This document shows, in pieces, positions 1 to 64,000 of a DNA stretch of 64,000 bases (position 1 is its first letter; each line of letters starts with the position of its first letter). A model generated the notes under the pieces. The model did not search any database. It was not told the DNA's origin and saw only the letters and a list, made by a program, of their open reading frames with translations. The DNA is from Polaribacter sp. HaHaR_3_91. GTDB lineage: Bacteria > Bacteroidota > Bacteroidia > Flavobacteriales > Flavobacteriaceae. The translations under genes and the position numbers were made by a program. The stretch spans positions 3,983,001 through 4,047,000 of the forward strand of contig NZ_CP058986.1 in NCBI RefSeq assembly GCF_019278525.1, read 5' to 3'.

Positions 1-143
1 AATTTTTAAAAAAAGAGAAAAAAGAGCACACCACCCAAACCCTAAAGTTTTGTTAAAAACCCGTATTTATCAATTCTTTAATTAAACCTTTGCTTCTTTA
101 TTTAGTTTCACTTGTCCACACCTCATTTAATCAACCAATAATA

Positions 144-2885
144 ATGAAGAAAGTTCTTTTACTCATCTGCTTAATTTTTACTTGTATCACCTATTCTCAA
201 ACTAAAGAATTTAAAATTACTGGTACAATAACATCACTAGAAGACAATGAATTGCTAGAATCTGCAACCGTACATGCAGAACGTTTAAAAGACAGCAGTA
301 TTATTTCTTATACAATAACAGACGCTAAAGGTTATTTTAATGTTGAAGGTAAAACAGCAGATAGCCAAATAAAATTAGTAGTTTCATATATTGGTTATAA
401 ACCGTACACAAAAATAATTAATACAAAAAACCAGCATGTTGGTAATTTAAATTTAGAACTAGCTAATGCATTAGATGCTGTTGTTATTAGATCAAGTGCT
501 CCCATCACCATAAAAAAAGATACCGTAGAATTTAATGTAAAGTCTTTTAAAACAAAGAAAGATGCCAATGTAGAAGATTTATTAAAAAAACTACCTGGAG
601 TAGAAGTCGATGATGAAGGAGCAATAACGGTAAACGGAAAATCTGTGAATAAAATACTTGTTAACGGAAAGCCTTTCTTTGGAAACGACCCAACCATTAC
701 AACCAGAAACCTTACCAAAGATATTATTGAAAAAATACAAATTTCAGATACAAAAACCAATGCACAAGCATTTGCAGGTGAAGATTCTGATGGAGAAAAT
801 AAAACGATAAACCTGACTATTAAAAAAGAAAATAATAAAGGGTATTTTGGTAAAACTGCTGCAGGAATTGGTACAGACGGAAGATATGAATATGCAGGTA
901 TGGCAACTCGTTTTAAAGGAAGCGAACGAATAGGACTTTTAGCCGGTGGTAATAATATAAACTCTCCTGGTTTTAGTTTTGGAAATCAAAGATTGCAATT
1001 TGGTGGAAATAACAGAAGCTTTGGAGGCGGACAAGGTATTGTTACTTCTAACAACTATGGTTTAAATTACATAAACGCTTTTGGTAAAATGTTTGAACTT
1101 TCTAGTGATTACTTCTATAAAAATAGTGAATCCGACAATAAAACAACTAGTAACAGAGAAACATTCTTAGCCGACGGAACAAGCTTTTCTACAAATTCTT
1201 ACAACACTTCTTTTAATGAAAGTGACAGCCATGATGCAAGTGTAGATTTTGAAATTGAAATTGACAGTACTTTTAGAATTGACATAGAATCTGATTTTAA
1301 TGCAGATATTAACAAAAACACATATACAAGTAATTCAGAAAGTTTTAATAACAGCAATGCGCTAACAAACGATTCTAACTCTAACTCAATTGCAGATTCT
1401 AATAGCAAAAATTTTAATAATGAAGTAAATTTAACCAAAATGTTTGGCAGTAGAGGTGCTTTTTTAAGAGTAGAATTGACAGCAAATATTGATAAATCTG
1501 AAACAGAAGATTTAGTGAAATCTGAAACTAATATTTATGGTGATACACCAAATCAAATACTTAGAGACCAATATTCCGATGGAAATACAGACAAAACGGA
1601 AATTGGAAGTGAGGTTACGTATCGTTTTCCAATAATATCAAGACTATTATTTTTTGATGTTGGTTATGAATATTCAAACACAAAAACAACAAAAATAAGA
1701 AGTACGTTTAACTTGGATCAAAACACCAACGATTACACAGATTTCAGTAGCTTATTAAGTACCGATTTCGAATATCAAGACAATGTTAAAAAACCACGTG
1801 CAAAATTATCTTTCCGAAATGAAAAATGGTCTACTTCTGCAGATATTGCTTACGTAAACAGAACTTTAAAAAACACAGATTTTTTAAGGCCAGAAACCAA
1901 TTTAGAAAGAGAATTTAATAACTTAGAATACGGATTAGGGCTTCGTTTTAGAAAAAACAGAACCAGTAGCTATCGTCTTAGATATAACTTTAGAAACGGA
2001 ACACCTTCTTTATCTCAATTACAACCATTTAGAGATGAATCTAATCCTTTAAATATTGTAACTGGTAATCCAGAATTAGATCCTACTAAAACACATAGTA
2101 TTCGTTTTGGAGTATCCAATTTTAATTGGCAAGAAAGAACTGGTTTTTGGGCTTTTGGTAACGCTACTATAACAAATGATAGAGTCGTAGCAAACACTAT
2201 AGTAGATCAAAATACACTTATTAGAGAAACTTCTTATGCCAACGTAGATGGTTTTTATAGCCTACAAGGTGGTGGAAGTTATAGTGTAACCAAAAAATGG
2301 GAAGATTTTGGTAGTTTAAAATCAGAATTTACGGTTTTTGGAAATCTTAATAAAAACATTAACTTTAACAATGGTGTACAATATTCTAGTAAAGCAACGT
2401 CTATTTCTCCAAGAATTGGTTTTGATTTTATGTGGGATGATGTGTTTGAAATTAGACCATCTTATTCTGTTTCATTTAACAAAAACACTTACGATATAGA
2501 TAGTTTTAGTGATAAAAACTTTACAAGTCATGATGTTTTAATAAGCACCTCAACATTTTTACCAAAAAAGTTAGAATGGAGAAACGATGTTAACTATAAC
2601 TATAATCCAAATATTGCAGACGGATTTCAAAAAAGTGCTTGGTTTTGGAATACAACTTTACGTTATTCAATCTTAAAAGATCAAGGAGCAGTTGGTATTA
2701 AAGTATATGATATTTTAAATCAGAATACAAATGCAAGAAGAGTCGCTACAGAAGATTATATTCAAGATTCTTCTAGTACTGTTTTAAAACAATACGCAAT
2801 GTTAACCTTTACCTGGAAATTTAATAGTTTAGGAGGAGCAGGTAAAAAGTTTGAACCATCAAGAGAAAGAAGATATAGAGGATAA
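144..2885 (+). CDS. Outer-membrane beta-barrel protein, TonB-receptor-like, with carboxypeptidase-regulatory domain
   Basis: Predicted outer-membrane protein of 913 residues. An N-terminal signal peptide (about residues 1-19, ending near YSQ) is followed by a carboxypeptidase-regulatory-like beta-sandwich (about 22-105), a plug-like domain (about 115-215, with VEDLLKKLPGVEVDDEG and VNGKPFFGNDP) and a long barrel rich in aromatic and Asn residues. This order is typical of the Bacteroidota outer_membrane_beta-barrel/SusC-related family. The ATG at 144 is chosen because it gives a clean signal peptide; the upstream in-frame TTG at 90 lies inside a near-consensus -7 element (AACCTTTG, 85-92). No SusD partner is adjacent, so the substrate is unknown. 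It could be a TonB-dependent transporter or a barrel without TonB coupling; I see no clear TonB box. Confidence 0.85.
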   Translation: MKKVLLLICLIFTCITYSQTKEFKITGTITSLEDNELLESATVHAERLKDSSIISYTITDAKGYFNVEGKTADSQIKLVVSYIGYKPYTKIINTKNQHVGNLNLELANALDAVVIRSSAPITIKKDTVEFNVKSFKTKKDANVEDLLKKLPGVEVDDEGAITVNGKSVNKILVNGKPFFGNDPTITTRNLTKDIIEKIQISDTKTNAQAFAGEDSDGENKTINLTIKKENNKGYFGKTAAGIGTDGRYEYAGMATRFKGSERIGLLAGGNNINSPGFSFGNQRLQFGGNNRSFGGGQGIVTSNNYGLNYINAFGKMFELSSDYFYKNSESDNKTTSNRETFLADGTSFSTNSYNTSFNESDSHDASVDFEIEIDSTFRIDIESDFNADINKNTYTSNSESFNNSNALTNDSNSNSIADSNSKNFNNEVNLTKMFGSRGAFLRVELTANIDKSETEDLVKSETNIYGDTPNQILRDQYSDGNTDKTEIGSEVTYRFPIISRLLFFDVGYEYSNTKTTKIRSTFNLDQNTNDYTDFSSLLSTDFEYQDNVKKPRAKLSFRNEKWSTSADIAYVNRTLKNTDFLRPETNLEREFNNLEYGLGLRFRKNRTSSYRLRYNFRNGTPSLSQLQPFRDESNPLNIVTGNPELDPTKTHSIRFGVSNFNWQERTGFWAFGNATITNDRVVANTIVDQNTLIRETSYANVDGFYSLQGGGSYSVTKKWEDFGSLKSEFTVFGNLNKNINFNNGVQYSSKATSISPRIGFDFMWDDVFEIRPSYSVSFNKNTYDIDSFSDKNFTSHDVLISTSTFLPKKLEWRNDVNYNYNPNIADGFQKSAWFWNTTLRYSILKDQGAVGIKVYDILNQNTNARRVATEDYIQDSSSTVLKQYAMLTFTWKFNSLGGAGKKFEPSRERRYRG

Positions 2886-2949
2886 AGTATAAATCTTAAT
2901 ATTTTTCTTTTACTAAGAACTTTAAAAGTAACAAAATACACATCTAAAA

Positions 2950-2973
2950 AATAATTATAGATCTATAATTATT
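2950..2973. promoter_or_regulatory. Perfect 24-bp palindrome upstream of yihY-like gene
   Basis: The half-site AATAATTATAGA (2950-2961) is followed without spacer by its exact reverse complement. It ends 3 bp before the TAnnTTTG element at 2977 and occupies the place where a -33 TTG would be expected; none is seen. Likely an operator for a dimeric regulator; this is inference. Confidence 0.5.
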
Positions 2974-2976
2974 CTG

Positions 2977-2984
2977 TAATTTTG
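2977..2984 (+). promoter_or_regulatory. -7 element TAATTTTG of the yihY-like gene
   Basis: Exact match to the Bacteroidota TAnnTTTG consensus. The ATG at 2991 is only 6 bases after it, so transcription would start at or next to the start codon, predicting a leaderless or nearly leaderless mRNA. Confidence 0.55.
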
Positions 2985-2990
2985 CTATGT

Positions 2991-3893
2991 ATGACAGATA
3001 AAAAAGAAAATACAGAAAGAAAAAAATTTAAACTAACACATTTACCTGAGTTATTGTTAACAAGTGCAAAAGCCTGGTTTAAAGATGACCCCTTTAATAA
3101 AGCTGCAATTATTGCTTATTACGCAATACTCTCTTTACCTGCACTACTAATTATTATATTTAACCTTGTTGGTTCTATTTGGGGGAAAGAAATAGTAGAA
3201 GGACAAATTTTAAACGAAATATCTAACGCTATTGGTGCCGAAACGGCAGAAACAATAAAAGGAATGATGGTTAATGATGGAAATAAAAAAACGTCATTAT
3301 TTACTACCATCATTGGTATTGCAACTTTACTGTATGGTTCTACAGGTGTATTTTTTCAAATACAAAATATTTTAGACACCATTTGGGATGCTAAACCTAG
3401 ATTTAAAAATGGTGTTTTAGAAACTGTTTTTGTAAGATTAAAAAGTTTTGGTTTTATCTTAATTATTGTTTTCTTACTATTAATAAGTCTCGTTTTAACA
3501 TCACTACTTAGTACTTTTGGAGAAAATTTAAAAAATATTATTTCTAATGAATTAGTAAATTCCATTTTCACGTTGGATATTTTTATCTCCTTAGCTTCTA
3601 TTTATTTTGTTTTTGCAGCGATGTTTAAAATTCTACCAAATGCAAATGTACCATGGAGAGCTGTTAGAATTGGTGCTTTGTTAACCTCAATTCTTTTTGT
3701 TGTTGGTAAATATTTACTTGCAATTTACTTTAGCGAAGTAGAACCAGGTTCTACCTATGGTGCCGCTGGCTCTATAATATTAGTAATGCTATGGGTTTCT
3801 TACACTAGTTTGATTCTCTTCTATGGAGCACACTTTACAAGAGCTTATTCAATAAAATATCTTTTAAAACAACCAGAAAAAATTATCGAATAA
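2991..3893 (+). CDS. YihY/BrkB family inner-membrane protein
   Basis: A 300-residue multi-spanning inner-membrane protein of the YihY/virulence-factor BrkB family (once misassigned as ribonuclease BN). Features visible are the early motif FNKAAIIAYYAILSLPALL, the Gly/Ser segment LLYGSTGVFFQIQNILDTIW and the C-terminal PGSTYGAAGSIILVMLWVSYTSLILFYGAHF; I count about six membrane segments. The ATG at 2991 is preferred over the in-frame TTG at 2982, because the TTG overlaps the -7 element. The family's molecular role is not settled. It stands alone, convergent with the DUF2892 gene. Confidence 0.85.
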   Translation: MTDKKENTERKKFKLTHLPELLLTSAKAWFKDDPFNKAAIIAYYAILSLPALLIIIFNLVGSIWGKEIVEGQILNEISNAIGAETAETIKGMMVNDGNKKTSLFTTIIGIATLLYGSTGVFFQIQNILDTIWDAKPRFKNGVLETVFVRLKSFGFILIIVFLLLISLVLTSLLSTFGENLKNIISNELVNSIFTLDIFISLASIYFVFAAMFKILPNANVPWRAVRIGALLTSILFVVGKYLLAIYFSEVEPGSTYGAAGSIILVMLWVSYTSLILFYGAHFTRAYSIKYLLKQPEKIIE

Positions 3894-3915
3894 GTCTCTA
3901 TTTTAATATCAACTC

Positions 3916-4101
3916 TTATTTTTTAACGCCTAATTTCACTAAAATGGTTTCTAACAAACACCATTTTGTAAAAGCAGACTGAATTAAATTTACTCCTATA
4001 AATACGGTAAACCACATCCAATTAGGACTTACATAAACAGAAAGCACCACACTTAATAAAACCATTACTCCTACTATAACTCTAAAATATTTATTTAACA
4101 T
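3916..4101 (-). CDS. DUF2892-type small membrane protein
   Basis: A 61-residue protein with two predicted membrane helices (about 8-24 and 28-46), a short PNWMWF turn and a basic C-terminus, typical of the DUF2892 (YgaP C-terminal-like) family. Members often accompany rhodanese or redox genes. Here it is the last gene of the TolC-adaptor-RND-PII-like operon, 18 bp after the restored end of the PII-like gene. Function unknown; membrane location is the only firm inference. Confidence 0.7.
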   Translation of the reverse strand: MLNKYFRVIVGVMVLLSVVLSVYVSPNWMWFTVFIGVNLIQSAFTKWCLLETILVKLGVKK

Positions 4102-4119
4102 TCTTTATCTTTCTTAAAT

Positions 4120-4426
4120 TTATATAAACCTTTGTATTGGTAAAACAATTGCTTTTAAAGGATTATTTGTTTCTATATTTTTATTAAAATCTTCTATAAA
4201 CACAAATAAACCATCTATTTTTTTCTGCTTCTGTAAAAGAGAAAAACATAATAGATTCATTACCGTTCTTCTCTGAAGAAAACCAACTAGAAGCCTTTAA
4301 TAATTGAGGTACATTTTTATGACCATCAATATCTGAACTACTAAAGTTTTCAATATTTGCTTTCTTGAAGATTTTTAAAACCTCCTTTTGAAATTCTTCT
4401 ACAGCTGTAACAATTACTAATTTCAT
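4120..4426 (-). pseudogene. PII-like (DUF3240-type) gene interrupted by a poly-A frameshift
   Basis: The open frame from 4426 encodes 80 residues beginning MKLVIVTAVEEFQKEVLKIF and stops at 4184 after an unnatural tail (NRWFICVYRRF). Reading one base fewer in the A7 run (T7 on the plus strand near 4217-4223) gives a continuous, protein-like ending, IDGLFVFIEDFNKNIE...PLKAIVLPIQRFI, that stops at 4120. The restored product of about 101 residues resembles small PII-fold regulators (DUF3240-like) found beside RND pumps; the family name is from memory. The break may be a true mutation, a homopolymer sequencing error, or a site where polymerase slippage yields both forms. It sits between the RND pump and DUF2892. 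Confidence 0.65.
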
Positions 4427-4445
4427 GAATTTTTTCTTTTTTACT

Positions 4446-4516
4446 TCCCGTAGATCTCACGGATAATCGCAGATTTTTATGGAACTCTTCTGCGAGAATC
4501 TGCGCAATCTGCGAGA
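4446..4516. repeat. Dispersed-type repeat with three TCTGCG units
   Basis: The spacer between the RND gene and the PII-like gene contains TCTGCG at 4489, 4499 and 4508, and an inverted CGCAGA at 4468-4473, so it can fold. AATCTGCG-rich repeats of this kind recur in Flavobacteriia intergenic regions (recollection, not searched). It has no coding potential. Confidence 0.5.
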
Positions 4517-4526
4517 GAATTAATTA

Positions 4527-7500
4527 CTATTTATAATTCTTCTTTTCTATCATATAATAAACAAGTGGCACAACTAACAATGTTAATACCGTAGAAACAA
4601 TCGTTCCTCCCATTAAAGATATTGCTAGTCCTTGAAAAATAGGGTCAAACAAAATTACAAATGCTCCAATAACAACGGTTCCTGCGGTTAATAAAATTGG
4701 AGTTGTTCTTACTGCTCCTGCTTCAATACAAGCTTGTTTTAAAGGAATTCCTTCATCTGTTCTTAAGTTGATAAAATCTATCAATAAAACAGAATTCCGA
4801 ACCATAATTCCTGCCAGTGCAATCATTCCAATAAATGATGTTGCTGTAAAAAATGCACCCATAATCCAGTGTCCTAAAATAATTCCTATTAATGATAACG
4901 GAATTGCCACCATCATAACAATTGGTGCTTTAAAATTTTGAAACCATCCAACAATTAAAATATAAATTAAGATGATAGCTCCCAAAAATGCAATTCCTAA
5001 ATCTCTAAAAACCTCTAAAGTAATTTGCCATTCTCCATCCCATTTCACAGTGTAATTATCTTCAAAATCTGGCTGTCCCAAATACATTTCATCCAACTTA
5101 TACCCTACAGGAAGTTTTATTTCTTTCAATTTTTCTTCCATTCCTAAAATGGCATATGCCGGACTTTCTAATTCTCCTGCCATATCTGCCAATACATAAA
5201 CCACACGTTTTTGGTTTTTTCTATAAATACTTTTTGCAGCAATAGTCTCTTTAATTTCAACCAAATCTGCAATAGGAACCATATTCCCTTGTTTAGATTT
5301 TACTTTTAATTGCGAAATATCAGAAATAGTAGACTTTTCTTTTTCATCTAAACTCAATACCAAACCAACCTGATTCACCGCATTTTCATCATACAAAGTA
5401 GTAATTGCACGGTTAGACAAAGCCATATTCATGGTGTACGCAATTTGCTGCGGAACAACCCCATACAACATTGCCTTTTCTTTATTAATTTCAAATTGAT
5501 ACTCTGTTTGGTCATCTTCTACCATCCAATCGATATCTACCACATCTTCTGTGTTCTTTAAAATATTCTGAACACTATTTGCTATCTTAATTTGCTCATT
5601 ATAATCAGGTCCATAAACCTCAGCAACAATAGTAGATAATACAGGAGGTCCTGGTGGTACTTCTACCAACTTCACATTTGCATTGTATTTTGCAGCAATT
5701 CGTTGTATTTCTGGTCTTAATAATTTTGCAATTCCATGGCTCTGAATTGTTCGTTCTCCCTTATCAACCAAATTCACTTGAATATCTGCCATATTAGAAC
5801 CTCCACGTAAATCGTAATGACGTACCAAACCATTAAAAGTAATCGGTGCAGAAGTACCAATATAATTCTGATAATTCACCACTTCTGGTCTTGTTGCTAA
5901 ATACTGAGAAATTTCTTGAGCAACAACTCCTGTTCTTTCTAAAGTAGTTCCTTCTGGCATATCTATTACTACCTGAAACTCGTTTTTATTATCAAAAGGC
6001 AACATTTTTACAGCCACAGAATTGGTGAAAAATAATACCATTGTAGCCATTAAAACCACAAATGTTCCACCCAGAAACAACCAACGTTTCATTCCATTTT
6101 CCAATAAAGGTCTTTCAAATTTGTTATAAATTCTATATATAAAAGTTTCTTCTAAAGGTTTTTCTACTTTCTCTACACCACCTTTTTTATCTTTTTCTCT
6201 TAAGAAAATATATCCTAAATAAGGTGTTATGGTTAAGGCTACAAATAATGACAAAATCATTGCAATTGATGCTCCAATTGGCATTGGCGCCATATAAGGC
6301 CCCATTAAACCAGACACAAAAGCCATTGGTAAAACAGAAGCTATAACAGTAAATGTTGCTAAAATGGTTGGATTTCCAACTTCATTAATTGCATATAAAG
6401 CAGCTTGTTTAAACGGCAGACGTTTCATCTTAAAATGTCGGTGCATATTTTCTGCAATAATTATGGAATCATCCACCACAATACCTGTTACAAAAACCAA
6501 CGCAAACAACGTAATTCTGTTTAACGTATAATCCATCATATAATAACTCAACAACGTTAACGCAAACGTAATTGGCACCGATAAAAACACCACCAAACCA
6601 CCACGCCAACCCATTGCTAGCATTACAACCAAGGTAACTGCAAAGATAGAACCAATCAAATGCCACAACAGTTCAGAAACTTTATGAGAAGCGGTTTCTC
6701 CGTAATTTCTTGTAATTTCTACGTGTACATCATCCGGAATTAAAGTTGTACGTAAATGATTTACTTTTGTTAAAATAACCTCAGCAATTTTCATAGCATC
6801 GGCTCCTTTTCTTTTAGCAACAGAAATAGTTACTGCCGGATATTCAGATTTATAGGTATTGGCTTTTTCACTCGCTTTTCCGAAACCTAAACACACATAA
6901 TTCTGTGGAATTTCTGGTCCATCAACAATATTAGCAATTTGTTTTAAGTAGATTGGTCTATTCTGTTGTACGCCAACCACTAAATTTTCAACATCTGCAG
7001 CAGAAGCTAAAAACTTACCTGTTTTTACTAAAAATTCTGTATCACTTTTATCAAAACTACCTGCACTTAATTGTGTGTTATTGGCTTTTATCATTTCAGA
7101 AACTGATAAGAAATCCAATCCGCTTGCAGCCAATTTATCTTTGTCTAAAACCACACGTAACTGACGGTTTCTACCGCCAATTTTATGCGTAATAGAAACA
7201 TCATTCACCTTCTTAATTTCCGATTCTAACTCTTGCGCCATTTGGCTTAATTGATAATCGCTATAGTTTTCACTCCACAACGTTAAACCCAACATTGGCA
7301 CATCATCAATAGCACGTGTTTTAACCAACGGAAACGTAACACCAGCTGGCATTTGATCCATGTGTTTGTTAATTTCATTGTATAACTTTACAAAAGAACG
7401 CTCAATATCTTCACCCACATAAAACTGCACAATTACCATTGCTTTCTCGTTCATAGACGTAGAATACACATACTCTACACCTTTAATATTCGAGATTAAT

Positions 7501-7721
7501 TTTTCTAAAGGTTTTACCACGCGCGTTTCTACCTCGGTAGGACTCGCACCAGGATATCCCACAAAAATATCTGCCATTGGCACATCAATTTGCGGCTCTT
7601 CTTCTCTCGGAATTAAAAACGAAGCATACACACCAACCACCATAAAAACGATCATTAGCAATACGGTTAATTTTGATCCAATAAAGACTTTTGCAATTTT
7701 TCCAGCTAAACCTTCTTTCAT
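4527..7721 (-). CDS. RND efflux pump, inner-membrane permease
   Basis: A 1064-residue AcrB/CzcA-superfamily permease that would export substrates with proton entry. Features: an N-terminal helix (about 15-35), a first periplasmic half containing YPGASPTEVETRVVKPLE, a helix bundle with the proton-relay pair D417-D418 in GIVVDDSIIIAEN, a second periplasmic half, and a second bundle ending LLVVPLVYYMIEKK. The length is normal. The IPREEEPQID motif after helix 1 marks a subgroup I cannot assign to a substrate. It is third in the operon after tolC and the adaptor. The spacer to the adaptor carries an 85-bp palindromic repeat. Confidence 0.93.
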   Translation of the reverse strand: MKEGLAGKIAKVFIGSKLTVLLMIVFMVVGVYASFLIPREEEPQIDVPMADIFVGYPGASPTEVETRVVKPLEKLISNIKGVEYVYSTSMNEKAMVIVQFYVGEDIERSFVKLYNEINKHMDQMPAGVTFPLVKTRAIDDVPMLGLTLWSENYSDYQLSQMAQELESEIKKVNDVSITHKIGGRNRQLRVVLDKDKLAASGLDFLSVSEMIKANNTQLSAGSFDKSDTEFLVKTGKFLASAADVENLVVGVQQNRPIYLKQIANIVDGPEIPQNYVCLGFGKASEKANTYKSEYPAVTISVAKRKGADAMKIAEVILTKVNHLRTTLIPDDVHVEITRNYGETASHKVSELLWHLIGSIFAVTLVVMLAMGWRGGLVVFLSVPITFALTLLSYYMMDYTLNRITLFALVFVTGIVVDDSIIIAENMHRHFKMKRLPFKQAALYAINEVGNPTILATFTVIASVLPMAFVSGLMGPYMAPMPIGASIAMILSLFVALTITPYLGYIFLREKDKKGGVEKVEKPLEETFIYRIYNKFERPLLENGMKRWLFLGGTFVVLMATMVLFFTNSVAVKMLPFDNKNEFQVVIDMPEGTTLERTGVVAQEISQYLATRPEVVNYQNYIGTSAPITFNGLVRHYDLRGGSNMADIQVNLVDKGERTIQSHGIAKLLRPEIQRIAAKYNANVKLVEVPPGPPVLSTIVAEVYGPDYNEQIKIANSVQNILKNTEDVVDIDWMVEDDQTEYQFEINKEKAMLYGVVPQQIAYTMNMALSNRAITTLYDENAVNQVGLVLSLDEKEKSTISDISQLKVKSKQGNMVPIADLVEIKETIAAKSIYRKNQKRVVYVLADMAGELESPAYAILGMEEKLKEIKLPVGYKLDEMYLGQPDFEDNYTVKWDGEWQITLEVFRDLGIAFLGAIILIYILIVGWFQNFKAPIVMMVAIPLSLIGIILGHWIMGAFFTATSFIGMIALAGIMVRNSVLLIDFINLRTDEGIPLKQACIEAGAVRTTPILLTAGTVVIGAFVILFDPIFQGLAISLMGGTIVSTVLTLLVVPLVYYMIEKKNYK

Positions 7722-7735
7722 ATTATTAATATTTT

Positions 7736-7820
7736 GGGCGTTTTAACAGGCTATCCGTTACAATCTTTTTTTGCCATATATGGCAGCAAAAAAAGGATTT
7801 TCACTTCTATCCTTAACGCG
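7736..7820 (+). repeat. Palindromic dispersed repeat, copy 1
   Basis: It starts GGGCGTT and ends AACGC, with a strong inner hairpin in which CTTTTTTTGCCATA pairs with TATGGC, AG, CAAAAAAAG. The core GGCTATCCGTTA...AAAAAAAGGAT...TCACTTCTATCC matches copies at 60391-60462 (reverse) and 62757-62816. It lies between the adaptor and RND genes of the efflux operon. Confidence 0.65.
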
Positions 7821-7873
7821 ATAATTCTTGATTACTATTATAATTCAGACTTGTAATTGTGACTGAAAACTAT

Positions 7874-8953
7874 TTACTGAATACTTATCTTAGCTCCGTT
7901 GAATAATTTTCCTTCCGCAGAAACTATATAAGATTCATCAGCATTTAAACCAGATAAAACGGCAACATTGTTTCCATAAGTTCTTCCTAAACGCAACCAA
8001 CGTAACATAGCAGTATTAGTTTCACTTACTGTATAAACGCCAGATAATTGACCATTGGTAACAATTGCATCCGTAGGAATTAAAACCAATTCTGATGCTG
8101 TTTTTCTCTCTACCGGAAACTGTACCGTAGTAAACATTCCAGATAAAATAGACACCTCTGTTTTATCTAAATTAATTTTCACTAAATATTGTCCTCCTGT
8201 ATTTTTAGCAGAAGTACTTACTTCCGTAACTTTTCCTTTTAGTGTTTTATCCATAGATTTCACCAAAATATTTACAGTTGTTCCTTTTTTAATTTGTGAG
8301 ATCTCTGTTTCAGGAACCATCGCAATTACTTCAAACTCATCAGGAGCTTCTAAACTAATTAAAGGCATCCCTGGATTTGCCATATCTCCTACTTCAATAT
8401 TTTTACTAGTAATAACACCACTAAAAGGAGCCGTAATATTAGAATATGCAAACTGTGCATTAATTTCGTTTTTCATTTGATTGGCAGATTCTAAACCTGC
8501 TTTTGCCATTTGGTAATTAGCAGTCATGTCATCCATTTCTTTCTGAGTAACACTTTTACTTTCATACAAATTTTTAAAACGATTGTAATTTTTCTCTGCA
8601 TTTGTAAAAGCCGTTTTAGCCTGTGTAATACCTGCGTTTACTTGTCCTTTTTTTGCTTGTAAATCTGTATTGTTAATAGAAACTAACAACTGACCTTTTC
8701 TAACTTTGTCGCCAACATTTACATGCACATTTTTAACGTAACCCATCATTCGAGTACTTAAATCTGCACTATTAGTTGCCTCAATTTTTCCGCTTACAGA
8801 CAAAAACGGTGTGTTGCTATTTACAGCAACCTTACTAACTTTTACAGCAATTGCTGGTGTAGTATCTACCGCTGCTTTTTTTTCTTCACTACCACAACTC
8901 GTTATTAATAATGATGTTGTAAATATTGCTATTATGTATATGTATTTTTTCAT
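7874..8953 (-). CDS. RND periplasmic adaptor (membrane-fusion lipoprotein)
   Basis: A 359-residue HlyD/AcrA-type adaptor that bridges the RND permease and TolC. It has a lipoprotein signal with the lipobox LITSC (Cys at about residue 20), biotinyl-lipoyl halves (around MMGYVKNVHVNVGDKVRKGQLL and ITAPFSGVITSKNIEVGDMANPGMP), an alpha-hairpin between them and beta-barrel domains after them. It is second in the operon, 55 bp after tolC. The lipid anchor should hold it to the inner or outer membrane facing the periplasm. Confidence 0.92.
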   Translation of the reverse strand: MKKYIYIIAIFTTSLLITSCGSEEKKAAVDTTPAIAVKVSKVAVNSNTPFLSVSGKIEATNSADLSTRMMGYVKNVHVNVGDKVRKGQLLVSINNTDLQAKKGQVNAGITQAKTAFTNAEKNYNRFKNLYESKSVTQKEMDDMTANYQMAKAGLESANQMKNEINAQFAYSNITAPFSGVITSKNIEVGDMANPGMPLISLEAPDEFEVIAMVPETEISQIKKGTTVNILVKSMDKTLKGKVTEVSTSAKNTGGQYLVKINLDKTEVSILSGMFTTVQFPVERKTASELVLIPTDAIVTNGQLSGVYTVSETNTAMLRWLRLGRTYGNNVAVLSGLNADESYIVSAEGKLFNGAKISIQ

Positions 8954-9008
8954 TTGTATTGGTTTTATTTTTTTACTGAAAACGGCGACTACTTACTGCT
9001 AACTTTCT

Positions 9009-10319
9009 TTATTTCTTTGTTAGAAAATTTAAATAGGACTGTGTAAAATTATATTGGTAAATTGTTTGATAATATTCTAGTTGCTTTTGTGCAAATTGAG
9101 TTTCTGCCATTAGTAAATCGGACGTTTTTTCTAAACCTTCTTTAAATCTGTTTTTTCTAATTCTTAAAGATTCTTCTGATTGTTGTACTGCTAAATCCGT
9201 TAACTCTAATCTGTTTTTTGCATCAACCAATTGGCGCTTTACTTTATTCAATTCTAAATTACTTTTAGACACATATTGATTGTATTCTAACTTAGATTTC
9301 TCGAACTCGGCTTTACTTTTTTGAGCTTTTCCAAAACGTTTAGAACCCTGAAAAATATCCCAACTTAATTGTGCTCCAATTAAATAACCACTTGCATCAC
9401 CTTGAAAAACTTTATTATCGTACATTTCATAACTACCAAAGGCATTTAAACGCGGTAAAAAAGCCATTTTATCAGCTTTATTCATTGCTTCATAGCCTTT
9501 AGACGCCAATTTCATTGCTTTAATATCTGCTCTATTTTCAGAAATTATTTTGTTACCAATGTTAAGACTAGAAACAGCTAAACTTTCTGTGGGTTGATAC
9601 ACCACATCGCTTTCATCATTCATTAAAAATGATAAATAATTAGAAGCATTTTGTACATTACTTTTTGCTGTTTGTAACTGGTTTTTAACTTCTGTAACTC
9701 TTATCTCTACATTTAAAACATCTGCTCTTTGTAAAAAACCTTGTTTAAAACTATTATCTGCCATTGTTTTATTTGAGTTTGCAGCTTCTAAGGCTTTTTC
9801 TAAAACAGCAACACCTTTATAAGCTAATTGCAATTGCATGTATGCTTTTTCAACTTCAAAAACTAAATAATCTTGTGTACGTTCTGTTTTTAAAGACATG
9901 GCTTCCATTTTTGTCTTGGCTGCTTTTCTTTGATAGAAACCATCTAAATTGATTAAAGGTTGCTGAATCTCGATCTTCGTTGCAAAATTTCTAGTAGTTG
10001 TTGGATCATTTAACAATGCAGGATTAAAATCTGCAGAGATTAATATTTCCTGATTTAACTTAGATCCAAAAGACATTAAAGGGTTTGTTGTAGAAATACC
10101 CGTATGACTTGCTGTAATATTTGGTAAAAACACAGCATTGGTTTGTCTATAATCTGCTTTTGAAGCATTAAACTCTTCTTTAGAAATTTGAATGGTTCTA
10201 TTATTTTCTACAACTTTGACTAAGATTTCTGCTTTTGAAATTGGTTTTATCTCTTGTGCATCTACAAGCAAAGTAACTGTAAATAAGCAAAATATGGTTA
10301 TGTATATTGTATTTTTCAT
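9009..10319 (-). CDS. TolC-family outer-membrane efflux channel
   Basis: A 436-residue outer-membrane channel and first gene of the efflux operon. The ATG at 10319 is chosen because it gives a signal peptide (MKNTIYITIFCLFTVTLLVDAQ); an upstream ATG at 10343 overlaps the -7 element. Two TolC repeats are visible as long helical segments with Ala/Asn/Gln heptads (about 150-220 and 350-410) and ending NFTQSYLNFLTKK. A Crp/Fnr-like dyad lies at 10371-10384, so the whole operon may be under redox control. Confidence 0.9.
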   Translation of the reverse strand: MKNTIYITIFCLFTVTLLVDAQEIKPISKAEILVKVVENNRTIQISKEEFNASKADYRQTNAVFLPNITASHTGISTTNPLMSFGSKLNQEILISADFNPALLNDPTTTRNFATKIEIQQPLINLDGFYQRKAAKTKMEAMSLKTERTQDYLVFEVEKAYMQLQLAYKGVAVLEKALEAANSNKTMADNSFKQGFLQRADVLNVEIRVTEVKNQLQTAKSNVQNASNYLSFLMNDESDVVYQPTESLAVSSLNIGNKIISENRADIKAMKLASKGYEAMNKADKMAFLPRLNAFGSYEMYDNKVFQGDASGYLIGAQLSWDIFQGSKRFGKAQKSKAEFEKSKLEYNQYVSKSNLELNKVKRQLVDAKNRLELTDLAVQQSEESLRIRKNRFKEGLEKTSDLLMAETQFAQKQLEYYQTIYQYNFTQSYLNFLTKK

Positions 10320-10340
10320 GTATTCTTTAATTATCTGAGG

Positions 10341-10348
10341 CAAATGTA
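10341..10348 (-). promoter_or_regulatory. -7 element TACATTTG of the tolC-RND operon
   Basis: Exact TAnnTTTG match on the minus strand, 22 bp before the chosen tolC start at 10319. Its upstream edge is 29.5 bp from the centre of the dyad at 10371-10384. Confidence 0.6.
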
Positions 10349-10370
10349 CACTGGATAATTTCTCAAGTCA

Positions 10371-10384
10371 GTAACATAAGTTAC
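10371..10384. promoter_or_regulatory. Crp/Fnr-type dyad GTAAC-ATAA-GTTAC (tolC-RND operon)
   Basis: Perfect 5-bp inverted arms with a 4-bp spacer, the layout of Crp/Fnr-family operators. The spacing to the -7 element is identical to that of the sites in front of cydA and the cytochrome c gene. Assignment to the regulator at 30244-30876 is inference. Confidence 0.6.
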
Positions 10385-10611
10385 CTAGCAAAGAATGATA
10401 GTTCGCTATAGTTGCATACTTATTTCTACGAAACATACGGATCACTATTACAAATAGAATATTGAATAGTTGTAGGATAAACTTTTATAGCTAAAAAAGC
10501 GATTATCTGAGTTTTGGAAATGTTTAAAATAAAGGAATACGTTTTTTTTCTGAAGGCTTAGGAATAATATATATTTTTTTAAATACCTTCACATTTTAAA
10601 ACTAAATCGGC

Positions 10612-12009
10612 ATGAATATTACAGCAGCTTATACAGACCTTTATCAACTTACTATGGCTCAAGTCTATTTTAAGACGAAACCAGATGGACGAGCAGTGTT
10701 TGATTATTATTATCGCCACAATCCTTTTAATGGTGGCTATTCTATTTTTGCAGGATTAGAAGATGTGTTAAATGTTTTGGAAAATTTTAAATTCTCTACT
10801 TCTGATATTGAATATTTAAAACAACATGGATTTGAAAGTGATTTTTTAGAATACTTGACGAATTTTAGTTTTAAAGGAACTATTTTTTCAAGTAAAGAAG
10901 GTGATGTTGTTTTTCCTAATCGCCCAATTTTACAGGTAGAAGCTAATATTATTGAAGCACAGATTATAGAAACTTTTTTACTAAACATTCTTAATTTTCA
11001 GACTTTAATAGCAACAAAAGCAAGTAGAATTAGATATAGTGCAAAAGAGGAGGTTTTATTAGATATGGGCTTACGTCGTGCACATGCAACTGGAGGATAT
11101 TATGCCTCAAGAGCTGCTATAATTGGTGGTTTTGATAGCACAAGTAATGTGGCTGCAGCTAAAGATTACAACATTCCGTCTACAGGTACAATGGCGCACT
11201 CATTCATACAAAGTTATAAAGAAGAAATACAAGCATTTCGAGATTTTGCAAGCATACGACCAAAAGGCTGTGTACTTTTAATAGATACCTACAACACATT
11301 AAAAAGTGGATTACCAAAAGCAATTACAGTAGCCAAAGAAATGGAAGCTAGAGGAGAAAAATTACTTGGAGTCCGTTTAGATAGTGGAGATTTGGCATAT
11401 TTATCTAAAAAAACGAGAGAAATTTTAGACGAAGCCGATTTAGATTATGTAAAAATTGTAGCCTCTAATCAATTGGATGAATATGTTATAAAAAGTCTTA
11501 AAGAACAAGGAGCTCCTATTGATATTTTTGGTGTTGGAACTAATTTAGTTACAGGAAATCCTGATGCTGCCATGGACGGTGTTTATAAATTATCTGAATA
11601 CAATGGAGAGCCAAGAATTAAGCTTTCTGAAAACATTATAAAAGTATCATTACCTTACAAGAAACAGGTTTATAGAATGTTAGATGATAAAGGCATGTTT
11701 TATGGTGCGGATGCTGTAGTAGTATATAAAGAAGGCGAAGTAGCAAAAATAGAACACCCTTTTGATGCTACAAAGAGTTTAAAATTAGAAGGTTTTAAAC
11801 AAGAACAGTTACTAGAGAAAGTTATGGAAAACGGAAAAAAAACAGTCCCTTCTCGCTCTGTTTCTGAAATTGCTGAATATTCACAATCTCGTTTAGAACT
11901 GCTTCCACATGAATACAAACGTTTTCAAAATCCACATATTTACAAAATAGGATTGAGTTTAAAATTAAAACAAGACCGTGATCAATTGATACAAGAACAT
12001 CAATTCTAA
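10612..12009 (+). CDS. pncB: Nicotinate phosphoribosyltransferase
   Basis: A 465-residue cytosolic enzyme that converts nicotinate and PRPP to nicotinate mononucleotide in NAD salvage. Recognised by the start TDLYQLTMAQVYF, the LLDMGLRRAHATGGYYASRAA segment, PSTGTMAHSFIQSY with the histidine that is phosphorylated in the family, VRLDSGDL, and GVGTNLVTG. The length is typical. The pncA gene follows 66 bp downstream and makes nicotinate from nicotinamide, so the two catalyse consecutive steps and are probably co-transcribed. Confidence 0.96.
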   Translation: MNITAAYTDLYQLTMAQVYFKTKPDGRAVFDYYYRHNPFNGGYSIFAGLEDVLNVLENFKFSTSDIEYLKQHGFESDFLEYLTNFSFKGTIFSSKEGDVVFPNRPILQVEANIIEAQIIETFLLNILNFQTLIATKASRIRYSAKEEVLLDMGLRRAHATGGYYASRAAIIGGFDSTSNVAAAKDYNIPSTGTMAHSFIQSYKEEIQAFRDFASIRPKGCVLLIDTYNTLKSGLPKAITVAKEMEARGEKLLGVRLDSGDLAYLSKKTREILDEADLDYVKIVASNQLDEYVIKSLKEQGAPIDIFGVGTNLVTGNPDAAMDGVYKLSEYNGEPRIKLSENIIKVSLPYKKQVYRMLDDKGMFYGADAVVVYKEGEVAKIEHPFDATKSLKLEGFKQEQLLEKVMENGKKTVPSRSVSEIAEYSQSRLELLPHEYKRFQNPHIYKIGLSLKLKQDRDQLIQEHQF

Positions 12010-12075
12010 ATTCAATATTCATAAGACTATTGTGTCTAGCATCATTGTATATTAATTTCAAATAAAAAACGATTT

Positions 12076-12681
12076 ATGAAAACACTTCTTATAATCGATG
12101 TACAAAATGACTTTATTCCCGGTGGATCGCTTCCTGTTCCTAATGGAGATAAAATAGTTTCAATTATCAATGAGATACAACCTAAATTTGATTTGGTAAT
12201 TGCTACCCAAGATTGGCATCCGGAGGATCATATCAGTTTTGCTTCGAACCATAAAGGGTTATCTAATTTTGATAAAATTGAAATTAAAGGAATCTCACAA
12301 ACCTTATGGCCAAATCACTGCGTACAAGGTTCTAAAGGTGCAGAATTGCATCCTAAACTAAATACATTAAAATGTGAAACTATTTTTAGAAAAGGGACTA
12401 ATAAGGAAATTGATAGCTATAGTGCCTTTTATGATAATGGACACCTAAAATCTACAGGATTAGCTGGCTATTTAAAAGAAAAAGGAACCACTGAGCTTTT
12501 TATATGTGGTTTAGCTGCAGATATTTGTGTTTATTATTCCATTCGTGATGCAGTTAAAGAAGGTTTTAACTGCTTTTTTATTGAAGATGCTTCTGAAGCA
12601 CTAGACAATGAAGGTTTTAAGAAAATTAAAAAAGAAATGGTTGATATGGGAGTTAAAATTATTTCTTCGGAATTTATATAA
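12076..12681 (+). CDS. pncA: Nicotinamidase (bifunctional nicotinamidase/pyrazinamidase)
   Basis: A 201-residue isochorismatase-fold amidase that hydrolyses nicotinamide to nicotinate and ammonia. The catalytic triad is visible as D8 (IIDVQNDF), K106 (FRKGTNK) and C151 (GLAADICVYYS); the metal site is D46, H48 and H52 in TQDWHPEDH. Complete family length. It lies directly after pncB, completing nicotinamide-to-NaMN salvage. Confidence 0.96.
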   Translation: MKTLLIIDVQNDFIPGGSLPVPNGDKIVSIINEIQPKFDLVIATQDWHPEDHISFASNHKGLSNFDKIEIKGISQTLWPNHCVQGSKGAELHPKLNTLKCETIFRKGTNKEIDSYSAFYDNGHLKSTGLAGYLKEKGTTELFICGLAADICVYYSIRDAVKEGFNCFFIEDASEALDNEGFKKIKKEMVDMGVKIISSEFI

Positions 12682-12751
12682 CGCCTTTTCTTAAAGAAAT
12701 CACACTCTTTTAAACCCACCTGCAAGTGATTAAAACCTATGAAAAAGGACA

Positions 12752-13942
12752 TTACACATTATTTTTGTTGATTTTTTTAAACCAAATAATAAAACCTGTT
12801 ATTGGTAACGAGCATCCAACTAAACTAATCAGAAAATAAATAATAATGCTTGGCAAACCCATAATTTCGCCTGTATGTAATGGTTTTGCAATTAACTTAA
12901 ATTGTTCGTGTAATGGTAAATTTGTAAATAGTTCTTGTTTTCTAACTTTACCATCAATTGAAAATTCTATTTTATCCGGAACATAAAAATGCAACAAGTT
13001 ATCAGTATTCATTTTATTAATATTGATGCTTTTAGTATTTTCATTTGCTAGTTGAATTACTTTTGTTCCGTTATATTTTAAAACACTATCTGTTTTTATA
13101 AGCAACGTTTGTAAATCACTTTTTTGCTTTATAACCGTATTTTCTTTTGTTAATAAATCATCAAACAAAACATTAAAAGAACTTGATAAAGATGCTTTTA
13201 AAGCAATATTGGTATCTGATATTACAATAGAATCTCCGCCCAAACCGACAATTACAACATTTTTTACCCAATGAAAAGAAACATACAAACCGGTAACTGA
13301 AATAAAAAAAAGTAACAAAATAGAATAAAACCCTAAAACTCTATGCAAATCGTAATTTACACGATAAAACTTGGCATCAAGCTTTATTTTTAAACTTTTT
13401 TTAAGTTGATTTATCCTTTTTGGCAACCAGATTATAAAGCCAGAAAAGAGTAAGAAAATAAACATTAAAACAGCCACTCCGTTTATAAATTTACCAACAT
13501 CACCAGCCAACAAAAACCTATGGACTTCTAAAATAAAATCAAAAAAGGCTATTGAATTTTGATTTTTAGTACCTAATAATTCACCAGAAATAGGATTGTA
13601 ATATGCAGAAACTCCAATATTATTCTTACTAAATGATGAAACTAAAATACTTTTATTATTTTCCTTAAAAACAGTAATATTGGTTGCGCCACCAAACTGA
13701 TTTTCGAAATTATTTAAAATAGTATCAATCGCTATTTTAGAACTATTATTTGATTTTATATAAACAACATCACTATCTATAAGGTTTTCTATTTGTGTTT
13801 TAAACGCATAAATACTTCCAGAAAGACAAACAATAAAAATTATCACAGACGATAAAAGTCCGAGCCACAAATGCAGCACGGACATGATATACTTAAATAA
13901 AGATTCTTTTTTTCTTCTTTTGCGAAGTAAATATTTGATCAT
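12752..13942 (-). CDS. PepSY-associated transmembrane protein (putative ferrisiderophore reductase)
   Basis: A 396-residue inner-membrane protein of the PepSY-TM family: a membrane segment near residues 22-48 (HLWLGLLSSVIIFIVCLSGSIYAF), a periplasmic PepSY region, a helix pair with FLLFSGFIIWLPKRI and DLHRVLGFYSILLLFFISVTGLYVSFHW, and a final helix with SLVGCSLPITGFIIWF. Conserved histidines in membrane helices (HLW, HR) suit heme binding. It is the last gene of the siderophore cluster. Family members often sit beside TonB receptors and are thought to reduce ferric siderophores; that role here is inferred from context. Confidence 0.8.
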   Translation of the reverse strand: MIKYLLRKRRKKESLFKYIMSVLHLWLGLLSSVIIFIVCLSGSIYAFKTQIENLIDSDVVYIKSNNSSKIAIDTILNNFENQFGGATNITVFKENNKSILVSSFSKNNIGVSAYYNPISGELLGTKNQNSIAFFDFILEVHRFLLAGDVGKFINGVAVLMFIFLLFSGFIIWLPKRINQLKKSLKIKLDAKFYRVNYDLHRVLGFYSILLLFFISVTGLYVSFHWVKNVVIVGLGGDSIVISDTNIALKASLSSSFNVLFDDLLTKENTVIKQKSDLQTLLIKTDSVLKYNGTKVIQLANENTKSININKMNTDNLLHFYVPDKIEFSIDGKVRKQELFTNLPLHEQFKLIAKPLHTGEIMGLPSIIIYFLISLVGCSLPITGFIIWFKKINKNNV

Positions 13943-13971
13943 ATATTGTCTTTAAAAATTTCTAAAAACGA

Positions 13972-14568
13972 TTATTCTTCAATTTTACCAACCTTATATT
14001 CCTCAACCAATTTTAAATATGTGTCAAACTGTTCTTCTGTCATCATCTTTTTAAAAGCAGCTCTTCTACTTACATCAATTTCTTTATGATACTGCATATA
14101 AACATCTAGTTTTCCGTGATAATTATCGTGATTATCTCTTAAAACTGTAAAAAAAGTTTCATTTGCTGCATCGTATTTTACAGATTGCAAACTATCTAAA
14201 TCCAATTCTTTCTTAATTAAAGACATATTGTATTTTTCTCTTCCGCCACGTTCTATGTTTACTTCTGTAAAATAAGTTGCGTATTGTTTGTCCTCTATAA
14301 ACGCTTTTATTTTAGCATCTTGTTCTGCAAAAACTATTTTTTGTGCAGCCAAAGCAGCTTCTTTATTTCCGTTAGCATCTAACCAAGCTTGTTTTGCTTT
14401 TTCTGTATACTCCGTTGTAATTTTATCAAACTTTGTGGTTTGTTCTTCTGTCAATGCAATTTTAGATTTTATCATTGGATAATTAAACCTGCCTTTACTT
14501 TCTTTTTCACTACAACCAACAACAATTGTTAAGATTGCTATTATTAAAATTTTACTGATTAATTTCAT
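13972..14568 (-). CDS. Hypothetical lipoprotein of the siderophore cluster
   Basis: A 198-residue protein with a lipoprotein signal (MKLISKILIIAILTIVVGC, Cys19). The mature part is helical and charged. It has two LTEEQ/MTEEQFDTYLKL-type motifs (about residues 38-48 and 177-187) that resemble the LTxxQ motif of CpxP/Spy-like periplasmic proteins. I cannot name a family. Position between the esterase and the PepSY protein, same strand and short gaps, suggests a role in iron handling at the envelope. Confidence 0.65.
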   Translation of the reverse strand: MKLISKILIIAILTIVVGCSEKESKGRFNYPMIKSKIALTEEQTTKFDKITTEYTEKAKQAWLDANGNKEAALAAQKIVFAEQDAKIKAFIEDKQYATYFTEVNIERGGREKYNMSLIKKELDLDSLQSVKYDAANETFFTVLRDNHDNYHGKLDVYMQYHKEIDVSRRAAFKKMMTEEQFDTYLKLVEEYKVGKIEE

Positions 14569-14619
14569 CTTTATATTTTTTAATTGAACTCAACTATTTT
14601 TCTTTATTTATCTAGAATG

Positions 14620-15666
14620 TTAATCTAGTTTCTCTTTTAAATAAACATTATCTGGATCTTGTTTTTGATGGATTGTATTTAAAATTATCGCATTCTCTTT
14701 TTCTTTTAATTTTATAGCTAAATCTACGACTCTGTCTATATAAGCTCCTTGAGGTTTTAGATTAAAACCTATATTTTTTGACAACAAATTATATTGTGTT
14801 TCTAATATTGAAGGATTTTTTACAAGCTCTTTTACATTTATTCTAAAACCATTAAATATCGTTCTTAATCCATCAATTAATGATGGTAATACAACACTTC
14901 CGTGATCTTCATCATTATAAAATTTAACGTGATAATTTAAATTTTTAGGTGTAGTAATTTCCATTAATTCAAGTGCATTCTTTTTAGCTTCAAAATGAGC
15001 AAAATGTTGTTTGCTAGGTACTTTTTGATTTCCTTTAGAATTTGCATTTGCAAAAAACAGAGAACTTCCTTTAAAATCTATTGTTTCTAAATTACTTTCC
15101 AACTTTTTTACAAGTACATTATCATCCCACCATAAACTTGGATCTATAATTAAATAAGCATTAAATTCTGAAGGATTTTTTAACAAGGTATTAAACGCAA
15201 ACAAGCCACCAAATGAATGCCCTATAAGAATTTTATAATCTAATGTTCTATAAGTCTGATTAACTTTAGTAATTAATTCTTCTGTAATAAAAGACTCAAA
15301 TTTCTTAGAACCTCCATTTTCATAAGATAAACTCGTAACTTTTGTAGGCGTTAAATCTCTAGATCTATTCGTGTTTTTTATTGCCACAATAATACATTCT
15401 GGCATTAATGGATAATATCCATCAGATAACTTTTGAACAATACCTGTGGTAACATTAAAAAATTTTTCTCCGTCTAAAAGATAAATAACGGGGTATTTTT
15501 GATTGGCAAAATTCTTATTTGAATAATTTTCTGGTAAAGACACCAAATATTCTCTTTCTTCATCTAATATTTTAGATTGTATGGTTTTTACCTCTCCAAT
15601 CTCAATTTTTTGAGCTTGAGATAAAAAAGACATCAAACAAAAAGTAAAAACAATTATATTTCTCAT
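14620..15666 (-). CDS. Secreted alpha/beta-hydrolase, esterase D/IroE-like (putative siderophore esterase)
   Basis: A 348-residue hydrolase with signal peptide (cleavage near residue 18, SQAQ). The esterase fold (PF00756 type) is shown by VIYLLDGEKFF, the nucleophile elbow GHSFGG with S151, and the acid/base region YNDEDHGSVVLPSLIDGL carrying the likely catalytic His near 259. Periplasmic or surface esterases of this kind (Fes/IroE) hydrolyse ferric catecholate siderophores. The adjacent TonB receptor makes that role plausible, but the substrate is not shown. Confidence 0.78.
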   Translation of the reverse strand: MRNIIVFTFCLMSFLSQAQKIEIGEVKTIQSKILDEEREYLVSLPENYSNKNFANQKYPVIYLLDGEKFFNVTTGIVQKLSDGYYPLMPECIIVAIKNTNRSRDLTPTKVTSLSYENGGSKKFESFITEELITKVNQTYRTLDYKILIGHSFGGLFAFNTLLKNPSEFNAYLIIDPSLWWDDNVLVKKLESNLETIDFKGSSLFFANANSKGNQKVPSKQHFAHFEAKKNALELMEITTPKNLNYHVKFYNDEDHGSVVLPSLIDGLRTIFNGFRINVKELVKNPSILETQYNLLSKNIGFNLKPQGAYIDRVVDLAIKLKEKENAIILNTIHQKQDPDNVYLKEKLD

Positions 15667-15690
15667 ATCTATGATATTTTAAAACAGAAA

Positions 15691-15717
15691 AGAGAACGCA
15701 GTTACAACACGTTCTCT
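15691..15717 (-). terminator. Hairpin after the TonB receptor gene
   Basis: Arms AGAGAACG (15691-15698) and CGTTCTCT (15710-15717) are perfect, with an 11-nt loop. On the minus strand the stem is followed by TTTTCTGTTTT. It lies between the receptor stop and the esterase start, so it could lower expression of the downstream genes relative to the receptor. Confidence 0.6.
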
Positions 15718-15736
15718 CTTCAACATTTAATAATAA

Positions 15737-18103
15737 TTAAAACAAACTATACGTAAGACCTAATCTAAAGTTAAAAGGTTTTTGGGGTATACCGTAACCA
15801 TTGTAATATTCTTTATCAAAAATATTATCTGCCTTAAAACTTACTTTATAATTGTCTTTTTTGTAAAATACAGTAGCATCTACCGTTGTATAAGCTTCTG
15901 AACCAAAGTTATTAGTTGTACTGTTATAAATTTCGCTCATATGGTTAGCTCCTACTCCAAAGCCTAAACCTTTTGCACTTCCTTTTAAAGCTTGGTAACT
16001 TAACCAAAAGTCCCAAACTGTTTCTGGCGTATAACTTAAACTGTTTCCTAAAACAGCTTCATTACCAAAACTTACTTTTTCTAAAGTAGCATTATTTTTA
16101 GTGTAACCTGCAACAATGTTTAAACCTGGTAATGGATTTGCAATTAAATCAATTTCAAAACCTTTACTTAAAGTTTCTCCTGTTTGTGAGCTAATTCCGT
16201 TTTCATCAACAATAATATCATTGTCTATTTTAATATTATAGTAGCTAATTGTACTTAATAATTTACCATTAAAAAAGTCTAATTTTGTTCCAACTTCAAA
16301 TTGTTTTGCTCTTTCTGGATCCCAAGTAATAATTTCTCCATTTCCGTTATCTGAAGGTGCATTATTGTTTAATCCGTCCATATAATTTACAAATAATGAT
16401 GCTTTGTCTTCAAAAGGATTATAAGCGATACCTAATTTTGTGCTTAATGCATTTTGATTGTATCCGTTAGTTCCTTCTACTCCATTAGCCACTGTGTTAC
16501 TAGACATAAATCGATCAAAACGTAAACCTCCTGTTAAAGTTAATTGTTTGTTTATCGTAATGGCATCAAAAGCATAAAACCCTAAAGTTTGAAATTTAGT
16601 AATTGTTTTATTTTTTGTTCCATCAGCTATATTTGCTTCAAATTGATCATTTGTTAAACCTGTAATTACAGGGTTTGTAGTATCTACCGCATCAATTGCA
16701 TTCCAAACTCCGGTACGCTGTGTGTCATCTAAATTATTTAAATAACTAATACCTGTAACAAATTTATTATCAACTTTATTACCTTCTACAACATTTAAAA
16801 AGTCTTGTTGAATATGTGTATTTTGCGTTTCTCTTGGGTCTAATTGTAAGTAAAATCTATTAACAGTTGTTACATCTCCCATTACAACTCTTAAATAATT
16901 TGCATCTGTAAATGAACTTGCTTTTGTAAAGTTAGTTTTTGATGTCCAAGTATCAGATAATTTATAATTCATGTTTATTTGAGATACTAAAGAAGAAAAA
17001 TAACCAGCCATTTCATTGGTACCATAATTGGTATTAAAGTCCCAGTTTAAATCATCCCAAGAATTTACAGTATCAGAAATTAATGCTCCAGATACACCTC
17101 TTGCAAAATTTAAATTACGTTTACTTTGGTTGTATTCTAGATTTGCTTTAATTGTTAATTTGTCTGACAACTCAAAAGTTAAAGAAGGCGCCAACATAAA
17201 CTCTTTTATAATTCCTTGGTCTTGAAAACTAGCTTCATTATTATAAGCTCCATTAAACCTAAAGAAAACACTTTCTTCTTTGTTTAAAACTGTGTTATAA
17301 TCTATGGTTGCTCTATTTAAATCGAAACTTCCTGCGATGTAACCTAAATCTAATTTTTCGCCATTATAAGCTTGTTTTGTTACTTTATTTACAACACCAC
17401 CAAAGTTGGCAATATTATTAACATTAGCTCCATAAAATAAAGAAGCAGGTCCTTTTATCAGTTCTATTCTTTCTATATTTTGAGGATCAATTGGAGCCTT
17501 TACCCAAGCAATTCCGCCATTTCTTAAATGTACGTCAGATCTAAAACCTCTTAAAAACACACTCACATTACCGTCATTAGATTGTACATAACCTCCACCA
17601 GTAATACTTTTAAAAGCAGAAGCTAAATCTGTATTTACTTGTTCTTTTAATAACGCATTTGTTACTACTGAATAAGATTGTGGATTGTTACTATTCTTTA
17701 ATGGAACCTTTGCAACATATTCAGATTCCTTATGTGCAAATTGATTTAAACGTTCTGCAATAATTACAACTTCATTTAATTGCTCTTGATTTTCATCTAA
17801 TTGAACATCATTTATCTTAGTTTCTAATGAGTTTACTTGAATTTGAATGCTTTTACTGTGCATTCCTATTAATGAAAACTCTAAAGTATAATCTCCGTAA
17901 GGAATATTTTTTAAAGAATATTTTCCATCAAAATTTGTAGTAGTACCAAATTTAGTCGACTTAATAATTACATTTATAAAAGATGCTGGGTTTCCATCTG
18001 ATGTTATTACTTTACCTGAAACACTGCCTGTGCTTTGTTGAGCATAGGTTGAGCTTATTAAAAACAACGCAATAATTGTTTTTAGAATTTTTGATATTTG
18101 CAT
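15737..18103 (-). CDS. TonB-dependent siderophore receptor
   Basis: A 788-residue outer-membrane transporter. Signal peptide to about residue 21 (STYAQ), carboxypeptidase-regulatory-like domain (about 24-100), plug domain (about 130-245 with IERIELIKGPASLFYGANVNN and NFGGVVNKVTK) and a 22-strand-type barrel ending FNFRLGLTYSLF with the C-terminal Phe. The plug motif is that of ferric-siderophore receptors. It heads the minus-strand iron cluster and is divergent from an AraC regulator, an arrangement common for siderophore uptake. The ligand cannot be named from sequence alone. Confidence 0.9.
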   Translation of the reverse strand: MQISKILKTIIALFLISSTYAQQSTGSVSGKVITSDGNPASFINVIIKSTKFGTTTNFDGKYSLKNIPYGDYTLEFSLIGMHSKSIQIQVNSLETKINDVQLDENQEQLNEVVIIAERLNQFAHKESEYVAKVPLKNSNNPQSYSVVTNALLKEQVNTDLASAFKSITGGGYVQSNDGNVSVFLRGFRSDVHLRNGGIAWVKAPIDPQNIERIELIKGPASLFYGANVNNIANFGGVVNKVTKQAYNGEKLDLGYIAGSFDLNRATIDYNTVLNKEESVFFRFNGAYNNEASFQDQGIIKEFMLAPSLTFELSDKLTIKANLEYNQSKRNLNFARGVSGALISDTVNSWDDLNWDFNTNYGTNEMAGYFSSLVSQINMNYKLSDTWTSKTNFTKASSFTDANYLRVVMGDVTTVNRFYLQLDPRETQNTHIQQDFLNVVEGNKVDNKFVTGISYLNNLDDTQRTGVWNAIDAVDTTNPVITGLTNDQFEANIADGTKNKTITKFQTLGFYAFDAITINKQLTLTGGLRFDRFMSSNTVANGVEGTNGYNQNALSTKLGIAYNPFEDKASLFVNYMDGLNNNAPSDNGNGEIITWDPERAKQFEVGTKLDFFNGKLLSTISYYNIKIDNDIIVDENGISSQTGETLSKGFEIDLIANPLPGLNIVAGYTKNNATLEKVSFGNEAVLGNSLSYTPETVWDFWLSYQALKGSAKGLGFGVGANHMSEIYNSTTNNFGSEAYTTVDATVFYKKDNYKVSFKADNIFDKEYYNGYGIPQKPFNFRLGLTYSLF

Positions 18104-18189
18104 AATATTAATTGATTTTTATTTTTTAAGATTTAAAAATGAAAGTGTATTCTTAATATAAAATTAGATACCTTAATTTTTTACTGTTC

Positions 18190-18212
18190 TTATTTAGACT
18201 AATTATTAATAA
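18190..18212. promoter_or_regulatory. Imperfect AT-rich dyad between the TonB receptor and AraC genes
   Basis: TTATTTAGACTAATTATTAATAA pairs at 8 of 11 positions around a central A. Its length and the TTTAGA/TAATAA halves are in the style of Fur boxes. It overlaps the region just upstream of the AraC -7 element. Iron control is an inference from the neighbours. Confidence 0.35.
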
Positions 18213-18217
18213 TGTTT

Positions 18218-18225
18218 TATTTTTG
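18218..18225 (+). promoter_or_regulatory. -7 element TATTTTTG of the AraC regulator gene
   Basis: Exact TAnnTTTG match about 70 bp upstream of the ATG at 18296, leaving a leader of roughly 65 bases. Confidence 0.5.
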
Positions 18226-18295
18226 CGCAAATTTAGATAAGTAAAAATCTATTACTATAACGCAAAAGGTTTTTTAATCAACGAGAAAAGAAGAA

Positions 18296-19294
18296 ATGAA
18301 AACAACACTAAAAAGTTCTATTTTTGATAAAAACATATTAGTAAAATCATTTCAAAAAAATTTTAAAACATCAAATTATACAGAAAAAACAACTGAAATA
18401 AATAACAATAGTATAAAAGGAACACAAACAGAAATTTGTATTAATGGTTTAAGAATTATAATAAGAGATCTTAAAACAAAAGAATATAATATAGAGGTAC
18501 AGCATGATTTTCCTTTATATAAATTACAATTTGAAATAGAAGGTCATAGCCATTATGTACCTTTAAATTCATCGCAAACAGAAATTTTTATTCCAAATGC
18601 GCATTATAATTTATTTTACTTACCAGAAGTTAATGGTACTTTAAATTATAAAACAAAAAGGAGAAAAACCTTAGAAATACTTTTTACAGAACAATATCTA
18701 AAAGATATTATTGGTACTAATTTTAAACAAATACTACACAAAATAGGCACAGCCATCTCTAATAAAACAGCCTTTTTATTATGGGAAAAAAGTAAACCTA
18801 TATCAATTGAATTAAAAAGCCACATTCATCAAATTGTTAATTGTAACTATCCTGATGATTTAAAAAAAGCATATTTAGAAGCAAAAATCAACGAATTATT
18901 AATACAGTTATTAGCCAAAACTAATGAAAATAATTACGAAGAAGAAAATAGCCTTTTACCTATAGAAGATTATAAGAATATTCTAAAAATAAGTGAATAC
19001 ATACATATAAATCTAGAAAAATCTTTAACAATTACTGAATTAGCTGCAACAATAGGAGTAAATACATCTAAACTTAAACATGATTTTAAAGTAATATATG
19101 CTACCACAATTTTTAAGTATATAACTAATATTAGAATGGAAAAAGCAAAAGAATTAATACTAGAAAAAAATTACAATGTAACAGAAGCGGCGTATAAAGT
19201 AGGCTACAAACATGCACAACACTTTACAGTTGCATTTAAAAAGATTTATGGTTACTTACCTAGCAAACTAACAGATTTTAAAACTTCTAAATAA
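18296..19294 (+). CDS. AraC-family transcriptional regulator (PchR-like)
   Basis: A 332-residue regulator. The C-terminal third (about 225-328) contains the two helix-turn-helix units of AraC proteins: ITELAATIGVNTSKLKHDFKVIYATTIFKYI and VTEAAYKVGYKHAQHFTVAFKKIYGYLPSKL. The N-terminal part has no cupin motif I can name and may bind an effector such as a ferric siderophore, as in PchR. Divergent orientation from the siderophore receptor supports control of that cluster. Confidence 0.88.
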   Translation: MKTTLKSSIFDKNILVKSFQKNFKTSNYTEKTTEINNNSIKGTQTEICINGLRIIIRDLKTKEYNIEVQHDFPLYKLQFEIEGHSHYVPLNSSQTEIFIPNAHYNLFYLPEVNGTLNYKTKRRKTLEILFTEQYLKDIIGTNFKQILHKIGTAISNKTAFLLWEKSKPISIELKSHIHQIVNCNYPDDLKKAYLEAKINELLIQLLAKTNENNYEEENSLLPIEDYKNILKISEYIHINLEKSLTITELAATIGVNTSKLKHDFKVIYATTIFKYITNIRMEKAKELILEKNYNVTEAAYKVGYKHAQHFTVAFKKIYGYLPSKLTDFKTSK

Positions 19295-19360
19295 GGTAAA
19301 TACAAGAACTTAAATAACTTTAAAAAAAATAAAAACAGACTAAAAAAACACCTAAACTAA

Positions 19361-21544
19361 CTATTTATCCTCTACAAAATCTAAATCTAGCACATTAAAG
19401 TTATTGGCTGCTTTAACTAATAAAGTAGAGCCAATAGTCTCGAACAAGTCGTTTGTTTTAAGAATAAATTGAGCTTGTTTTTCAATTTTATAATTAGGAA
19501 TTCCAATAATTGATAAATCTGTGGATTTAGAGTATTGTTTTATTAAATCATAAAAAGAGGTTTGATCTATAACATTTTCTACAATTACAATTTCTACTAG
19601 CACTCTAAGGTCTTCTACTAATTCAGATATTTTTGCATGAATAACAGCCGGATTCACATTATTATTATCTACAAATAAAACACGAATAGAAGTTTGATTC
19701 CATTTTGGAGCAGCAATAATAAAACGAGCGATATTTAGCATCATTTCAGCATTCTTACTATCGGTTTCTCGCCACCATAAATCTATTGTTTTATACCTTC
19801 CAAATTTCGACTTTCTATCAAAATCTAAATACAATAAGTTATAATCTAAATAAAGCAAAGTTTCAGTCATTTCTGCATATTCCGAAGAGCCTTCTAACCC
19901 TTTTGGCCATCCCATCATAATCGTATTCGGTTCTACCCCAGAAAAGCCAAAAGTAGTAGCAATATTGGTAATTCCTTTATATAAATTATCAACTTTTACT
20001 TGTCTAGCAAAAATACCTAACTCATTATAGATGTCTTCTCTAACAACCTGATCTCTTTTTTTTAAAGGAATTTTATTCTCTTTGTCTATAATCAACTTAA
20101 AGTTAGTAACCACGCCAGTTTTACCAGAAACGGCTTTACTTAATTCTAATAAATATCCTTGATGCTCACTGCTACCGCTAAAAAGAATAATATTTGGGTT
20201 CCAATTAGTATCAATATCATGTTTTGTATCAATCTTCATCAAGCCTTTATTCACCACATTTTCCCAAACGCTTTTCCAGATATCTGTAGAATTAATTTTT
20301 ACTTCCTTTCGTTGCAACATAAAATACAATCCTCCAATTACAGCTAAAGCCCCAATCATAGCAATCATATCTAATTTAAACATCACTCCAAAACAAGCCA
20401 CAACACCCACTAACCCAATCCACCTTTTAATTTTAAAAGTGGGTTGAAAATCTGGATTTGCCCAACTTTCTAAAAAAAAAGACAGATTAATAAAGCCGTA
20501 AGCAGTTAAATAAAACATAGAAACCACACGTGCAATAACATCTAATTCACCAATTAAAATTCCGGCTTCAGCTATTAAAAACACCAATAATAATGCATTT
20601 ACTGGCTCATTATTTTCACCTCTTCCCTTTGCAAAAAAGCGAGGTGTAACTTTATCTACAGACATGGCTTGTAAAATTCTTGGACCACCTAAAATTCCGC
20701 CTAAAGCGGATGACAATGTTGCTCCCCAAACACCAGCAATTACGGCAGGAGCAAAAAAGGCTATTTTCATTAAAATATTATAATCTGATTTTAAAACATC
20801 AGAATCTATTGTGTACGCTATAAAAACTGCCAATACTAAATACACAATTAAACCAACTCCAATAGCAAGTAAAGTACCTTTAGGTATAGAGTTTTTAGGA
20901 TCTTTTAAATCTCCGCTCATTGCTATTCCGGCAGTAAAACCAGTAACTGCAGGGAAAAATATGGCAAAAACAACTTCTAAAGGAACCGATCCTTCCGTAG
21001 AAAACATAGATACCGTTTGTGGTGTAAAGTTGTGTGACCCAAAAAAGATGGAAACAATTGATAATACAATGGCTGCCAAAATAAAATACTGAGATTTTAA
21101 AGCTACAGATGTACTTATTAAAGCCAAAGCAGTAAGTAAAAATAAGGCAATAGTACCTGTAATTCTAAAATCATTTATCTCCATTCCGAAGCCTAAATAA
21201 CTATTAAAGCTTTCTGCAAAACCTATTAAATATAATGCAATGGAAAAAGCAGTCCCCACATACAAGGCAATACCAATTGAACCACCAATTGGAACGCCCA
21301 TACTTCTAGAAAGGACGTAGTAAATTCCGCCTGCTCCAATTTTTTTATCAGTGGCAACAGAAGACACACTAAGACCCGTTGAAATAGAAATAACATGTGC
21401 AATTATAATAATTAGAATAGCGCCTAATAAACCAGCATTTCCAACTACCCAACCCAAACGCATATACATAATTACCCCTAGAATTGTGAGTATTGATGGT
21501 GTAAAAACACCTGCAAATGTGCCGAATTTTTTAGTTTTTGACAT
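19361..21544 (-). CDS. SLC12-like cation-chloride cotransporter (APC superfamily)
   Basis: A 727-residue transporter. The first 430 residues form about 12 membrane helices of the amino-acid/polyamine/cation superfamily, opening FGTFAGVFTPSILTILGVIMYMRLGWVVGNAG and including GIAMSGDLKDPKNSIPKGTL. The C-terminal 290 residues are soluble (NIILFSGSSEHQGYLLEL, IMMGWPKGLEGSSEYAEM), as in Na-K-Cl cotransporters and their prokaryotic relatives. The GDLKDP...SIP motif favours the SLC12 family over amino-acid permeases. The ions carried are not determined. It is single-gene, with no co-oriented close neighbour. Confidence 0.85.
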   Translation of the reverse strand: MSKTKKFGTFAGVFTPSILTILGVIMYMRLGWVVGNAGLLGAILIIIIAHVISISTGLSVSSVATDKKIGAGGIYYVLSRSMGVPIGGSIGIALYVGTAFSIALYLIGFAESFNSYLGFGMEINDFRITGTIALFLLTALALISTSVALKSQYFILAAIVLSIVSIFFGSHNFTPQTVSMFSTEGSVPLEVVFAIFFPAVTGFTAGIAMSGDLKDPKNSIPKGTLLAIGVGLIVYLVLAVFIAYTIDSDVLKSDYNILMKIAFFAPAVIAGVWGATLSSALGGILGGPRILQAMSVDKVTPRFFAKGRGENNEPVNALLLVFLIAEAGILIGELDVIARVVSMFYLTAYGFINLSFFLESWANPDFQPTFKIKRWIGLVGVVACFGVMFKLDMIAMIGALAVIGGLYFMLQRKEVKINSTDIWKSVWENVVNKGLMKIDTKHDIDTNWNPNIILFSGSSEHQGYLLELSKAVSGKTGVVTNFKLIIDKENKIPLKKRDQVVREDIYNELGIFARQVKVDNLYKGITNIATTFGFSGVEPNTIMMGWPKGLEGSSEYAEMTETLLYLDYNLLYLDFDRKSKFGRYKTIDLWWRETDSKNAEMMLNIARFIIAAPKWNQTSIRVLFVDNNNVNPAVIHAKISELVEDLRVLVEIVIVENVIDQTSFYDLIKQYSKSTDLSIIGIPNYKIEKQAQFILKTNDLFETIGSTLLVKAANNFNVLDLDFVEDK

Positions 21545-21806
21545 TCCTTAAATTCTGTTTATTAAAATAAAGCAATCTAAATATGAGTTTTTAAATTCAT
21601 CAATTTTCTCTAACTGCAAGATATTAATAATTACTCAGCCTAAAAACTAAGTTAAAAATGGTAATACCTCAACAAGCAATTTAATGAGGTTATTTTAAAA
21701 ATACACTTTTGAAGCTTCTAAAATCTGACTCTATCTTTTTTAGCCAACAAATGGTTAATAATTAAAAAAAAATGAAATATGCATGACTATTTTTTCCCGA
21801 AAACAA

Positions 21807-22103
21807 TTATTTACTTAACTTACTTTTTATCAACTTAATAATTACCAATCCTAAAACACCTCCTAAAAGAGAAACCATACAATTAACGCTAAATAATACC
21901 CCATTAAATGTTTCATTTTGCATTATCGATTGCGGATTAAAGCCTAATCGTCCAAATGATTTAATAAAAAAGACACTTCCAAAAACACCCGCTATTGTAT
22001 TACCTACAATACCAAATGAATATTTTTTAAACAGCATACCAAAACCTATCGCTCCAATTATTCCTAATAAAATACTGAGTAAAGAAATTAATGTTTCTGT
22101 CAT
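21807..22103 (-). CDS. Small membrane protein co-transcribed with cydAB
   Basis: A 98-residue hydrophobic protein with about three predicted helices (residues 4-24, 28-48 and 70-92). Gly-rich stretches (GIIGAIGFGMLF, LLGGVLGLVIIKLIKSK) recall small GlsB/YeaQ-type membrane proteins, but I do not recognise a family with confidence. It starts 15 bp after cydB on the same strand and so very likely belongs to the bd-oxidase operon. It is longer than the known CydX/CydY subunits (about 30-40 residues). Confidence 0.6.
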   Translation of the reverse strand: MTETLISLLSILLGIIGAIGFGMLFKKYSFGIVGNTIAGVFGSVFFIKSFGRLGFNPQSIMQNETFNGVLFSVNCMVSLLGGVLGLVIIKLIKSKLSK

Positions 22104-22118
22104 AATATTAGGTTTAGA

Positions 22119-23192
22119 TTAATGGCCGTAATCCATATCATCAACCTTACCTCCCTTTAATCTTTTTTGGATGATTGCATAAATTACAAGTAAGATAACA
22201 CCAATAATTCCCCAAATAAACGCTATAGATAAGCCGTATTCTGGTGCCGCAGTATTGTATATGGTAAGTGGCTCGTGAACATCATTAACAGAAGGTAAAA
22301 TAACAGGAAATAAAGAAGCCAAAGAAGAGGTAATTCCTCCTAATATTAATAAAGTTGATAGCCAAAAGGCATGTACCTCTTTTTTAATTTTTTTGATAAA
22401 AAATAAGCCAACTAATCCCGTAAAATACAGCATCGGGAATACTAATAAATAAGGTTTATCTACAAAATTATTTAAAGAGTCTGGATTTACAATTTGCCAC
22501 ACTGCTACCGAAAAAATGGTAAGAATTGTTAAAGTAATATTCAACTTAAAAATAACACTTTTCAATTTTAAATTGATAGTTGAATTGGTTTTTAAAATTA
22601 CCCAATTAGCACCGTGTATTGCTAAGGTAACTACAGAAATTAAACCTATAATAATCGTAAACCAATCTATAACTCCCGGATGCTCTGTTAGAGGACTAAA
22701 GCTACTATCCCAAAGTGGTAAGAAAAAATAATGCCCTTCATACACAGAAACTCCGTTTTCTACGCCACCTAAATTTACACCTCTCACAATATTCCCTAGA
22801 GCAATCCCAAAAAATAAGGCCAGTAATAAACTAGAAACTCCAAAAGAAACATCCCAAATATCTTTCCACATCTGATATTTAAATTGACTTCTAAATTCAA
22901 GTCCAATTGCTCTAAAAATAATCAACCATAAAACGATAATTAAGGGCAAGTAGAATCCGCTAAATACAGAAGCATAAAACGTAGGAAAAGCCATAAAAAG
23001 CATTCCTCCTGCAGCTACTAACCAAACCTCATTAGAATCCCAAAATAAACCTGCAGATTTTGTAATTACTTCTTTATCCTTTTCTTTTTTAGCAAAAAAT
23101 AAATGAATAATTCCTGTTCCGAAATCATATCCGTCTAAAACAAAAAAGACTCCTAAAACAGTTGCTATTATAATGTACCAAAATATTTCCAT
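22119..23192 (-). CDS. cydB: Cytochrome bd ubiquinol oxidase subunit II
   Basis: A 357-residue inner-membrane subunit pairing with CydA in the high-affinity quinol:O2 oxidoreductase. Diagnostic: start WYIIIATVLGVFFVLDGYDFGTGI, then FWDSNEVWLVAAGGMLFMAFP. About eight to nine helices are visible. It follows cydA by 3 bp and precedes a small membrane protein. The upstream Crp/Fnr-like dyad suggests induction when oxygen is low. Confidence 0.97.
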   Translation of the reverse strand: MEIFWYIIIATVLGVFFVLDGYDFGTGIIHLFFAKKEKDKEVITKSAGLFWDSNEVWLVAAGGMLFMAFPTFYASVFSGFYLPLIIVLWLIIFRAIGLEFRSQFKYQMWKDIWDVSFGVSSLLLALFFGIALGNIVRGVNLGGVENGVSVYEGHYFFLPLWDSSFSPLTEHPGVIDWFTIIIGLISVVTLAIHGANWVILKTNSTINLKLKSVIFKLNITLTILTIFSVAVWQIVNPDSLNNFVDKPYLLVFPMLYFTGLVGLFFIKKIKKEVHAFWLSTLLILGGITSSLASLFPVILPSVNDVHEPLTIYNTAAPEYGLSIAFIWGIIGVILLVIYAIIQKRLKGGKVDDMDYGH

Positions 23193-23195
23193 CGT

Positions 23196-24527
23196 TTAAT
23201 GTTTTTGAAGTTTAGGACCTTCGTTAATCGTTTTACCTACTAAAACTAAAAATAATAGTCCTAATAGCATGTATAAAGCAACAAAACCCAATAAGGTAAA
23301 TAAAGTATTTCCAGAAGACACCGTTGGCGAAACACCATCGCTTGTTTTTAGCAATCCGTAGACTAAATAAGGTTGTCTTCCCAATTCTGCCGTGTACCAA
23401 CCCGTAAGGTTAGCAATGTATGGAAACGGAACTAAAAACATAATAAACCAAAGTAATGGTTTAAAAGTGTACAGTTTTTTTCGCCATAAAAAGAAAAGTG
23501 CTAATGCCATAATACCAATAAATATAGTACCTAAACCAACCATTATATGATAAGAATAATAAAGAGCCGGTATATTATCTGGCAATTCTTCTTCTTTAAA
23601 TTGATCCATTCCTGGAATTTGCTTGTTCCAATCTTGATGGGTTAAAAAACTTAAGATATTAGGAACTGCAATTTTATTGTCTAATTTTTTTTCGACCATA
23701 TTTGGCTGTCCAATCAACACAATTTCTGCTCCAGCTTCTTCTGTTTCAAAAATCCCTTCCATGGCAGCAAAAGCCGCTGGTTGATATTTTGCAACATTTT
23801 TAGCATTCCAATCTCCAGTAGGGAAAGCCACTAAAAGGCTAGAAACTAATCCGAAAATTATACCCGTTTTTAAGAATAATTTTCCGTATTCAACTTGTTT
23901 TTTTCTTAAAATATAAAAAGCACCAATACTGGCTACCACAAAAGATGAGGTTACCACAGATGCCATTTGATTGTGTAAAAAAGCAGGTAACAACCAAGGG
24001 TTTGAAAACAATGATGAGAAATTTTCTAATACAAATTTTCCGTTTTCTAAAATTTCATAACCAACAGGATGTTGCATCCAAGCATTGGTAGCTAAAATAA
24101 ACCAACCACTTGCCCAAGAACCTAAAAAGACTAAAAAACCTGTTAAAAGATGGAGTTTTTGTCCCATTAATTTTTCACCAAAAATAAAGAGTGCTAAGAA
24201 AGAGGATTCTAAGAAGAAAGAAAACAGACCTTCCATCGCTAAGGTTTGTCCAATAATTCCGCCTGTAAGCTCAGAAAATTTTGCCCAATTGGTACCAAAT
24301 TGAAATTCCATTGGAATCCCTGTAATAACACCCATTGTAAAGTTAATTGCAAAAATCTTCATCAAAAATTTTGCAGCATTGTTATATTGTTCATTGTTAT
24401 TTCTTAAATATTTCCATTTATAATAGACTATCAATAATGAAAGTCCCATTGTTAATTGCGGAAATATGTAGTGAAAGGTGATAGTAAATGCAAACTGCAA
24501 TCTATCATAAAAGAGCATGTCTTCCAT
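23196..24527 (-). CDS. cydA: Cytochrome bd ubiquinol oxidase subunit I
   Basis: A 443-residue heme-bearing subunit. H19 (TFHYIFPQLTMGLS) is the usual heme b595 ligand, the FLHNQMASVVTSSFV segment carries a second histidine, and the family signature GWYTAELGRQPYLVYGLLKT lies near residues 375-395. The length fits the short Q-loop type rather than the longer E. coli type. It is first in the operon cydA-cydB-small membrane protein. Confidence 0.97.
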   Translation of the reverse strand: MEDMLFYDRLQFAFTITFHYIFPQLTMGLSLLIVYYKWKYLRNNNEQYNNAAKFLMKIFAINFTMGVITGIPMEFQFGTNWAKFSELTGGIIGQTLAMEGLFSFFLESSFLALFIFGEKLMGQKLHLLTGFLVFLGSWASGWFILATNAWMQHPVGYEILENGKFVLENFSSLFSNPWLLPAFLHNQMASVVTSSFVVASIGAFYILRKKQVEYGKLFLKTGIIFGLVSSLLVAFPTGDWNAKNVAKYQPAAFAAMEGIFETEEAGAEIVLIGQPNMVEKKLDNKIAVPNILSFLTHQDWNKQIPGMDQFKEEELPDNIPALYYSYHIMVGLGTIFIGIMALALFFLWRKKLYTFKPLLWFIMFLVPFPYIANLTGWYTAELGRQPYLVYGLLKTSDGVSPTVSSGNTLFTLLGFVALYMLLGLLFLVLVGKTINEGPKLQKH

Positions 24528-24560
24528 ATCAAAAATACTTGTTATATTTATTAAGATCTA

Positions 24561-24568
24561 CAAAAATA
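24561..24568 (-). promoter_or_regulatory. -7 element TATTTTTG of the cydAB operon
   Basis: Exact TAnnTTTG on the minus strand, 33 bp before the cydA ATG. Its upstream edge is 29.5 bp from the centre of the dyad at 24591-24604. Confidence 0.55.
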
Positions 24569-24590
24569 TACATTACCATACGTTCCCTAT

Positions 24591-24604
24591 GTAACATAAG
24601 TAGC
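24591..24604. promoter_or_regulatory. Crp/Fnr-type dyad GTAAC-ATAA-GTAGC (cydAB)
   Basis: One perfect GTAAC half and a degenerate second half (3 of 5). The ATAA spacer and flanking CTA are the same as in the tolC site at 10371. Same geometry to the -7 element as the other two sites. Confidence 0.5.
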
Positions 24605-24725
24605 TAAACCCATATTTTTACATTGGTAAATTTAAGAAAACAAGAACACATAGAAGCCTCTAATATTTAATATTACTTTAACATGATTGGCTACAAGAGG
24701 TACGTCTGTTAGGCCTTATTTTATT

Positions 24726-24733
24726 TATGTTTG
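24726..24733 (+). promoter_or_regulatory. -7 element TATGTTTG of the TlpA-like gene
   Basis: Exact TAnnTTTG, 74 bp upstream of the ATG at 24808. No Crp/Fnr-like dyad is found at the expected place above it. Confidence 0.45.
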
Positions 24734-24807
24734 TATGCCTTGTAAAGGTAAAATATTCAGTATAAATTATAGTGAGAAAGAAATAAGTTTTATTAAAAAA
24801 TATTAAA

Positions 24808-25413
24808 ATGAAAAAAAATAAAAGCGCAAAGAAAACATGGATTCAGAACGGAGTTTTTGTCTTAATACTTATTACACTTTATGCTACAGGTTTACATACA
24901 GAAGTAATTGGTTTTGCACAGCGAGGCGTATTGGCTACTGGTCTTATGAACCCTGATGTAAAGGAAATCACACACAAAAAAAACTCTAAAACTATTTCGG
25001 AATACACAAAGGCTGATTTAAATATAAAGTTGATAGATAGCAATGGAAAAATTATTTCCTTATCAGACTTAAAAGATAAAGTGATATTTCTAAATTATTG
25101 GGCAACATGGTGCCCTCCTTGTATTGCAGAAATGCCAAGTATTAGTAAATTACATAAAGAAATGGGTAATGATGTTGCTTTTATCCTCTTGTCTTTCGAT
25201 AAAGATTTTGAAACGGCAAAGGCTTTTAATAAACGAAAAGGATATAATTTGCCAATTTATACGCTTGCTAGTAATTTGCCTACAATGTTACAATCATCTG
25301 CCTTACCAACAACTTATATCATTGATCGTGAAGGAAATATTGTATTAACACATGAGGGAATGGCCAATTACAACACAGATGAATTTAGAGTATTTTTAGA
25401 AAGTCTAAAATAA
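24808..25413 (+). CDS. TlpA-like membrane-anchored thioredoxin
   Basis: A 201-residue thiol-disulfide oxidoreductase. One N-terminal membrane anchor (about residues 13-32), then a TlpA/ResA-type thioredoxin domain with WCPPC (C102, C105) and cis-Pro segment SALPTTYIIDREG. The catalytic domain should face the periplasm, where such proteins reduce apocytochrome cysteines or other thiols. It is divergent from cydAB across a 280-bp gap and near other redox genes, which fits cytochrome maturation, but the partner is not shown. Confidence 0.88.
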   Translation: MKKNKSAKKTWIQNGVFVLILITLYATGLHTEVIGFAQRGVLATGLMNPDVKEITHKKNSKTISEYTKADLNIKLIDSNGKIISLSDLKDKVIFLNYWATWCPPCIAEMPSISKLHKEMGNDVAFILLSFDKDFETAKAFNKRKGYNLPIYTLASNLPTMLQSSALPTTYIIDREGNIVLTHEGMANYNTDEFRVFLESLK

Positions 25414-25454
25414 ATTCATATTTCCCAAAACACACTTTTTAGATTGTTGTTTTA

Positions 25455-26036
25455 TTATTTCTTTACAAACTTCACAAATAACTCCATTTTCTGTCTGTTA
25501 GGATAAGAATTATAACATTTAGTAAAAACATCCATATTAAAATAGGAATCAAAATACTTTATGTATTCTGTTTTACTTCCACCAAAAGGTGGATGATCCT
25601 CATTTAGTTTTGCATCGAAAAGTAATCCTACTAATTTCCCTTTTTCACCTAACAAATGGTTCATTTTCTGTGCATATTTCTCTCTTAAATCAGGATGTAT
25701 TGCACAGAAAAAAGTTTGTTCAATAATCAAATCAAAAGTTTGATCTAACTCAAAAAAATCACCTAAAATTAATTGTGATTCTGGAAAACCTGAAACCCTA
25801 TTTTTAATGTTTTCTAGGGCACTTTTAGCTAAATCTACCACATAAACATTGGTAAAACCATTATTAAAAAGATATTCTGCTTCGTAAGAATTTCCACCAC
25901 CTGGAATTAAAATTTTTAAGTCTTTGTTTGTTAATTGATCAAAATATGTTTTTAAAGGAGGAGAAACAGCTCCTAAATCCCAACCAATTTTGTTTGTTTG
26001 ATACTTGTTTTCCCAAAAATCTTCAGATAAGTTCAT
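25455..26036 (-). CDS. TPMT-like class I SAM-dependent methyltransferase
   Basis: A 193-residue protein resembling thiopurine S-methyltransferase family members: start FWENKYQTNKIGWDLGAVSPPLKTYF, SAM site LIPGGGNSYEAEYLFNNGF with VYVVDLAKSALENI, and the motif IIEQTFFCAIHPDLREKYAQKM. Bacterial members methylate chalcogen or halide substrates, but activity cannot be read from sequence. Single gene, divergent from nadA. Confidence 0.82.
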   Translation of the reverse strand: MNLSEDFWENKYQTNKIGWDLGAVSPPLKTYFDQLTNKDLKILIPGGGNSYEAEYLFNNGFTNVYVVDLAKSALENIKNRVSGFPESQLILGDFFELDQTFDLIIEQTFFCAIHPDLREKYAQKMNHLLGEKGKLVGLLFDAKLNEDHPPFGGSKTEYIKYFDSYFNMDVFTKCYNSYPNRQKMELFVKFVKK

Positions 26037-26067
26037 ATTTTAGCTTATTATAATCATAATTTAACAG

Positions 26068-26083
26068 AATGATGACAATCATT
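26068..26083. promoter_or_regulatory. Dyad AATGAT-GACA-ATCATT upstream of nadA
   Basis: Perfect 6-bp arms and a 4-bp spacer. The centre is 30.5 bp upstream of the nadA -7 element edge, close to the position of an activator, or of a repressor covering the -33 region. It could also serve the divergent methyltransferase gene. Confidence 0.4.
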
Positions 26084-26105
26084 TTCCTACCAACAAAATA
26101 GAGTT

Positions 26106-26113
26106 TATATTTG
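26106..26113 (+). promoter_or_regulatory. -7 element TATATTTG of nadAB
   Basis: Exact TAnnTTTG, 27 bp before the nadA ATG at 26141. Confidence 0.55.
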
Positions 26114-26140
26114 CAACGTAGTTAATAATAAACACTTTTT

Positions 26141-27136
26141 ATGAAAACTTTAGTTAGTGCAAAAAAAAACCTCAACAAAAAAGGATTTTTAGATATTGAA
26201 ACTCCTAATATTGATTATGTTGAGGAGATTTTGAAACTAAAAAAAGAGAAGAATGCAGTTATCTTAGCGCATTATTATCAGATAGATGAAATTCAAGAAA
26301 TTGCAGATTTTGTAGGTGATAGTTTGGCCTTGGCACAACAAGCCGCTAAAACAGATGCAGACATTATTGTTTTTGCAGGAGTTCATTTTATGGCAGAAAC
26401 CGCAAAAATATTAAACCCTACTAAAAAAGTTTTATTACCAGACTTATTAGCAGGATGTTCTTTGGCAGATTCTTGTCCGCCAGAACAATTCTCAGAATTT
26501 AAAAAGAAACACCCAGATCATTTAGTTGTTACGTATATAAATTGCTCTGCAGAAATAAAAGCTTTAAGCGATTACGTTTGTACCTCTTCTAACGCTAGAA
26601 AGATTATTGATTCTATACCACAAGACCAACCTATTATTTTTGCTCCGGATAGAAATTTAGGAGCTTACTTAAATAAAGAAACAGGAAGAGATATGTTACT
26701 TTGGGATGGCGCTTGTATGGTTCATGAAGCTTTTTCTATGGAAAAACTGATTGACTTATATCAAGAACACCCAGATGCAGAATTAATTGCGCATCCAGAA
26801 TCTGAAGCACACATGCTTAAAGTAGCCAAATATATTGGTTCTACTTCTGGTCTTTTAAACCACGTTAAAAATAGCGATAAAAAGAAATTTATTGTTGCTA
26901 CAGAAGCCGGAATTTTGTTTCAGATGTTACAAGAAAATCCTGATAAGGAAATAATTCCTGCTCCAGCAAAAGAAGATAATACTTGTGCTTGTAGCGAATG
27001 TGCTTATATGAAAATGAATACAATGCAAAAATTGTATTTATGTTTAAAACACGAATTACCAAATATAGAAGTAGAAGCAGAATTATGCGAAAAAGCAATA
27101 ATTCCTATCAACAGAATGCTAGAACTTTCTAAATAA
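26141..27136 (+). CDS. nadA: Quinolinate synthase
   Basis: A 331-residue [4Fe-4S] enzyme that condenses iminoaspartate with dihydroxyacetone phosphate to quinolinate. Visible: [37 protein letters not shown] with C106, the DGACMVHE cysteine C191, and the C-terminal [13 protein letters not shown] cysteines (281, 283, 286), giving the three conserved cluster ligands. It is followed by nadB 9 bp downstream, which supplies its iminoaspartate. Confidence 0.97.
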
Positions 27137-27145
27137 CGCCTTAAA

Positions 27146-28735
27146 ATGTTACCTGATAAAAACATAATCTCTACCGATTTTTTAATAATCGGTTCTGGAG
27201 TTTCTGGATTAACTTTTGCTTTAAAAGTTGCTCTAGAACACAAAGACGCTAAAGTTGTTATTGTTACTAAAGACAAACAAAGCGAATCTAACACAAAATA
27301 CGCCCAAGGTGGTATTGCTACCGTTTATAATAAAACTGTTGATACCTTTAAGCAACATATAGAAGACACTTTAATTGCAGGTGATGGTTTATGTGACGAA
27401 GAGGTTGTTAAAATGGTTGTTAGAGATGCTCCAGAAAGATTACAAGAATTAATAGATTGGGGAACAAAGTTTGATAAAAACGAAAAAGGAAATTATGATT
27501 TAGGTAGAGAAGGCGGACATTCTCAAAACAGAATTTTACATCATACAGATATTACAGGTGCAGAAATTGAACGTGCTTTATTAGCACAAGTAAATGCACA
27601 ACCAAATATAGAATTTCTTACCTATCATTACGCGATAGATTTAATTACAGAACATCAAACTAAAAAGACTAAAACAAAGCGAAATGGCAAAATTTCTTGT
27701 TATGGTGCTTATGTTTTAGATATTAAAGAAGATAAAGTAAAAACCTTTGTAAGCAAGTTTACACTTTTAGCTTCTGGAGGAAATGGGCAAGTTTATGAAA
27801 CTACTACAAACCCTACTGTAGCAACTGGAGACGGAATAGGAATTGCATACCGGGCAAAAGCAGAAATTTCTGAGATGGAATTTATACAGTTTCATCCAAC
27901 AGCGTTGTACAACCCAGGCGAATATCCTGCCTTTTTAATATCCGAAGCTGTGCGAGGATTTGGTGCAAAACTAAGAAATTACAATGGTGATTTTTTTATG
28001 CATAAATATGATGAAAGAGAAGAATTAGCCTCTAGAGATATTGTTGCAAGAGCCATTGATAATGAATTAAAAAAGAGTGGAAAGCCTCATGTATATTTAG
28101 ATTGCACTAATTTAGACATGGTAAAATTTAAAGAGCATTTTCCTAATATTACAGAAAAATGTGCATCTTTAAATATTGATGTAACCAAAGACTATATTCC
28201 TGTAGTGCCAGCGTCTCATTACATTTGTGGTGGTGTAAATGTGAATAAAAAAGCAAAAACATCTATCAAAAAATTATATGCTTGTGGAGAAGTTACAAGA
28301 ACTGGTTTACATGGTGGAAATAGATTGGCTTCTAACTCTTTATTAGAAGGCTTGGTATATGCTCATAATGCCTTTCTAAGTGTTTCTAAAAAATACAATA
28401 AGGCCAAAACACCAAAAGATATACCTGTTTGGAATGATAATGGTGTTATTAAAAACATGGAAAAAGTATTAATTACACATGATAGAAATGAAGTAAAAAC
28501 TATTATGACCAATTATGTAGGTATCGTACGTTCTAACGAGCGTTTGCTTCGGGCAGAAAAGCGTTTAAAAGTACTTTATGAAGATAACAAACGCCTTTAT
28601 GACCATTCTGAACTTTCTATAGATTTATGCGAGCTAAGAAACTTAATTACAACAGCATATTTAATTACCCAATTTTCTAAAAAGAGAACCGAAAATTGTG
28701 GTGGTTTTTATAGTTTAGATTGTATTTCTAAATAA
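27146..28735 (+). CDS. nadB: L-aspartate oxidase
   Basis: A 529-residue FAD enzyme oxidising L-aspartate to iminoaspartate. FAD-binding motif IIGSGVSGLTFALKVA near residues 11-26, KYAQGGIATV, a flavin-site segment FIQFHPTALYNPGE, and RTGLHGGNRLASNSLLEGLVYAHNAF. The C-terminal helical domain is complete. Together with nadA this gives the de novo route to quinolinate; pncB/pncA at 10.6-12.7 kb give the salvage route. I see no nadC in the window. Confidence 0.96.
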   Translation: MLPDKNIISTDFLIIGSGVSGLTFALKVALEHKDAKVVIVTKDKQSESNTKYAQGGIATVYNKTVDTFKQHIEDTLIAGDGLCDEEVVKMVVRDAPERLQELIDWGTKFDKNEKGNYDLGREGGHSQNRILHHTDITGAEIERALLAQVNAQPNIEFLTYHYAIDLITEHQTKKTKTKRNGKISCYGAYVLDIKEDKVKTFVSKFTLLASGGNGQVYETTTNPTVATGDGIGIAYRAKAEISEMEFIQFHPTALYNPGEYPAFLISEAVRGFGAKLRNYNGDFFMHKYDEREELASRDIVARAIDNELKKSGKPHVYLDCTNLDMVKFKEHFPNITEKCASLNIDVTKDYIPVVPASHYICGGVNVNKKAKTSIKKLYACGEVTRTGLHGGNRLASNSLLEGLVYAHNAFLSVSKKYNKAKTPKDIPVWNDNGVIKNMEKVLITHDRNEVKTIMTNYVGIVRSNERLLRAEKRLKVLYEDNKRLYDHSELSIDLCELRNLITTAYLITQFSKKRTENCGGFYSLDCISK

Positions 28736-28882
28736 AAGAAGCTGTCTAAAAAAGGTTTAAAAAACTTAACTTTTTCAAAACATCAACTTAATCTAGTTCT
28801 ACCTTCATAAGAACCTGAAATAAATTTAGATTGACAAAAATGTCCTTTTTATACAACTATTTCTAATCAACTTAATATTAAA

Positions 28883-29182
28883 TTACTTACCACTGTTATT
28901 TATAATAGTAATTAACTGGTTTTTAGGCACTGCTCCAGATTGCCTCCAAACTTGTTTGCCAGATTTGTATAAAATTAAAGTTGGTACACCTCTAACCTCA
29001 TATTTTGCAGCTAACGATTGGTTTTTATCAACATCTATTTTAACAATAGAAACTGCATCACCTAATGCGTCTTTTACTTCTTTTAAAATTGGACTCATGG
29101 TTTTACAAGGTCCACACCATTCTGCGAAAAAATCTACTAAAACAGGTTTATCTTGATTTATAATTTCTGAAAAATTGCTCAT
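28883..29182 (-). CDS. trxA: Thioredoxin
   Basis: A 99-residue cytosolic thioredoxin: [14 protein letters not shown] with active-site C23 and C26, cis-proline in [13 protein letters not shown], full family length. It lies 19 bp after the cytochrome c/DUF3365 gene on the same strand and probably shares its promoter. If so, it falls under the Crp/Fnr-like dyad at 30234. A genome may have several thioredoxins, so the symbol is by family only. Confidence 0.94.
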
Positions 29183-29201
29183 GCCTAAGAACTTTATATG
29201 A

Positions 29202-30191
29202 TTATTTATTAAAGGTAATACTCCAAATTCCTCTCACTTGATTTTCACTATATCCAATCGCCAAATCCTTTGGATATAACTTGTCTATTTGGGCTAATGT
29301 AGTGCTTTTAATATCCGAAGTTGGTTTACCATGACATTGTAAACACATGCTATTTGTTTTAATTGGGTAATAAAACTTTACATTTTCTGCAGATTCAACA
29401 ACAATGGGTTCTGACTCTTTATTTGCTTTAGCCTCTTCTTTAAAAATATTAATATAACCTTTTTCTAAAGTGTTTGCAACATTTTTAATATTTCTTGGTT
29501 TGTCAGAGACTCTTTTTATGGTTGCTTTATGTACAACAGACATACTATCTGTTAAAGGAAAAGCTTGCACATTACAAAAATTTAATGCTGCCAGAGTTCC
29601 TTTTTTTTGAATTGTCCCCATTAAGTTTTTACCCAAAACACTTTTGGTAGCTAATGCATACTTCAATCCTTTTTCACTGTAAGATAGTTTTTTAAAATTA
29701 GTACCTTGACCTTGCTGTTGTCTTTGCATTCTTTTTCCATTACCGCCTCCGTTTCCATGTTGTTGATTATAATGTTCGTCAAACCCTTCTGGTTTTTCAA
29801 TATCAGACTCAAACATATAACCTGCAATTTCTTTGATCGTTTCTTCAGGAAAAACTTGTTTTGGCATTACTCCAAAACGTTTTACTGCACCGTACATTTT
29901 AGCATTCTCTTCTGTTGGATTTTTAATAAAATCTTGTATTGACTTAATAAATGCTTCTTTAGAGCTATTACTCATTAAGTAACGCTTTTTTATAGTAATC
30001 ATTGGTGGTGCAATTCGGTTATCTTCTGGTGTTATAGCATCATGGCAAACATAACAATTGGTTTCCATTAACTTTTTACCAATATGTTCTTGTGTATCCG
30101 AAACTGACTTTTTAGAATAAGAAGGAGATTTCTTAGCATCTTTACATCCAAACATAAAAGATACTAATATAAATAAAATTAAAAATTTCAT
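29202..30191 (-). CDS. Two-heme periplasmic lipoprotein: cytochrome c domain fused to DUF3365
   Basis: A 329-residue predicted lipoprotein (lipobox FMFGC, Cys16). Residues 35-130 form a class I cytochrome c domain with the heme motif CYVCH (46-50) and a Met-bearing segment around FGVMP. A Gly/Gln/Arg-rich linker spans 141-166. Residues 170-329 match the DUF3365 (Tll0287-like) heme domain with CLQCH (283-287) and the ending [15 protein letters not shown]. Such proteins are thought to be heme sensors or electron carriers in the periplasm. It lies between the Crp/Fnr gene and trxA. Confidence 0.85.
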
Positions 30192-30203
30192 CTCTTTTTA
30201 TTA

Positions 30204-30211
30204 CAAAAATA
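30204..30211 (-). promoter_or_regulatory. -7 element TATTTTTG of the cytochrome c/DUF3365 gene
   Basis: Exact TAnnTTTG on the minus strand, 12 bp from the ATG at 30191, so the leader would be very short. Its upstream edge is 29.5 bp from the centre of the dyad at 30234-30247. Confidence 0.6.
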
Positions 30212-30233
30212 GGATGTCTTTTATTATTATTCA

Positions 30234-30247
30234 GTAACTAATGTTAC
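30234..30247. promoter_or_regulatory. Crp/Fnr-type dyad GTAAC-TAAT-GTTAC (cytochrome c-trxA)
   Basis: Perfect 5-bp inverted arms with a 4-bp spacer. It overlaps the stop codon of the Crp/Fnr gene, so the regulator's own 3' end carries a likely target site for the next genes. Confidence 0.65.
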
Positions 30248-30876
30248 AGTTCTAAAACTTTAATACTATTTCTAAATAATTGAATTTTACTTTCGTTTTC
30301 TAACTTTTTAAGTAATCTAGAAATAACAACTCTAGAGGTATGTAAATCTTCAGAAATTTGTTTATGGGTAACATTTAAAACATCATTATGGGTAACCATT
30401 GCCTTATCTTTAAGATATTTAAAAAGACGTTCGTCCATTTTTAGAAAAGCAATAGTATCTAAAGCTTCTAAAAGCTCATCCATTCTGTTATGATATGTTT
30501 GTAAAATATAAGATTGCCAAGTTTTATATTTCCCTAACCATTCTGCCATTTTTTCTTTTGGCAACATAATTAATTCAACATTTGTTTCTGCTACCGCTCT
30601 AATCTTACTTTTTGTTTGCCCCATACAGCAAGAAAGTGTCATGGCACAAGTATCTCCTTTTTCTAAATAGTATAAAACAATCTCATCTCCATATTCATCT
30701 TCTCTAAGAATTTTAATGGCTCCAGAAATTAATAAAGGCATCGATTTTATATAATCTCCAACTTCTATAATAGTTGTATCTTCTTTAAAGCTTTTAGAAA
30801 CGCCTAATTTTTCTATTTCTAAAATTAAATCTTCCTCAAAAAGGTAACCAAAATTAATCTCTAACTTACTTGTCAT
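30244..30876 (-). CDS. Crp/Fnr-family transcriptional regulator
   Basis: A 210-residue regulator. Cyclic-nucleotide-binding-like beta-roll (about 20-115), dimerisation helix (about 120-145) and winged helix-turn-helix (about 165-200, THKQISEDLHTSRVVISRLLKKLE). In the recognition helix R182 and R187 align with the DNA-contacting arginines of Crp, while the position of Crp E181 is Val183, which fits a target other than TGTGA. There is no N-terminal FNR-type cysteine cluster; C77, C83 and C84 lie in the roll and could sense redox state (inference). The GTAAC-N4-GTTAC dyads in the window are its candidate targets. Confidence 0.92.
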   Translation of the reverse strand: MTSKLEINFGYLFEEDLILEIEKLGVSKSFKEDTTIIEVGDYIKSMPLLISGAIKILREDEYGDEIVLYYLEKGDTCAMTLSCCMGQTKSKIRAVAETNVELIMLPKEKMAEWLGKYKTWQSYILQTYHNRMDELLEALDTIAFLKMDERLFKYLKDKAMVTHNDVLNVTHKQISEDLHTSRVVISRLLKKLENESKIQLFRNSIKVLEL

Positions 30877-30952
30877 TATACTTTATTTTTCACCTATAAA
30901 AATAGTGAAACCTATTGTAAAAATAAAGTATATTCTAGTTTATTGCAACAAC

Positions 30953-30979
30953 AAAAGCCCAAGATAAACTTAGGCTTTT
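30953..30979 (-). terminator. Terminator after the 43-residue membrane protein
   Basis: On the minus strand AAAAGCCTAAG pairs with CTTGGGCTTTT (one G-T wobble) around the loop TTTAT; the stem ends in TTTT. It separates the small gene from the crp gene. Confidence 0.6.
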
Positions 30980-31003
30980 ATTAATATTAGGGGGGAAATA
31001 AAA

Positions 31004-31135
31004 TTATTTGGCTTTTTTATCTGTGCTCATTAATAAGTAAACGGCTACAACTAGGCCAACAACAACCAATGCAAAAATGCCTATCATAATGGTACCATTT
31101 ACCCAAGAAACTTGTGGTATATTTAAAAAGCTCAT
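31004..31135 (-). CDS. Small (43-residue) single-pass membrane protein
   Basis: Reads M-S-F-L-N-I-P-Q-V-S-W then a helix (about residues 14-36, GTIMIGIFALVVVGLVVAVYL) and a basic tail ending STDKKAK. It has its own -7 element TATTTTTG at 31155-31162 and a terminator at 30953-30979, so it is a complete transcription unit. The N-out/C-in topology follows the positive-inside rule. I do not recognise a family. Its place between a Crp/Fnr regulator and an efflux operon is the only functional hint. Confidence 0.65.
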   Translation of the reverse strand: MSFLNIPQVSWVNGTIMIGIFALVVVGLVVAVYLLMSTDKKAK

Positions 31136-31154
31136 ATTCATCTAATTTTGAACT

Positions 31155-31162
31155 CAAAAATA
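31155..31162 (-). promoter_or_regulatory. -7 element TATTTTTG of the 43-residue membrane protein
   Basis: Exact TAnnTTTG on the minus strand, 19 bp before the ATG at 31135. A dyad-like GTAAC-CTAAT-GTTAT lies directly upstream (31162-31176), between the -7 and -33 positions, where a bound protein would block transcription. Confidence 0.5.
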
Positions 31163-31201
31163 TAACATTAGGTTACTTTAAAATATGACCAAAATCAGTT
31201 T

Positions 31202-32530
31202 TTAAAAATTGACATTTAAAATATCTCCACTTAATTGTAAAAGTTGTAATTCAATTAATTTTGCATCAAATTTAGCATTGTTAAAAGCTGTTTTAGAATT
31301 TAGTAAATTAATTTGTGCTTGCCTAAATTCTATAGATGTTATTTGTCCCAATTTATAACGCTCTGTACTTCTATCAAAATTATTCTGTGTAGTTGATACA
31401 TTTTTTTCTTGTGCTGATAAAATAAATAATTGGTTTTGATAATTCTCCCAAGTATTTTTCAGATTATTATTGATGGTTACTTTTTGTTGTTCTAATAATA
31501 TTTGCTGATTTTCTAATGCTATTTTTGCATTGGCAACATTGGTTTTTGTACTTCCACCGTCAAACAAATTCCAAGACAAACTTAAACCTGCATTTAATCC
31601 GTTAGATGATGTAGATTTTGGCTGAAAGGCATTGGCAAGGTTTTCGTTATCATTCTGGTTCCAACCATAAGATGTATTTAAAGCTAAAGAAGGTAAATAA
31701 TTAGCCTTATTTACTTTAATGTTAAACTCGCTAATAGCAATGTTTTTTTCATTTTGTTTAAGGGTAGAATTATTAGCAATTGTTTTTTGCTGGAGCTCTT
31801 CTAAATTCATCATTTTATTAAAACTAACCTCCGTTTCAACATTATAAGTTACTGCTTTTTCAATTCCTAAAATAATGTTTAAACCACGTTTGGCATTGCT
31901 TAATTGCTGTTTGGCACTTATTAATGTAATGCTATCATTATTTACATCTACCTCTGCATTTAACAACTCTAACTTAGTTGATTGCCCGTATTCGTATTGA
32001 TATTTTGCACGCAGTAAACGTTGTTTAGAAATAGACAATGCCTCGTCTAAATTTGTCTTATTTTCTGATAACCTTGCAATTTGAAAGTATGAGGTAAACA
32101 ATTGTAAATAGGTGTTTTCGATCGTTTCTCTAGCTTGTAATTCGGTTAAATTATAGGTTTCTTTTAATTGCTGATAATTGTATTTTCTTCCCAATCCATC
32201 AAAAAGAATATAATTTAAACCAATACTTGCGTTATAAGACTTAGTTACAGCACCTGTAGTAGATGTTGCTGCGCCCGTTTGTGGTGTGTTGGTTTGATTA
32301 TTATTGCTATAATTTGCTCCCGAAGAAACCGTTGCCGTTGGCAAAAAACCAGTATTATAAATACTTTTATTGTTTTTTGCAACTTCTAAATTATTGTTCG
32401 CAATTTTAATTCCGAAGTTATTTTCTAAGGTAATTTCTAATGCTTCTTTTTTGCTTAAAATCTCTTGCGAGATTCCTTGTAAAGTCGATAAAAACCCGAC
32501 TATTAATATGGTATTTCTAATGATCTTCAT
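31202..32530 (-). CDS. TolC-family outer-membrane efflux channel (second system)
   Basis: A 442-residue channel protein with signal peptide (MKIIRNTILIVGFLSTLQGISQ). Two repeats of long helical hairpins are visible, with an ELLNAEVDVNNDSI and EFRQAQINLLNSKTAF pair at equivalent positions (about 205 and 405). It overlaps the RND gene by 14 bp and is the last gene of a three-gene operon. It shares family, but not close sequence, with the tolC at 9009-10319. Confidence 0.92.
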   Translation of the reverse strand: MKIIRNTILIVGFLSTLQGISQEILSKKEALEITLENNFGIKIANNNLEVAKNNKSIYNTGFLPTATVSSGANYSNNNQTNTPQTGAATSTTGAVTKSYNASIGLNYILFDGLGRKYNYQQLKETYNLTELQARETIENTYLQLFTSYFQIARLSENKTNLDEALSISKQRLLRAKYQYEYGQSTKLELLNAEVDVNNDSITLISAKQQLSNAKRGLNIILGIEKAVTYNVETEVSFNKMMNLEELQQKTIANNSTLKQNEKNIAISEFNIKVNKANYLPSLALNTSYGWNQNDNENLANAFQPKSTSSNGLNAGLSLSWNLFDGGSTKTNVANAKIALENQQILLEQQKVTINNNLKNTWENYQNQLFILSAQEKNVSTTQNNFDRSTERYKLGQITSIEFRQAQINLLNSKTAFNNAKFDAKLIELQLLQLSGDILNVNF

Positions 32531-35500
32531 GTTCGTCGAATTTAGATTCTATAACAGCTCTTTCTACCTCTTCTTTATTTACTTTATCTCCTGTTTTTAG
32601 CCATTTAAGTCCAACTTTTACAGAATTAGAAACAGACAATAATAATGGTAACATTACCAAGGTTAAAATGGTTGCAATTGCTATTCCGTAAGAAATAGAA
32701 ATTGCCATCGGAATTAAAAATTGTGCCTGTCTACTTTTTTCTAACATTAAAGGGGCTAAACCAGCTACTGTGGTTAAAGAAGTTAAGAAAATGGCTCTAA
32801 AACGAGATTGACCAGCCAAAACTAAAGCGTCATCAAACAACATTCCTTCTTTTAAATAACTATTAAATTTCCCTATTAAAACTAAACCATCATTTACCAT
32901 AATACCTACTAGTGCAATAATACCCAACCAAGATAAAATGTTGATTGGAAAATCGTGAATATAATGCCCTAAAACAACCCCAATCATACTAAAAGGAATC
33001 ATTATAAGTAATAATAGTGGCTGACTGTAAGAACGAAATGTAAACGCTATTACAATATAAATTAAGCCTAAAATAATCCACTTTAACCATTCTAAAGAAT
33101 CTATGGTTTTTTGGGCCTCTCTATTCTGACCTTCGTAAAGAGGAGATACAGAATGATATTTAGAAATTATTAACGGCATTACACGTGTTTTAATATCATC
33201 TAAAATTTCAGTTGCACTTTCTTTTGGATCTTTCAAATCTGCAGAAACTTGAATTTCTCTTTTTCCATTTAAATGATTTATAGCAATATCTCCTCTTTTA
33301 ATTTGATAATTTCCAATTTCTGAAAACGAAATTCTTGTTCCGTTTGGAGCTACAATTTGCATATCATCTAAGTTTTTAATAGAAGATCTATCTTTTCTAT
33401 TATAACGCACCCAGACTTTAATTTCGTCTTGTCCTCTTTGAAAACGCTGTGCTTGAAATCCAAAGAAACCATTACGAATTTGCGCCATTACAGATTGTAA
33501 ATTTAAGCCTAAAACATATGCATTGTCTTTTAAAGTAATGCTTACCTCTTTAATTCCAGCAGGATCATTATCTGAAATATCTTTTAATAAAGGATTATTT
33601 TCTAACTCTAGTTTTAATTCTGCTTTTGCGGCTTTTAACTCTTCAATATTATTTCCTAATAAAGAAACTGCAACTGGACTTCCTCCAAAATTACCACCAG
33701 AACCAAAAATTAAACTTTCTACACCGTACACTTTTCCTACTTTTTCTCTAATAGAATTTGTTATTTCTGGTGATGAAAACTCTCTACTTTCTCCTGCTAA
33801 TAAATTGATATTTAAAGTAGCATTCGCACTACCGGGACCAACTCTTTTTATGATATTTTGTACAACTTGCTCGTTTCCGGATTGTTTTGCTGTATATTCT
33901 TTATTTATCAACCAAACTTTTTCTTCAATTTTAGAAATTATAGAATCCGTAATTTGTTCGTTTGTACCTTGGGGCATTTTTAAGGTTACTTGTATTTTAT
34001 CACTTGCAATAGAAGGAAAAAAAGATGTTCTTACAATTCCGCCACCAATAGATGTTATACTAAAGATTAACAACGCAATAGGTATTGAGAAAGCAAATAT
34101 TTTATTTTTTAAAGAAAACTTTAAAAAAGGTACGTATAGTTTTTCATTTATTTTTGTTAACCCTCCGTCTGCAAACCTGTTTATTTTATTAAAAAACGCA
34201 TCAATTGCATTCTTCTTTTTTACCTCACCATTTTCTAGTCTTTTTCTGTCTAAAGCTTTAGAATGTGCAATATGTGCTGGTAAAATAATTAAGGCTTCAA
34301 TTAAAGAAACTGTTAATGTTAAAAGTACAACAGTAGAAACTTCACTAAAAAAATTACCAATTCTACCATCTACAAAAAACAAGGTTGAAAAAGCAATAAT
34401 AGTGGTTAGTATTGCCGAAACAATTGGCGGAATTACTTCCATTGTACCATCTATGGCTGCTTGAATTTTAGATTTCCCTAAATCATAGTAATGATGATAA
34501 ATATTTTCTCCAATTACAATTCCATCATCCACCAAAATACCAATAACAATAATCATCCCAAACAGCGATAAGATATTTATAGTAACATCAAATTGTGCTG
34601 CTAAAATAAACATCCCGAAAAATGAAATAGGCAAACCAAAGGCCACCCAAATTGCCAAACGCAAATTTAAAAACAATGCTAAAAAGAAGAGCACAAGTAA
34701 AATACCTACCACTCCGTTTTCTATTAAAAGTCTGGTTCTACCTTGTAAAGTTACACTTCTATCATCTGTAATATCTAAATGAATATTTTGGTTTTGCTGA
34801 TTAAATTTGTGAATGTATTCTTTAATTTTATCCGCAGAAGAAAGTAAATCTTCATTGTTTGTATTACTTATAGAAATATCAATTGCTAAATTACCATTGT
34901 AATATAATCTATCTGGAGTTTCTGACCATGTATCTTTAACCTCTGCAATATCTTTTAGGCGAATTATATGTCCGTTTGTTTCCGTTCTAACTATAAGGTT
35001 TTGTAACTCTACACCATAATAAGAACGGTTACTTGCTCTAATTAAATAATCTTCTTGGGCAGTTTTAATATTACCTCCAGTTATTAAAAGATTAGAGTTT
35101 TGAATAGCCGTTGCTACATCTGTAAAGGACAAATTATACGCACGTAAATCATTTTCTTTTACAGCGATTTCAATTTCTTCGTCTGGAAATCCAGAGAGAG
35201 ACACTTGAGAAATTCCTTCAATCCCTCTAATATCATTTTCTATATTTCTAGCATATTGCTTTAAAGAACCTAGCGAAATATCGTCTCCACTAATCGTAAA
35301 ACTGATGGTTGGTCTAATATTTTCTACTTTTGCAATTACGGCAGGTTCCATACCAGAAGGAAAAGACGGAACTCTATCTACTGCATTTTTTACATCTGTT
35401 AAAACAACATCTATATCTTTTCCTTTTTCTACCTCTATATTTACCGTTGCAGAGTTTTCGCTAGAAACAGATGTTACACGTTCTACGCCAACAATTCCTT

Positions 35501-35717
35501 TTAAATTATCTTCAATTTTAAGGACAACACCTTCTTCCATTTCTGCAGGAGAAGCTCCTGGGTATGCTAAAGATATGTTTATTAATTCAGAGTCTGTCAA
35601 CGGAAAGAAAGACGATTTCATTGTAATAGCGCCCACTAAACCAAAAGCTACAAATGCAATAATAAAGACATTAACCGCAACAGGATATTTAATAAAATAT
35701 GTAATTATTTTTTTCAT
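32517..35717 (-). CDS. RND efflux pump, inner-membrane permease (HAE-like, second system)
   Basis: A 1066-residue permease. N-terminal helix (about 12-32), YPGASPAEMEEGVVLKIEDNLKGI, proton-relay pair D397-D398 in GILVDDGIVIGEN, central GGSPVAVSLLGNN, second half with GIIALVGIMVNDGLVLI, and an acidic His-containing C-terminal tail (ESKFDEHEDH). The SSFFPLTDSELI motif after helix 1 resembles the hydrophobe/amphiphile exporters. Middle gene of the adaptor-RND-TolC operon, overlapping tolC. Confidence 0.93.
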   Translation of the reverse strand: MKKIITYFIKYPVAVNVFIIAFVAFGLVGAITMKSSFFPLTDSELINISLAYPGASPAEMEEGVVLKIEDNLKGIVGVERVTSVSSENSATVNIEVEKGKDIDVVLTDVKNAVDRVPSFPSGMEPAVIAKVENIRPTISFTISGDDISLGSLKQYARNIENDIRGIEGISQVSLSGFPDEEIEIAVKENDLRAYNLSFTDVATAIQNSNLLITGGNIKTAQEDYLIRASNRSYYGVELQNLIVRTETNGHIIRLKDIAEVKDTWSETPDRLYYNGNLAIDISISNTNNEDLLSSADKIKEYIHKFNQQNQNIHLDITDDRSVTLQGRTRLLIENGVVGILLVLFFLALFLNLRLAIWVAFGLPISFFGMFILAAQFDVTINILSLFGMIIVIGILVDDGIVIGENIYHHYYDLGKSKIQAAIDGTMEVIPPIVSAILTTIIAFSTLFFVDGRIGNFFSEVSTVVLLTLTVSLIEALIILPAHIAHSKALDRKRLENGEVKKKNAIDAFFNKINRFADGGLTKINEKLYVPFLKFSLKNKIFAFSIPIALLIFSITSIGGGIVRTSFFPSIASDKIQVTLKMPQGTNEQITDSIISKIEEKVWLINKEYTAKQSGNEQVVQNIIKRVGPGSANATLNINLLAGESREFSSPEITNSIREKVGKVYGVESLIFGSGGNFGGSPVAVSLLGNNIEELKAAKAELKLELENNPLLKDISDNDPAGIKEVSITLKDNAYVLGLNLQSVMAQIRNGFFGFQAQRFQRGQDEIKVWVRYNRKDRSSIKNLDDMQIVAPNGTRISFSEIGNYQIKRGDIAINHLNGKREIQVSADLKDPKESATEILDDIKTRVMPLIISKYHSVSPLYEGQNREAQKTIDSLEWLKWIILGLIYIVIAFTFRSYSQPLLLLIMIPFSMIGVVLGHYIHDFPINILSWLGIIALVGIMVNDGLVLIGKFNSYLKEGMLFDDALVLAGQSRFRAIFLTSLTTVAGLAPLMLEKSRQAQFLIPMAISISYGIAIATILTLVMLPLLLSVSNSVKVGLKWLKTGDKVNKEEVERAVIESKFDEHEDH

Positions 35718-35721
35718 CTAA

Positions 35722-36834
35722 TTACTGTTTATTAATTTTTACAATCATACCGTCAAAAGCACCTGGCAATACTTGTGTTAATATTTTTTGATTATTCTCT
35801 AAACCTTTAATCACCACTTTTTCGCTACCAAAATAAACTGGTTGAATATTTGTTAACGTTAAAATACTATCGTTTTTAATTGTATAAACAGATTGGTTGT
35901 CTACTAGTAATTTTCTAGAAATTTCGATAGCATCAATTTCAGATTTTGCAACTAAGTCTGCTTCTAAAAACATACCTTCTTTTAAATCGGCATGTATTAC
36001 ATCTACATATGCTTTTATTGTTTGTGTTACTTGGTCTACTTTTCCATTAACACGAACCACTTTTCCTGTGTATTTTTTTGTTTTTTCTAAATTAGATAAG
36101 TCAACAGAATTACCAACTTTTAATAAGTCTGCATATTCTGAATTTACAGAAACTTCCATTTCATATATTTTAGGATCTATAAACTCGCCTAATTTCTGAC
36201 CAACTCTAACTAAAGTTCCAGGGCTAACTAAAGCTTCTGTTAAAACACCAGAAAAAGGAGCTCTAATTTGATGTTTAGACAAACGTACTTCTAGGTTTTT
36301 AACATTATAATATGCTGTTAAAATTCCTCGTCCAGAAATAAAATACTTTTCTTTATCTGATGAGAATTCGGGTAATTTTGGCGTTGATTTGTTCATATCA
36401 AAACCTTGTAAATAATTTTCCCAATTCTTAAATTCAACTGGGTAATCTAAACGTAAATCTGGTAAAATAGCCGTAATTAAATTATACAAGTTACTTTTCT
36501 GAGACTGTAAGCTTGCGTAAAACTCATCGCTATTTATACCTAATAAAGTTTCACCACGGTTATATTTTGTACCTGCCTTAAATAACTTATTAGATACTTT
36601 TAAAACTCCAGAAACTTCAGAGTAAATTTCTATTTTATTTTTTGCAATTAAGTTTCCGCTTGCAGTTAAAACAATAGGAATATTTTTATTACTTACATTT
36701 TCTACAAAAACAGTTTTTATTTGTCTTTCAAATGTTGGTTTTGGTTTTTGATTTTTATCAATAAGGTAATTGCCTAATAAGATAGCACCTACGATTGTTA
36801 AAATACCTAGGATCGCTAGAATAATTTTTCTCAT
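35722..36834 (-). CDS. RND periplasmic adaptor, membrane-anchored (second system)
   Basis: A 370-residue HlyD/AcrA-type adaptor. Unlike the first system's adaptor it has no lipobox; an uncleaved helix (about residues 4-25) anchors it to the inner membrane. Lipoyl halves at IEIYSEVSGVLKVSNKLFKAGTKYNRGETLL and IRAPFSGVLTEALVSPGTLVRVGQKLGEF flank a central segment shorter and less heptad-like than usual. First gene of the operon, 4 bp before the permease. Confidence 0.9.
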   Translation of the reverse strand: MRKIILAILGILTIVGAILLGNYLIDKNQKPKPTFERQIKTVFVENVSNKNIPIVLTASGNLIAKNKIEIYSEVSGVLKVSNKLFKAGTKYNRGETLLGINSDEFYASLQSQKSNLYNLITAILPDLRLDYPVEFKNWENYLQGFDMNKSTPKLPEFSSDKEKYFISGRGILTAYYNVKNLEVRLSKHQIRAPFSGVLTEALVSPGTLVRVGQKLGEFIDPKIYEMEVSVNSEYADLLKVGNSVDLSNLEKTKKYTGKVVRVNGKVDQVTQTIKAYVDVIHADLKEGMFLEADLVAKSEIDAIEISRKLLVDNQSVYTIKNDSILTLTNIQPVYFGSEKVVIKGLENNQKILTQVLPGAFDGMIVKINKQ

Positions 36835-37252
36835 AATTAGTTAGTTGTACTTTTAATTTATGCTTATAAAGTATTGTATTTTTGCAAATATACTTTTAAG
36901 ACGTTCAGAACTTTAAATAGTTTATAAGTAAGAATGTTAAAGAAACGTTATAATTTTTAATTATTGAGTTAAAAATTAAATATTCTAGACCAATTAGTAA
37001 GCAGTTACCCTTGTATTACGACTTATTACTTACCGGTAAAAAAAATAAATTAGAGTGTAATTTTTAGGCAGCATCCTTTTAGGAATTAAAAATCTTAAAA
37101 TGGGCTGTTTTTTAATGCTGAAAATAATCCGATGACAGTTTTAAATTGTTAATACCTAAATTTACCTTAGAAAAAGGAATATTTTCACCAAAGAAAACGG
37201 AACTTTGCGCATTAACAAAGCTCTTTTAGAAAATTAAAACTATATAATTAAT
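36835..37252. other. 418-bp intergenic region between the adaptor and FemAB/GNAT-like genes
   Basis: Contains the adaptor promoter at its left end and back-to-back -7 elements at 36877-36892. The remaining sequence is AT-rich without a convincing ORF; the longest plus-strand frame near 37098 is about ten codons. No terminator, tRNA or repeat was recognised. Confidence 0.5.
36877..36892. promoter_or_regulatory. Back-to-back -7 elements TATTTTTG and CAAATATA
   Basis: Plus-strand TATTTTTG (36877-36884) abuts minus-strand TATATTTG (36885-36892). The minus element is suited to the adaptor-RND-TolC operon, with a leader of about 45 bases. The plus element is 368 bp from the next plus gene and may be incidental or drive an untranslated RNA. 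Confidence 0.45.
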
Positions 37253-38443
37253 TTGATTTGTTGCGCCAATACAAATACTGCAAAATTTTTCTCTTCTATT
37301 GATGAAATTCCTTCCCAAATATGGGAGACTTTAGACTGTACAAAAAACAGTTATTTTCATCCTTATTTTTTAAAGTATATCGAAAAAAATCATCCAGAAA
37401 TTACCTTTTCATATATTGTTTTGGTAGATCAAAAAAATATACCAACGGCTTTTGCCAGTTTAACAATAATTAATTTTGAACTAAATTCTATAAAAAATGA
37501 TTTCGAAATTTTAAAAACTATTGGAAAAAAACTTCATGTGTTTCCTGATAAAAAACCGCTACAACTGCTTATCTGCGGGAATCCTTTTGTGAGTGGAGAG
37601 CATGGTATTTTTATAAAGCAAAATCAAGATAAAAAAGCCATTATAAAAGAATTAGCAGAAAGTATAAATCACTTTGTAAATTCTGATAAAAAACTAAAGA
37701 AACAAATTGATGCATTTCTTATAAAAGATTTTACAAAGGAATCCTTACCCATAACAGACACTTTAAAAAAATTTAGTTATCATCCGTTTTCTGTAGAACC
37801 AAACATGAAACTTCAACTCCATGAAAATTGGCAAAATTTTGATGATTATTTGGCTGCTATGAAAACCAAATTTAGGGTAAAAGCTAAAAAAGCTTTTAAA
37901 CAGAGCGTCGCAATTAAAATTAAAGATGTCACTTTAGAAAACATTGATAAAATGTTGCCAGAAATGACTATACTGTATGAAAAAGTTGCCTCGAATGCAG
38001 GTTTTAATTTAGGTGTTTTTAATTTAGAAACTTACAGGAATTTTAAAAAACTGTTTGGAGAAAATTACATTTTAAAATCTTATTGTTTAGATGATAAACT
38101 TGTTGGATTTGTATCTGGAATTATCAACCAAGAATCTTTAGATGCCCATTTTGTAGGTATAGATTATCAATTAAATAGAGAGCATGCTATTTACCAAAGA
38201 ATGTTGTATGATTATATAGAAATTGCCATCGATAAAAAATTAAAAACCATTAATTTTGGAAGAACTGCTAGTGAAATAAAAAGTTCTGTTGGAGCAGTCC
38301 CTCAAGATTTAACCATGTATCTTCGTCATCAGAAAACTATTAAAAACAAAATTTTAAAGTTATTTTTGCAAAGAGTTCAACCAACTCCATTTCAACAAAA
38401 ATTTCCATTTAAAACTTTAGAAACTAAGCATGAAAAACACTAA
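37253..38443 (+). CDS. GNAT/FemAB-like acyltransferase
   Basis: A protein of about 396 residues. The second half has a GNAT-type core: IYEKVASNAGFNLGVFNLETYRNFKKLF, YCLDDKLVGFVSGIINQESLDAHFVGIDYQLNREHAIYQRMLYDYIEIAI, and INFGRTASEIKSSVGA, as in peptidoglycan-FemAB-like or DUF482-type proteins. Substrate unknown. No ATG fits the start; TTG at 37253 is the most likely codon, with an in-frame stop at 37235. Its end overlaps tesB by 14 bp, so they are coupled. Confidence 0.7.
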   Translation: MICCANTNTAKFFSSIDEIPSQIWETLDCTKNSYFHPYFLKYIEKNHPEITFSYIVLVDQKNIPTAFASLTIINFELNSIKNDFEILKTIGKKLHVFPDKKPLQLLICGNPFVSGEHGIFIKQNQDKKAIIKELAESINHFVNSDKKLKKQIDAFLIKDFTKESLPITDTLKKFSYHPFSVEPNMKLQLHENWQNFDDYLAAMKTKFRVKAKKAFKQSVAIKIKDVTLENIDKMLPEMTILYEKVASNAGFNLGVFNLETYRNFKKLFGENYILKSYCLDDKLVGFVSGIINQESLDAHFVGIDYQLNREHAIYQRMLYDYIEIAIDKKLKTINFGRTASEIKSSVGAVPQDLTMYLRHQKTIKNKILKLFLQRVQPTPFQQKFPFKTLETKHEKH

Positions 38444-39296
38444 AGAATTAATTTCACTTTTAAATTTAGAAGATTTAGGTAACCATAATTTTAGCGGAAA
38501 CAGCGTAACCATTGGTAGTCCAAATGTTTTTGGCGGACAAGTTATAGCACAAGCGGTAAATGCGGCTTATAAAACCATACCAGAAAATCGTTTTTTACAT
38601 TCTTTACATTCTTATTTTTTAGAGGCTGGAGATTTAACAATTCCTATTAATTATCATGTACAAGAAGTAAGAAATGGAGGTAGTTTTTCTACAAGAAGAG
38701 TTACTGCAAGTCAAAATGAAAAAACTATTTTTATTCTAGCAGCTTCATTTCATAAAGAAGAAGATGGTTTTGAGCACCAGGCAACGTTTGATGCAACTAT
38801 AAAACAACCAGAAAAATTATTGAGTTGGGATGATATGTTAAAAAAGTTTGGTGATTTTTTACCAAAATCCATGAAATACTTTTTAAGTATAGAAAGACCT
38901 ATAGAATTTAAACCCGTAAGAATACCAAACCCATTACAACCAGAAAACTTACCACCAAACGAGCAAGTTTGGTTTCGCTTAAAAGGTGAAAAGCAAGAAA
39001 TGGCTTTTAGAACAAAACAAGAAATTCTTTCCTATATTTCTGATTACAACATACTAAATGCCGCATTTAACCCAAATGCGAGTAATTACAATTTTGGAAA
39101 CACTCAAACCGCAAGTTTAGATCATTCTATGTGGTTTTTTAGAGATTTCGATTTTGATGATTGGATGTTGTACTCTGTAGAATCTCCAAATGCTTTTGGT
39201 GCTAGAGGTTTATCTAAAGGAAATATTTTTACAAGAGATGGTAAATTAATTGCCTCTGTAGCGCAAGAAGGATTGTTAAGACCTATGAAAAAGTAG
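38430..39296 (+). CDS. tesB: Acyl-CoA thioesterase II
   Basis: A 288-residue double-hotdog thioesterase that hydrolyses acyl-CoA to free acid and CoA. Family marks: FGGQVIAQAVNAAYKT, LHSLHSYFLEAGD, SLDHSMWFFRDFDFDDWMLYSVESPNAFGARGLSKGNIFTRDG and QEGLLRP, which include the Asp, Thr/Ser and Gln of the active site. Translationally coupled to the upstream acyltransferase-like gene, followed after 28 bp by a SdpI-like gene. Confidence 0.94.
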   Translation: MKNTKELISLLNLEDLGNHNFSGNSVTIGSPNVFGGQVIAQAVNAAYKTIPENRFLHSLHSYFLEAGDLTIPINYHVQEVRNGGSFSTRRVTASQNEKTIFILAASFHKEEDGFEHQATFDATIKQPEKLLSWDDMLKKFGDFLPKSMKYFLSIERPIEFKPVRIPNPLQPENLPPNEQVWFRLKGEKQEMAFRTKQEILSYISDYNILNAAFNPNASNYNFGNTQTASLDHSMWFFRDFDFDDWMLYSVESPNAFGARGLSKGNIFTRDGKLIASVAQEGLLRPMKK

Positions 39297-39324
39297 GCAA
39301 TAGCAAAATTAAAAAATTAGAATT

Positions 39325-39678
39325 ATGAGTGAAACTTTGATATATATATTTACCACAAACGGGTTATTATTTTTAATAAGTATTCTTTTTTGGAAATTCC
39401 CTCCAAAAAAAGTGAATGGAATTTATGGTTACAAAACACCAAAAGCAATGCTAAATCAAGAAATATGGGATTTTGCGAATGCTAATTTTAATAAAAGTTT
39501 TTTAATCTACTCTGGTATTTCTTTTTTAGGTGCCTTAGCTCTTGTAAACTTTGCTACTATAGAATTAACTTGGCAACCAATGGTTTTAGTGCTATTATCT
39601 ATTTTAGTTAGTGTTATAAAAACAGAAAGAGCATTAAACGATAATTTTACTGAGGAAGGTAAAAAGAAGAAAAATTAG
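39325..39678 (+). CDS. SdpI-family membrane protein
   Basis: A 117-residue protein with three helices (about 6-24, 58-76 and 80-98) and the SdpI/YhfL-type signature VNGIYGYKTPKAMLNQEIWDFANANF. In Bacillus SdpI gives immunity to a toxic peptide; most members in Bacteroidota are uncharacterised. Third gene of the plus-strand group with the acyltransferase and tesB. Confidence 0.82.
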   Translation: MSETLIYIFTTNGLLFLISILFWKFPPKKVNGIYGYKTPKAMLNQEIWDFANANFNKSFLIYSGISFLGALALVNFATIELTWQPMVLVLLSILVSVIKTERALNDNFTEEGKKKKN

Positions 39679-39893
39679 AAATTTTTCAATCTAAAAAACC
39701 TTTTTAAAGACCTATCAAAATTAACCTTCAATAAAAACACCTTATGCTTCAGTTAACTTTATAAAGTTCAATTTATTTAGACAAAAATTATAATTTAAAG
39801 AATTGAATTATTAAATTGGATATTGAAAAGTCTTGTTTCTTGCGTTTTTTAGCAAAGCGGTCTTAAGTCTTTTTTAGTCGGTATTTTGATGTA

Positions 39894-40616
39894 TCAACTA
39901 AAAACTGTTTCTAAAATTTGGAGTGATTTTGGCTTCCTAAACCCATCTAAATGGAGTTCGAAGTACTGAATTATAATTTTTAAAACGATCTGTCTTTCTT
40001 GTTTACCAAAAGATACATTTTCTATTTCATCAAAAGTAATTCCTAATAGCTTTTTGAATTGGTAATAATAATTACCAGAAATAAGATTTTTTTGAGAGGT
40101 TAGGTCAGAGAAGACCCCCTCACTTAAATCAAATCCCAATTTATCAGCATCAGACAAATCTGGATAAAAACCTAGAAAACGGGTTAAATTCAGTAAAAAT
40201 AACAAGTGAAAATTTGCAATTTTATCATGTAAATCTAACCAAATAAGTCCCGATTCTAAATACTCGTAAAGCCCTTCATTCTTTTCCTCTTCTTTTATTG
40301 CATAAGACAATACTTCAGATAAAAACAACACCACAGATTGCTTAACAATATCTCTATAAATAGTTTGATAAGGGTATGAAACCTGAACTTCTTTAATAGA
40401 ATTTAAAGTCCCTTTATTATTGTGGCTTGCAACAATTGTTAGCTGTGTTAATGGCTGAAAATAAGCTGCTTTTAACCCTCCTTTTTTAGCTTTTAAAATA
40501 CCTCTAATTAAATAAGACTTTACCCCTTCTTCTTCTGTAAAACATTTTACAATTAGGCTTGAGTCTCCAAATTTTAAAGCACTTAAAACAATTGCTTTTG
40601 TAGTTACAACAGCCAT
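39894..40616 (-). CDS. recO: DNA repair protein RecO
   Basis: A 240-residue RecO: N-terminal OB-fold (TKAIVLSALKFGDSSLIVKCFTEEEGVKSYLIRGI) and helical C-terminal half with FLLNLTRFLGFYPDL. RecO loads RecA in RecFOR repair. The typical zinc cysteines are absent, as in many Bacteroidota RecO proteins. Starts 1 bp after porZ, so co-transcribed with it. Confidence 0.93.
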   Translation of the reverse strand: MAVVTTKAIVLSALKFGDSSLIVKCFTEEEGVKSYLIRGILKAKKGGLKAAYFQPLTQLTIVASHNNKGTLNSIKEVQVSYPYQTIYRDIVKQSVVLFLSEVLSYAIKEEEKNEGLYEYLESGLIWLDLHDKIANFHLLFLLNLTRFLGFYPDLSDADKLGFDLSEGVFSDLTSQKNLISGNYYYQFKKLLGITFDEIENVSFGKQERQIVLKIIIQYFELHLDGFRKPKSLQILETVFS

Positions 40617-40617
40617 T

Positions 40618-42981
40618 TTAGTTTACAATTGCAATTTTAGTAACAGCTGTTTCCGTTGCATCATCATTAGATAATAATACAATATAAATACCAGAAGCTA
40701 TATTAGTACCTGCAAGATTTTTTTTATTCCAAACCACTTTTCCCCCTTGTAATTCCTGCCCTTCTACCACATTGGTTTCATATACTAAGTTACCGGCAAC
40801 ATCAATTATTTTCACATTGGTTCCTTTTGGTAAATGTGTCCCGTTTCTACCATCAATAGTAACCGTTTCATGATTTTTTAATGCAGGGTTTGGGTATGCA
40901 TAAATATCTGGAATAACATCACCGAAAGGTGCCACTTTACTATTATAAACTACAATACCTTTATTGGTTGCAAAATAAACTTTACCAGTACTATCATCTA
41001 CCGCTATTTTTACAATTTTATTAGATGGTAATGGCGAATTGTCCATACTAAAATTGGCTAAGGTTGTTTGTCCGTTTGGATTGGTATAAATTACACCACC
41101 ATTATCTGTACCAAACCACTTATTGTCTGCGCCATCTACCACAATGCTATTAACACGTTGATCCCCCAAAAGTCTTTCTCCAAAACCCTCCTCGTTTCCG
41201 TTGATAACTACCGCATTTGCATTTGGTGTAGCATCATCAAAAACACCTGATGCATTGTTATACATAACCAAACCAGATCTAGTACCAATCCAAACTCTAT
41301 TGCTACCATCTACAACTACAGATTGTACATTTACATCCGGAAGATTCCCTAAATTAGGCGTTGCAATTAATGCCTTTTTTCTAGCTCCGCTCTCATTAAA
41401 TACATAGACACCGTTTCCTCTAGATCCATACCAAAGACTGTTATTTCTATCAATAGCAATTTCACTTATACCTGCTCTACTAGCATCTGTTTCTACAGAT
41501 CGCATATCAAAACTAGTCCAATTGCCACTTGTAGAAAGTTTTTTTAACTCACTATCGACCAAAACATTTGTTACCCATAAGTTTCCTTCAGGGTCGAAAA
41601 TAGTACCACTAACCCTTACCGTTACCCTGTTTGGGTCGGCTGCTTCAATATCTGCTAACGGACTATTTAAATGATTATAAAAGGTTTTAAGTTCATCGTT
41701 TTCTATCACTAATAAACCTCCTGTAGCATTTTTATTAGTATCTGATGTTACGTTTGTATCTCCAAAAGAACTAACATAAACTCTATTTTCTACATTTGGA
41801 TCTATAGTTATGTGGTTTAAATCTGAAAAAGGAGCATCTGAATTTAAATTTATATTTTTCCATTTTACTCCATCAATTTCTTTACCGTTAAAATGGCTAA
41901 TAACACCTATTCTATTTCCAATAGGTCCATAAACATCTGTATAACCACCATAAACAACCCAAACATTGTTATTGCTTGCCGCTATTGAAAACACATCATT
42001 TTCTAAAGGTCCTTCTGGATGGATTTCTACATAATCATCGTTATCTTTATGTCTTTGTAATAAACCAAACTCTGTAGTTACTAAAAAAATGGTATCATCT
42101 TCAAAAAAAGAATTGTTTAAAGTAAAATTAAAATTTGCTGTTGTACTAAATTGGAAAACAGTGTTTAAAGAAGTATCTATAATTACAGAATTTTGACCTA
42201 AAGTAGCCGTCAAAAAGGAAGATGAACTTTTAATAGAAATAATTGGTTGAGAAAAATCTCTTATTTCATTTAAAACACTTCCATTTATTTCATATAATTT
42301 CGATCCAGAAATTGCAAATACGTTATTATTAAACGTTACTATTTCCTTAAAATTATTGCCACTAAATTGCTGTTCCCAATTATTAAAGTCTATTAAAGAT
42401 GTATTGTTTGTATTTGCCGTATAAATTCCGTCTTCAGTAGCTGCATAAATTACATCATTTAAAACAGTTGTTGCATTAATTCCTATAGCACTAGATTCTT
42501 TACCAATAAAATAGGTATCACCAAACTCTAACCTGTCAATATCATACACTACAATAGCAAATGGAGTAGACAAATACAATTTACCATTATACTCTGTAAT
42601 ATCGTTGATATTTTTTTCTCCAGATTGATTAAAACTAACAATATCTGAAGAAATGGTTATTAAACCATCTTCATCTACAACTTCTACCAATCCGTTTTCA
42701 TAACCAATTACCAACCTTTTAAAACCACTATTATAATGAATAGAACTTGTAGTTTCTCCAGACAAACCTTGTACGGAAGATAGTTTTTCAATCTCTTTAG
42801 TAACCACGTTGTACGTAAAAACAGCATTGTCTGATAAGGCATAAATTACATCATCTACCTTCACAAAATCTTTTACATTGTTGTAAGAGTAAAAGTCCTC
42901 CCAAGAAGTACTATAATCTGTCTGAGCGGAAAATGATACTGAGAAAAATAAGATAGAAAGTATAAAGAATTTTTTCATCAT
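40618..42981 (-). CDS. porZ: Type IX secretion system protein PorZ
   Basis: A 787-residue secreted protein: signal peptide (MMKKFFILSILFFSVSFSAQ), two beta-propeller-like halves with WxG and GVYVF-type repeats (NNSLWYGSRGNGVYVF, NRVWIGTRSGLVMYN, DNKWFGTDNGGVIYT), and a C-terminal sorting domain starting YAYPNPALKN and ending TKIAIVN. PorZ sits at the surface attachment complex and helps deliver anionic LPS to secreted cargo. The porZ-recO pair is common in Flavobacteriaceae. Confidence 0.88.
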   Translation of the reverse strand: MMKKFFILSILFFSVSFSAQTDYSTSWEDFYSYNNVKDFVKVDDVIYALSDNAVFTYNVVTKEIEKLSSVQGLSGETTSSIHYNSGFKRLVIGYENGLVEVVDEDGLITISSDIVSFNQSGEKNINDITEYNGKLYLSTPFAIVVYDIDRLEFGDTYFIGKESSAIGINATTVLNDVIYAATEDGIYTANTNNTSLIDFNNWEQQFSGNNFKEIVTFNNNVFAISGSKLYEINGSVLNEIRDFSQPIISIKSSSSFLTATLGQNSVIIDTSLNTVFQFSTTANFNFTLNNSFFEDDTIFLVTTEFGLLQRHKDNDDYVEIHPEGPLENDVFSIAASNNNVWVVYGGYTDVYGPIGNRIGVISHFNGKEIDGVKWKNINLNSDAPFSDLNHITIDPNVENRVYVSSFGDTNVTSDTNKNATGGLLVIENDELKTFYNHLNSPLADIEAADPNRVTVRVSGTIFDPEGNLWVTNVLVDSELKKLSTSGNWTSFDMRSVETDASRAGISEIAIDRNNSLWYGSRGNGVYVFNESGARKKALIATPNLGNLPDVNVQSVVVDGSNRVWIGTRSGLVMYNNASGVFDDATPNANAVVINGNEEGFGERLLGDQRVNSIVVDGADNKWFGTDNGGVIYTNPNGQTTLANFSMDNSPLPSNKIVKIAVDDSTGKVYFATNKGIVVYNSKVAPFGDVIPDIYAYPNPALKNHETVTIDGRNGTHLPKGTNVKIIDVAGNLVYETNVVEGQELQGGKVVWNKKNLAGTNIASGIYIVLLSNDDATETAVTKIAIVN

Positions 42982-42996
42982 TTAAGTTTAATATCC

Positions 42997-43004
42997 CAAA
43001 GATA
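42997..43004 (-). promoter_or_regulatory. -7 element TATCTTTG of porZ-recO
   Basis: Exact TAnnTTTG on the minus strand, 15 bp before the porZ start at 42981. Confidence 0.5.
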
Positions 43005-43142
43005 TTTCTTTTTTATCATTAAACGTAAACATGCTAGTATTAGTACACTTTTTAACCCTATTTCTAAGATTTATTCTAATTTGTAATATATAATCTAACT
43101 AAAAAGAATACTTATTGAGGATGACAGTTTGTTTTAAAAAAG

Positions 43143-43150
43143 TATTTTTG
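43143..43150 (+). promoter_or_regulatory. -7 element TATTTTTG of the methyltransferase gene
   Basis: Exact TAnnTTTG. The ATG at 43172 is 21 bp downstream, so the leader is about 15 bases; this also excludes the in-frame TTG at 43157 as start. Confidence 0.5.
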
Positions 43151-43171
43151 TGACGATTGTTAAAACAGGAT

Positions 43172-44149
43172 ATGAAACTGATTACTTTAGATGATTTTAT
43201 AGACACGTATTTTAAAGCAATACAACGAGGTAGCAAGTTTTTCTTTTCTAAATTTACGTTTAACAAAGAAGTTAGAACAAAAAGTGCTTTTGATAACTCT
43301 TCCTTTATTTCTTCTAATTTTTGGTCTATTCCTAAGGTTGTAGAACGATGGAATTTTTTAATTTCTGGTGATAAAAATGTAGATTATATTAGTTTTATTA
43401 CGGATGATTTTTTGAAAGACAAAACCAATCTAAGGCTTCTTTCTTTAGGTTCTGGTATTTGCAATCCAGAAATTGAATTGGCCAAAAACAACACCATTTT
43501 TAAAGAAGTTGTTTGTTTAGATATTGCTGACAATTTGCTTCAGATTGCAGCGAAAAAAGCAGCGAAAAATGGCGTAACAAACATTAAATTTATTGCTAAG
43601 AACATTGATGATTTTGAGTTTAATAAAAATGATTTTGATGTTATATTCTTTAAAGCTTCTTTACATCATTTTGATAAAATAGAATCTTTATTATCTGGCA
43701 GAGTACAAAAAGTATTAAAACCAGATGGATTACTTATAATTAATGAATTTGTAGGAACTACAAGGCATCAGTTTTCTAAAACACAAATAACAGCAATCAA
43801 TGAAGCGTTAAAATCTATTCCTAAGAAATTTAGAACACGATTTAAAAGTAACCTTCATAAAAACAAATACAGAGGCGTTGGTGTGCTTAGAATGATCATG
43901 GCAAACCCTTCTGAATGTATTGATTCAGAAAGTATTATTCCGTCTATCCATAAACATTATACCACGCTTGTAGAAAGACCTTACGGAAATAATTTATTGA
44001 TGAGCACGCTTAGAGATATTTCTCATCATTTCTATGAATTAGATACCGAAAAGGAGCAAGTTTTGGACAAGCTTTTTGCCCTAGAAGACAAATATCTAAA
44101 AGAAAATCAGTCTGATTTTGTATTTGGCATTTATCAGAATAAAAAATAA
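43172..44149 (+). CDS. Class I SAM-dependent methyltransferase
   Basis: A 325-residue protein. SAM-binding motif LRLLSLGSGICNPEIELAK followed by VVCLDIADNLLQIAAKKAAKNG, VIFFKASLHHFDKIESLLS, and LLIINEFVGTTRHQFS. The N-terminal 85 residues are an extra helical part. The substrate is unknown. The ATG at 43172 follows AGGAT and fits the promoter. CYTH phosphatase gene follows after 46 bp. Confidence 0.82.
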   Translation: MKLITLDDFIDTYFKAIQRGSKFFFSKFTFNKEVRTKSAFDNSSFISSNFWSIPKVVERWNFLISGDKNVDYISFITDDFLKDKTNLRLLSLGSGICNPEIELAKNNTIFKEVVCLDIADNLLQIAAKKAAKNGVTNIKFIAKNIDDFEFNKNDFDVIFFKASLHHFDKIESLLSGRVQKVLKPDGLLIINEFVGTTRHQFSKTQITAINEALKSIPKKFRTRFKSNLHKNKYRGVGVLRMIMANPSECIDSESIIPSIHKHYTTLVERPYGNNLLMSTLRDISHHFYELDTEKEQVLDKLFALEDKYLKENQSDFVFGIYQNKK

Positions 44150-44195
44150 CATTATTTATTACAATACCTAAGTTACGGTAAAAAACATCCATTTT

Positions 44196-44669
44196 ATGAG
44201 TTTAGAAATAGAAAGAAAATTTTTAGTAAAAAACGACGATTTTAAACGTGAAAGTTTTGCTCAAAAAAGCATTAAACAAGGCTATTTAAATTCTGATAAA
44301 AACAGAACTGTAAGAGTTAGAATTGCAGATGAAAAAGCTTTTATGACTATTAAAGGAAAATCTAACGCAACAGGAACAACTCGTTTTGAATGGGAAAAAG
44401 AAATTGACAAATCGGAAGCCGAAAGTTTACTTTTATTATGTGAACCTAGTGTAATTGATAAAACAAGATATTTAATTAAAGTTGGTGATCACACTTTTGA
44501 AGTGGATGAATTTTATGGCGACAACCAAGGTTTAACAGTTGCAGAAGTAGAATTAAACTCAGAAACTGAAACTTTTACAAAACCAAATTGGCTAGACCAA
44601 GAAGTTACTGGAGATGTAAAATACTATAATTCTAGCATTAGTAAACATCCTTTTAAAGATTGGATTTAA
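44196..44669 (+). CDS. CYTH-domain triphosphate tunnel protein
   Basis: A 157-residue single-domain CYTH protein. The ExExK signature EIERKFLV starts at residue 4, with KQGYL, RVRIADEKAFMTIKG and FEVDEFYGDNQGLTVAEVEL. Bacterial stand-alone CYTH proteins are mostly inorganic triphosphatases; some are class IV adenylate cyclases. Sequence alone does not separate these. Confidence 0.9.
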   Translation: MSLEIERKFLVKNDDFKRESFAQKSIKQGYLNSDKNRTVRVRIADEKAFMTIKGKSNATGTTRFEWEKEIDKSEAESLLLLCEPSVIDKTRYLIKVGDHTFEVDEFYGDNQGLTVAEVELNSETETFTKPNWLDQEVTGDVKYYNSSISKHPFKDWI

Positions 44670-44672
44670 AAA

Positions 44673-45311
44673 TTACAGGTAGTAAATTCCAATAAAATGA
44701 CTGATACTGCCTAATAAAACAAATACGTGAAAAATGGCGTGGTTATAAGGTATCTTTTTGATGGAATATAATATAGCGCCAATGGTGTAAAAAACTCCTC
44801 CGCCAATTAATAAGTTTAAATTAAAACTTGGTAAAGCAACCATTAAAGGTTTTATAAAAAACACCACTTGCCAGCCCATTAAAAGATACATTGCTGTAGA
44901 AATTTTATCGAACCTTCCTGTAAAAAATAGCTTTAAAATAATACCTGTTAAGGCAAAAATCCAAACCGCAATAAACATATACCAACCTAAGTCAGAATTT
45001 AAAGCGACCAAACAAAAAGGAGTATAACTCCCAGCAATTAAAGCATAAATAGCGGCATGATCAAAAATATTTAACCGTCTTCTTTTCTTCGGATTTTTAG
45101 CAGCATGATAAAATGTAGATGCTGCATATAAAACAATTAAACTCACCCCATAAATAACAAAACTAGCAATATCCCAAAAGTTAGCATAGTTGGTTGCTTT
45201 TACTATTAAAAAAGGAAAAACAATTACACTTGCAAGCAAACCTAAACCATGAGACAAAACGTTTAAGCGTTCTTCTGTTTCGGAATATCCTGGATTTAAT
45301 TTTACACTCAT
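44673..45311 (-). CDS. Hemolysin III family protein (TrhA/YqfA-like)
   Basis: A 212-residue seven-helix membrane protein related to PAQR receptors. Markers: EERLNVLSHGLGLLAS, YAASTFYHAAKNPKKRRRLNIFDHAAIYALIAGSYTPF and the C-terminal NHAIFHVFVLLGSISHFIGIYY, with His/Asp residues in the metal-site positions of the family. The start overlaps the plsC stop by 4 bp (ATGA-type coupling). The role may be membrane-lipid homeostasis; this is known only for a few homologues. Confidence 0.9.
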   Translation of the reverse strand: MSVKLNPGYSETEERLNVLSHGLGLLASVIVFPFLIVKATNYANFWDIASFVIYGVSLIVLYAASTFYHAAKNPKKRRRLNIFDHAAIYALIAGSYTPFCLVALNSDLGWYMFIAVWIFALTGIILKLFFTGRFDKISTAMYLLMGWQVVFFIKPLMVALPSFNLNLLIGGGVFYTIGAILYSIKKIPYNHAIFHVFVLLGSISHFIGIYYL

Positions 45312-46114
45312 TTTGTGCTATTTGTATCTTTCATATACTTTTTATCATTTGCCAAATCGTTGTAAATCATATCAAATGTCTTATCTTTTAATTGATCTCT
45401 ATCTTTTAAAGACAACCCTTTTGTAGAAATAAATTTATGCTGGCGTACTCTAAAAACTCCCATACCTCCTTTAAAAATATCCCAAGAAAACAAACGTTTA
45501 CAATCGTAATAAACTTGTGGTACAATTGGTATCTCAAACTCTATTGCTAAACTAAAAGCTCCTTTTTTAAATGGTGCCAAAATTACATCTTCTTCCGGCA
45601 CTAATCCTTCTGGAAAAATAGCCATACTTACGCCGTTTTGCAATCTTTTTTTAGCCATGCTAAAAACTCTTCTTCTACTTTCGGGATTATTTCTATCTAC
45701 CATAATTACCACTCGTTTATAGAAAAAACCAAAAACAGGAATTTTAACCAACTCTTGTTTACCAACAAATACAATAGGATTTTTACTGATGGCAATCAAA
45801 ACAAAAGGATCCATTAAAGAAGTATGGTTTGGGCAAAACATATAACTTTTATTCGGTTCTAATTCTTCATCAAATTGTACATTTAAACGAAAACCCATTC
45901 CGTAAATTAGAATTTTAGATAAAACTCTAGCAATTCTCCAAAAAATATGATAATGCGCTTCTTTAAAAGTGAATAACAATAAAAGTGGAGACATCACTAA
46001 AATAGTTATGATCATTAAAAGGTAAAACCACAAACGCCAAATTAAAAGAAAAGGAACCTTAAGGTACTTCATAGAATCAATAAAAGTTGCTAGATGATTT
46101 AAAATAGTAATCAC
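45308..46114 (-). CDS. plsC: 1-acyl-sn-glycerol-3-phosphate acyltransferase
   Basis: A 268-residue PlsC-family acyltransferase. Motif I PNHTSLMDPFV (NHTSxxD), VFVGKQELVKIPVFGFFYKRV, and motif III FPEGLVPEEDV. One or two N-terminal membrane helices (about 25-52). It adds the second acyl chain in phosphatidic acid synthesis at the inner membrane. Coupled to the hemolysin III-like gene. Confidence 0.92.
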   Translation of the reverse strand: MITILNHLATFIDSMKYLKVPFLLIWRLWFYLLMIITILVMSPLLLLFTFKEAHYHIFWRIARVLSKILIYGMGFRLNVQFDEELEPNKSYMFCPNHTSLMDPFVLIAISKNPIVFVGKQELVKIPVFGFFYKRVVIMVDRNNPESRRRVFSMAKKRLQNGVSMAIFPEGLVPEEDVILAPFKKGAFSLAIEFEIPIVPQVYYDCKRLFSWDIFKGGMGVFRVRQHKFISTKGLSLKDRDQLKDKTFDMIYNDLANDKKYMKDTNSTK

Positions 46115-46150
46115 TTAAAAAGAATAAAGTTACTCTCCTAAAATTCTACT

Positions 46151-46184
46151 ATCAAACAAAAATACTAATATTCTTTTGTTTGAT
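46151..46184. promoter_or_regulatory. Inverted repeat overlapping the -33 region of trpS
   Basis: Arms ATCAAACAAAA (46151-46161) and TTTTGTTTGAT (46174-46184) are perfect, with a 12-nt loop. The right arm contains TTG (46180-46182), spaced 23 bp from the trpS -7 element, so it covers the -33 box. Also upstream of plsC on the other strand. Confidence 0.45.
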
Positions 46185-46205
46185 AGGTTTTCTTAAACAA
46201 AACCT

Positions 46206-46213
46206 TATTTTTG
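46206..46213 (+). promoter_or_regulatory. -7 element TATTTTTG of trpS
   Basis: Exact TAnnTTTG, with the ATG 55 bp downstream. The leader contains a small hairpin GAGAG...CTCTC (about 46222-46241). Confidence 0.55.
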
Positions 46214-46268
46214 TAATTGCAGAGAGTAATGAGAAGCTCTCCATCAAAAAAAAGATAAAAACAATATA

Positions 46269-47237
46269 ATGTCTAGAATTTTAACAGGTGTACAAAGTAC
46301 AGGAACTCCACATTTAGGAAATTTATTAGGGGCTATTTTACCAGCAATAAAAATGGCAAATAGTCCAGGAAATGAATCTTTTATATTTATTGCAGATATG
46401 CATTCTTTAACCCAAATTAAAGATGGAAAAGAATTAAGAGAAAACACGTACAGTGTTGCTGCTACTTGGCTTGCTTGTGGATTAGACATTAATAAAACCA
46501 TATTTTACAGACAAAGCGACATACCACAAACTACAGAATTGACTTGGTATTTAAGCTGTTTTTTTCCATATCAAAGACTAACTTTAGCACACGGATTTAA
46601 AGATAAAGCTGATAGATTAGGTGATGTAAATGCAGGTTTATTTACCTACCCAATGTTAATGGCTGCAGATATTTTATTGTATGATGCAGAAGTTGTACCT
46701 GTTGGTAAAGATCAGTTACAACATTTAGAAATGACCCGTGATGTAGCCAATAGATTTAACAATATTGTCGGCGAAACATTGGTTCCGCCTCAAGCAGAAA
46801 TTCAAAAAAACACAAAATTAGTTCCTGGAATTGATGGTGAAAAAATGAGTAAATCTAGAAATAACATTATCAATATTTTCTTACCAGACAAGAAGTTAAG
46901 AAAACAAATAATGTCTATTAAAACAGATAGTTTAGGTTTAGAAGATCCTAAAAACCCAGATACAGATAATGTTTTTGGACTCTATAAGTTATTAGCTTCT
47001 GATGAGCAGATTGCAACAATGAGAGCAAATTACGAAGGTGGTAATTATGGCTACGGACACGCAAAACAAGCTTTATATGAATTGATTCTTGAGCAATTTT
47101 CACCAATAAGAGACCGTTACAATCATTATATGGAAAATAAGCATGAACTTGATGAGGCTTTAAAAATTGGAGCAGAAAAAGCAACTGTAGTTGCAAACGG
47201 AGTTCTAAAAAGAGTAAGGTCAAAAATTGGTTACTAA
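46269..47237 (+). CDS. trpS: Tryptophan-tRNA ligase
   Basis: A 322-residue class I aminoacyl-tRNA synthetase that charges tRNA-Trp. HIGH-type motif TPHLGN (residues 13-18) and KMSKS (192-196) are intact, along with FIADMHSLTQIKDG and PVGKDQLQHLEMTRDVANRFN. Normal length. Single gene with its own promoter and terminator. Confidence 0.97.
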   Translation: MSRILTGVQSTGTPHLGNLLGAILPAIKMANSPGNESFIFIADMHSLTQIKDGKELRENTYSVAATWLACGLDINKTIFYRQSDIPQTTELTWYLSCFFPYQRLTLAHGFKDKADRLGDVNAGLFTYPMLMAADILLYDAEVVPVGKDQLQHLEMTRDVANRFNNIVGETLVPPQAEIQKNTKLVPGIDGEKMSKSRNNIINIFLPDKKLRKQIMSIKTDSLGLEDPKNPDTDNVFGLYKLLASDEQIATMRANYEGGNYGYGHAKQALYELILEQFSPIRDRYNHYMENKHELDEALKIGAEKATVVANGVLKRVRSKIGY

Positions 47238-47255
47238 ACCTATTTTACCAATATA

Positions 47256-47287
47256 AAAACCACGCTAAATGCGTGGTTTTATTTTTT
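47256..47287. terminator. Bidirectional terminator between trpS and the DUF1761 gene
   Basis: Perfect 10-bp stem AAAACCACGC/GCGTGGTTTT with loop TAAAT, followed by T-runs on both strands. It serves convergent genes. Confidence 0.85.
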
Positions 47288-47301
47288 AGATATGGTTTAC
47301 T

Positions 47302-47796
47302 CTATGCCCATTCACATATAATACCTCCCATAAATGCCAAAGTTACTATCCAATAACCAGCATTAATAGCAACGTATTTTACTGATTTCCTTTCAAACAT
47401 TGCTATAATTGATAAAATAGGTAATACAAAAAACAGTCCCGTTAAAATACCGTGTAATAAACCGTGTTTAAAGGTTCTATAATTATTTCCATACTTAGTC
47501 ATAAAGTCCTCAAAATAAGCCAACGCTTCACCTTCTAATTCTGTTGAACCAGATACTAACATTGTAGAGAAAACACCACCTTGATGAATTACAAGAGATT
47601 GTAAAATGAAAGCTATAAAAAAACTAAATATATAACAGAGTATAAACGTTAATACCATATTCTTGTTAGCTAAAGATTCTTTGGTAAATCCCATTTCTTT
47701 CATCCAAGTATTTCCAAGTAAGGGACCATACCAGATAAAACCGATAACTAAAGGAATTAAAGCAGCTATAAAAAAGATGTAAATATTCGTTTGCAT
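47302..47796 (-). CDS. DUF1761 membrane protein
   Basis: A 164-residue protein with about four helices. IGFIWYGPLLGNTWMKEMGFTKESL and the later HGLLHGILTGLFFVLPILSI are typical of DUF1761. The ATG at 47796 gives a hydrophobic N-terminus; an upstream ATG at 47823 adds nine unlikely residues. Function unknown. Confidence 0.78.
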   Translation of the reverse strand: MQTNIYIFFIAALIPLVIGFIWYGPLLGNTWMKEMGFTKESLANKNMVLTFILCYIFSFFIAFILQSLVIHQGGVFSTMLVSGSTELEGEALAYFEDFMTKYGNNYRTFKHGLLHGILTGLFFVLPILSIIAMFERKSVKYVAINAGYWIVTLAFMGGIICEWA

Positions 47797-47857
47797 GATT
47801 AAAAGTTTTTGGTTGAATACCAAATATAGCTAATCTGAAATTAGAAATTTATTCCAT

Positions 47858-47888
47858 AAAAAAAGCCGAAAACAAATGCTTTCGGCTT
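47858..47888 (-). terminator. Terminator of the DUF4837 gene
   Basis: Perfect 9-bp stem AAGCCGAAA/TTTCGGCTT (47863-47888) with 8-nt loop, followed on the minus strand by a T-run (47858-47862). Confidence 0.8.
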
Positions 47889-47911
47889 CAATAAGACTTT
47901 ATAAAGTCCTT

Positions 47912-48898
47912 TTATTTGATCTTCATAGATTTTGCAGTTGCTTCTAACTCAAACAAAAATGCTCTTTTGTTAACAGAAGGTGCATACGTGAAACCTTCAA
48001 AAATAATTAATCGGTTGTTCTTTTTATCCACCACCGTATAGTTTAAAAATGGACCTGCCATAAAATCATTTTTAACTTCCCACTTACCACGAGTTTCATA
48101 GGCTTTTTTACCATCTATAACAGCATCAAAAGTAAAAGGAGTATATGCTTTTTCTGTAATCATATGCATGGTTTCTGGGTCTGAACCTGGTATATATTTC
48201 TTACCAATTCTATTTCTAACAGCTACAATACTATCAGATACTTGTGTTTCATCTTCTAAAGGAACAGAATACACTAAAATATTATTACTTCCTGTTTTTG
48301 CAATTCCGCTTGATAAATGCTGACGCAACCATAAAAAATCTCCCGTATCATCTACGGTGTTAAATTTATTATTGATGGTTAATGAAATCCCTAAATTTTG
48401 AAGTGTTTTAAATTGAGAATCATCCAATTTGTTTTTTGCAAACAAATTTTGAAGCATTTTAACATCCGAAGCTATAAAGGTTTTAATAATTTCTTCATGA
48501 TGTTTTTTAAACAAGTTTACAACACCTTCTTTGTCTTTAGCATACACATAAACAATAGTTTGTGGATCTGCATAAACATTAGTTCTAACAAAATATTTTT
48601 CTTCATCGGCAACACCAATAACCAGAATATTTCTACCAGCTTGCATCATCTTTCCAAAACCATTTGGAGCCACTTGAGAAACAGATAAAAGAGGCTCTGG
48701 TTGGGGCAAACCAACCATCAATTCTCCAAAAGAATTTCTTATTTCTTTACCAATATCACCAGCCCAATCACTAGCTTTAGTAACTACCATTACTTTGTTT
48801 ACTTTACCAACAGATGATCGTAAAGTAATTTTATCGTTACCTCCACCACATGAGGTAAATAAAACTGTAAATGCAAGTAACGTAAATATTTTTTTCAT
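47912..48898 (-). CDS. DUF4837 lipoprotein
   Basis: A 328-residue lipoprotein (lipobox LFTSC, Cys17) of the Bacteroidota-specific DUF4837 family. Segments such as KVMVVTKASDWAGDIGKEIRNSFGELMVGLPQPEPLLSV, LFAKNKLDDSQFKTLQNLGISLTI and GPFLNYTVVDKKNNRLIIFEGFTYAPSVNKR are visible. No enzymatic motif. Monocistronic with its own terminator; function unknown. Confidence 0.8.
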   Translation of the reverse strand: MKKIFTLLAFTVLFTSCGGGNDKITLRSSVGKVNKVMVVTKASDWAGDIGKEIRNSFGELMVGLPQPEPLLSVSQVAPNGFGKMMQAGRNILVIGVADEEKYFVRTNVYADPQTIVYVYAKDKEGVVNLFKKHHEEIIKTFIASDVKMLQNLFAKNKLDDSQFKTLQNLGISLTINNKFNTVDDTGDFLWLRQHLSSGIAKTGSNNILVYSVPLEDETQVSDSIVAVRNRIGKKYIPGSDPETMHMITEKAYTPFTFDAVIDGKKAYETRGKWEVKNDFMAGPFLNYTVVDKKNNRLIIFEGFTYAPSVNKRAFLFELEATAKSMKIK

Positions 48899-49083
48899 GA
48901 GTTTAGTTATTTTTATGTTATAAAGTTGGTTCTTACTTCTAAAAGTTTAACACTCCAAATACTGTTCCACTTTTAAAGTATTTCTAAGAAAAACAAAAAT
49001 GTTTATCAGAAATACTTTACAGCTGGTTAACAATGTATTTTTCCTGTTCGGTTTTACTACTTTATTATTTCTCTAAACAGAGA

Positions 49084-50373
49084 CTATTTCCCTATTTTTT
49101 TAGGATAAACAGACAATCTTTGCCCTATTTTTAATCGGCTTGTTTTTAAACTATTCCAACGTTTTAAGTCACTTACCCGAACTCCAAATTTATTTGCTAT
49201 TTTACCTAAAAAATCTCCATTAACTACTCTGTAACGTATACGTTGGTCCATTTCGAAATACTTAGGTAAAGGTTTTTCTCTCTGCGCATCATCTGTATCT
49301 GCCAAAGCATAAATTTCTTTTTCCTTATCTAAAAACTCAATAATCTTGTTACTTGGTAATATTAAAGCATAATTTTTATCTTCTACAAACGGAATAATAT
49401 CCAATTTATAAGACGGGTTTAACTCAGACAACACCTCTTCATCAATAGCTATCTTCTCTGAAATTTGATCGAAACTAATGGTTCTTTTAACATGAATTGT
49501 ATCTGTCTGAAAATTAAAAAATTGTGGAAGTTCAGAATAAATATTATGTTCATTTGCATATTCAAAAATATACATCGTTGCATAAAAAGCAGGTACATAA
49601 CTTGCGGTTTCTCTTGGCAAATAAGGTCTTATATTCCAATAATTTGTATATCCTCCAGAACGCTTAATAGCTTTTCTTACATTTCCAGGCCCAGAATTGT
49701 AAGCTGCTAAAGCTAAATCCCAATCACCAAAAACAGTAAATAACTGACTTAAATATTTACAAGCAGCAATTGTTGCTTTTACGGGATCTTGGCGCTCATC
49801 TACATAAGAACTCACTTTTAAATCGAACTCCACTCCTGTGCCATACATAAATTGCCACAAACCTGTTGCTCCAGCTCCAGATTTAATTTTTGGTCTTAAA
49901 GCAGACTCTACAATAGCCAAATATTTCATTTCTAAAGGAATATCATATTGATCTAAATATTGCTCGAACATTGGAAAATAGTATTTTGCTTTTGCCATTA
50001 AAGCAGGATAGTATCTTTTACGATGCAATAAATAACTATTAATTACTTGTTCTAAAGAAGGATTAAATGCTAAATTAAAAGGCGTTTTATTATTTAAAGC
50101 AGTAAGACGTAATTTTAATAAATCTGTTGTTAAAACAGTGCTTGTGTTTCCTATAATATCTATATCATTTATTACATAACTTAACGAATCTACTAAAGCC
50201 GAATTAAATTTATCATCAACTAATAAGCTATCAATTGCATCTAAATCTGCATCAGAAAAAAAACTTTTTCTAACAGGCTCTTTTAAGGTGTCTTTGGTTA
50301 TAAATAAAGTATCTTTTTTTATTTGTGAAAAAATAGTACTAGTAAATAGGAGGAATATAATTAGTTTATTCAT
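49084..50373 (-). CDS. Lytic transglycosylase with LysM domain (MltD-like)
   Basis: A 429-residue murein hydrolase. Signal peptide (about 1-16), an N-terminal helical part, an SLT domain (about 145-265) with catalytic E156 in LAIVESALR and GATGLWQFMYGTG, AAYNSGPGNVRKAI, then one LysM (about 380-425, YRVVNGDFLGKIANKFGVRVSDLKRWNSL). It cleaves peptidoglycan glycan strands to 1,6-anhydro products. Follows xth by 8 bp. Confidence 0.92.
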   Translation of the reverse strand: MNKLIIFLLFTSTIFSQIKKDTLFITKDTLKEPVRKSFFSDADLDAIDSLLVDDKFNSALVDSLSYVINDIDIIGNTSTVLTTDLLKLRLTALNNKTPFNLAFNPSLEQVINSYLLHRKRYYPALMAKAKYYFPMFEQYLDQYDIPLEMKYLAIVESALRPKIKSGAGATGLWQFMYGTGVEFDLKVSSYVDERQDPVKATIAACKYLSQLFTVFGDWDLALAAYNSGPGNVRKAIKRSGGYTNYWNIRPYLPRETASYVPAFYATMYIFEYANEHNIYSELPQFFNFQTDTIHVKRTISFDQISEKIAIDEEVLSELNPSYKLDIIPFVEDKNYALILPSNKIIEFLDKEKEIYALADTDDAQREKPLPKYFEMDQRIRYRVVNGDFLGKIANKFGVRVSDLKRWNSLKTSRLKIGQRLSVYPKKIGK

Positions 50374-50381
50374 GTTTTGTT

Positions 50382-51143
50382 TTAAATGTCAAGTTCTACT
50401 GCAATTGGGCAATGGTCTGAATGTTTTGCTTCTGGTAAAATATAGGCTCTAGAAATTTTTTCTTTTAAAGGTTCTGAAACCATCGCATAATCTAAACGCC
50501 AACCTTTATTATTTGCCCTAGAATTTGCTCTGTAACTCCACCAAGAATATTCTTGTTTTTCTTGATTTAAAAAACGAAAACTATCTATAAACCCGTTCTT
50601 AATAAATTCGCCAATCCAAGTTCTTTCTACGGGTAAAAAGCCAGAAACATTTTTCATTTTTGGGTTGTGAATATCAATTTCTTCATGACAAATATTATAA
50701 TCTCCACAGATTACTAAATTCGGAATTTCTAGTTTTAAATTATTGATGTATTCTTGAAATTCATCCATGTATTTAAACTTAAAGTCTAACCTTTCAGAAT
50801 TAGTACCAGAAGGTAAATACAAGCTCATTACAGAAACACCATCGAAGTCTACACGTAAATTTCTACCTTCAAAATCCATAGATTCAATTCCGGTTCCATA
50901 CTCAATATGATTTGGTTTTTCTTTACAAAAAATAGCTACAGAAGAGTATCCTTTTTTCTGTGCAGAAAACCAGTAATGATATGGGTAACCTGCATTTTCA
51001 AAATCGGTAAGATCTAATTGTTCTTTATGTGCCTTGGTTTCTTGTATGCAAATTACATCTGGATTTGCGGCTTCTAACCAATCTAAAAATCCTTTTTTTA
51101 ATGCGGCTCTAATGCCGTTTACGTTGTATGATATTATCTTCAT
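50382..51143 (-). CDS. xth: Exodeoxyribonuclease III
   Basis: A 253-residue AP endonuclease/3'-exonuclease of base-excision repair. Metal/catalytic motifs are IQETKA (E35), GDYNICHEEIDI, RLDYAMVS and KHSDHCPI. Normal length for the family. Followed by the lytic transglycosylase gene in the same direction. Confidence 0.96.
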   Translation of the reverse strand: MKIISYNVNGIRAALKKGFLDWLEAANPDVICIQETKAHKEQLDLTDFENAGYPYHYWFSAQKKGYSSVAIFCKEKPNHIEYGTGIESMDFEGRNLRVDFDGVSVMSLYLPSGTNSERLDFKFKYMDEFQEYINNLKLEIPNLVICGDYNICHEEIDIHNPKMKNVSGFLPVERTWIGEFIKNGFIDSFRFLNQEKQEYSWWSYRANSRANNKGWRLDYAMVSEPLKEKISRAYILPEAKHSDHCPIAVELDI

Positions 51144-51190
51144 GTATGCTTTTTAATTTCCTGATAAAGGAAAACACTCTTATTTTTAAT

Positions 51191-51421
51191 TTATTGCTCT
51201 AGCACTATTGGATCCTTTAAAAATACCCAAGTAATCTGCTTTTTCTTTCCTGCTTCAGTTAGAATTAATCTTTTTCTTGGCGATATTATAAATGCTAAAA
51301 CGGCACAAATACTCCCTTTTAAAAGGAAGTTATCCATTGTATACAATTGATCAAAAATGAACATAAATACAACAATAAGAATTGGATAAATAATCCAATA
51401 TGTTTTCTTAAATAAATTCAT
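51191..51421 (-). CDS. Hypothetical small membrane protein
   Basis: A 76-residue protein with two predicted helices (about 8-27 and 31-47) followed by a basic tail (PRKRLILTEAGKKKQITWVF). It starts 1 bp after the scoB stop and lies 47 bp before xth on the same strand. I recognise no family. Confidence 0.6.
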   Translation of the reverse strand: MNLFKKTYWIIYPILIVVFMFIFDQLYTMDNFLLKGSICAVLAFIISPRKRLILTEAGKKKQITWVFLKDPIVLEQ

Positions 51422-51422
51422 T

Positions 51423-52076
51423 TTAAAACTTCATTTCTGGTATTTCCCCATTAACTACCAATGTTCCTTCTGTTGCTTCCTGAATATCTTCTACAGAAAC
51501 ACCAGGAGCTCTTTCTAACAAGTGAAACACGTTATCTCTTACTTCTAGAAATGCTAAGTTTGTTACTATTTTTGTTACACAACCAACTCCCGTTAAAGGC
51601 AAAGAACATTTCTTTAAAATTTTAGACTCACCACGTTTATTGGTGTGCATCATGGCAACAATAATATTTTCTGCAGAAGCAACTAAATCCATTGCGCCTC
51701 CCATTCCTTTTACCATTTTTCCTGGAATTTTCCAGTTGGCAATATCACCATTTTCTGCAACTTCCATTGCTCCTAGAATAGTTAAATCTACATGCTTACC
51801 ACGAATCATTGCAAAACTCATAGAAGAATCGAAAAAACTTGCTCCAGGCATCGTTGTTATCGTTTGTTTCCCTGCATTTATAATATCTGCATCTTCTTCA
51901 CCTTCAAAAGGAAAAGGTCCCATTCCTAGAACACCATTTTCACTTTGAAACTCAACCTCAATACCTTCACGGACGTAATTTGCAACCAAGGTTGGAATAC
52001 CAATACCCAAGTTCACATAAAATCCGTTTTGAACTTCTTGTGCGATTCGCTTTGCAATTCCTATTTTGTCTAACAT
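51423..52076 (-). CDS. scoB: 3-oxoacid CoA-transferase subunit B
   Basis: A 217-residue beta subunit. Catalytic glutamate E46 in FQSENGVLGMGPFP, VNLGIGIPTLVANYV, and GAMEVAENGDIANWKIPGKMVKGMGGAMDLV. With ScoA it transfers CoA from succinyl-CoA to acetoacetate or related acids. Downstream of scoA after a 146-bp spacer that contains a degenerate inverted repeat, so coupling to scoA may be modified. Confidence 0.95.
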   Translation of the reverse strand: MLDKIGIAKRIAQEVQNGFYVNLGIGIPTLVANYVREGIEVEFQSENGVLGMGPFPFEGEEDADIINAGKQTITTMPGASFFDSSMSFAMIRGKHVDLTILGAMEVAENGDIANWKIPGKMVKGMGGAMDLVASAENIIVAMMHTNKRGESKILKKCSLPLTGVGCVTKIVTNLAFLEVRDNVFHLLERAPGVSVEDIQEATEGTLVVNGEIPEMKF

Positions 52077-52135
52077 ATTATTAATTTGATGATTAATAGA
52101 TTTAATAATTAGAAAAAGTATTAATTTAACCTCAT

Positions 52136-52212
52136 GTCATTCCTGTAAAAACAGAAAACTATCATTAATTTTAAATTAATACAGTATCGATTCTTGTCTA
52201 CACAAGAATAAC
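52136..52212. repeat. Degenerate inverted repeat in the scoA-scoB spacer
   Basis: GTCATTCCTGT (52136-52146) faces ACAAGAATAAC (52202-52212), two mismatches, with inner GATTCTTGTCTACAC. It resembles a decayed copy of GTCATTCCTG-type dispersed repeats known from many bacteria (recollection). Confidence 0.4.
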
Positions 52213-52222
52213 AAACGAATAA

Positions 52223-52924
52223 TTATTCGCGATTACGCAACGTTCTTTGTTCAATTCTTTTCTCGTAATCTTTACCTTGAAAAATACGTTGTACAAATAT
52301 TCCGGGAATATGAATATTGTTTGGGTCCAATTCACCAACTTCTACCATTTCTTCTACTTCAGCCACAGTAATTGTTGCGGCACCGCACATATTAGGATTA
52401 AAATTTCTAGAAGTTCCTTTAAAGATTAAATTACCTGCTGCATCTCCTTTCCAAGCTTTTACAAAGGCAAAATCCGCTTTAAAAGCAGGCTCCAAAACAT
52501 ACATTTTACCATCAAACTCTCTGGTTTCTTTTCCTTCTGCAACTTCTGTTCCGTAACCTGCAGGCGTATAAAATGCAGGAAAACCAGCTTGTGCAGCTCT
52601 ACATTTTTCAGCTAATGTTCCTTGTGGAGTTAATTCTACTTCTAACTCTCCAGATAACATTTGGCGTTCAAACTCATCATTTTCTCCTACATAAGAAGAA
52701 ATCATTTTTTTTATTTGCTTATTTTGAAGTAATAAGCCTAAACCAAAATCATCTACACCTGCATTATTAGAAATACAAGTAACATTTCTAACATTTAGTT
52801 TTACAAGTTCTGAAATTGCATTTTCTGGGATTCCACATAAACCAAAACCACCCAACATAAAAGTCATTCCATTTTTAACGCCTTTTAAAGCATCTTCTAC
52901 GTTTTTTACCTTTTTATTGATCAT
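52223..52924 (-). CDS. scoA: 3-oxoacid CoA-transferase subunit A
   Basis: A 233-residue alpha subunit with the family glycine motif [49 protein letters not shown] and [20 protein letters not shown] segment, FYTPAGYGT. Pairs with ScoB downstream. Ketone-body or branched-chain acid catabolism is the usual role. Confidence 0.95.
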
Positions 52925-53022
52925 AATGTTCCTGTTTTAGAGCTTCCCGACTATGCGCGAAGTGACATTCTTGTAATTTACTGAAAAATAAATTTAGCAC
53001 AAAATAAAGAATTTATTGAAAT

Positions 53023-53054
53023 AAAGAATCCCCTAAAAACTTAGGAGACTCTTT
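53023..53054 (-). terminator. Terminator after the PBP1 gene
   Basis: On the minus strand AAAGAGTCTCCTAA pairs with TTAGGGGATTCTTT (14 bp, two G-T wobbles) around loop GTTT, followed by ATTTC. It closes the ricT-gldH-PBP operon. Confidence 0.7.
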
Positions 53055-53059
53055 CTATA

Positions 53060-55324
53060 CTAAAAATCGGTATCTTCATCTATAGGAGTATCCTCATCAC
53101 CAGATGTATCATTACAATCAATATTGATTGATAAGTTCTCTGGTTTTTCAAAATCTTTCTTACTCACATTTAACGTTTCATCTGCATATACTTTTTGCAT
53201 ATATAACGCCCAAGAAGGTAAAGCCATTGTAGCACCTTGTCCTTTTGCAATACCTGCAAAATGAGTTGCTCTATCTTCTCCACCTGTCCAAACACCTGTT
53301 GCTAAATTAGGCACAATACCCATAAACCAACCATCTGATTGATTTTGAGTGGTACCTGTTTTACCTGCAATAGGATTTGTAAATTTATAAGGATGACCTG
53401 TAATATAATCGGCTTTTTTCCAAGGTAAACGTAAACGAACACCAGAACCAGATTGGGTAACTCCTTTTAATAAATCTAGCACAACATAAGCAGATTCTTC
53501 GCTTAAAACCTCTTTCGTTTCTGGTGTAAATTCTTCTAAAACAGTTCCGTTTTTATCTTCAATTCTTGTTAAAATCATTGGTGCAACTCGTAAACCTTGA
53601 TTTGCAAAAGTAGCATAGGCACTTACCATTTCTAATAATGATAAATCTACGGCTCCTAATGCAATAGAAGGATTTGCAGGAATATCACTTTCTATACCAG
53701 CAGATTTTGCTAAACGCACTACATTTTCTGGACCAACCATATCTATTAATCTCGCAGACATTGTATTTACAGAACCAGCTAAACCATCTTTTAGGCTTAA
53801 CATTCCTCCATACTTTTTACTCGCATTTTCTGGTGTCCATGCTTTTGGTATTCCATATTTTCCTTTTGGAATTGTATAAGGTATGTTTGGAAATTCATCA
53901 CAAGGAGATAATTTTAATTGATTAATTGCAGCAGCATATACAAATGGTTTAAAGGTAGAACCTACTTGCCTTTTTTGTTGTGCAACAGCATCATATTTAA
54001 AATGCTTGTTATTAACTCCTCCTACCCAAGCTTTAATATGACCAGATTGTGGCTCAATAGACAACAATCCAGCACGTAAAAAGTATTTATAATATCTTAC
54101 AGAATCCATTGGAGACATAACAGTATCAATATCACCTTTCCAAGAAAAAACACTCATTTCCGTTTTTGTTTTGAAAACTTCATCAATATACTTATTAGAT
54201 TTTCCTGCAATTTTTAATCGCTTATATCTATCCGAGTTTTTCTTAGCTCTTTCTAAAATTCTGTTAATTTCAGATTCTTTTATATCATAAAAAGGTGCTG
54301 TTTTGTTTCTTTTTTGTTCTGTAAAAAAGTAAGACTGTAAATTAGACATATGTTCTTCAATAGCTTCTTCTGCGTATTTTTGCATTCTAGAATCTATAGT
54401 TACATAAATCTTTAAACCGTCTCTAAAAATATTATATTCTTCTCCATTTGGTTTTGGATTTTCCTCTACCCATTTTCTTAAATATTTTTGTAAATACGTT
54501 CTAAAATAAGTTGCAGAACCATCACTATGTCCTTCTTTATGAATATCTAAACCTAAATCTAATGCTTGTAAAGAGTCTTTTTCTTGTTCTGAAATAAATT
54601 CGCTACGGTTCATTTGTTTTAACACAACGTTCCTACGATTTTTTACACGTTCTGCTCTTCTTAAAGGATTAAATAATGATGCATTTTTTAACATACCAAC
54701 CAACATTGCAGATTCTTGCACCTCTAATTCTTTTGGTTCTTTACCAAAATAAATACGAGCTGCAGAACGAATACCAACTGCCTGGTTTATAAAATCGTAC
54801 TTATTTAAGTACATTGTAAGAATTTCGTTTTTGGTATATTGTCTTTCTAATTTTGTAGCAACCACCCATTCTTTTACTTTTTGGCCAACTCTTAAAAAGA
54901 TATTTCTAGAAGCTCTACCAGTAAATAACATTTTTGCTAATTGCTGTGTAATTGTACTAGCACCTCCACTTCCTGGTTTTAAGATAGCTCTTGCAGTTCC
55001 TTTAAAATCGATACCAGAATGCTCAAAAAAACGTTCATCTTCCGTTGCTACTAATGCTTTTATTAAATTATCTGGTAAATCAGTAAACTTAATAGGTGTT
55101 CTATTTTCTGTAGCATATTTACCCAATGTTTTACCATCTGAAGAAATAATTTCTGTTGCTAAGTTATTTTCTGGATTTTCTAACTCTTCAAACGTTGGTA
55201 ATTTTCCTAAACCACCCCAAGAAGCAATTAAAAACAATAATAATATTGATGCAAATCCACCTAGAACTAGCAACCAAAACCATTTAATATATTTTTTAAA
55301 ATCTGTCGTTTTCTTCTGTGTCAT
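53060..55324 (-). CDS. Class A penicillin-binding protein (PBP1A-like)
   Basis: A 754-residue bifunctional peptidoglycan synthase: N-terminal anchor (about 15-36), GT51 transglycosylase domain with E95 in ATEDERFFEHSGIDFKG and GGASTITQQLAKMLF, and transpeptidase domain with SxxK S456-K459 (GSTFKPF), SVN (GSVNTMSARL) and KTG (AGKTGTTQNQSDGWF). The acidic C-terminal tail ends DEDTPIDEDTDF. Last gene of the operon with ricT and gldH. Confidence 0.95.
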   Translation of the reverse strand: MTQKKTTDFKKYIKWFWLLVLGGFASILLLFLIASWGGLGKLPTFEELENPENNLATEIISSDGKTLGKYATENRTPIKFTDLPDNLIKALVATEDERFFEHSGIDFKGTARAILKPGSGGASTITQQLAKMLFTGRASRNIFLRVGQKVKEWVVATKLERQYTKNEILTMYLNKYDFINQAVGIRSAARIYFGKEPKELEVQESAMLVGMLKNASLFNPLRRAERVKNRRNVVLKQMNRSEFISEQEKDSLQALDLGLDIHKEGHSDGSATYFRTYLQKYLRKWVEENPKPNGEEYNIFRDGLKIYVTIDSRMQKYAEEAIEEHMSNLQSYFFTEQKRNKTAPFYDIKESEINRILERAKKNSDRYKRLKIAGKSNKYIDEVFKTKTEMSVFSWKGDIDTVMSPMDSVRYYKYFLRAGLLSIEPQSGHIKAWVGGVNNKHFKYDAVAQQKRQVGSTFKPFVYAAAINQLKLSPCDEFPNIPYTIPKGKYGIPKAWTPENASKKYGGMLSLKDGLAGSVNTMSARLIDMVGPENVVRLAKSAGIESDIPANPSIALGAVDLSLLEMVSAYATFANQGLRVAPMILTRIEDKNGTVLEEFTPETKEVLSEESAYVVLDLLKGVTQSGSGVRLRLPWKKADYITGHPYKFTNPIAGKTGTTQNQSDGWFMGIVPNLATGVWTGGEDRATHFAGIAKGQGATMALPSWALYMQKVYADETLNVSKKDFEKPENLSINIDCNDTSGDEDTPIDEDTDF

Positions 55325-55331
55325 TTCTATT

Positions 55332-55826
55332 TTAATTTTCTATGCTAAAGCCAACATCCTGAATTCCTTTTAAAAATTCAATTGCCTTTACTTCTCCATT
55401 TTTACGCATTGCATGGCGCACATTAAATGTATAATTTCCAGAAATTGGAAATGCCTTTTTTTCTTTATAAAATAATTTATTTTCTTTAATCTCTGTAAAA
55501 CCAACACCTAAAAAACGCCCTGTTTTATCTGCCATTTCGTATTGTAAAGTATCTACAACCTTTGTTTCATTAGGAAAAACAAGCTCTGTAATAAGATACA
55601 AATTACTATAAGCATACTCATTATTATTTCTAATATTGATAAATAGATTTTTTGGAGAAATAGTGTCTTTTACATCAAACTCAAAAAATATTTTCTCATT
55701 CGCTTTCCAACCTTCATTGTCTATTGATTTATATAGATTAAAATCTGATTTATCATCACAAGAAAACAGCAATAAAAGAGATCCTAAAACAATTAAAAAA
55801 GGATTACTTTTCAGAATTGTTGTCAT
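55332..55826 (-). CDS. gldH: Gliding motility lipoprotein GldH
   Basis: A 164-residue lipoprotein (lipobox LLFSC, Cys23) matching GldH: DFNLYKSIDNEGWKANEKIFFEFDVKD, NLFINIRNNNEYAYSNLYLI, VDTLQYEMADKTGRFLGVGFTEIKENKLFYK. GldH is needed for Bacteroidota gliding, together with the T9SS. The start overlaps the ricT stop by 23 bp and the PBP gene follows after 7 bp. Confidence 0.9.
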   Translation of the reverse strand: MTTILKSNPFLIVLGSLLLLFSCDDKSDFNLYKSIDNEGWKANEKIFFEFDVKDTISPKNLFINIRNNNEYAYSNLYLITELVFPNETKVVDTLQYEMADKTGRFLGVGFTEIKENKLFYKEKKAFPISGNYTFNVRHAMRKNGEVKAIEFLKGIQDVGFSIEN

Positions 55827-57354
55827 TTTTAGGGTTATTATTTTTACGGTTTCTATTATTTCTTCTTGGCTTATTTACCTTTTTAACTTCTCCTTCTGGC
55901 TTTTTTATATCCTTAGCTTCTCCTTCTGGTTTCTTTACATCACCTTGAGGTTTCGGTCTTGGTTTTCTTTGCGGCCTTGGTTTTGGCTGAGCATTTGGTT
56001 TAGCCTTTTGATTCGGATTCCCATTCGGATTCAATTTAGCTTTGGGCTTCTGATTTGGGTTTGTATTTAGTTGTTTCTTAGCCTGTGGCTTTCTTTTCTG
56101 ATTTGGGTTCGGCTTTTGACTGGTTGTTGCCTTTTGGTTAGGATTTGGTTTTTGATTTGGGTTAGACCTTGTCCTTGGCTTATTATTATTATTATTATTA
56201 GCAACTGCCGCCGGTTTTTTCTTATTTCTTCTCTTACGATTACTTGTTTTAGGAGCATCAAAACGCGTTAAACTATCTTGCCCAACAGCATCTTCGAAAT
56301 CTACTTTAACAGGAATTTCTACATCCGCTTCATATTCTTCTAACGAAATAGATTTTTCATTATTTTTATTAAGCGCTATTATTTCTAAAACTTGTTCTAA
56401 TGTAAGTCTAAACCATTTAAAACGCTCTTCTTTGTAGGTATACCAAAGATGATTTTTAAAAATATCCATCTTTACAAATACGGCATCTCCCTTTTCTGTT
56501 TTTAGTACTAAATCTTGTTTCGGAAATGATTTTAAAGCATCTAAATACGTGTCTAATTCAAAATTTAAACAACACTTTAGTTTACCACATTGTCCTGCTA
56601 ACTTTAAAGGATTTAAAGATAATTGCTGATAACGTGCCGCAGACGTTGTTACTTTTCTAAAATCTGTTAACCAAGTAGAACAACATAACTCTCTACCACA
56701 AGAACCAACACCACCTAAACGGGCAGCTTCTTGCCTTGCACCTACTTGCTTCATTTCTACACGAATAGAAAATGCACTTGCCAAATCTCTAATTAACTGT
56801 CTAAAATCTACTCTTGTATCTGCCGTATAATAGAACGTAGCTTTATTTCCATCACCTTGATATTCTACATCAGACAACTTCATTTGCAAACCTAAACGTC
56901 CTAGAATTTCTCTTCCTTTTCTTTGCGTTTCTTCTTCTTTGCCTCTTGCCTCTTGCCAAATATCTATATCTCTCTGACTCGCTTTTCTGTAAATTTTCTT
57001 TACATCTTCATGATCTGCGGTAATTTTGCGTTTTTTCATTTGCACTTTTACCAACTCTCCTGCCAAAGAAACTGTACCAATATCATGTCCTGGAGCACCT
57101 TCTACCGCCACAATATCTCCCATAGTGATGGGTAAATTATCTGGATTTGTATAAAAATGCTTTCTTCCGTTTTTAAAACGGACTTCAAAAATATTAAATC
57201 TTTCTTGTCCGCTTGGTAACGTCATATTAGACAACCAATCAAAAACGGCTAGTTTATTACTACCACTTCCGCAGGTTCCTGACCCACAATTACCATTACT
57301 CTTGCAACCTTTTGGTACTCCATTTTCTGTTGTACCACAACTTCCACATGCCAT
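55804..57354 (-). CDS. PSP1-domain protein (RicT/YaaT-like) with a low-complexity basic tail
   Basis: A 516-residue protein. The N-terminus is Cys-rich (C3, C6, C17, C23, C28). A PSP1 domain (about 105-190) and the conserved cysteine pairs CGRELCC (219-225) and CGKLKCC (256-262) identify the RicT/YaaT family, whose Bacillus member forms an Fe-S complex controlling RNA processing and development. The tail from about 375 is K/R/N/P/Q-rich with repeated NPNQK units, a likely RNA- or anion-binding disordered region. First gene of the ricT-gldH-PBP operon. Confidence 0.88.
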   Translation of the reverse strand: MACGSCGTTENGVPKGCKSNGNCGSGTCGSGSNKLAVFDWLSNMTLPSGQERFNIFEVRFKNGRKHFYTNPDNLPITMGDIVAVEGAPGHDIGTVSLAGELVKVQMKKRKITADHEDVKKIYRKASQRDIDIWQEARGKEEETQRKGREILGRLGLQMKLSDVEYQGDGNKATFYYTADTRVDFRQLIRDLASAFSIRVEMKQVGARQEAARLGGVGSCGRELCCSTWLTDFRKVTTSAARYQQLSLNPLKLAGQCGKLKCCLNFELDTYLDALKSFPKQDLVLKTEKGDAVFVKMDIFKNHLWYTYKEERFKWFRLTLEQVLEIIALNKNNEKSISLEEYEADVEIPVKVDFEDAVGQDSLTRFDAPKTSNRKRRNKKKPAAVANNNNNNKPRTRSNPNQKPNPNQKATTSQKPNPNQKRKPQAKKQLNTNPNQKPKAKLNPNGNPNQKAKPNAQPKPRPQRKPRPKPQGDVKKPEGEAKDIKKPEGEVKKVNKPRRNNRNRKNNNPKNDNNSEK

Positions 57355-57726
57355 GTAAGTATATATATTTTTATAGTTGATAGTCTTTAAAGTTTATTAT
57401 TAGCAGCAAATCCACTAAAAACATCGCTATAAAACCTAAAAACCTCTTGGTTCATAAATTGATTATCAGACAGATACTAACACACCGCCTCATCTTCACT
57501 AATTCGTAAATATACGCATTCTCAAAGAATGAAAAAATAGGTTTATGAAAGTTAACAAAACTACTTTTTAATTTATTGATACTTCAAATGTAGTCTGAAA
57601 AATTGTTTGCTCCCTCATCCGTTTAGTATTTGCATGGGTTTAATTAGTATTCGTATAAAAACCTCTTTTTTTAACAAAAAAAAGCCCTCAATAGATGAGG
57701 ACTTTATTTTAAAACTTATGTAATTC
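57355..57726. other. 372-bp intergenic region between the ricT-like and ferredoxin genes
   Basis: The right end holds the ferredoxin-operon terminator and the left end must hold the ricT promoter, although no exact TAnnTTTG was found there. The middle has no ORF or repeat that I could support. Confidence 0.4.
57676..57705 (-). terminator. Terminator of the trhO-U32-ferredoxin operon
   Basis: On the minus strand AAAGTCCTCA/TGAGGGCTTT (10 bp, one G-T wobble) with loop TCTAT, followed by a run of eight T. Confidence 0.8.
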
Positions 57727-57957
57727 TTAAACTTGCTTTACTTCAATAATTTTTACAGGACACGCTTTTTTTGCTTCTAAAGAAGGATAAAAAATAGATT
57801 CATCAAAAGATTTTATAGTGAAAAAACCTTTCTTTTCTATGGAATGTAACAATACCGATTTTCCGTCTTTTTTAGACATCTGAAACTGACTTGGAGCAAC
57901 TTCTACACAATAATTACAACCAATACATTTGTTTCTTTGTAATGTAATTACCACCAT
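57727..57957 (-). CDS. Ferredoxin, single [4Fe-4S] type
   Basis: A 76-residue ferredoxin. C11, C14 and C17 (CIGCNYC) plus C66 (ACP) form one [4Fe-4S] site; no second cluster motif is present. Its ATG overlaps the stop of the U32 gene (TAATG), so the two are translationally coupled. A natural guess is electron supply to the U32 protein or its Fe-S cluster, but partner proteins are not shown. Confidence 0.88.
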   Translation of the reverse strand: MVVITLQRNKCIGCNYCVEVAPSQFQMSKKDGKSVLLHSIEKKGFFTIKSFDESIFYPSLEAKKACPVKIIEVKQV

Positions 57958-59204
57958 TAGTTTTGTGCAAATTCAGTTTTTACAATCTTGTACAACTTGT
58001 CTGATCTTCTTATTTTGAAATCTAATTTCATGGTAACTTCGTCTCCTTTAGTTGCTTTTTCGGCTGCAACATCATTCACAAACATTTGCTTAACTTCCAT
58101 TTCTTGTGCTCCGGTGGTTGGACCTGTAATTAAAATGGTATCTCCCAAAGCAACATCATACGCGTCAATTTTAAATTGACCAATTTTAGCTTTATCAAAA
58201 TAATGTTCTCCTTTCCCTAAATAAACTTTCTTTTGTGTTGCATGAGAACCAGATTCTTTACTCCATTCTCCCAATTTCTGACCTAAATAATAGCCATTCC
58301 AAAAACCACGATTATAGACTTTTTCTAGTTCTTGCATCCAAGAAATTACTTTTTCCTTGTCGTAGGTTCCGTTTGCCAAACTATCAATTGCATCTCTGTA
58401 ACATTTAATTACTTTGGCTACGTATTCTGGCGCTCTTCCTCTTCCTTCAATTTTTAAAACTTTAATTCCGGCATCTGCAACTTGGTCTAAAAAGTCAATC
58501 GTACATAAATCTTTAGGAGACATTATATACTCATTATCTAACTCCATTTCAAAACCAGTTTCCTGATCGATAACCGTATATTTTTTTCTACAATTTTGTT
58601 TGCAAGCACCTCTATTTGCTGATGAATTATGCGAATGCAAACTCATATAACATTTACCTGAAACTGCCATACACAAAGCACCATGACCAAAAATTTCAAC
58701 TTCAACCAATCTGCCTGAAGGTCCTTTTATTTGATCTTTCTCAATTGCTTCTGTAATCTTTTTTACTTGTCGTAAACTCAACTCTCTACTTAAGACAATT
58801 GTATCAGCAAAAAGTGCATAAAACTTTACAGTTTCTTTATTTGTAATATTAATTTGCGTAGAGATATGGACTTCCATTTGTTGTTCTCTCGCCATAGAAA
58901 TCACTGCTTGATCCATGGCAATTACCGCAGTAATATTTGCTTCTTTTGCACGTTTTATCAATGTTTTTACTATTGATAAATCATGGTCGTAAACTATAGT
59001 ATTTAATGTAAGATAGGTTCTCACATTTTTTTCTGAACATCTTTTAGAAATCTCTTCTAAATCATCTAAAGTAAAATTAACAGAAGCTCTTGCTCGCATA
59101 TTAAGCTGCTCTACTCCAAAATAAATAGAATCGCAACCATTATCTAAAGCAGCTTGCATAGATTCAAAATTACCGGCTGGCGCCATTAATTCGATTTTTT
59201 GCAT
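57957..59204 (-). CDS. Peptidase U32 family protein, TrhP/RlhA-like
   Basis: A 415-residue U32 protein: LMAPAGNFESMQAALDNGCDSIYFGVEQLNMRARA at the start, and the family signature region VEIFGHGALCMAVSGKCYMSLHSHNSSANRGACKQNCR with several cysteines. A C-terminal beta-barrel domain follows. Related E. coli proteins TrhP (YegQ) and RlhA hydroxylate tRNA U34 or 23S rRNA using prephenate. The neighbour trhO makes the tRNA role more likely, though rRNA hydroxylation cannot be excluded. Confidence 0.85.
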   Translation of the reverse strand: MQKIELMAPAGNFESMQAALDNGCDSIYFGVEQLNMRARASVNFTLDDLEEISKRCSEKNVRTYLTLNTIVYDHDLSIVKTLIKRAKEANITAVIAMDQAVISMAREQQMEVHISTQINITNKETVKFYALFADTIVLSRELSLRQVKKITEAIEKDQIKGPSGRLVEVEIFGHGALCMAVSGKCYMSLHSHNSSANRGACKQNCRKKYTVIDQETGFEMELDNEYIMSPKDLCTIDFLDQVADAGIKVLKIEGRGRAPEYVAKVIKCYRDAIDSLANGTYDKEKVISWMQELEKVYNRGFWNGYYLGQKLGEWSKESGSHATQKKVYLGKGEHYFDKAKIGQFKIDAYDVALGDTILITGPTTGAQEMEVKQMFVNDVAAEKATKGDEVTMKLDFKIRRSDKLYKIVKTEFAQN

Positions 59205-59208
59205 GACT

Positions 59209-60240
59209 TTACTTTTTAAATTTTAAAGCTTCAGAACGACCTTTCTTAAAGATCTTATTGCTATTTCCTTTTCCTTTTCTTAATTCCTTTTGCTCTTCAA
59301 AAGACAACTGAATTATTTCTTGGCAATCTGCAGAACAGGTGTTTTCTGTTCTTTCTGCACATTCATCACATTGAATAAACAATAAATGACATGCCTCGTT
59401 GGCACAATTTGTATGCTCATCACACGCTTTACCGCATTGGTGACAGTTAGAAACTACATCATCTGTAATACGTTCTGCTCTTCTATGATCGAACACAAAG
59501 TTTTTACCGATAAATTTATTCTCGATGCCTTCTTCTTTTACCTGACGTGTGTATTCTATAATTCCGCCTTCTAACTGAAAAACATTTTTAAATCCTTTGT
59601 GTTTGTAATACGCAGATGCTTTTTCACAACGAATTCCGCCAGTACAATACATCAACAAGTTTTTATCTTCTTTATTGTCTTTTAAATCTTCTTCTATAAT
59701 ATCTAAAGAATCTCTAAAGGTATCTACATCTGGAGTTACAGCACCATCAAAATGACCAATTTCACTCTCGTAATGATTACGCATATCTACACAAACCGTA
59801 TCTGGGTTTGCTAACATTGCATTAAATTCTGCAGCATTTAAATGCACTCCTTTGGCAGTAACATCAAAAGTTGCATCATTTAAACCATCAGCAACAATTT
59901 TGTTTCTAACTTTTACTTTTAGCTTTAAAAAAGATTTATTATCGTGCTCTACAGCAACATTTAAACGAATATCCTTTAAAAAAGAAATACTGTCTAATTG
60001 GTCCTTTAGGGCATAAAAGTTTTCTGATGGAACAGATAATTGAGCGTTGATACCTTCGTATGAAACATAAATTCGACCTAAAACATCGAGTTCATTCCAT
60101 TCTAAAAATAATTTATCTCTAAATAATTGTGGGTTTTCTATCTTAAAATATTGATAAAAAGAAATTGTTAAGCGGTCTTTGCCAGCTTCGTCTATTAATG
60201 CAGCGCGTTCTATTGCGCTTAACTTATTGTACAGTTGCAT
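59209..60240 (-). CDS. trhO: tRNA uridine(34) hydroxylase TrhO (rhodanese family)
   Basis: A 343-residue protein. N-terminal acylphosphatase-like part, rhodanese domain (about 140-235) with active-site C199 in MYCTGGIRC and C205, and a Cys-rich C-terminal segment (about 266-306, with CHQC, CDEC and TCSADC groups) that may bind a metal. TrhO performs O2-dependent hydroxylation of U34 in tRNA. Ends 4 bp before the U32 gene. Length and order match the family. Confidence 0.93.
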   Translation of the reverse strand: MQLYNKLSAIERAALIDEAGKDRLTISFYQYFKIENPQLFRDKLFLEWNELDVLGRIYVSYEGINAQLSVPSENFYALKDQLDSISFLKDIRLNVAVEHDNKSFLKLKVKVRNKIVADGLNDATFDVTAKGVHLNAAEFNAMLANPDTVCVDMRNHYESEIGHFDGAVTPDVDTFRDSLDIIEEDLKDNKEDKNLLMYCTGGIRCEKASAYYKHKGFKNVFQLEGGIIEYTRQVKEEGIENKFIGKNFVFDHRRAERITDDVVSNCHQCGKACDEHTNCANEACHLLFIQCDECAERTENTCSADCQEIIQLSFEEQKELRKGKGNSNKIFKKGRSEALKFKK

Positions 60241-60265
60241 GCTATACTAATTAGGTTAACGTTTT

Positions 60266-60292
60266 AAACTGAACTCGTTTCAGTTTTTTTTT
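60266..60292 (+). other. T-tailed hairpin in the trhO leader
   Basis: Stem AAACTGAA/TTCAGTTT (8 bp perfect, 5-nt loop CTCGT) followed by a T-run on the plus strand, i.e. terminator-like for transcription opposite to trhO. On the trhO mRNA it lies about 10 bases after the predicted start. Confidence 0.45.
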
Positions 60293-60300
60293 ATAAGCTG

Positions 60301-60308
60301 CAAAGTTA
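60301..60308 (-). promoter_or_regulatory. -7 element TAACTTTG of trhO
   Basis: Exact TAnnTTTG on the minus strand, 60 bp upstream of the trhO ATG at 60240. Confidence 0.5.
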
Positions 60309-60390
60309 CTGATTTTAGAAAGAGATTTTATGATTTTTATCATGGATTTGAGAGACTTTGCTAGGTCTTAAAAAAGCTAGCAAACAAGAT

Positions 60391-60462
60391 TAGCCCTGAT
60401 TGAAGTGACATCCTTTTTTATTTTTCATAAAAAAGATATAACGGAAAGCAGGAAATAGCTTC
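60391..60462 (-). repeat. Palindromic dispersed repeat, copy 2
   Basis: On the minus strand reads ...CTGCTTTCCGTTATATCTTTTTT, loop, AAAAAAGGATGTCACTTCAATC..., matching copy 3 at 62757 and copy 1 at 7736 in the core. The two halves TTTTTTAT and ATAAAAAA pair. Confidence 0.65.
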
Positions 60463-60502
60463 AAAAAAATAAAGATCCTATTATTTAAAAATTACCACAA
60501 AC

Positions 60503-60518
60503 TGTTTAAATTTAAACA
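60503..60518. promoter_or_regulatory. 16-bp perfect palindrome TGTTTAAATTTAAACA
   Basis: Lies about 118 bp upstream of asd. AT-rich, so chance is possible. Candidate operator. Confidence 0.3.
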
Positions 60519-60635
60519 TTAGAAAAATTTGTGATTCAATTTTAAACTTTGGTTGATTTATAAGGGGTTAAGTGATTTATATAATTATTATTTTTAGGAT
60601 ATTTGCAACTCAATATAATATTAAATTTTTAGGCG

Positions 60636-61625
60636 ATGAAAATAGCTGTAGTAGGTGCAACTGGAATGGTGGGCACAGTAATGTTAAAAGTTTTAGAAGA
60701 GCGTAACTTACCAATAACGGAATTAATTCCTGTAGCTTCTGCAAGATCTGCTGGAAAGAAATTATCATATAAAGGGAAAGAATATACCATAGTTACTTTA
60801 GAGGATGCTGTAAAATTGAAGCCAGATGTTGCTTTGTTTTCTGCAGGTGGAGACACTTCTCTAGAATGGGCGCCTAAATTTGCAGAAGTTGGTACAACAG
60901 TTATCGATAACTCTTCTGCTTGGAGAATGGACCCAACAAAAAAATTAGTGGTTCCAGAAATTAATGGAGACGTTTTAACAAAAGACGACAAAATTATTGC
61001 AAACCCTAATTGTTCTACAATTCAGTTAGTGGCAGTTTTATCTCCGTTACATTTAAAGTATAAAATGAAACGTGTGGTTATTTCTACATATCAATCTGTT
61101 TCTGGTTCTGGCGTTAAAGCTGTGCAGCAATTAGATAATGAAGAGGCTGGTATAGATGGCGAAATGGCATATCCTCATAAAATTGGTAGAAATGCAATTC
61201 CACATTGTGATGTTTTCTTAGAAAACGGATACACAAAAGAGGAAATGAAATTGGTAAAAGAACCTAAGAAAATTTTGCGTGATGATTCTTTTTCTGTTAC
61301 TGCAACTGCGGTTAGAATACCTACTGCGGGGGGACATTCTGAAGCTGTAAACGTTCAGTTTGAAAATGCCTTTGATTTAGCGGAAGTTAGAAAAATATTA
61401 AGTGAAACTCTTGGAGTAATTGTAGAGGATGACTTGGCTAACAACGTATATCCGATGGCAATAAATGCACATGATAAGGATGAAGTTTTTGTTGGACGAA
61501 TTAGAAGGGATGAATCTCAAGAAAATACCTTAAATTTGTGGATCGTTGCAGACAACTTACGTAAAGGTGCAGCTACAAACACAATACAAATTGCCGAATA
61601 TTTAATTGCAAATAATTTGGTATAA
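60636..61625 (+). CDS. asd: Aspartate-semialdehyde dehydrogenase
   Basis: A 329-residue NADPH enzyme that reduces aspartyl phosphate to aspartate semialdehyde for lysine, threonine, methionine and diaminopimelate synthesis. Rossmann start AVVGATGMVGTVMLKVLEER, catalytic C126 in ANPNCSTIQ, and the IGRNAIPHCD and RIPTAGGHSEAV regions. A near-consensus -7 element GATATTTG lies about 30 bp upstream. Followed 14 bp later by the PaaE-like reductase. Confidence 0.96.
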   Translation: MKIAVVGATGMVGTVMLKVLEERNLPITELIPVASARSAGKKLSYKGKEYTIVTLEDAVKLKPDVALFSAGGDTSLEWAPKFAEVGTTVIDNSSAWRMDPTKKLVVPEINGDVLTKDDKIIANPNCSTIQLVAVLSPLHLKYKMKRVVISTYQSVSGSGVKAVQQLDNEEAGIDGEMAYPHKIGRNAIPHCDVFLENGYTKEEMKLVKEPKKILRDDSFSVTATAVRIPTAGGHSEAVNVQFENAFDLAEVRKILSETLGVIVEDDLANNVYPMAINAHDKDEVFVGRIRRDESQENTLNLWIVADNLRKGAATNTIQIAEYLIANNLV

Positions 61626-61639
61626 AATAAACATTTTTA

Positions 61640-62686
61640 ATGGCAACATTTCATAAAGTAAATATACACGAAGTGATTAGAGAAACCGCAGATGCGGTTT
61701 CTCTTGTATTTAAAATACCCGGTAATTTAAAGTCTAAGTTTGCTTTTCATGCAGGGCAATACTTAACACTTAAAAAAACGATTAACGGTAAAGAAGTTAG
61801 AAGAGCCTATTCTATTTGTTCTTCTCCTAGCGATTCTTATTTAAAAGTAGCTATTAAAGCAGTAGAAAATGGTACTTTTTCTACGTATGCAACTACAGAA
61901 TTAAAAGAAGGTAATTTTATTGAAATTTCTGAACCTGAAGGTCTGTTTACCCTAGAAACAAAACCTAATAAAAACTACATCGCTTTTGCTGCAGGATCTG
62001 GTATAACACCAATTCTATCTATGGTTAAAGATGTATTAGAAAACGAAGTTTCGTCTACTTTTACATTAATTTATGGTAACAAAACAGTTGCAGATACTAT
62101 TTTTAAAGAAGAATTAGATGCTTTAAAAGAAGCAAATCCAGATCGTTTTAACCTACACTACATTTGTAGTAGAGAACAGCTAGAAGGTTCTTTATTTGGT
62201 AGAATAGACAAAGCACACACTAATTTCTACATTAACAATAGTTACAAAAATACTTCTTTTGATGCTGCTTTTTTATGTGGACCAGAAAGTATGATTGATG
62301 AAGTTTCTGCAACACTTACAGAACGTGGTTTTGCTAAAGGGAATATTCATTTTGAATTATTTACAACTTCTATAGACGAAGAGGCTGTAGCGGAGATAAA
62401 AGAAGGTACTACAGAAGTTATTGTAATGCTAGATGATGAGGAAACAACCTTTACTATGAACCAAACTGACGATCTATTATCGGCCAGTTTACGTAACAAT
62501 TTAGATGCTCCATATTCTTGCCAAGGAGGAGTTTGTAGCACCTGTATGTGTAAGGTTACAGAAGGAAATGCTATTATGATTAAGAATTCCATTTTAACAG
62601 ATAGCGAAATTGAAGAAGGATTGGTTTTAGCCTGTCAGGCATACCCTACAACTTCAAAAATTTCAATAGATTTTGATGATGTTTAA
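61640..62686 (+). CDS. Ferredoxin reductase-like flavoprotein with C-terminal 2Fe-2S domain (PaaE/HCP-reductase type)
   Basis: A 348-residue electron-transfer protein. FAD domain (about 1-105, FHAGQYLTLKKTINGKEVRRAYSICSSP), NAD(P) domain (about 110-230, AAGSGITPILSM), and a plant-type [2Fe-2S] domain (about 255-345) with CQGGVCSTCMCKV and LACQAYP. Family members feed oxygenases such as PaaABCDE or the fatty-acid desaturase. No other paa genes are present here, so the partner is unknown. Start 14 bp after asd. Confidence 0.88.
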   Translation: MATFHKVNIHEVIRETADAVSLVFKIPGNLKSKFAFHAGQYLTLKKTINGKEVRRAYSICSSPSDSYLKVAIKAVENGTFSTYATTELKEGNFIEISEPEGLFTLETKPNKNYIAFAAGSGITPILSMVKDVLENEVSSTFTLIYGNKTVADTIFKEELDALKEANPDRFNLHYICSREQLEGSLFGRIDKAHTNFYINNSYKNTSFDAAFLCGPESMIDEVSATLTERGFAKGNIHFELFTTSIDEEAVAEIKEGTTEVIVMLDDEETTFTMNQTDDLLSASLRNNLDAPYSCQGGVCSTCMCKVTEGNAIMIKNSILTDSEIEEGLVLACQAYPTTSKISIDFDDV

Positions 62687-62700
62687 AAATATATAGTTGT

Positions 62701-62727
62701 CCTGCAAGGTTTCAAAAGCCTTGTAGG
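62701..62727 (+). terminator. Hairpin after the reductase gene
   Basis: 9-bp stem CCTGCAAGG/CCTTGTAGG (one G-T wobble), loop of 9. There is no T-run after it, so it may instead be a repeat or a processing signal. Confidence 0.35.
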
Positions 62728-62756
62728 TATCAACTTCTATAAATACCACTTTTTTT

Positions 62757-62816
62757 TGGCGTTCAAGCGGGCTTTCCGCTATACCTTTTTACCAAAAAGG
62801 ATGTCGCTGCAATCCC
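62757..62816 (+). repeat. Palindromic dispersed repeat, copy 3
   Basis: Begins GGCGTT, has core GGGCTTTCCGCTATACCTTTTT, loop, AAAAAGGATGTCGCTGCAATC, matching copies 1 and 2. The right terminal AACGCC seen in copy 1 is missing, so this copy may be truncated. Confidence 0.65.
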
Positions 62817-63031
62817 CAGTTATCTATATTAAATACCGGAAGAACCAGGCTTTAAAGTATTAAAGAACCTCATAACAAGTTCACAAACGTATTACAAGGA
62901 ACGTAGAGAGAAATTTCATAACATTAAAACATAAAACTGACAATATTATTTCACTTAAACTTGATACATTACTAAACCAATTATAAAATCTCATAATTGG
63001 TAAATCCTAATTAAACAATTACCTTTATCCA

Positions 63032-63697
63032 ATGGATATTTACGACTTTAAGAATGCTTTTTTAATAGGTTTTTTCATGGCTTTTATGATAGGGCCTGTT
63101 TTTTTTATGCTTATTCAAACCAGTATTTTAAAAGGAGCTAGAGCAGCAATTGCGTTCGATCTTGGTGTTCTTTTAGGGGATGTTACTTTTATATGTATGG
63201 CATATTTTGGAAGTAGATCTTTTTTAGAAAAAATTAAAGATGACCCTAGACTCTTTTTTATTGGTGGCCTAGTACTTATTGTATACGGTTTAATAACTTA
63301 TTTTGACAAACAAAACAAAAAAGAGGCTTTAGCATCTGCAGAAACTATAGTCGTCCCTGTTAAAAACAACTATATAAAACTGTTTTTTAAAGGTTACTTT
63401 TTAAACTTTATAAATATTGGCGTGTTAGCATTTTGGTTGGGTACCGTGTTGGTAATTGGACCTACTTTAAACATGAATTCTAACAGTATATTTTGGTATT
63501 TTGCTACCATAATTTTAGGGTATGCAATTACAGATCTTGGTAAAATACTTTTAGCAAAACAATTAAAAAGTAAAATGACTCCTTTAGTAATTTATAGACT
63601 AAAGAGAATAATGGGAATTATATTAATTATCTGTGGTGTTTTTTTAATCTTAAAAGGGTTTATACCTAATGATAAAATAGATAATTTTATCAGTTAA
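63032..63697 (+). CDS. LysE-family transporter
   Basis: A 221-residue membrane exporter with about six helices. N-terminal NAFLIGFFMAFMIGPVFFMLIQTSILKGARAAIAFDLGVLLGDVTFICMAYFG is the family's GPxxF...G...G signature; the C-terminal RLKRIMGIILIICGVFLILKG is also typical. LysE/RhtB proteins export amino acids or related metabolites; the substrate is not known. Monocistronic as far as the window shows. Confidence 0.88.
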   Translation: MDIYDFKNAFLIGFFMAFMIGPVFFMLIQTSILKGARAAIAFDLGVLLGDVTFICMAYFGSRSFLEKIKDDPRLFFIGGLVLIVYGLITYFDKQNKKEALASAETIVVPVKNNYIKLFFKGYFLNFINIGVLAFWLGTVLVIGPTLNMNSNSIFWYFATIILGYAITDLGKILLAKQLKSKMTPLVIYRLKRIMGIILIICGVFLILKGFIPNDKIDNFIS

Positions 63698-64000
63698 AAC
63701 CGTCGTTTATTCAATTACAGCTATACCCCAAAGAATCATACTTTACAGTTATATCAATAGACTTACTTTAGTTTACTATCGATTACGAAAACTATTTTGT
63801 AACAAAGCAATAATTAAATCGGGTACTACAATTAATTTGTATGTAAAAAAATACTACTATTTAAAAGTCTTAAAACAGCTCTTTTAAAGACATATTATTC
63901 TGATCAATAAAGTAATTTATTATAAAGTAAAAACAGCGCATTAGTTAGCTTTCATAAACTCTAAAACAGCTAATAATAACTTGTTCTACTAAAGTCGTTA
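63698..64000. other. 303-bp region at the window's right edge
   Basis: AT-rich. A minus-strand open frame of about 18 codons reaches the window edge and ends at about 63946, too short to call. No promoter, terminator or repeat was recognised. Confidence 0.3.

Follow-up and report, generated by a model that had tools for sequence, protein, structure and literature searches.

The window analysed here comprises 64,000 nucleotides of Polaribacter sp. HaHaR_3_91 (NZ_CP058986.1, positions 3,983,001 to 4,047,000). On its minus strand, positions 30244 to 30876 encode a Crp/Fnr-family regulator of 210 amino acids, in which a domain resembling cNMP-binding domains contains Cys77, Cys83, and Cys84, and a helix-turn-helix carries the recognition helix SRVVISR. 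The stop codon of this gene is the TAA within the GTAAC of a dyad at 30234 to 30247. This predicted operator, GTAACATTAGTTAC (30247 to 30234), is followed after a 22-bp spacer by the box TATTTTTG (30211 to 30204), and the whole element (30204 to 30247, minus strand) precedes a predicted target operon at 28883 to 30191 (minus strand) composed of genes for a cytochrome c/Tll0287 protein (29202 to 30191) and a thioredoxin (28883 to 29182). The arrangement of dyad, 22 bp, and box behind the regulator gene recurs in related loci.

Two further elements of the same design lie on the minus strand of the window. At 10341 to 10384, the operator GTAACTTATGTTAC with the box TACATTTG after a 22-bp spacer is located upstream of a predicted target operon (4527 to 10343, minus strand) for a TolC-type outer membrane protein (9009 to 10343 as listed), an adaptor (7874 to 8953), and an RND permease (4527 to 7721). 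At 24561 to 24604, the half-degenerate operator GCTACTTATGTTAC, again with a 22-bp spacer and the box TATTTTTG, is located upstream of cydAB. Read from 24604 to 24561, its dyad contains two mismatches, which both fall in the half distal to the promoter. The predicted operon behind it (21807 to 24527, minus strand) contains cydA (23196 to 24527), cydB (22119 to 23192), and a gene for a 98-amino acid protein (21807 to 22103) without a match in Pfam or NCBIfam. All three elements are present as a sequence-only reading of the window had described them. On the plus strand (10371 to 10414), the dyad of the tolC element read in reverse has TATAGTTG, with one mismatch, at 22 bp, and this site, which faces a nicotinate phosphoribosyltransferase gene at 10612, is possibly a divergent promoter.

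Spacing and promoter position of the dyad

The complete genome (4,208,346 bp) contains five perfect GTAAC-N4-GTTAC dyads. In three of these, TAnnTTTG follows on the same strand after exactly 22 bp, a fourth has TAATATTG at 22 bp, and the fifth lies within a long open frame. When up to one mismatch was allowed over all 16 fixed bases at a spacing of 22, we obtained seven matches, corresponding to six dyads of which one was counted on both strands, versus none for the reversed pattern used as a control. The earlier claim that the identical geometry is unlikely to be a coincidence is borne out by these seven matches, three of which are exact. With up to three mismatches there was no enrichment, the 84 matches being fewer than the 122 of the control. 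Matches with two or three mismatches in this genome are thus uninformative without context, and the support for the cydA site of the window comes from its conservation in relatives.

In 149 Flavobacteriaceae genomes, including that of HaHaR_3_91, a pattern of dyad, N10-38, and TAnnTTTG, which permits 29 spacings, gave 251 matches versus 53 for the control. Among the 150 matches listed, the spacing was 22 bp in 116, 21 bp in 12, and 23 bp in 6, with the remaining 16 scattered over 10 further spacings. The scan of the genome and of related Flavobacteriaceae suggested by the sequence-only reading has thus revealed a spacing preference, with 116 of the 150 listed matches at 22 bp. At 80 named regulator loci, which were selected via the regulator and include numerous close relatives (many from Polaribacter and Tenacibaculum), 68 of 84 dyad-box pairs located 5 to 60 bp apart were separated by 22 bp, compared with none in the control. 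The spacer is constant in length and varies in sequence among loci. The observation of a dyad 22 bp from TAnnTTTG is confirmed.

Class II activators act from sites centered at -41.5, as does E. coli CRP. In Flavobacterium psychrophilum, start-site mapping has placed TAnnTTTG at -12 to -5 (PMC9723704). Combined with the 22-bp spacer, these start sites, which are borrowed from F. psychrophilum, position the dyad at -48 to -35 with its center at -41.5, in agreement with the earlier estimate of -41.5 for the window. The assignment of the predicted operator as a Crp/Fnr-type site in a class II position is therefore supported. Among 170 distinct exact sites from the collected loci, 52 have a TG directly after the dyad, at -34/-33, while the mirror image of this TG is rare on the opposite side (9); A is frequent from +1 onward (0.65 at +1 and 0.69 at +3). 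Possibly, this TG is what remains of a -33 element.

The regulator and its association with the operator

Matches to PF00027 and PF13545 above the cut-off place the protein encoded at 30244 to 30876 in the Crp/Fnr superfamily. It is predicted to fold like CRP (mean pLDDT 86.7), and CRP-type structures ranked first in both fold comparisons of the model. Confidence drops to its lowest values (about 69 to 74) around residues 71 to 90, the region of the cysteines. Positions 77, 83, and 84 hold the only cysteines of the protein, with none among the first 76 residues. FNR-type Fe-S oxygen sensors carry an N-terminal cysteine cluster, and such a set is thus absent here. Among 50 aligned relatives, C77 and C83 are invariant and at least 90% have C84 as well, which provides the conserved cysteine pair expected of a persulfide-sensing regulator.

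In an alignment with E. coli CRP, to which the regulator is 24% identical, the cysteines lie within the stretch that corresponds to the cAMP cassette, GELGLFEEGQERS in CRP and AMTLSCCMGQTKS in the regulator. The cassette residues Gly71, Glu72, and Arg82 of CRP are replaced by Ala, Met, and Lys, which does not match a cAMP-dependent CRP. Shared with CRP are the fold, the two-domain layout, equivalents of Arg180 and Arg185, and the operator center at -41.5, whereas Glu181 of CRP is replaced by a valine, Val183, that is invariant in the 50 aligned relatives. Among solved structures, the best sequence match (E 7.5e-25) and the first hit in Foldseek is PDB 3dv8, a Crp/Fnr regulator of Eubacterium rectale whose title states no function. 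It has cysteines at both places of the C-x5-C motif, but is about 20 to 22% identical in structural alignments and has the recognition helix HREVITR instead of SRVVISR.

Across the family, 115 genomes encode a close homologue of the regulator (E<1e-60), and 98 of them contain the pattern, compared with 6 of the 34 others, of which 23 had no match at E<=1e-10 and 11 had weaker matches (p 4e-13, a statistic that, like those of the other regulator and operator associations, ignores ancestry). Of the 17 homologue genomes without a pattern match, for each of which one piece was inspected, 13 had homologues at E 1e-60 to 1e-72. In 12 of these 13 we found a near-match site with one or two mismatches at 21 to 22 bp, at most 150 bp past the regulator stop and in six cases directly behind it; G022 of the same group had no such site within 150 bp past the stop. 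One-mismatch sites were present in G138, and the examined pieces of G089, G103, and G122, which have the regulator, contained no site of up to two mismatches. Of the 80 named loci, 60 have a site between -60 and +400 of the regulator stop. It matches exactly with a 22-bp spacing at 44 of them and with a 21-bp spacing at 5, and it has one mismatch at 9 and two mismatches at 2; the other 20 loci have none in this interval. The sequence-only reading had assigned the dyad to the product of 30244 to 30876, which emerges from this co-occurrence and adjacency as its likely reader and is the best candidate for binding the operator.

At the level of the phylum, 117 genomes gave a hit, and the regulator was examined in 67 of them. 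The motif was present in 20 of 26 genomes with strict SRVV helices, in 1 of 15 with other RVV helices, and in 4 of 26 with RE helices, ancestry again being ignored. This co-occurrence of SRVV and motif agrees with the link between CRP position 181 and operator sequence described in earlier work (PMC1274295). At L255, L257, L259, and L263, which have SRE helices, there is no perfect palindrome at 21 to 23 bp from a box. These four loci have C-x5-C regulators beside SQR, PDO, or YeeE and no GTAAC site in the piece. Four of the 31 motif-bearing genomes of this set (G372, G380, G258, and G335) have no regulator hit. At L267 of G372, the translated frames at about 850 to 1850 contain regularly repeating peptides that suggest a CRISPR-like repeat array. 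In G380, an identical dyad with a spacing of 22 bp precedes hcp (L266, G380:C3:771959-772002), and the operator alone thus does not identify the regulator.

The operator is indeed not new. HcpR2, a Crp/Fnr regulator of hcp (Rodionov et al. 2005), has the common operator consensus GTAACnnnnGTTAC, which corresponds to the dyad found here, and HcpR-type promoters seem to have the same geometry. The HcpR2 proteins described in that paper have Pro at CRP position 181 and a regulon of mainly hcp, compared with Val and sulfur genes here (PMC1274295). For hcp (PF03063), there was no match in the HaHaR_3_91 genome and a match of 42 positions in 1 of 149 family genomes, unlike what is expected of HcpR2 targets. 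Membership of the regulator in HcpR was rejected because residue 181 and hcp disagree, despite the operator.

Genes behind the predicted sites

Elsewhere in the HaHaR_3_91 genome, an exact site precedes a Thioredoxin_9 gene, and sites with one mismatch, in the dyad, precede a ruvB-sulP-PDO/rhodanese-rhodanese cluster, in which the PDO is the only match to our PDO query, and a rhodanese gene. An additional site with one mismatch, in the box, precedes the gene of a 491-amino acid protein without a Pfam match. Neither ruvB nor this last protein, behind two of the sites, has an obvious fit to a sulfur regulon. At L016 (G000:C1:2078070-2078113, minus strand), GTGACAAATGTCAC, followed by TAAATTTG at 22 bp, precedes two genes named by eye, one ArsR-like and the other small and thioredoxin-like. 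The single TauE homologue found in the genome, a weak match (E 5e-9), was rejected as a target; nearby there is just a three-mismatch match on the other strand.

In the loci of relatives, 77 of 79 distinct exact sites (21 to 23 bp) are followed by a reading frame. Protein groups, for which families were checked in representatives and other names were given by eye, comprise TauE-like exporters (22 sites), MBL/rhodanese proteins resembling persulfide dioxygenases (19), TolC (12), SulP (4), cytochrome c/Tll0287 proteins (4), and ferredoxin-like proteins (3), followed by smaller groups. No nitrite or NO enzyme was recognised among the groups behind these 77 sites, the labels being partly by eye.

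A census of protein clusters in 120 related loci counted sites with up to two mismatches at 21 to 23 bp within 260 bp upstream of each gene, the clusters taking their names from family matches of representatives or from inspection by eye. Sites were found upstream of tolC in 18 of 18 cases, of peroxiredoxin genes (named by eye) in 14 of 15, of SQR-like genes in 11 of 13, of YeeE in 21 of 29, of PDO/rhodanese genes in 75 of 105, and of TauE in 43 of 61, as well as in 3 of 5 cases for an FAD protein and 3 of 6 for SulP. For cydA, 16 of 30 genes had a site, one exact and eight with at most one mismatch, and for the thioredoxin cluster 28 of 104. Low counts were obtained for two clusters (1 of 4 and 1 of 6) and for the regulator itself (3 of 119). 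Upstream regions shuffled once each gave no sites, and neither did the remaining clusters examined in the 120 loci, including cydB and a second YeeE gene, which may sit inside operons. The proposal that the three operons of the window form a regulon of this regulator has gained from these counts, with tolC at 18 of 18 and cydA at 16 of 30 in relatives, and the three are likely members.

Two neighboring candidates were discarded as targets. A TPMT-like methyltransferase gene near cydAB (25455 to 26036) has counterparts in the neighborhood of the regulator at 49 of 120 related loci; a site of up to two mismatches precedes 1 of these 49, and the best match before the copy in the window has five mismatches. 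A second TolC-adaptor-RND operon beside the regulator (31202 to 36834) has sites in 0 of 24, 0 of 24, and 0 of 21 relatives for its genes. In some relatives, GTGAC variants are located behind neighbors of the regulator.

The probable signal and its alternatives

A sulfur gene is present within a 3.6-kb piece at 37 of 47 loci encoding C-x5-C regulators versus 9 of 22 loci encoding regulators with the first cysteine only (p 0.003). This holds for C-x5-C regulators irrespective of the helix, with 19 of 25 for SRVV and 18 of 22 for RE. None of 12 other cNMP-domain loci of the HaHaR_3_91 genome contains a sulfur gene, and one of 17 window pieces does, a rhodanese of the UPF0176 type. As expected of a persulfide sensor, sulfide and persulfide genes are located behind the operator at computed sites. 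In Acinetobacter baumannii, the same functional set of SQR, PDO, TauE, and YeeE/YedE is under the persulfide sensors FisR, a sigma-54 activator, and BigR, an ArsR repressor, whose protein families and promoter logic are unrelated to those described here (PMC7315123). Bd oxidases resist sulfide (PMC4815019).

From the site, its spacing, the regulator association, the target genes, and the cysteine conservation, all established by computation, we infer binding, activation rather than repression, a sulfur signal, and cysteine chemistry. The GTAAC-N4-GTTAC dyad at -41.5 would be the operator of the activator encoded at 30244 to 30876, a dimer of which would recruit RNA polymerase in the class II manner at promoters in which TAnnTTTG is the most evident core element. 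Residues of the cAMP cassette have been lost, and that segment carries a cysteine pair formed by Cys77 with Cys83/84; most probably, persulfides or polysulfides derived from sulfide modify or cross-link these cysteines and thereby switch the activator. The regulon would scavenge reactive sulfur through persulfide dioxygenase/rhodanese, rhodanese, thioredoxins, SulP, the TolC-RND exporter, and a c-type cytochrome, and would install a sulfide-resistant cytochrome bd oxidase encoded by cydAB. As a whole, we regard a sulfide- or persulfide-responsive class II Crp/Fnr activator of a sulfur-defense regulon and cydAB as the probable explanation.

Of the alternatives, the one that survives best, itself improbable, retains the operator and the regulator and has the cysteines respond more broadly to thiol or oxidative stress, be it from disulfides, electrophiles, peroxide, or metal, with the sulfur genes merely a part of the response. 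The thioredoxins and the peroxiredoxin-like gene (named by eye) among the targets are compatible with this possibility, as is the TolC-RND exporter as the most constant target, but PDO/rhodanese, TauE, and YeeE make up the largest families of targets, and it is to such sulfur genes that 37 of 47 C-x5-C regulators are adjacent.

The sequence-only reading had suggested O2, nitrite, or NO as the signal, which would make the protein an FNR-, DNR-, or HcpR-like regulator of respiration. CydAB and a c-type cytochrome are indeed among the predicted targets, and the dyad is the HcpR2 motif, of which hcp is the published NO-linked target (PMC1274295) and which precedes hcp at the same spacing in G380. 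We nevertheless consider this quite improbable, because sulfur genes dominate the families behind the sites, because hcp was not found in the genome itself and matched over 42 positions in 1 of 149 family genomes, and because the three cysteines, all beyond residue 76, provide no N-terminal set of the FNR type. The regulatory logic of that earlier interpretation thus largely holds, whereas its O2/NO physiology is not supported, the sites in relatives marking sulfide and persulfide genes and the physiology probably being a different one.

It is very improbable that another Crp/Fnr paralogue reads the dyad and that the neighboring regulator is incidental, since, although 13 matches to the cNMP-binding family were obtained in the genome, co-occurrence and adjacency favor the product of 30244 to 30876, the one paralogue examined shows the reverse association (pattern in 22 of 42 genomes with it versus 82 of 107 without), and among the 12 frames listed an R-V-V recognition helix was seen by eye in this protein only.

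Beyond this genome, we lean, with less assurance than for the sulfide- or persulfide-responsive activator itself, toward a Crp/Fnr clade, widespread in Bacteroidota, in which the cyclic-nucleotide pocket has become a cysteine-based persulfide sensor, C-x5-CC having replaced the phosphate cassette. In the Flavobacteriaceae, this sensor would control a sulfide-defense regulon including cytochrome bd and TolC-RND through one rigid class II geometry. Its sensing and DNA-reading parts would evolve separately, the cysteine pair going with sulfur genes and SRVV with the GTAAC operator.

The operator and the protein superfamily are already known. In a literature search by titles and abstract beginnings, with most subscription journals outside it, we recognised no report of a Crp/Fnr protein controlling sulfide or persulfide genes in Bacteroidota and no description of this regulon, of the cysteine-substituted sensor, or of the strict geometry on a Bacteroidota promoter. 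The analysis provides one gene, an exact operator of fixed spacing, and a list of targets, which can be checked in a single mutant. With its rigid 22-bp spacing, the system would also offer a clear example of class II activation at promoters of the TAnnTTTG type. If our reading is correct, it would add a Crp/Fnr route of persulfide sensing to the FisR and BigR routes and would explain why cytochrome bd, a drug-type exporter, and sulfur genes share a common switch.
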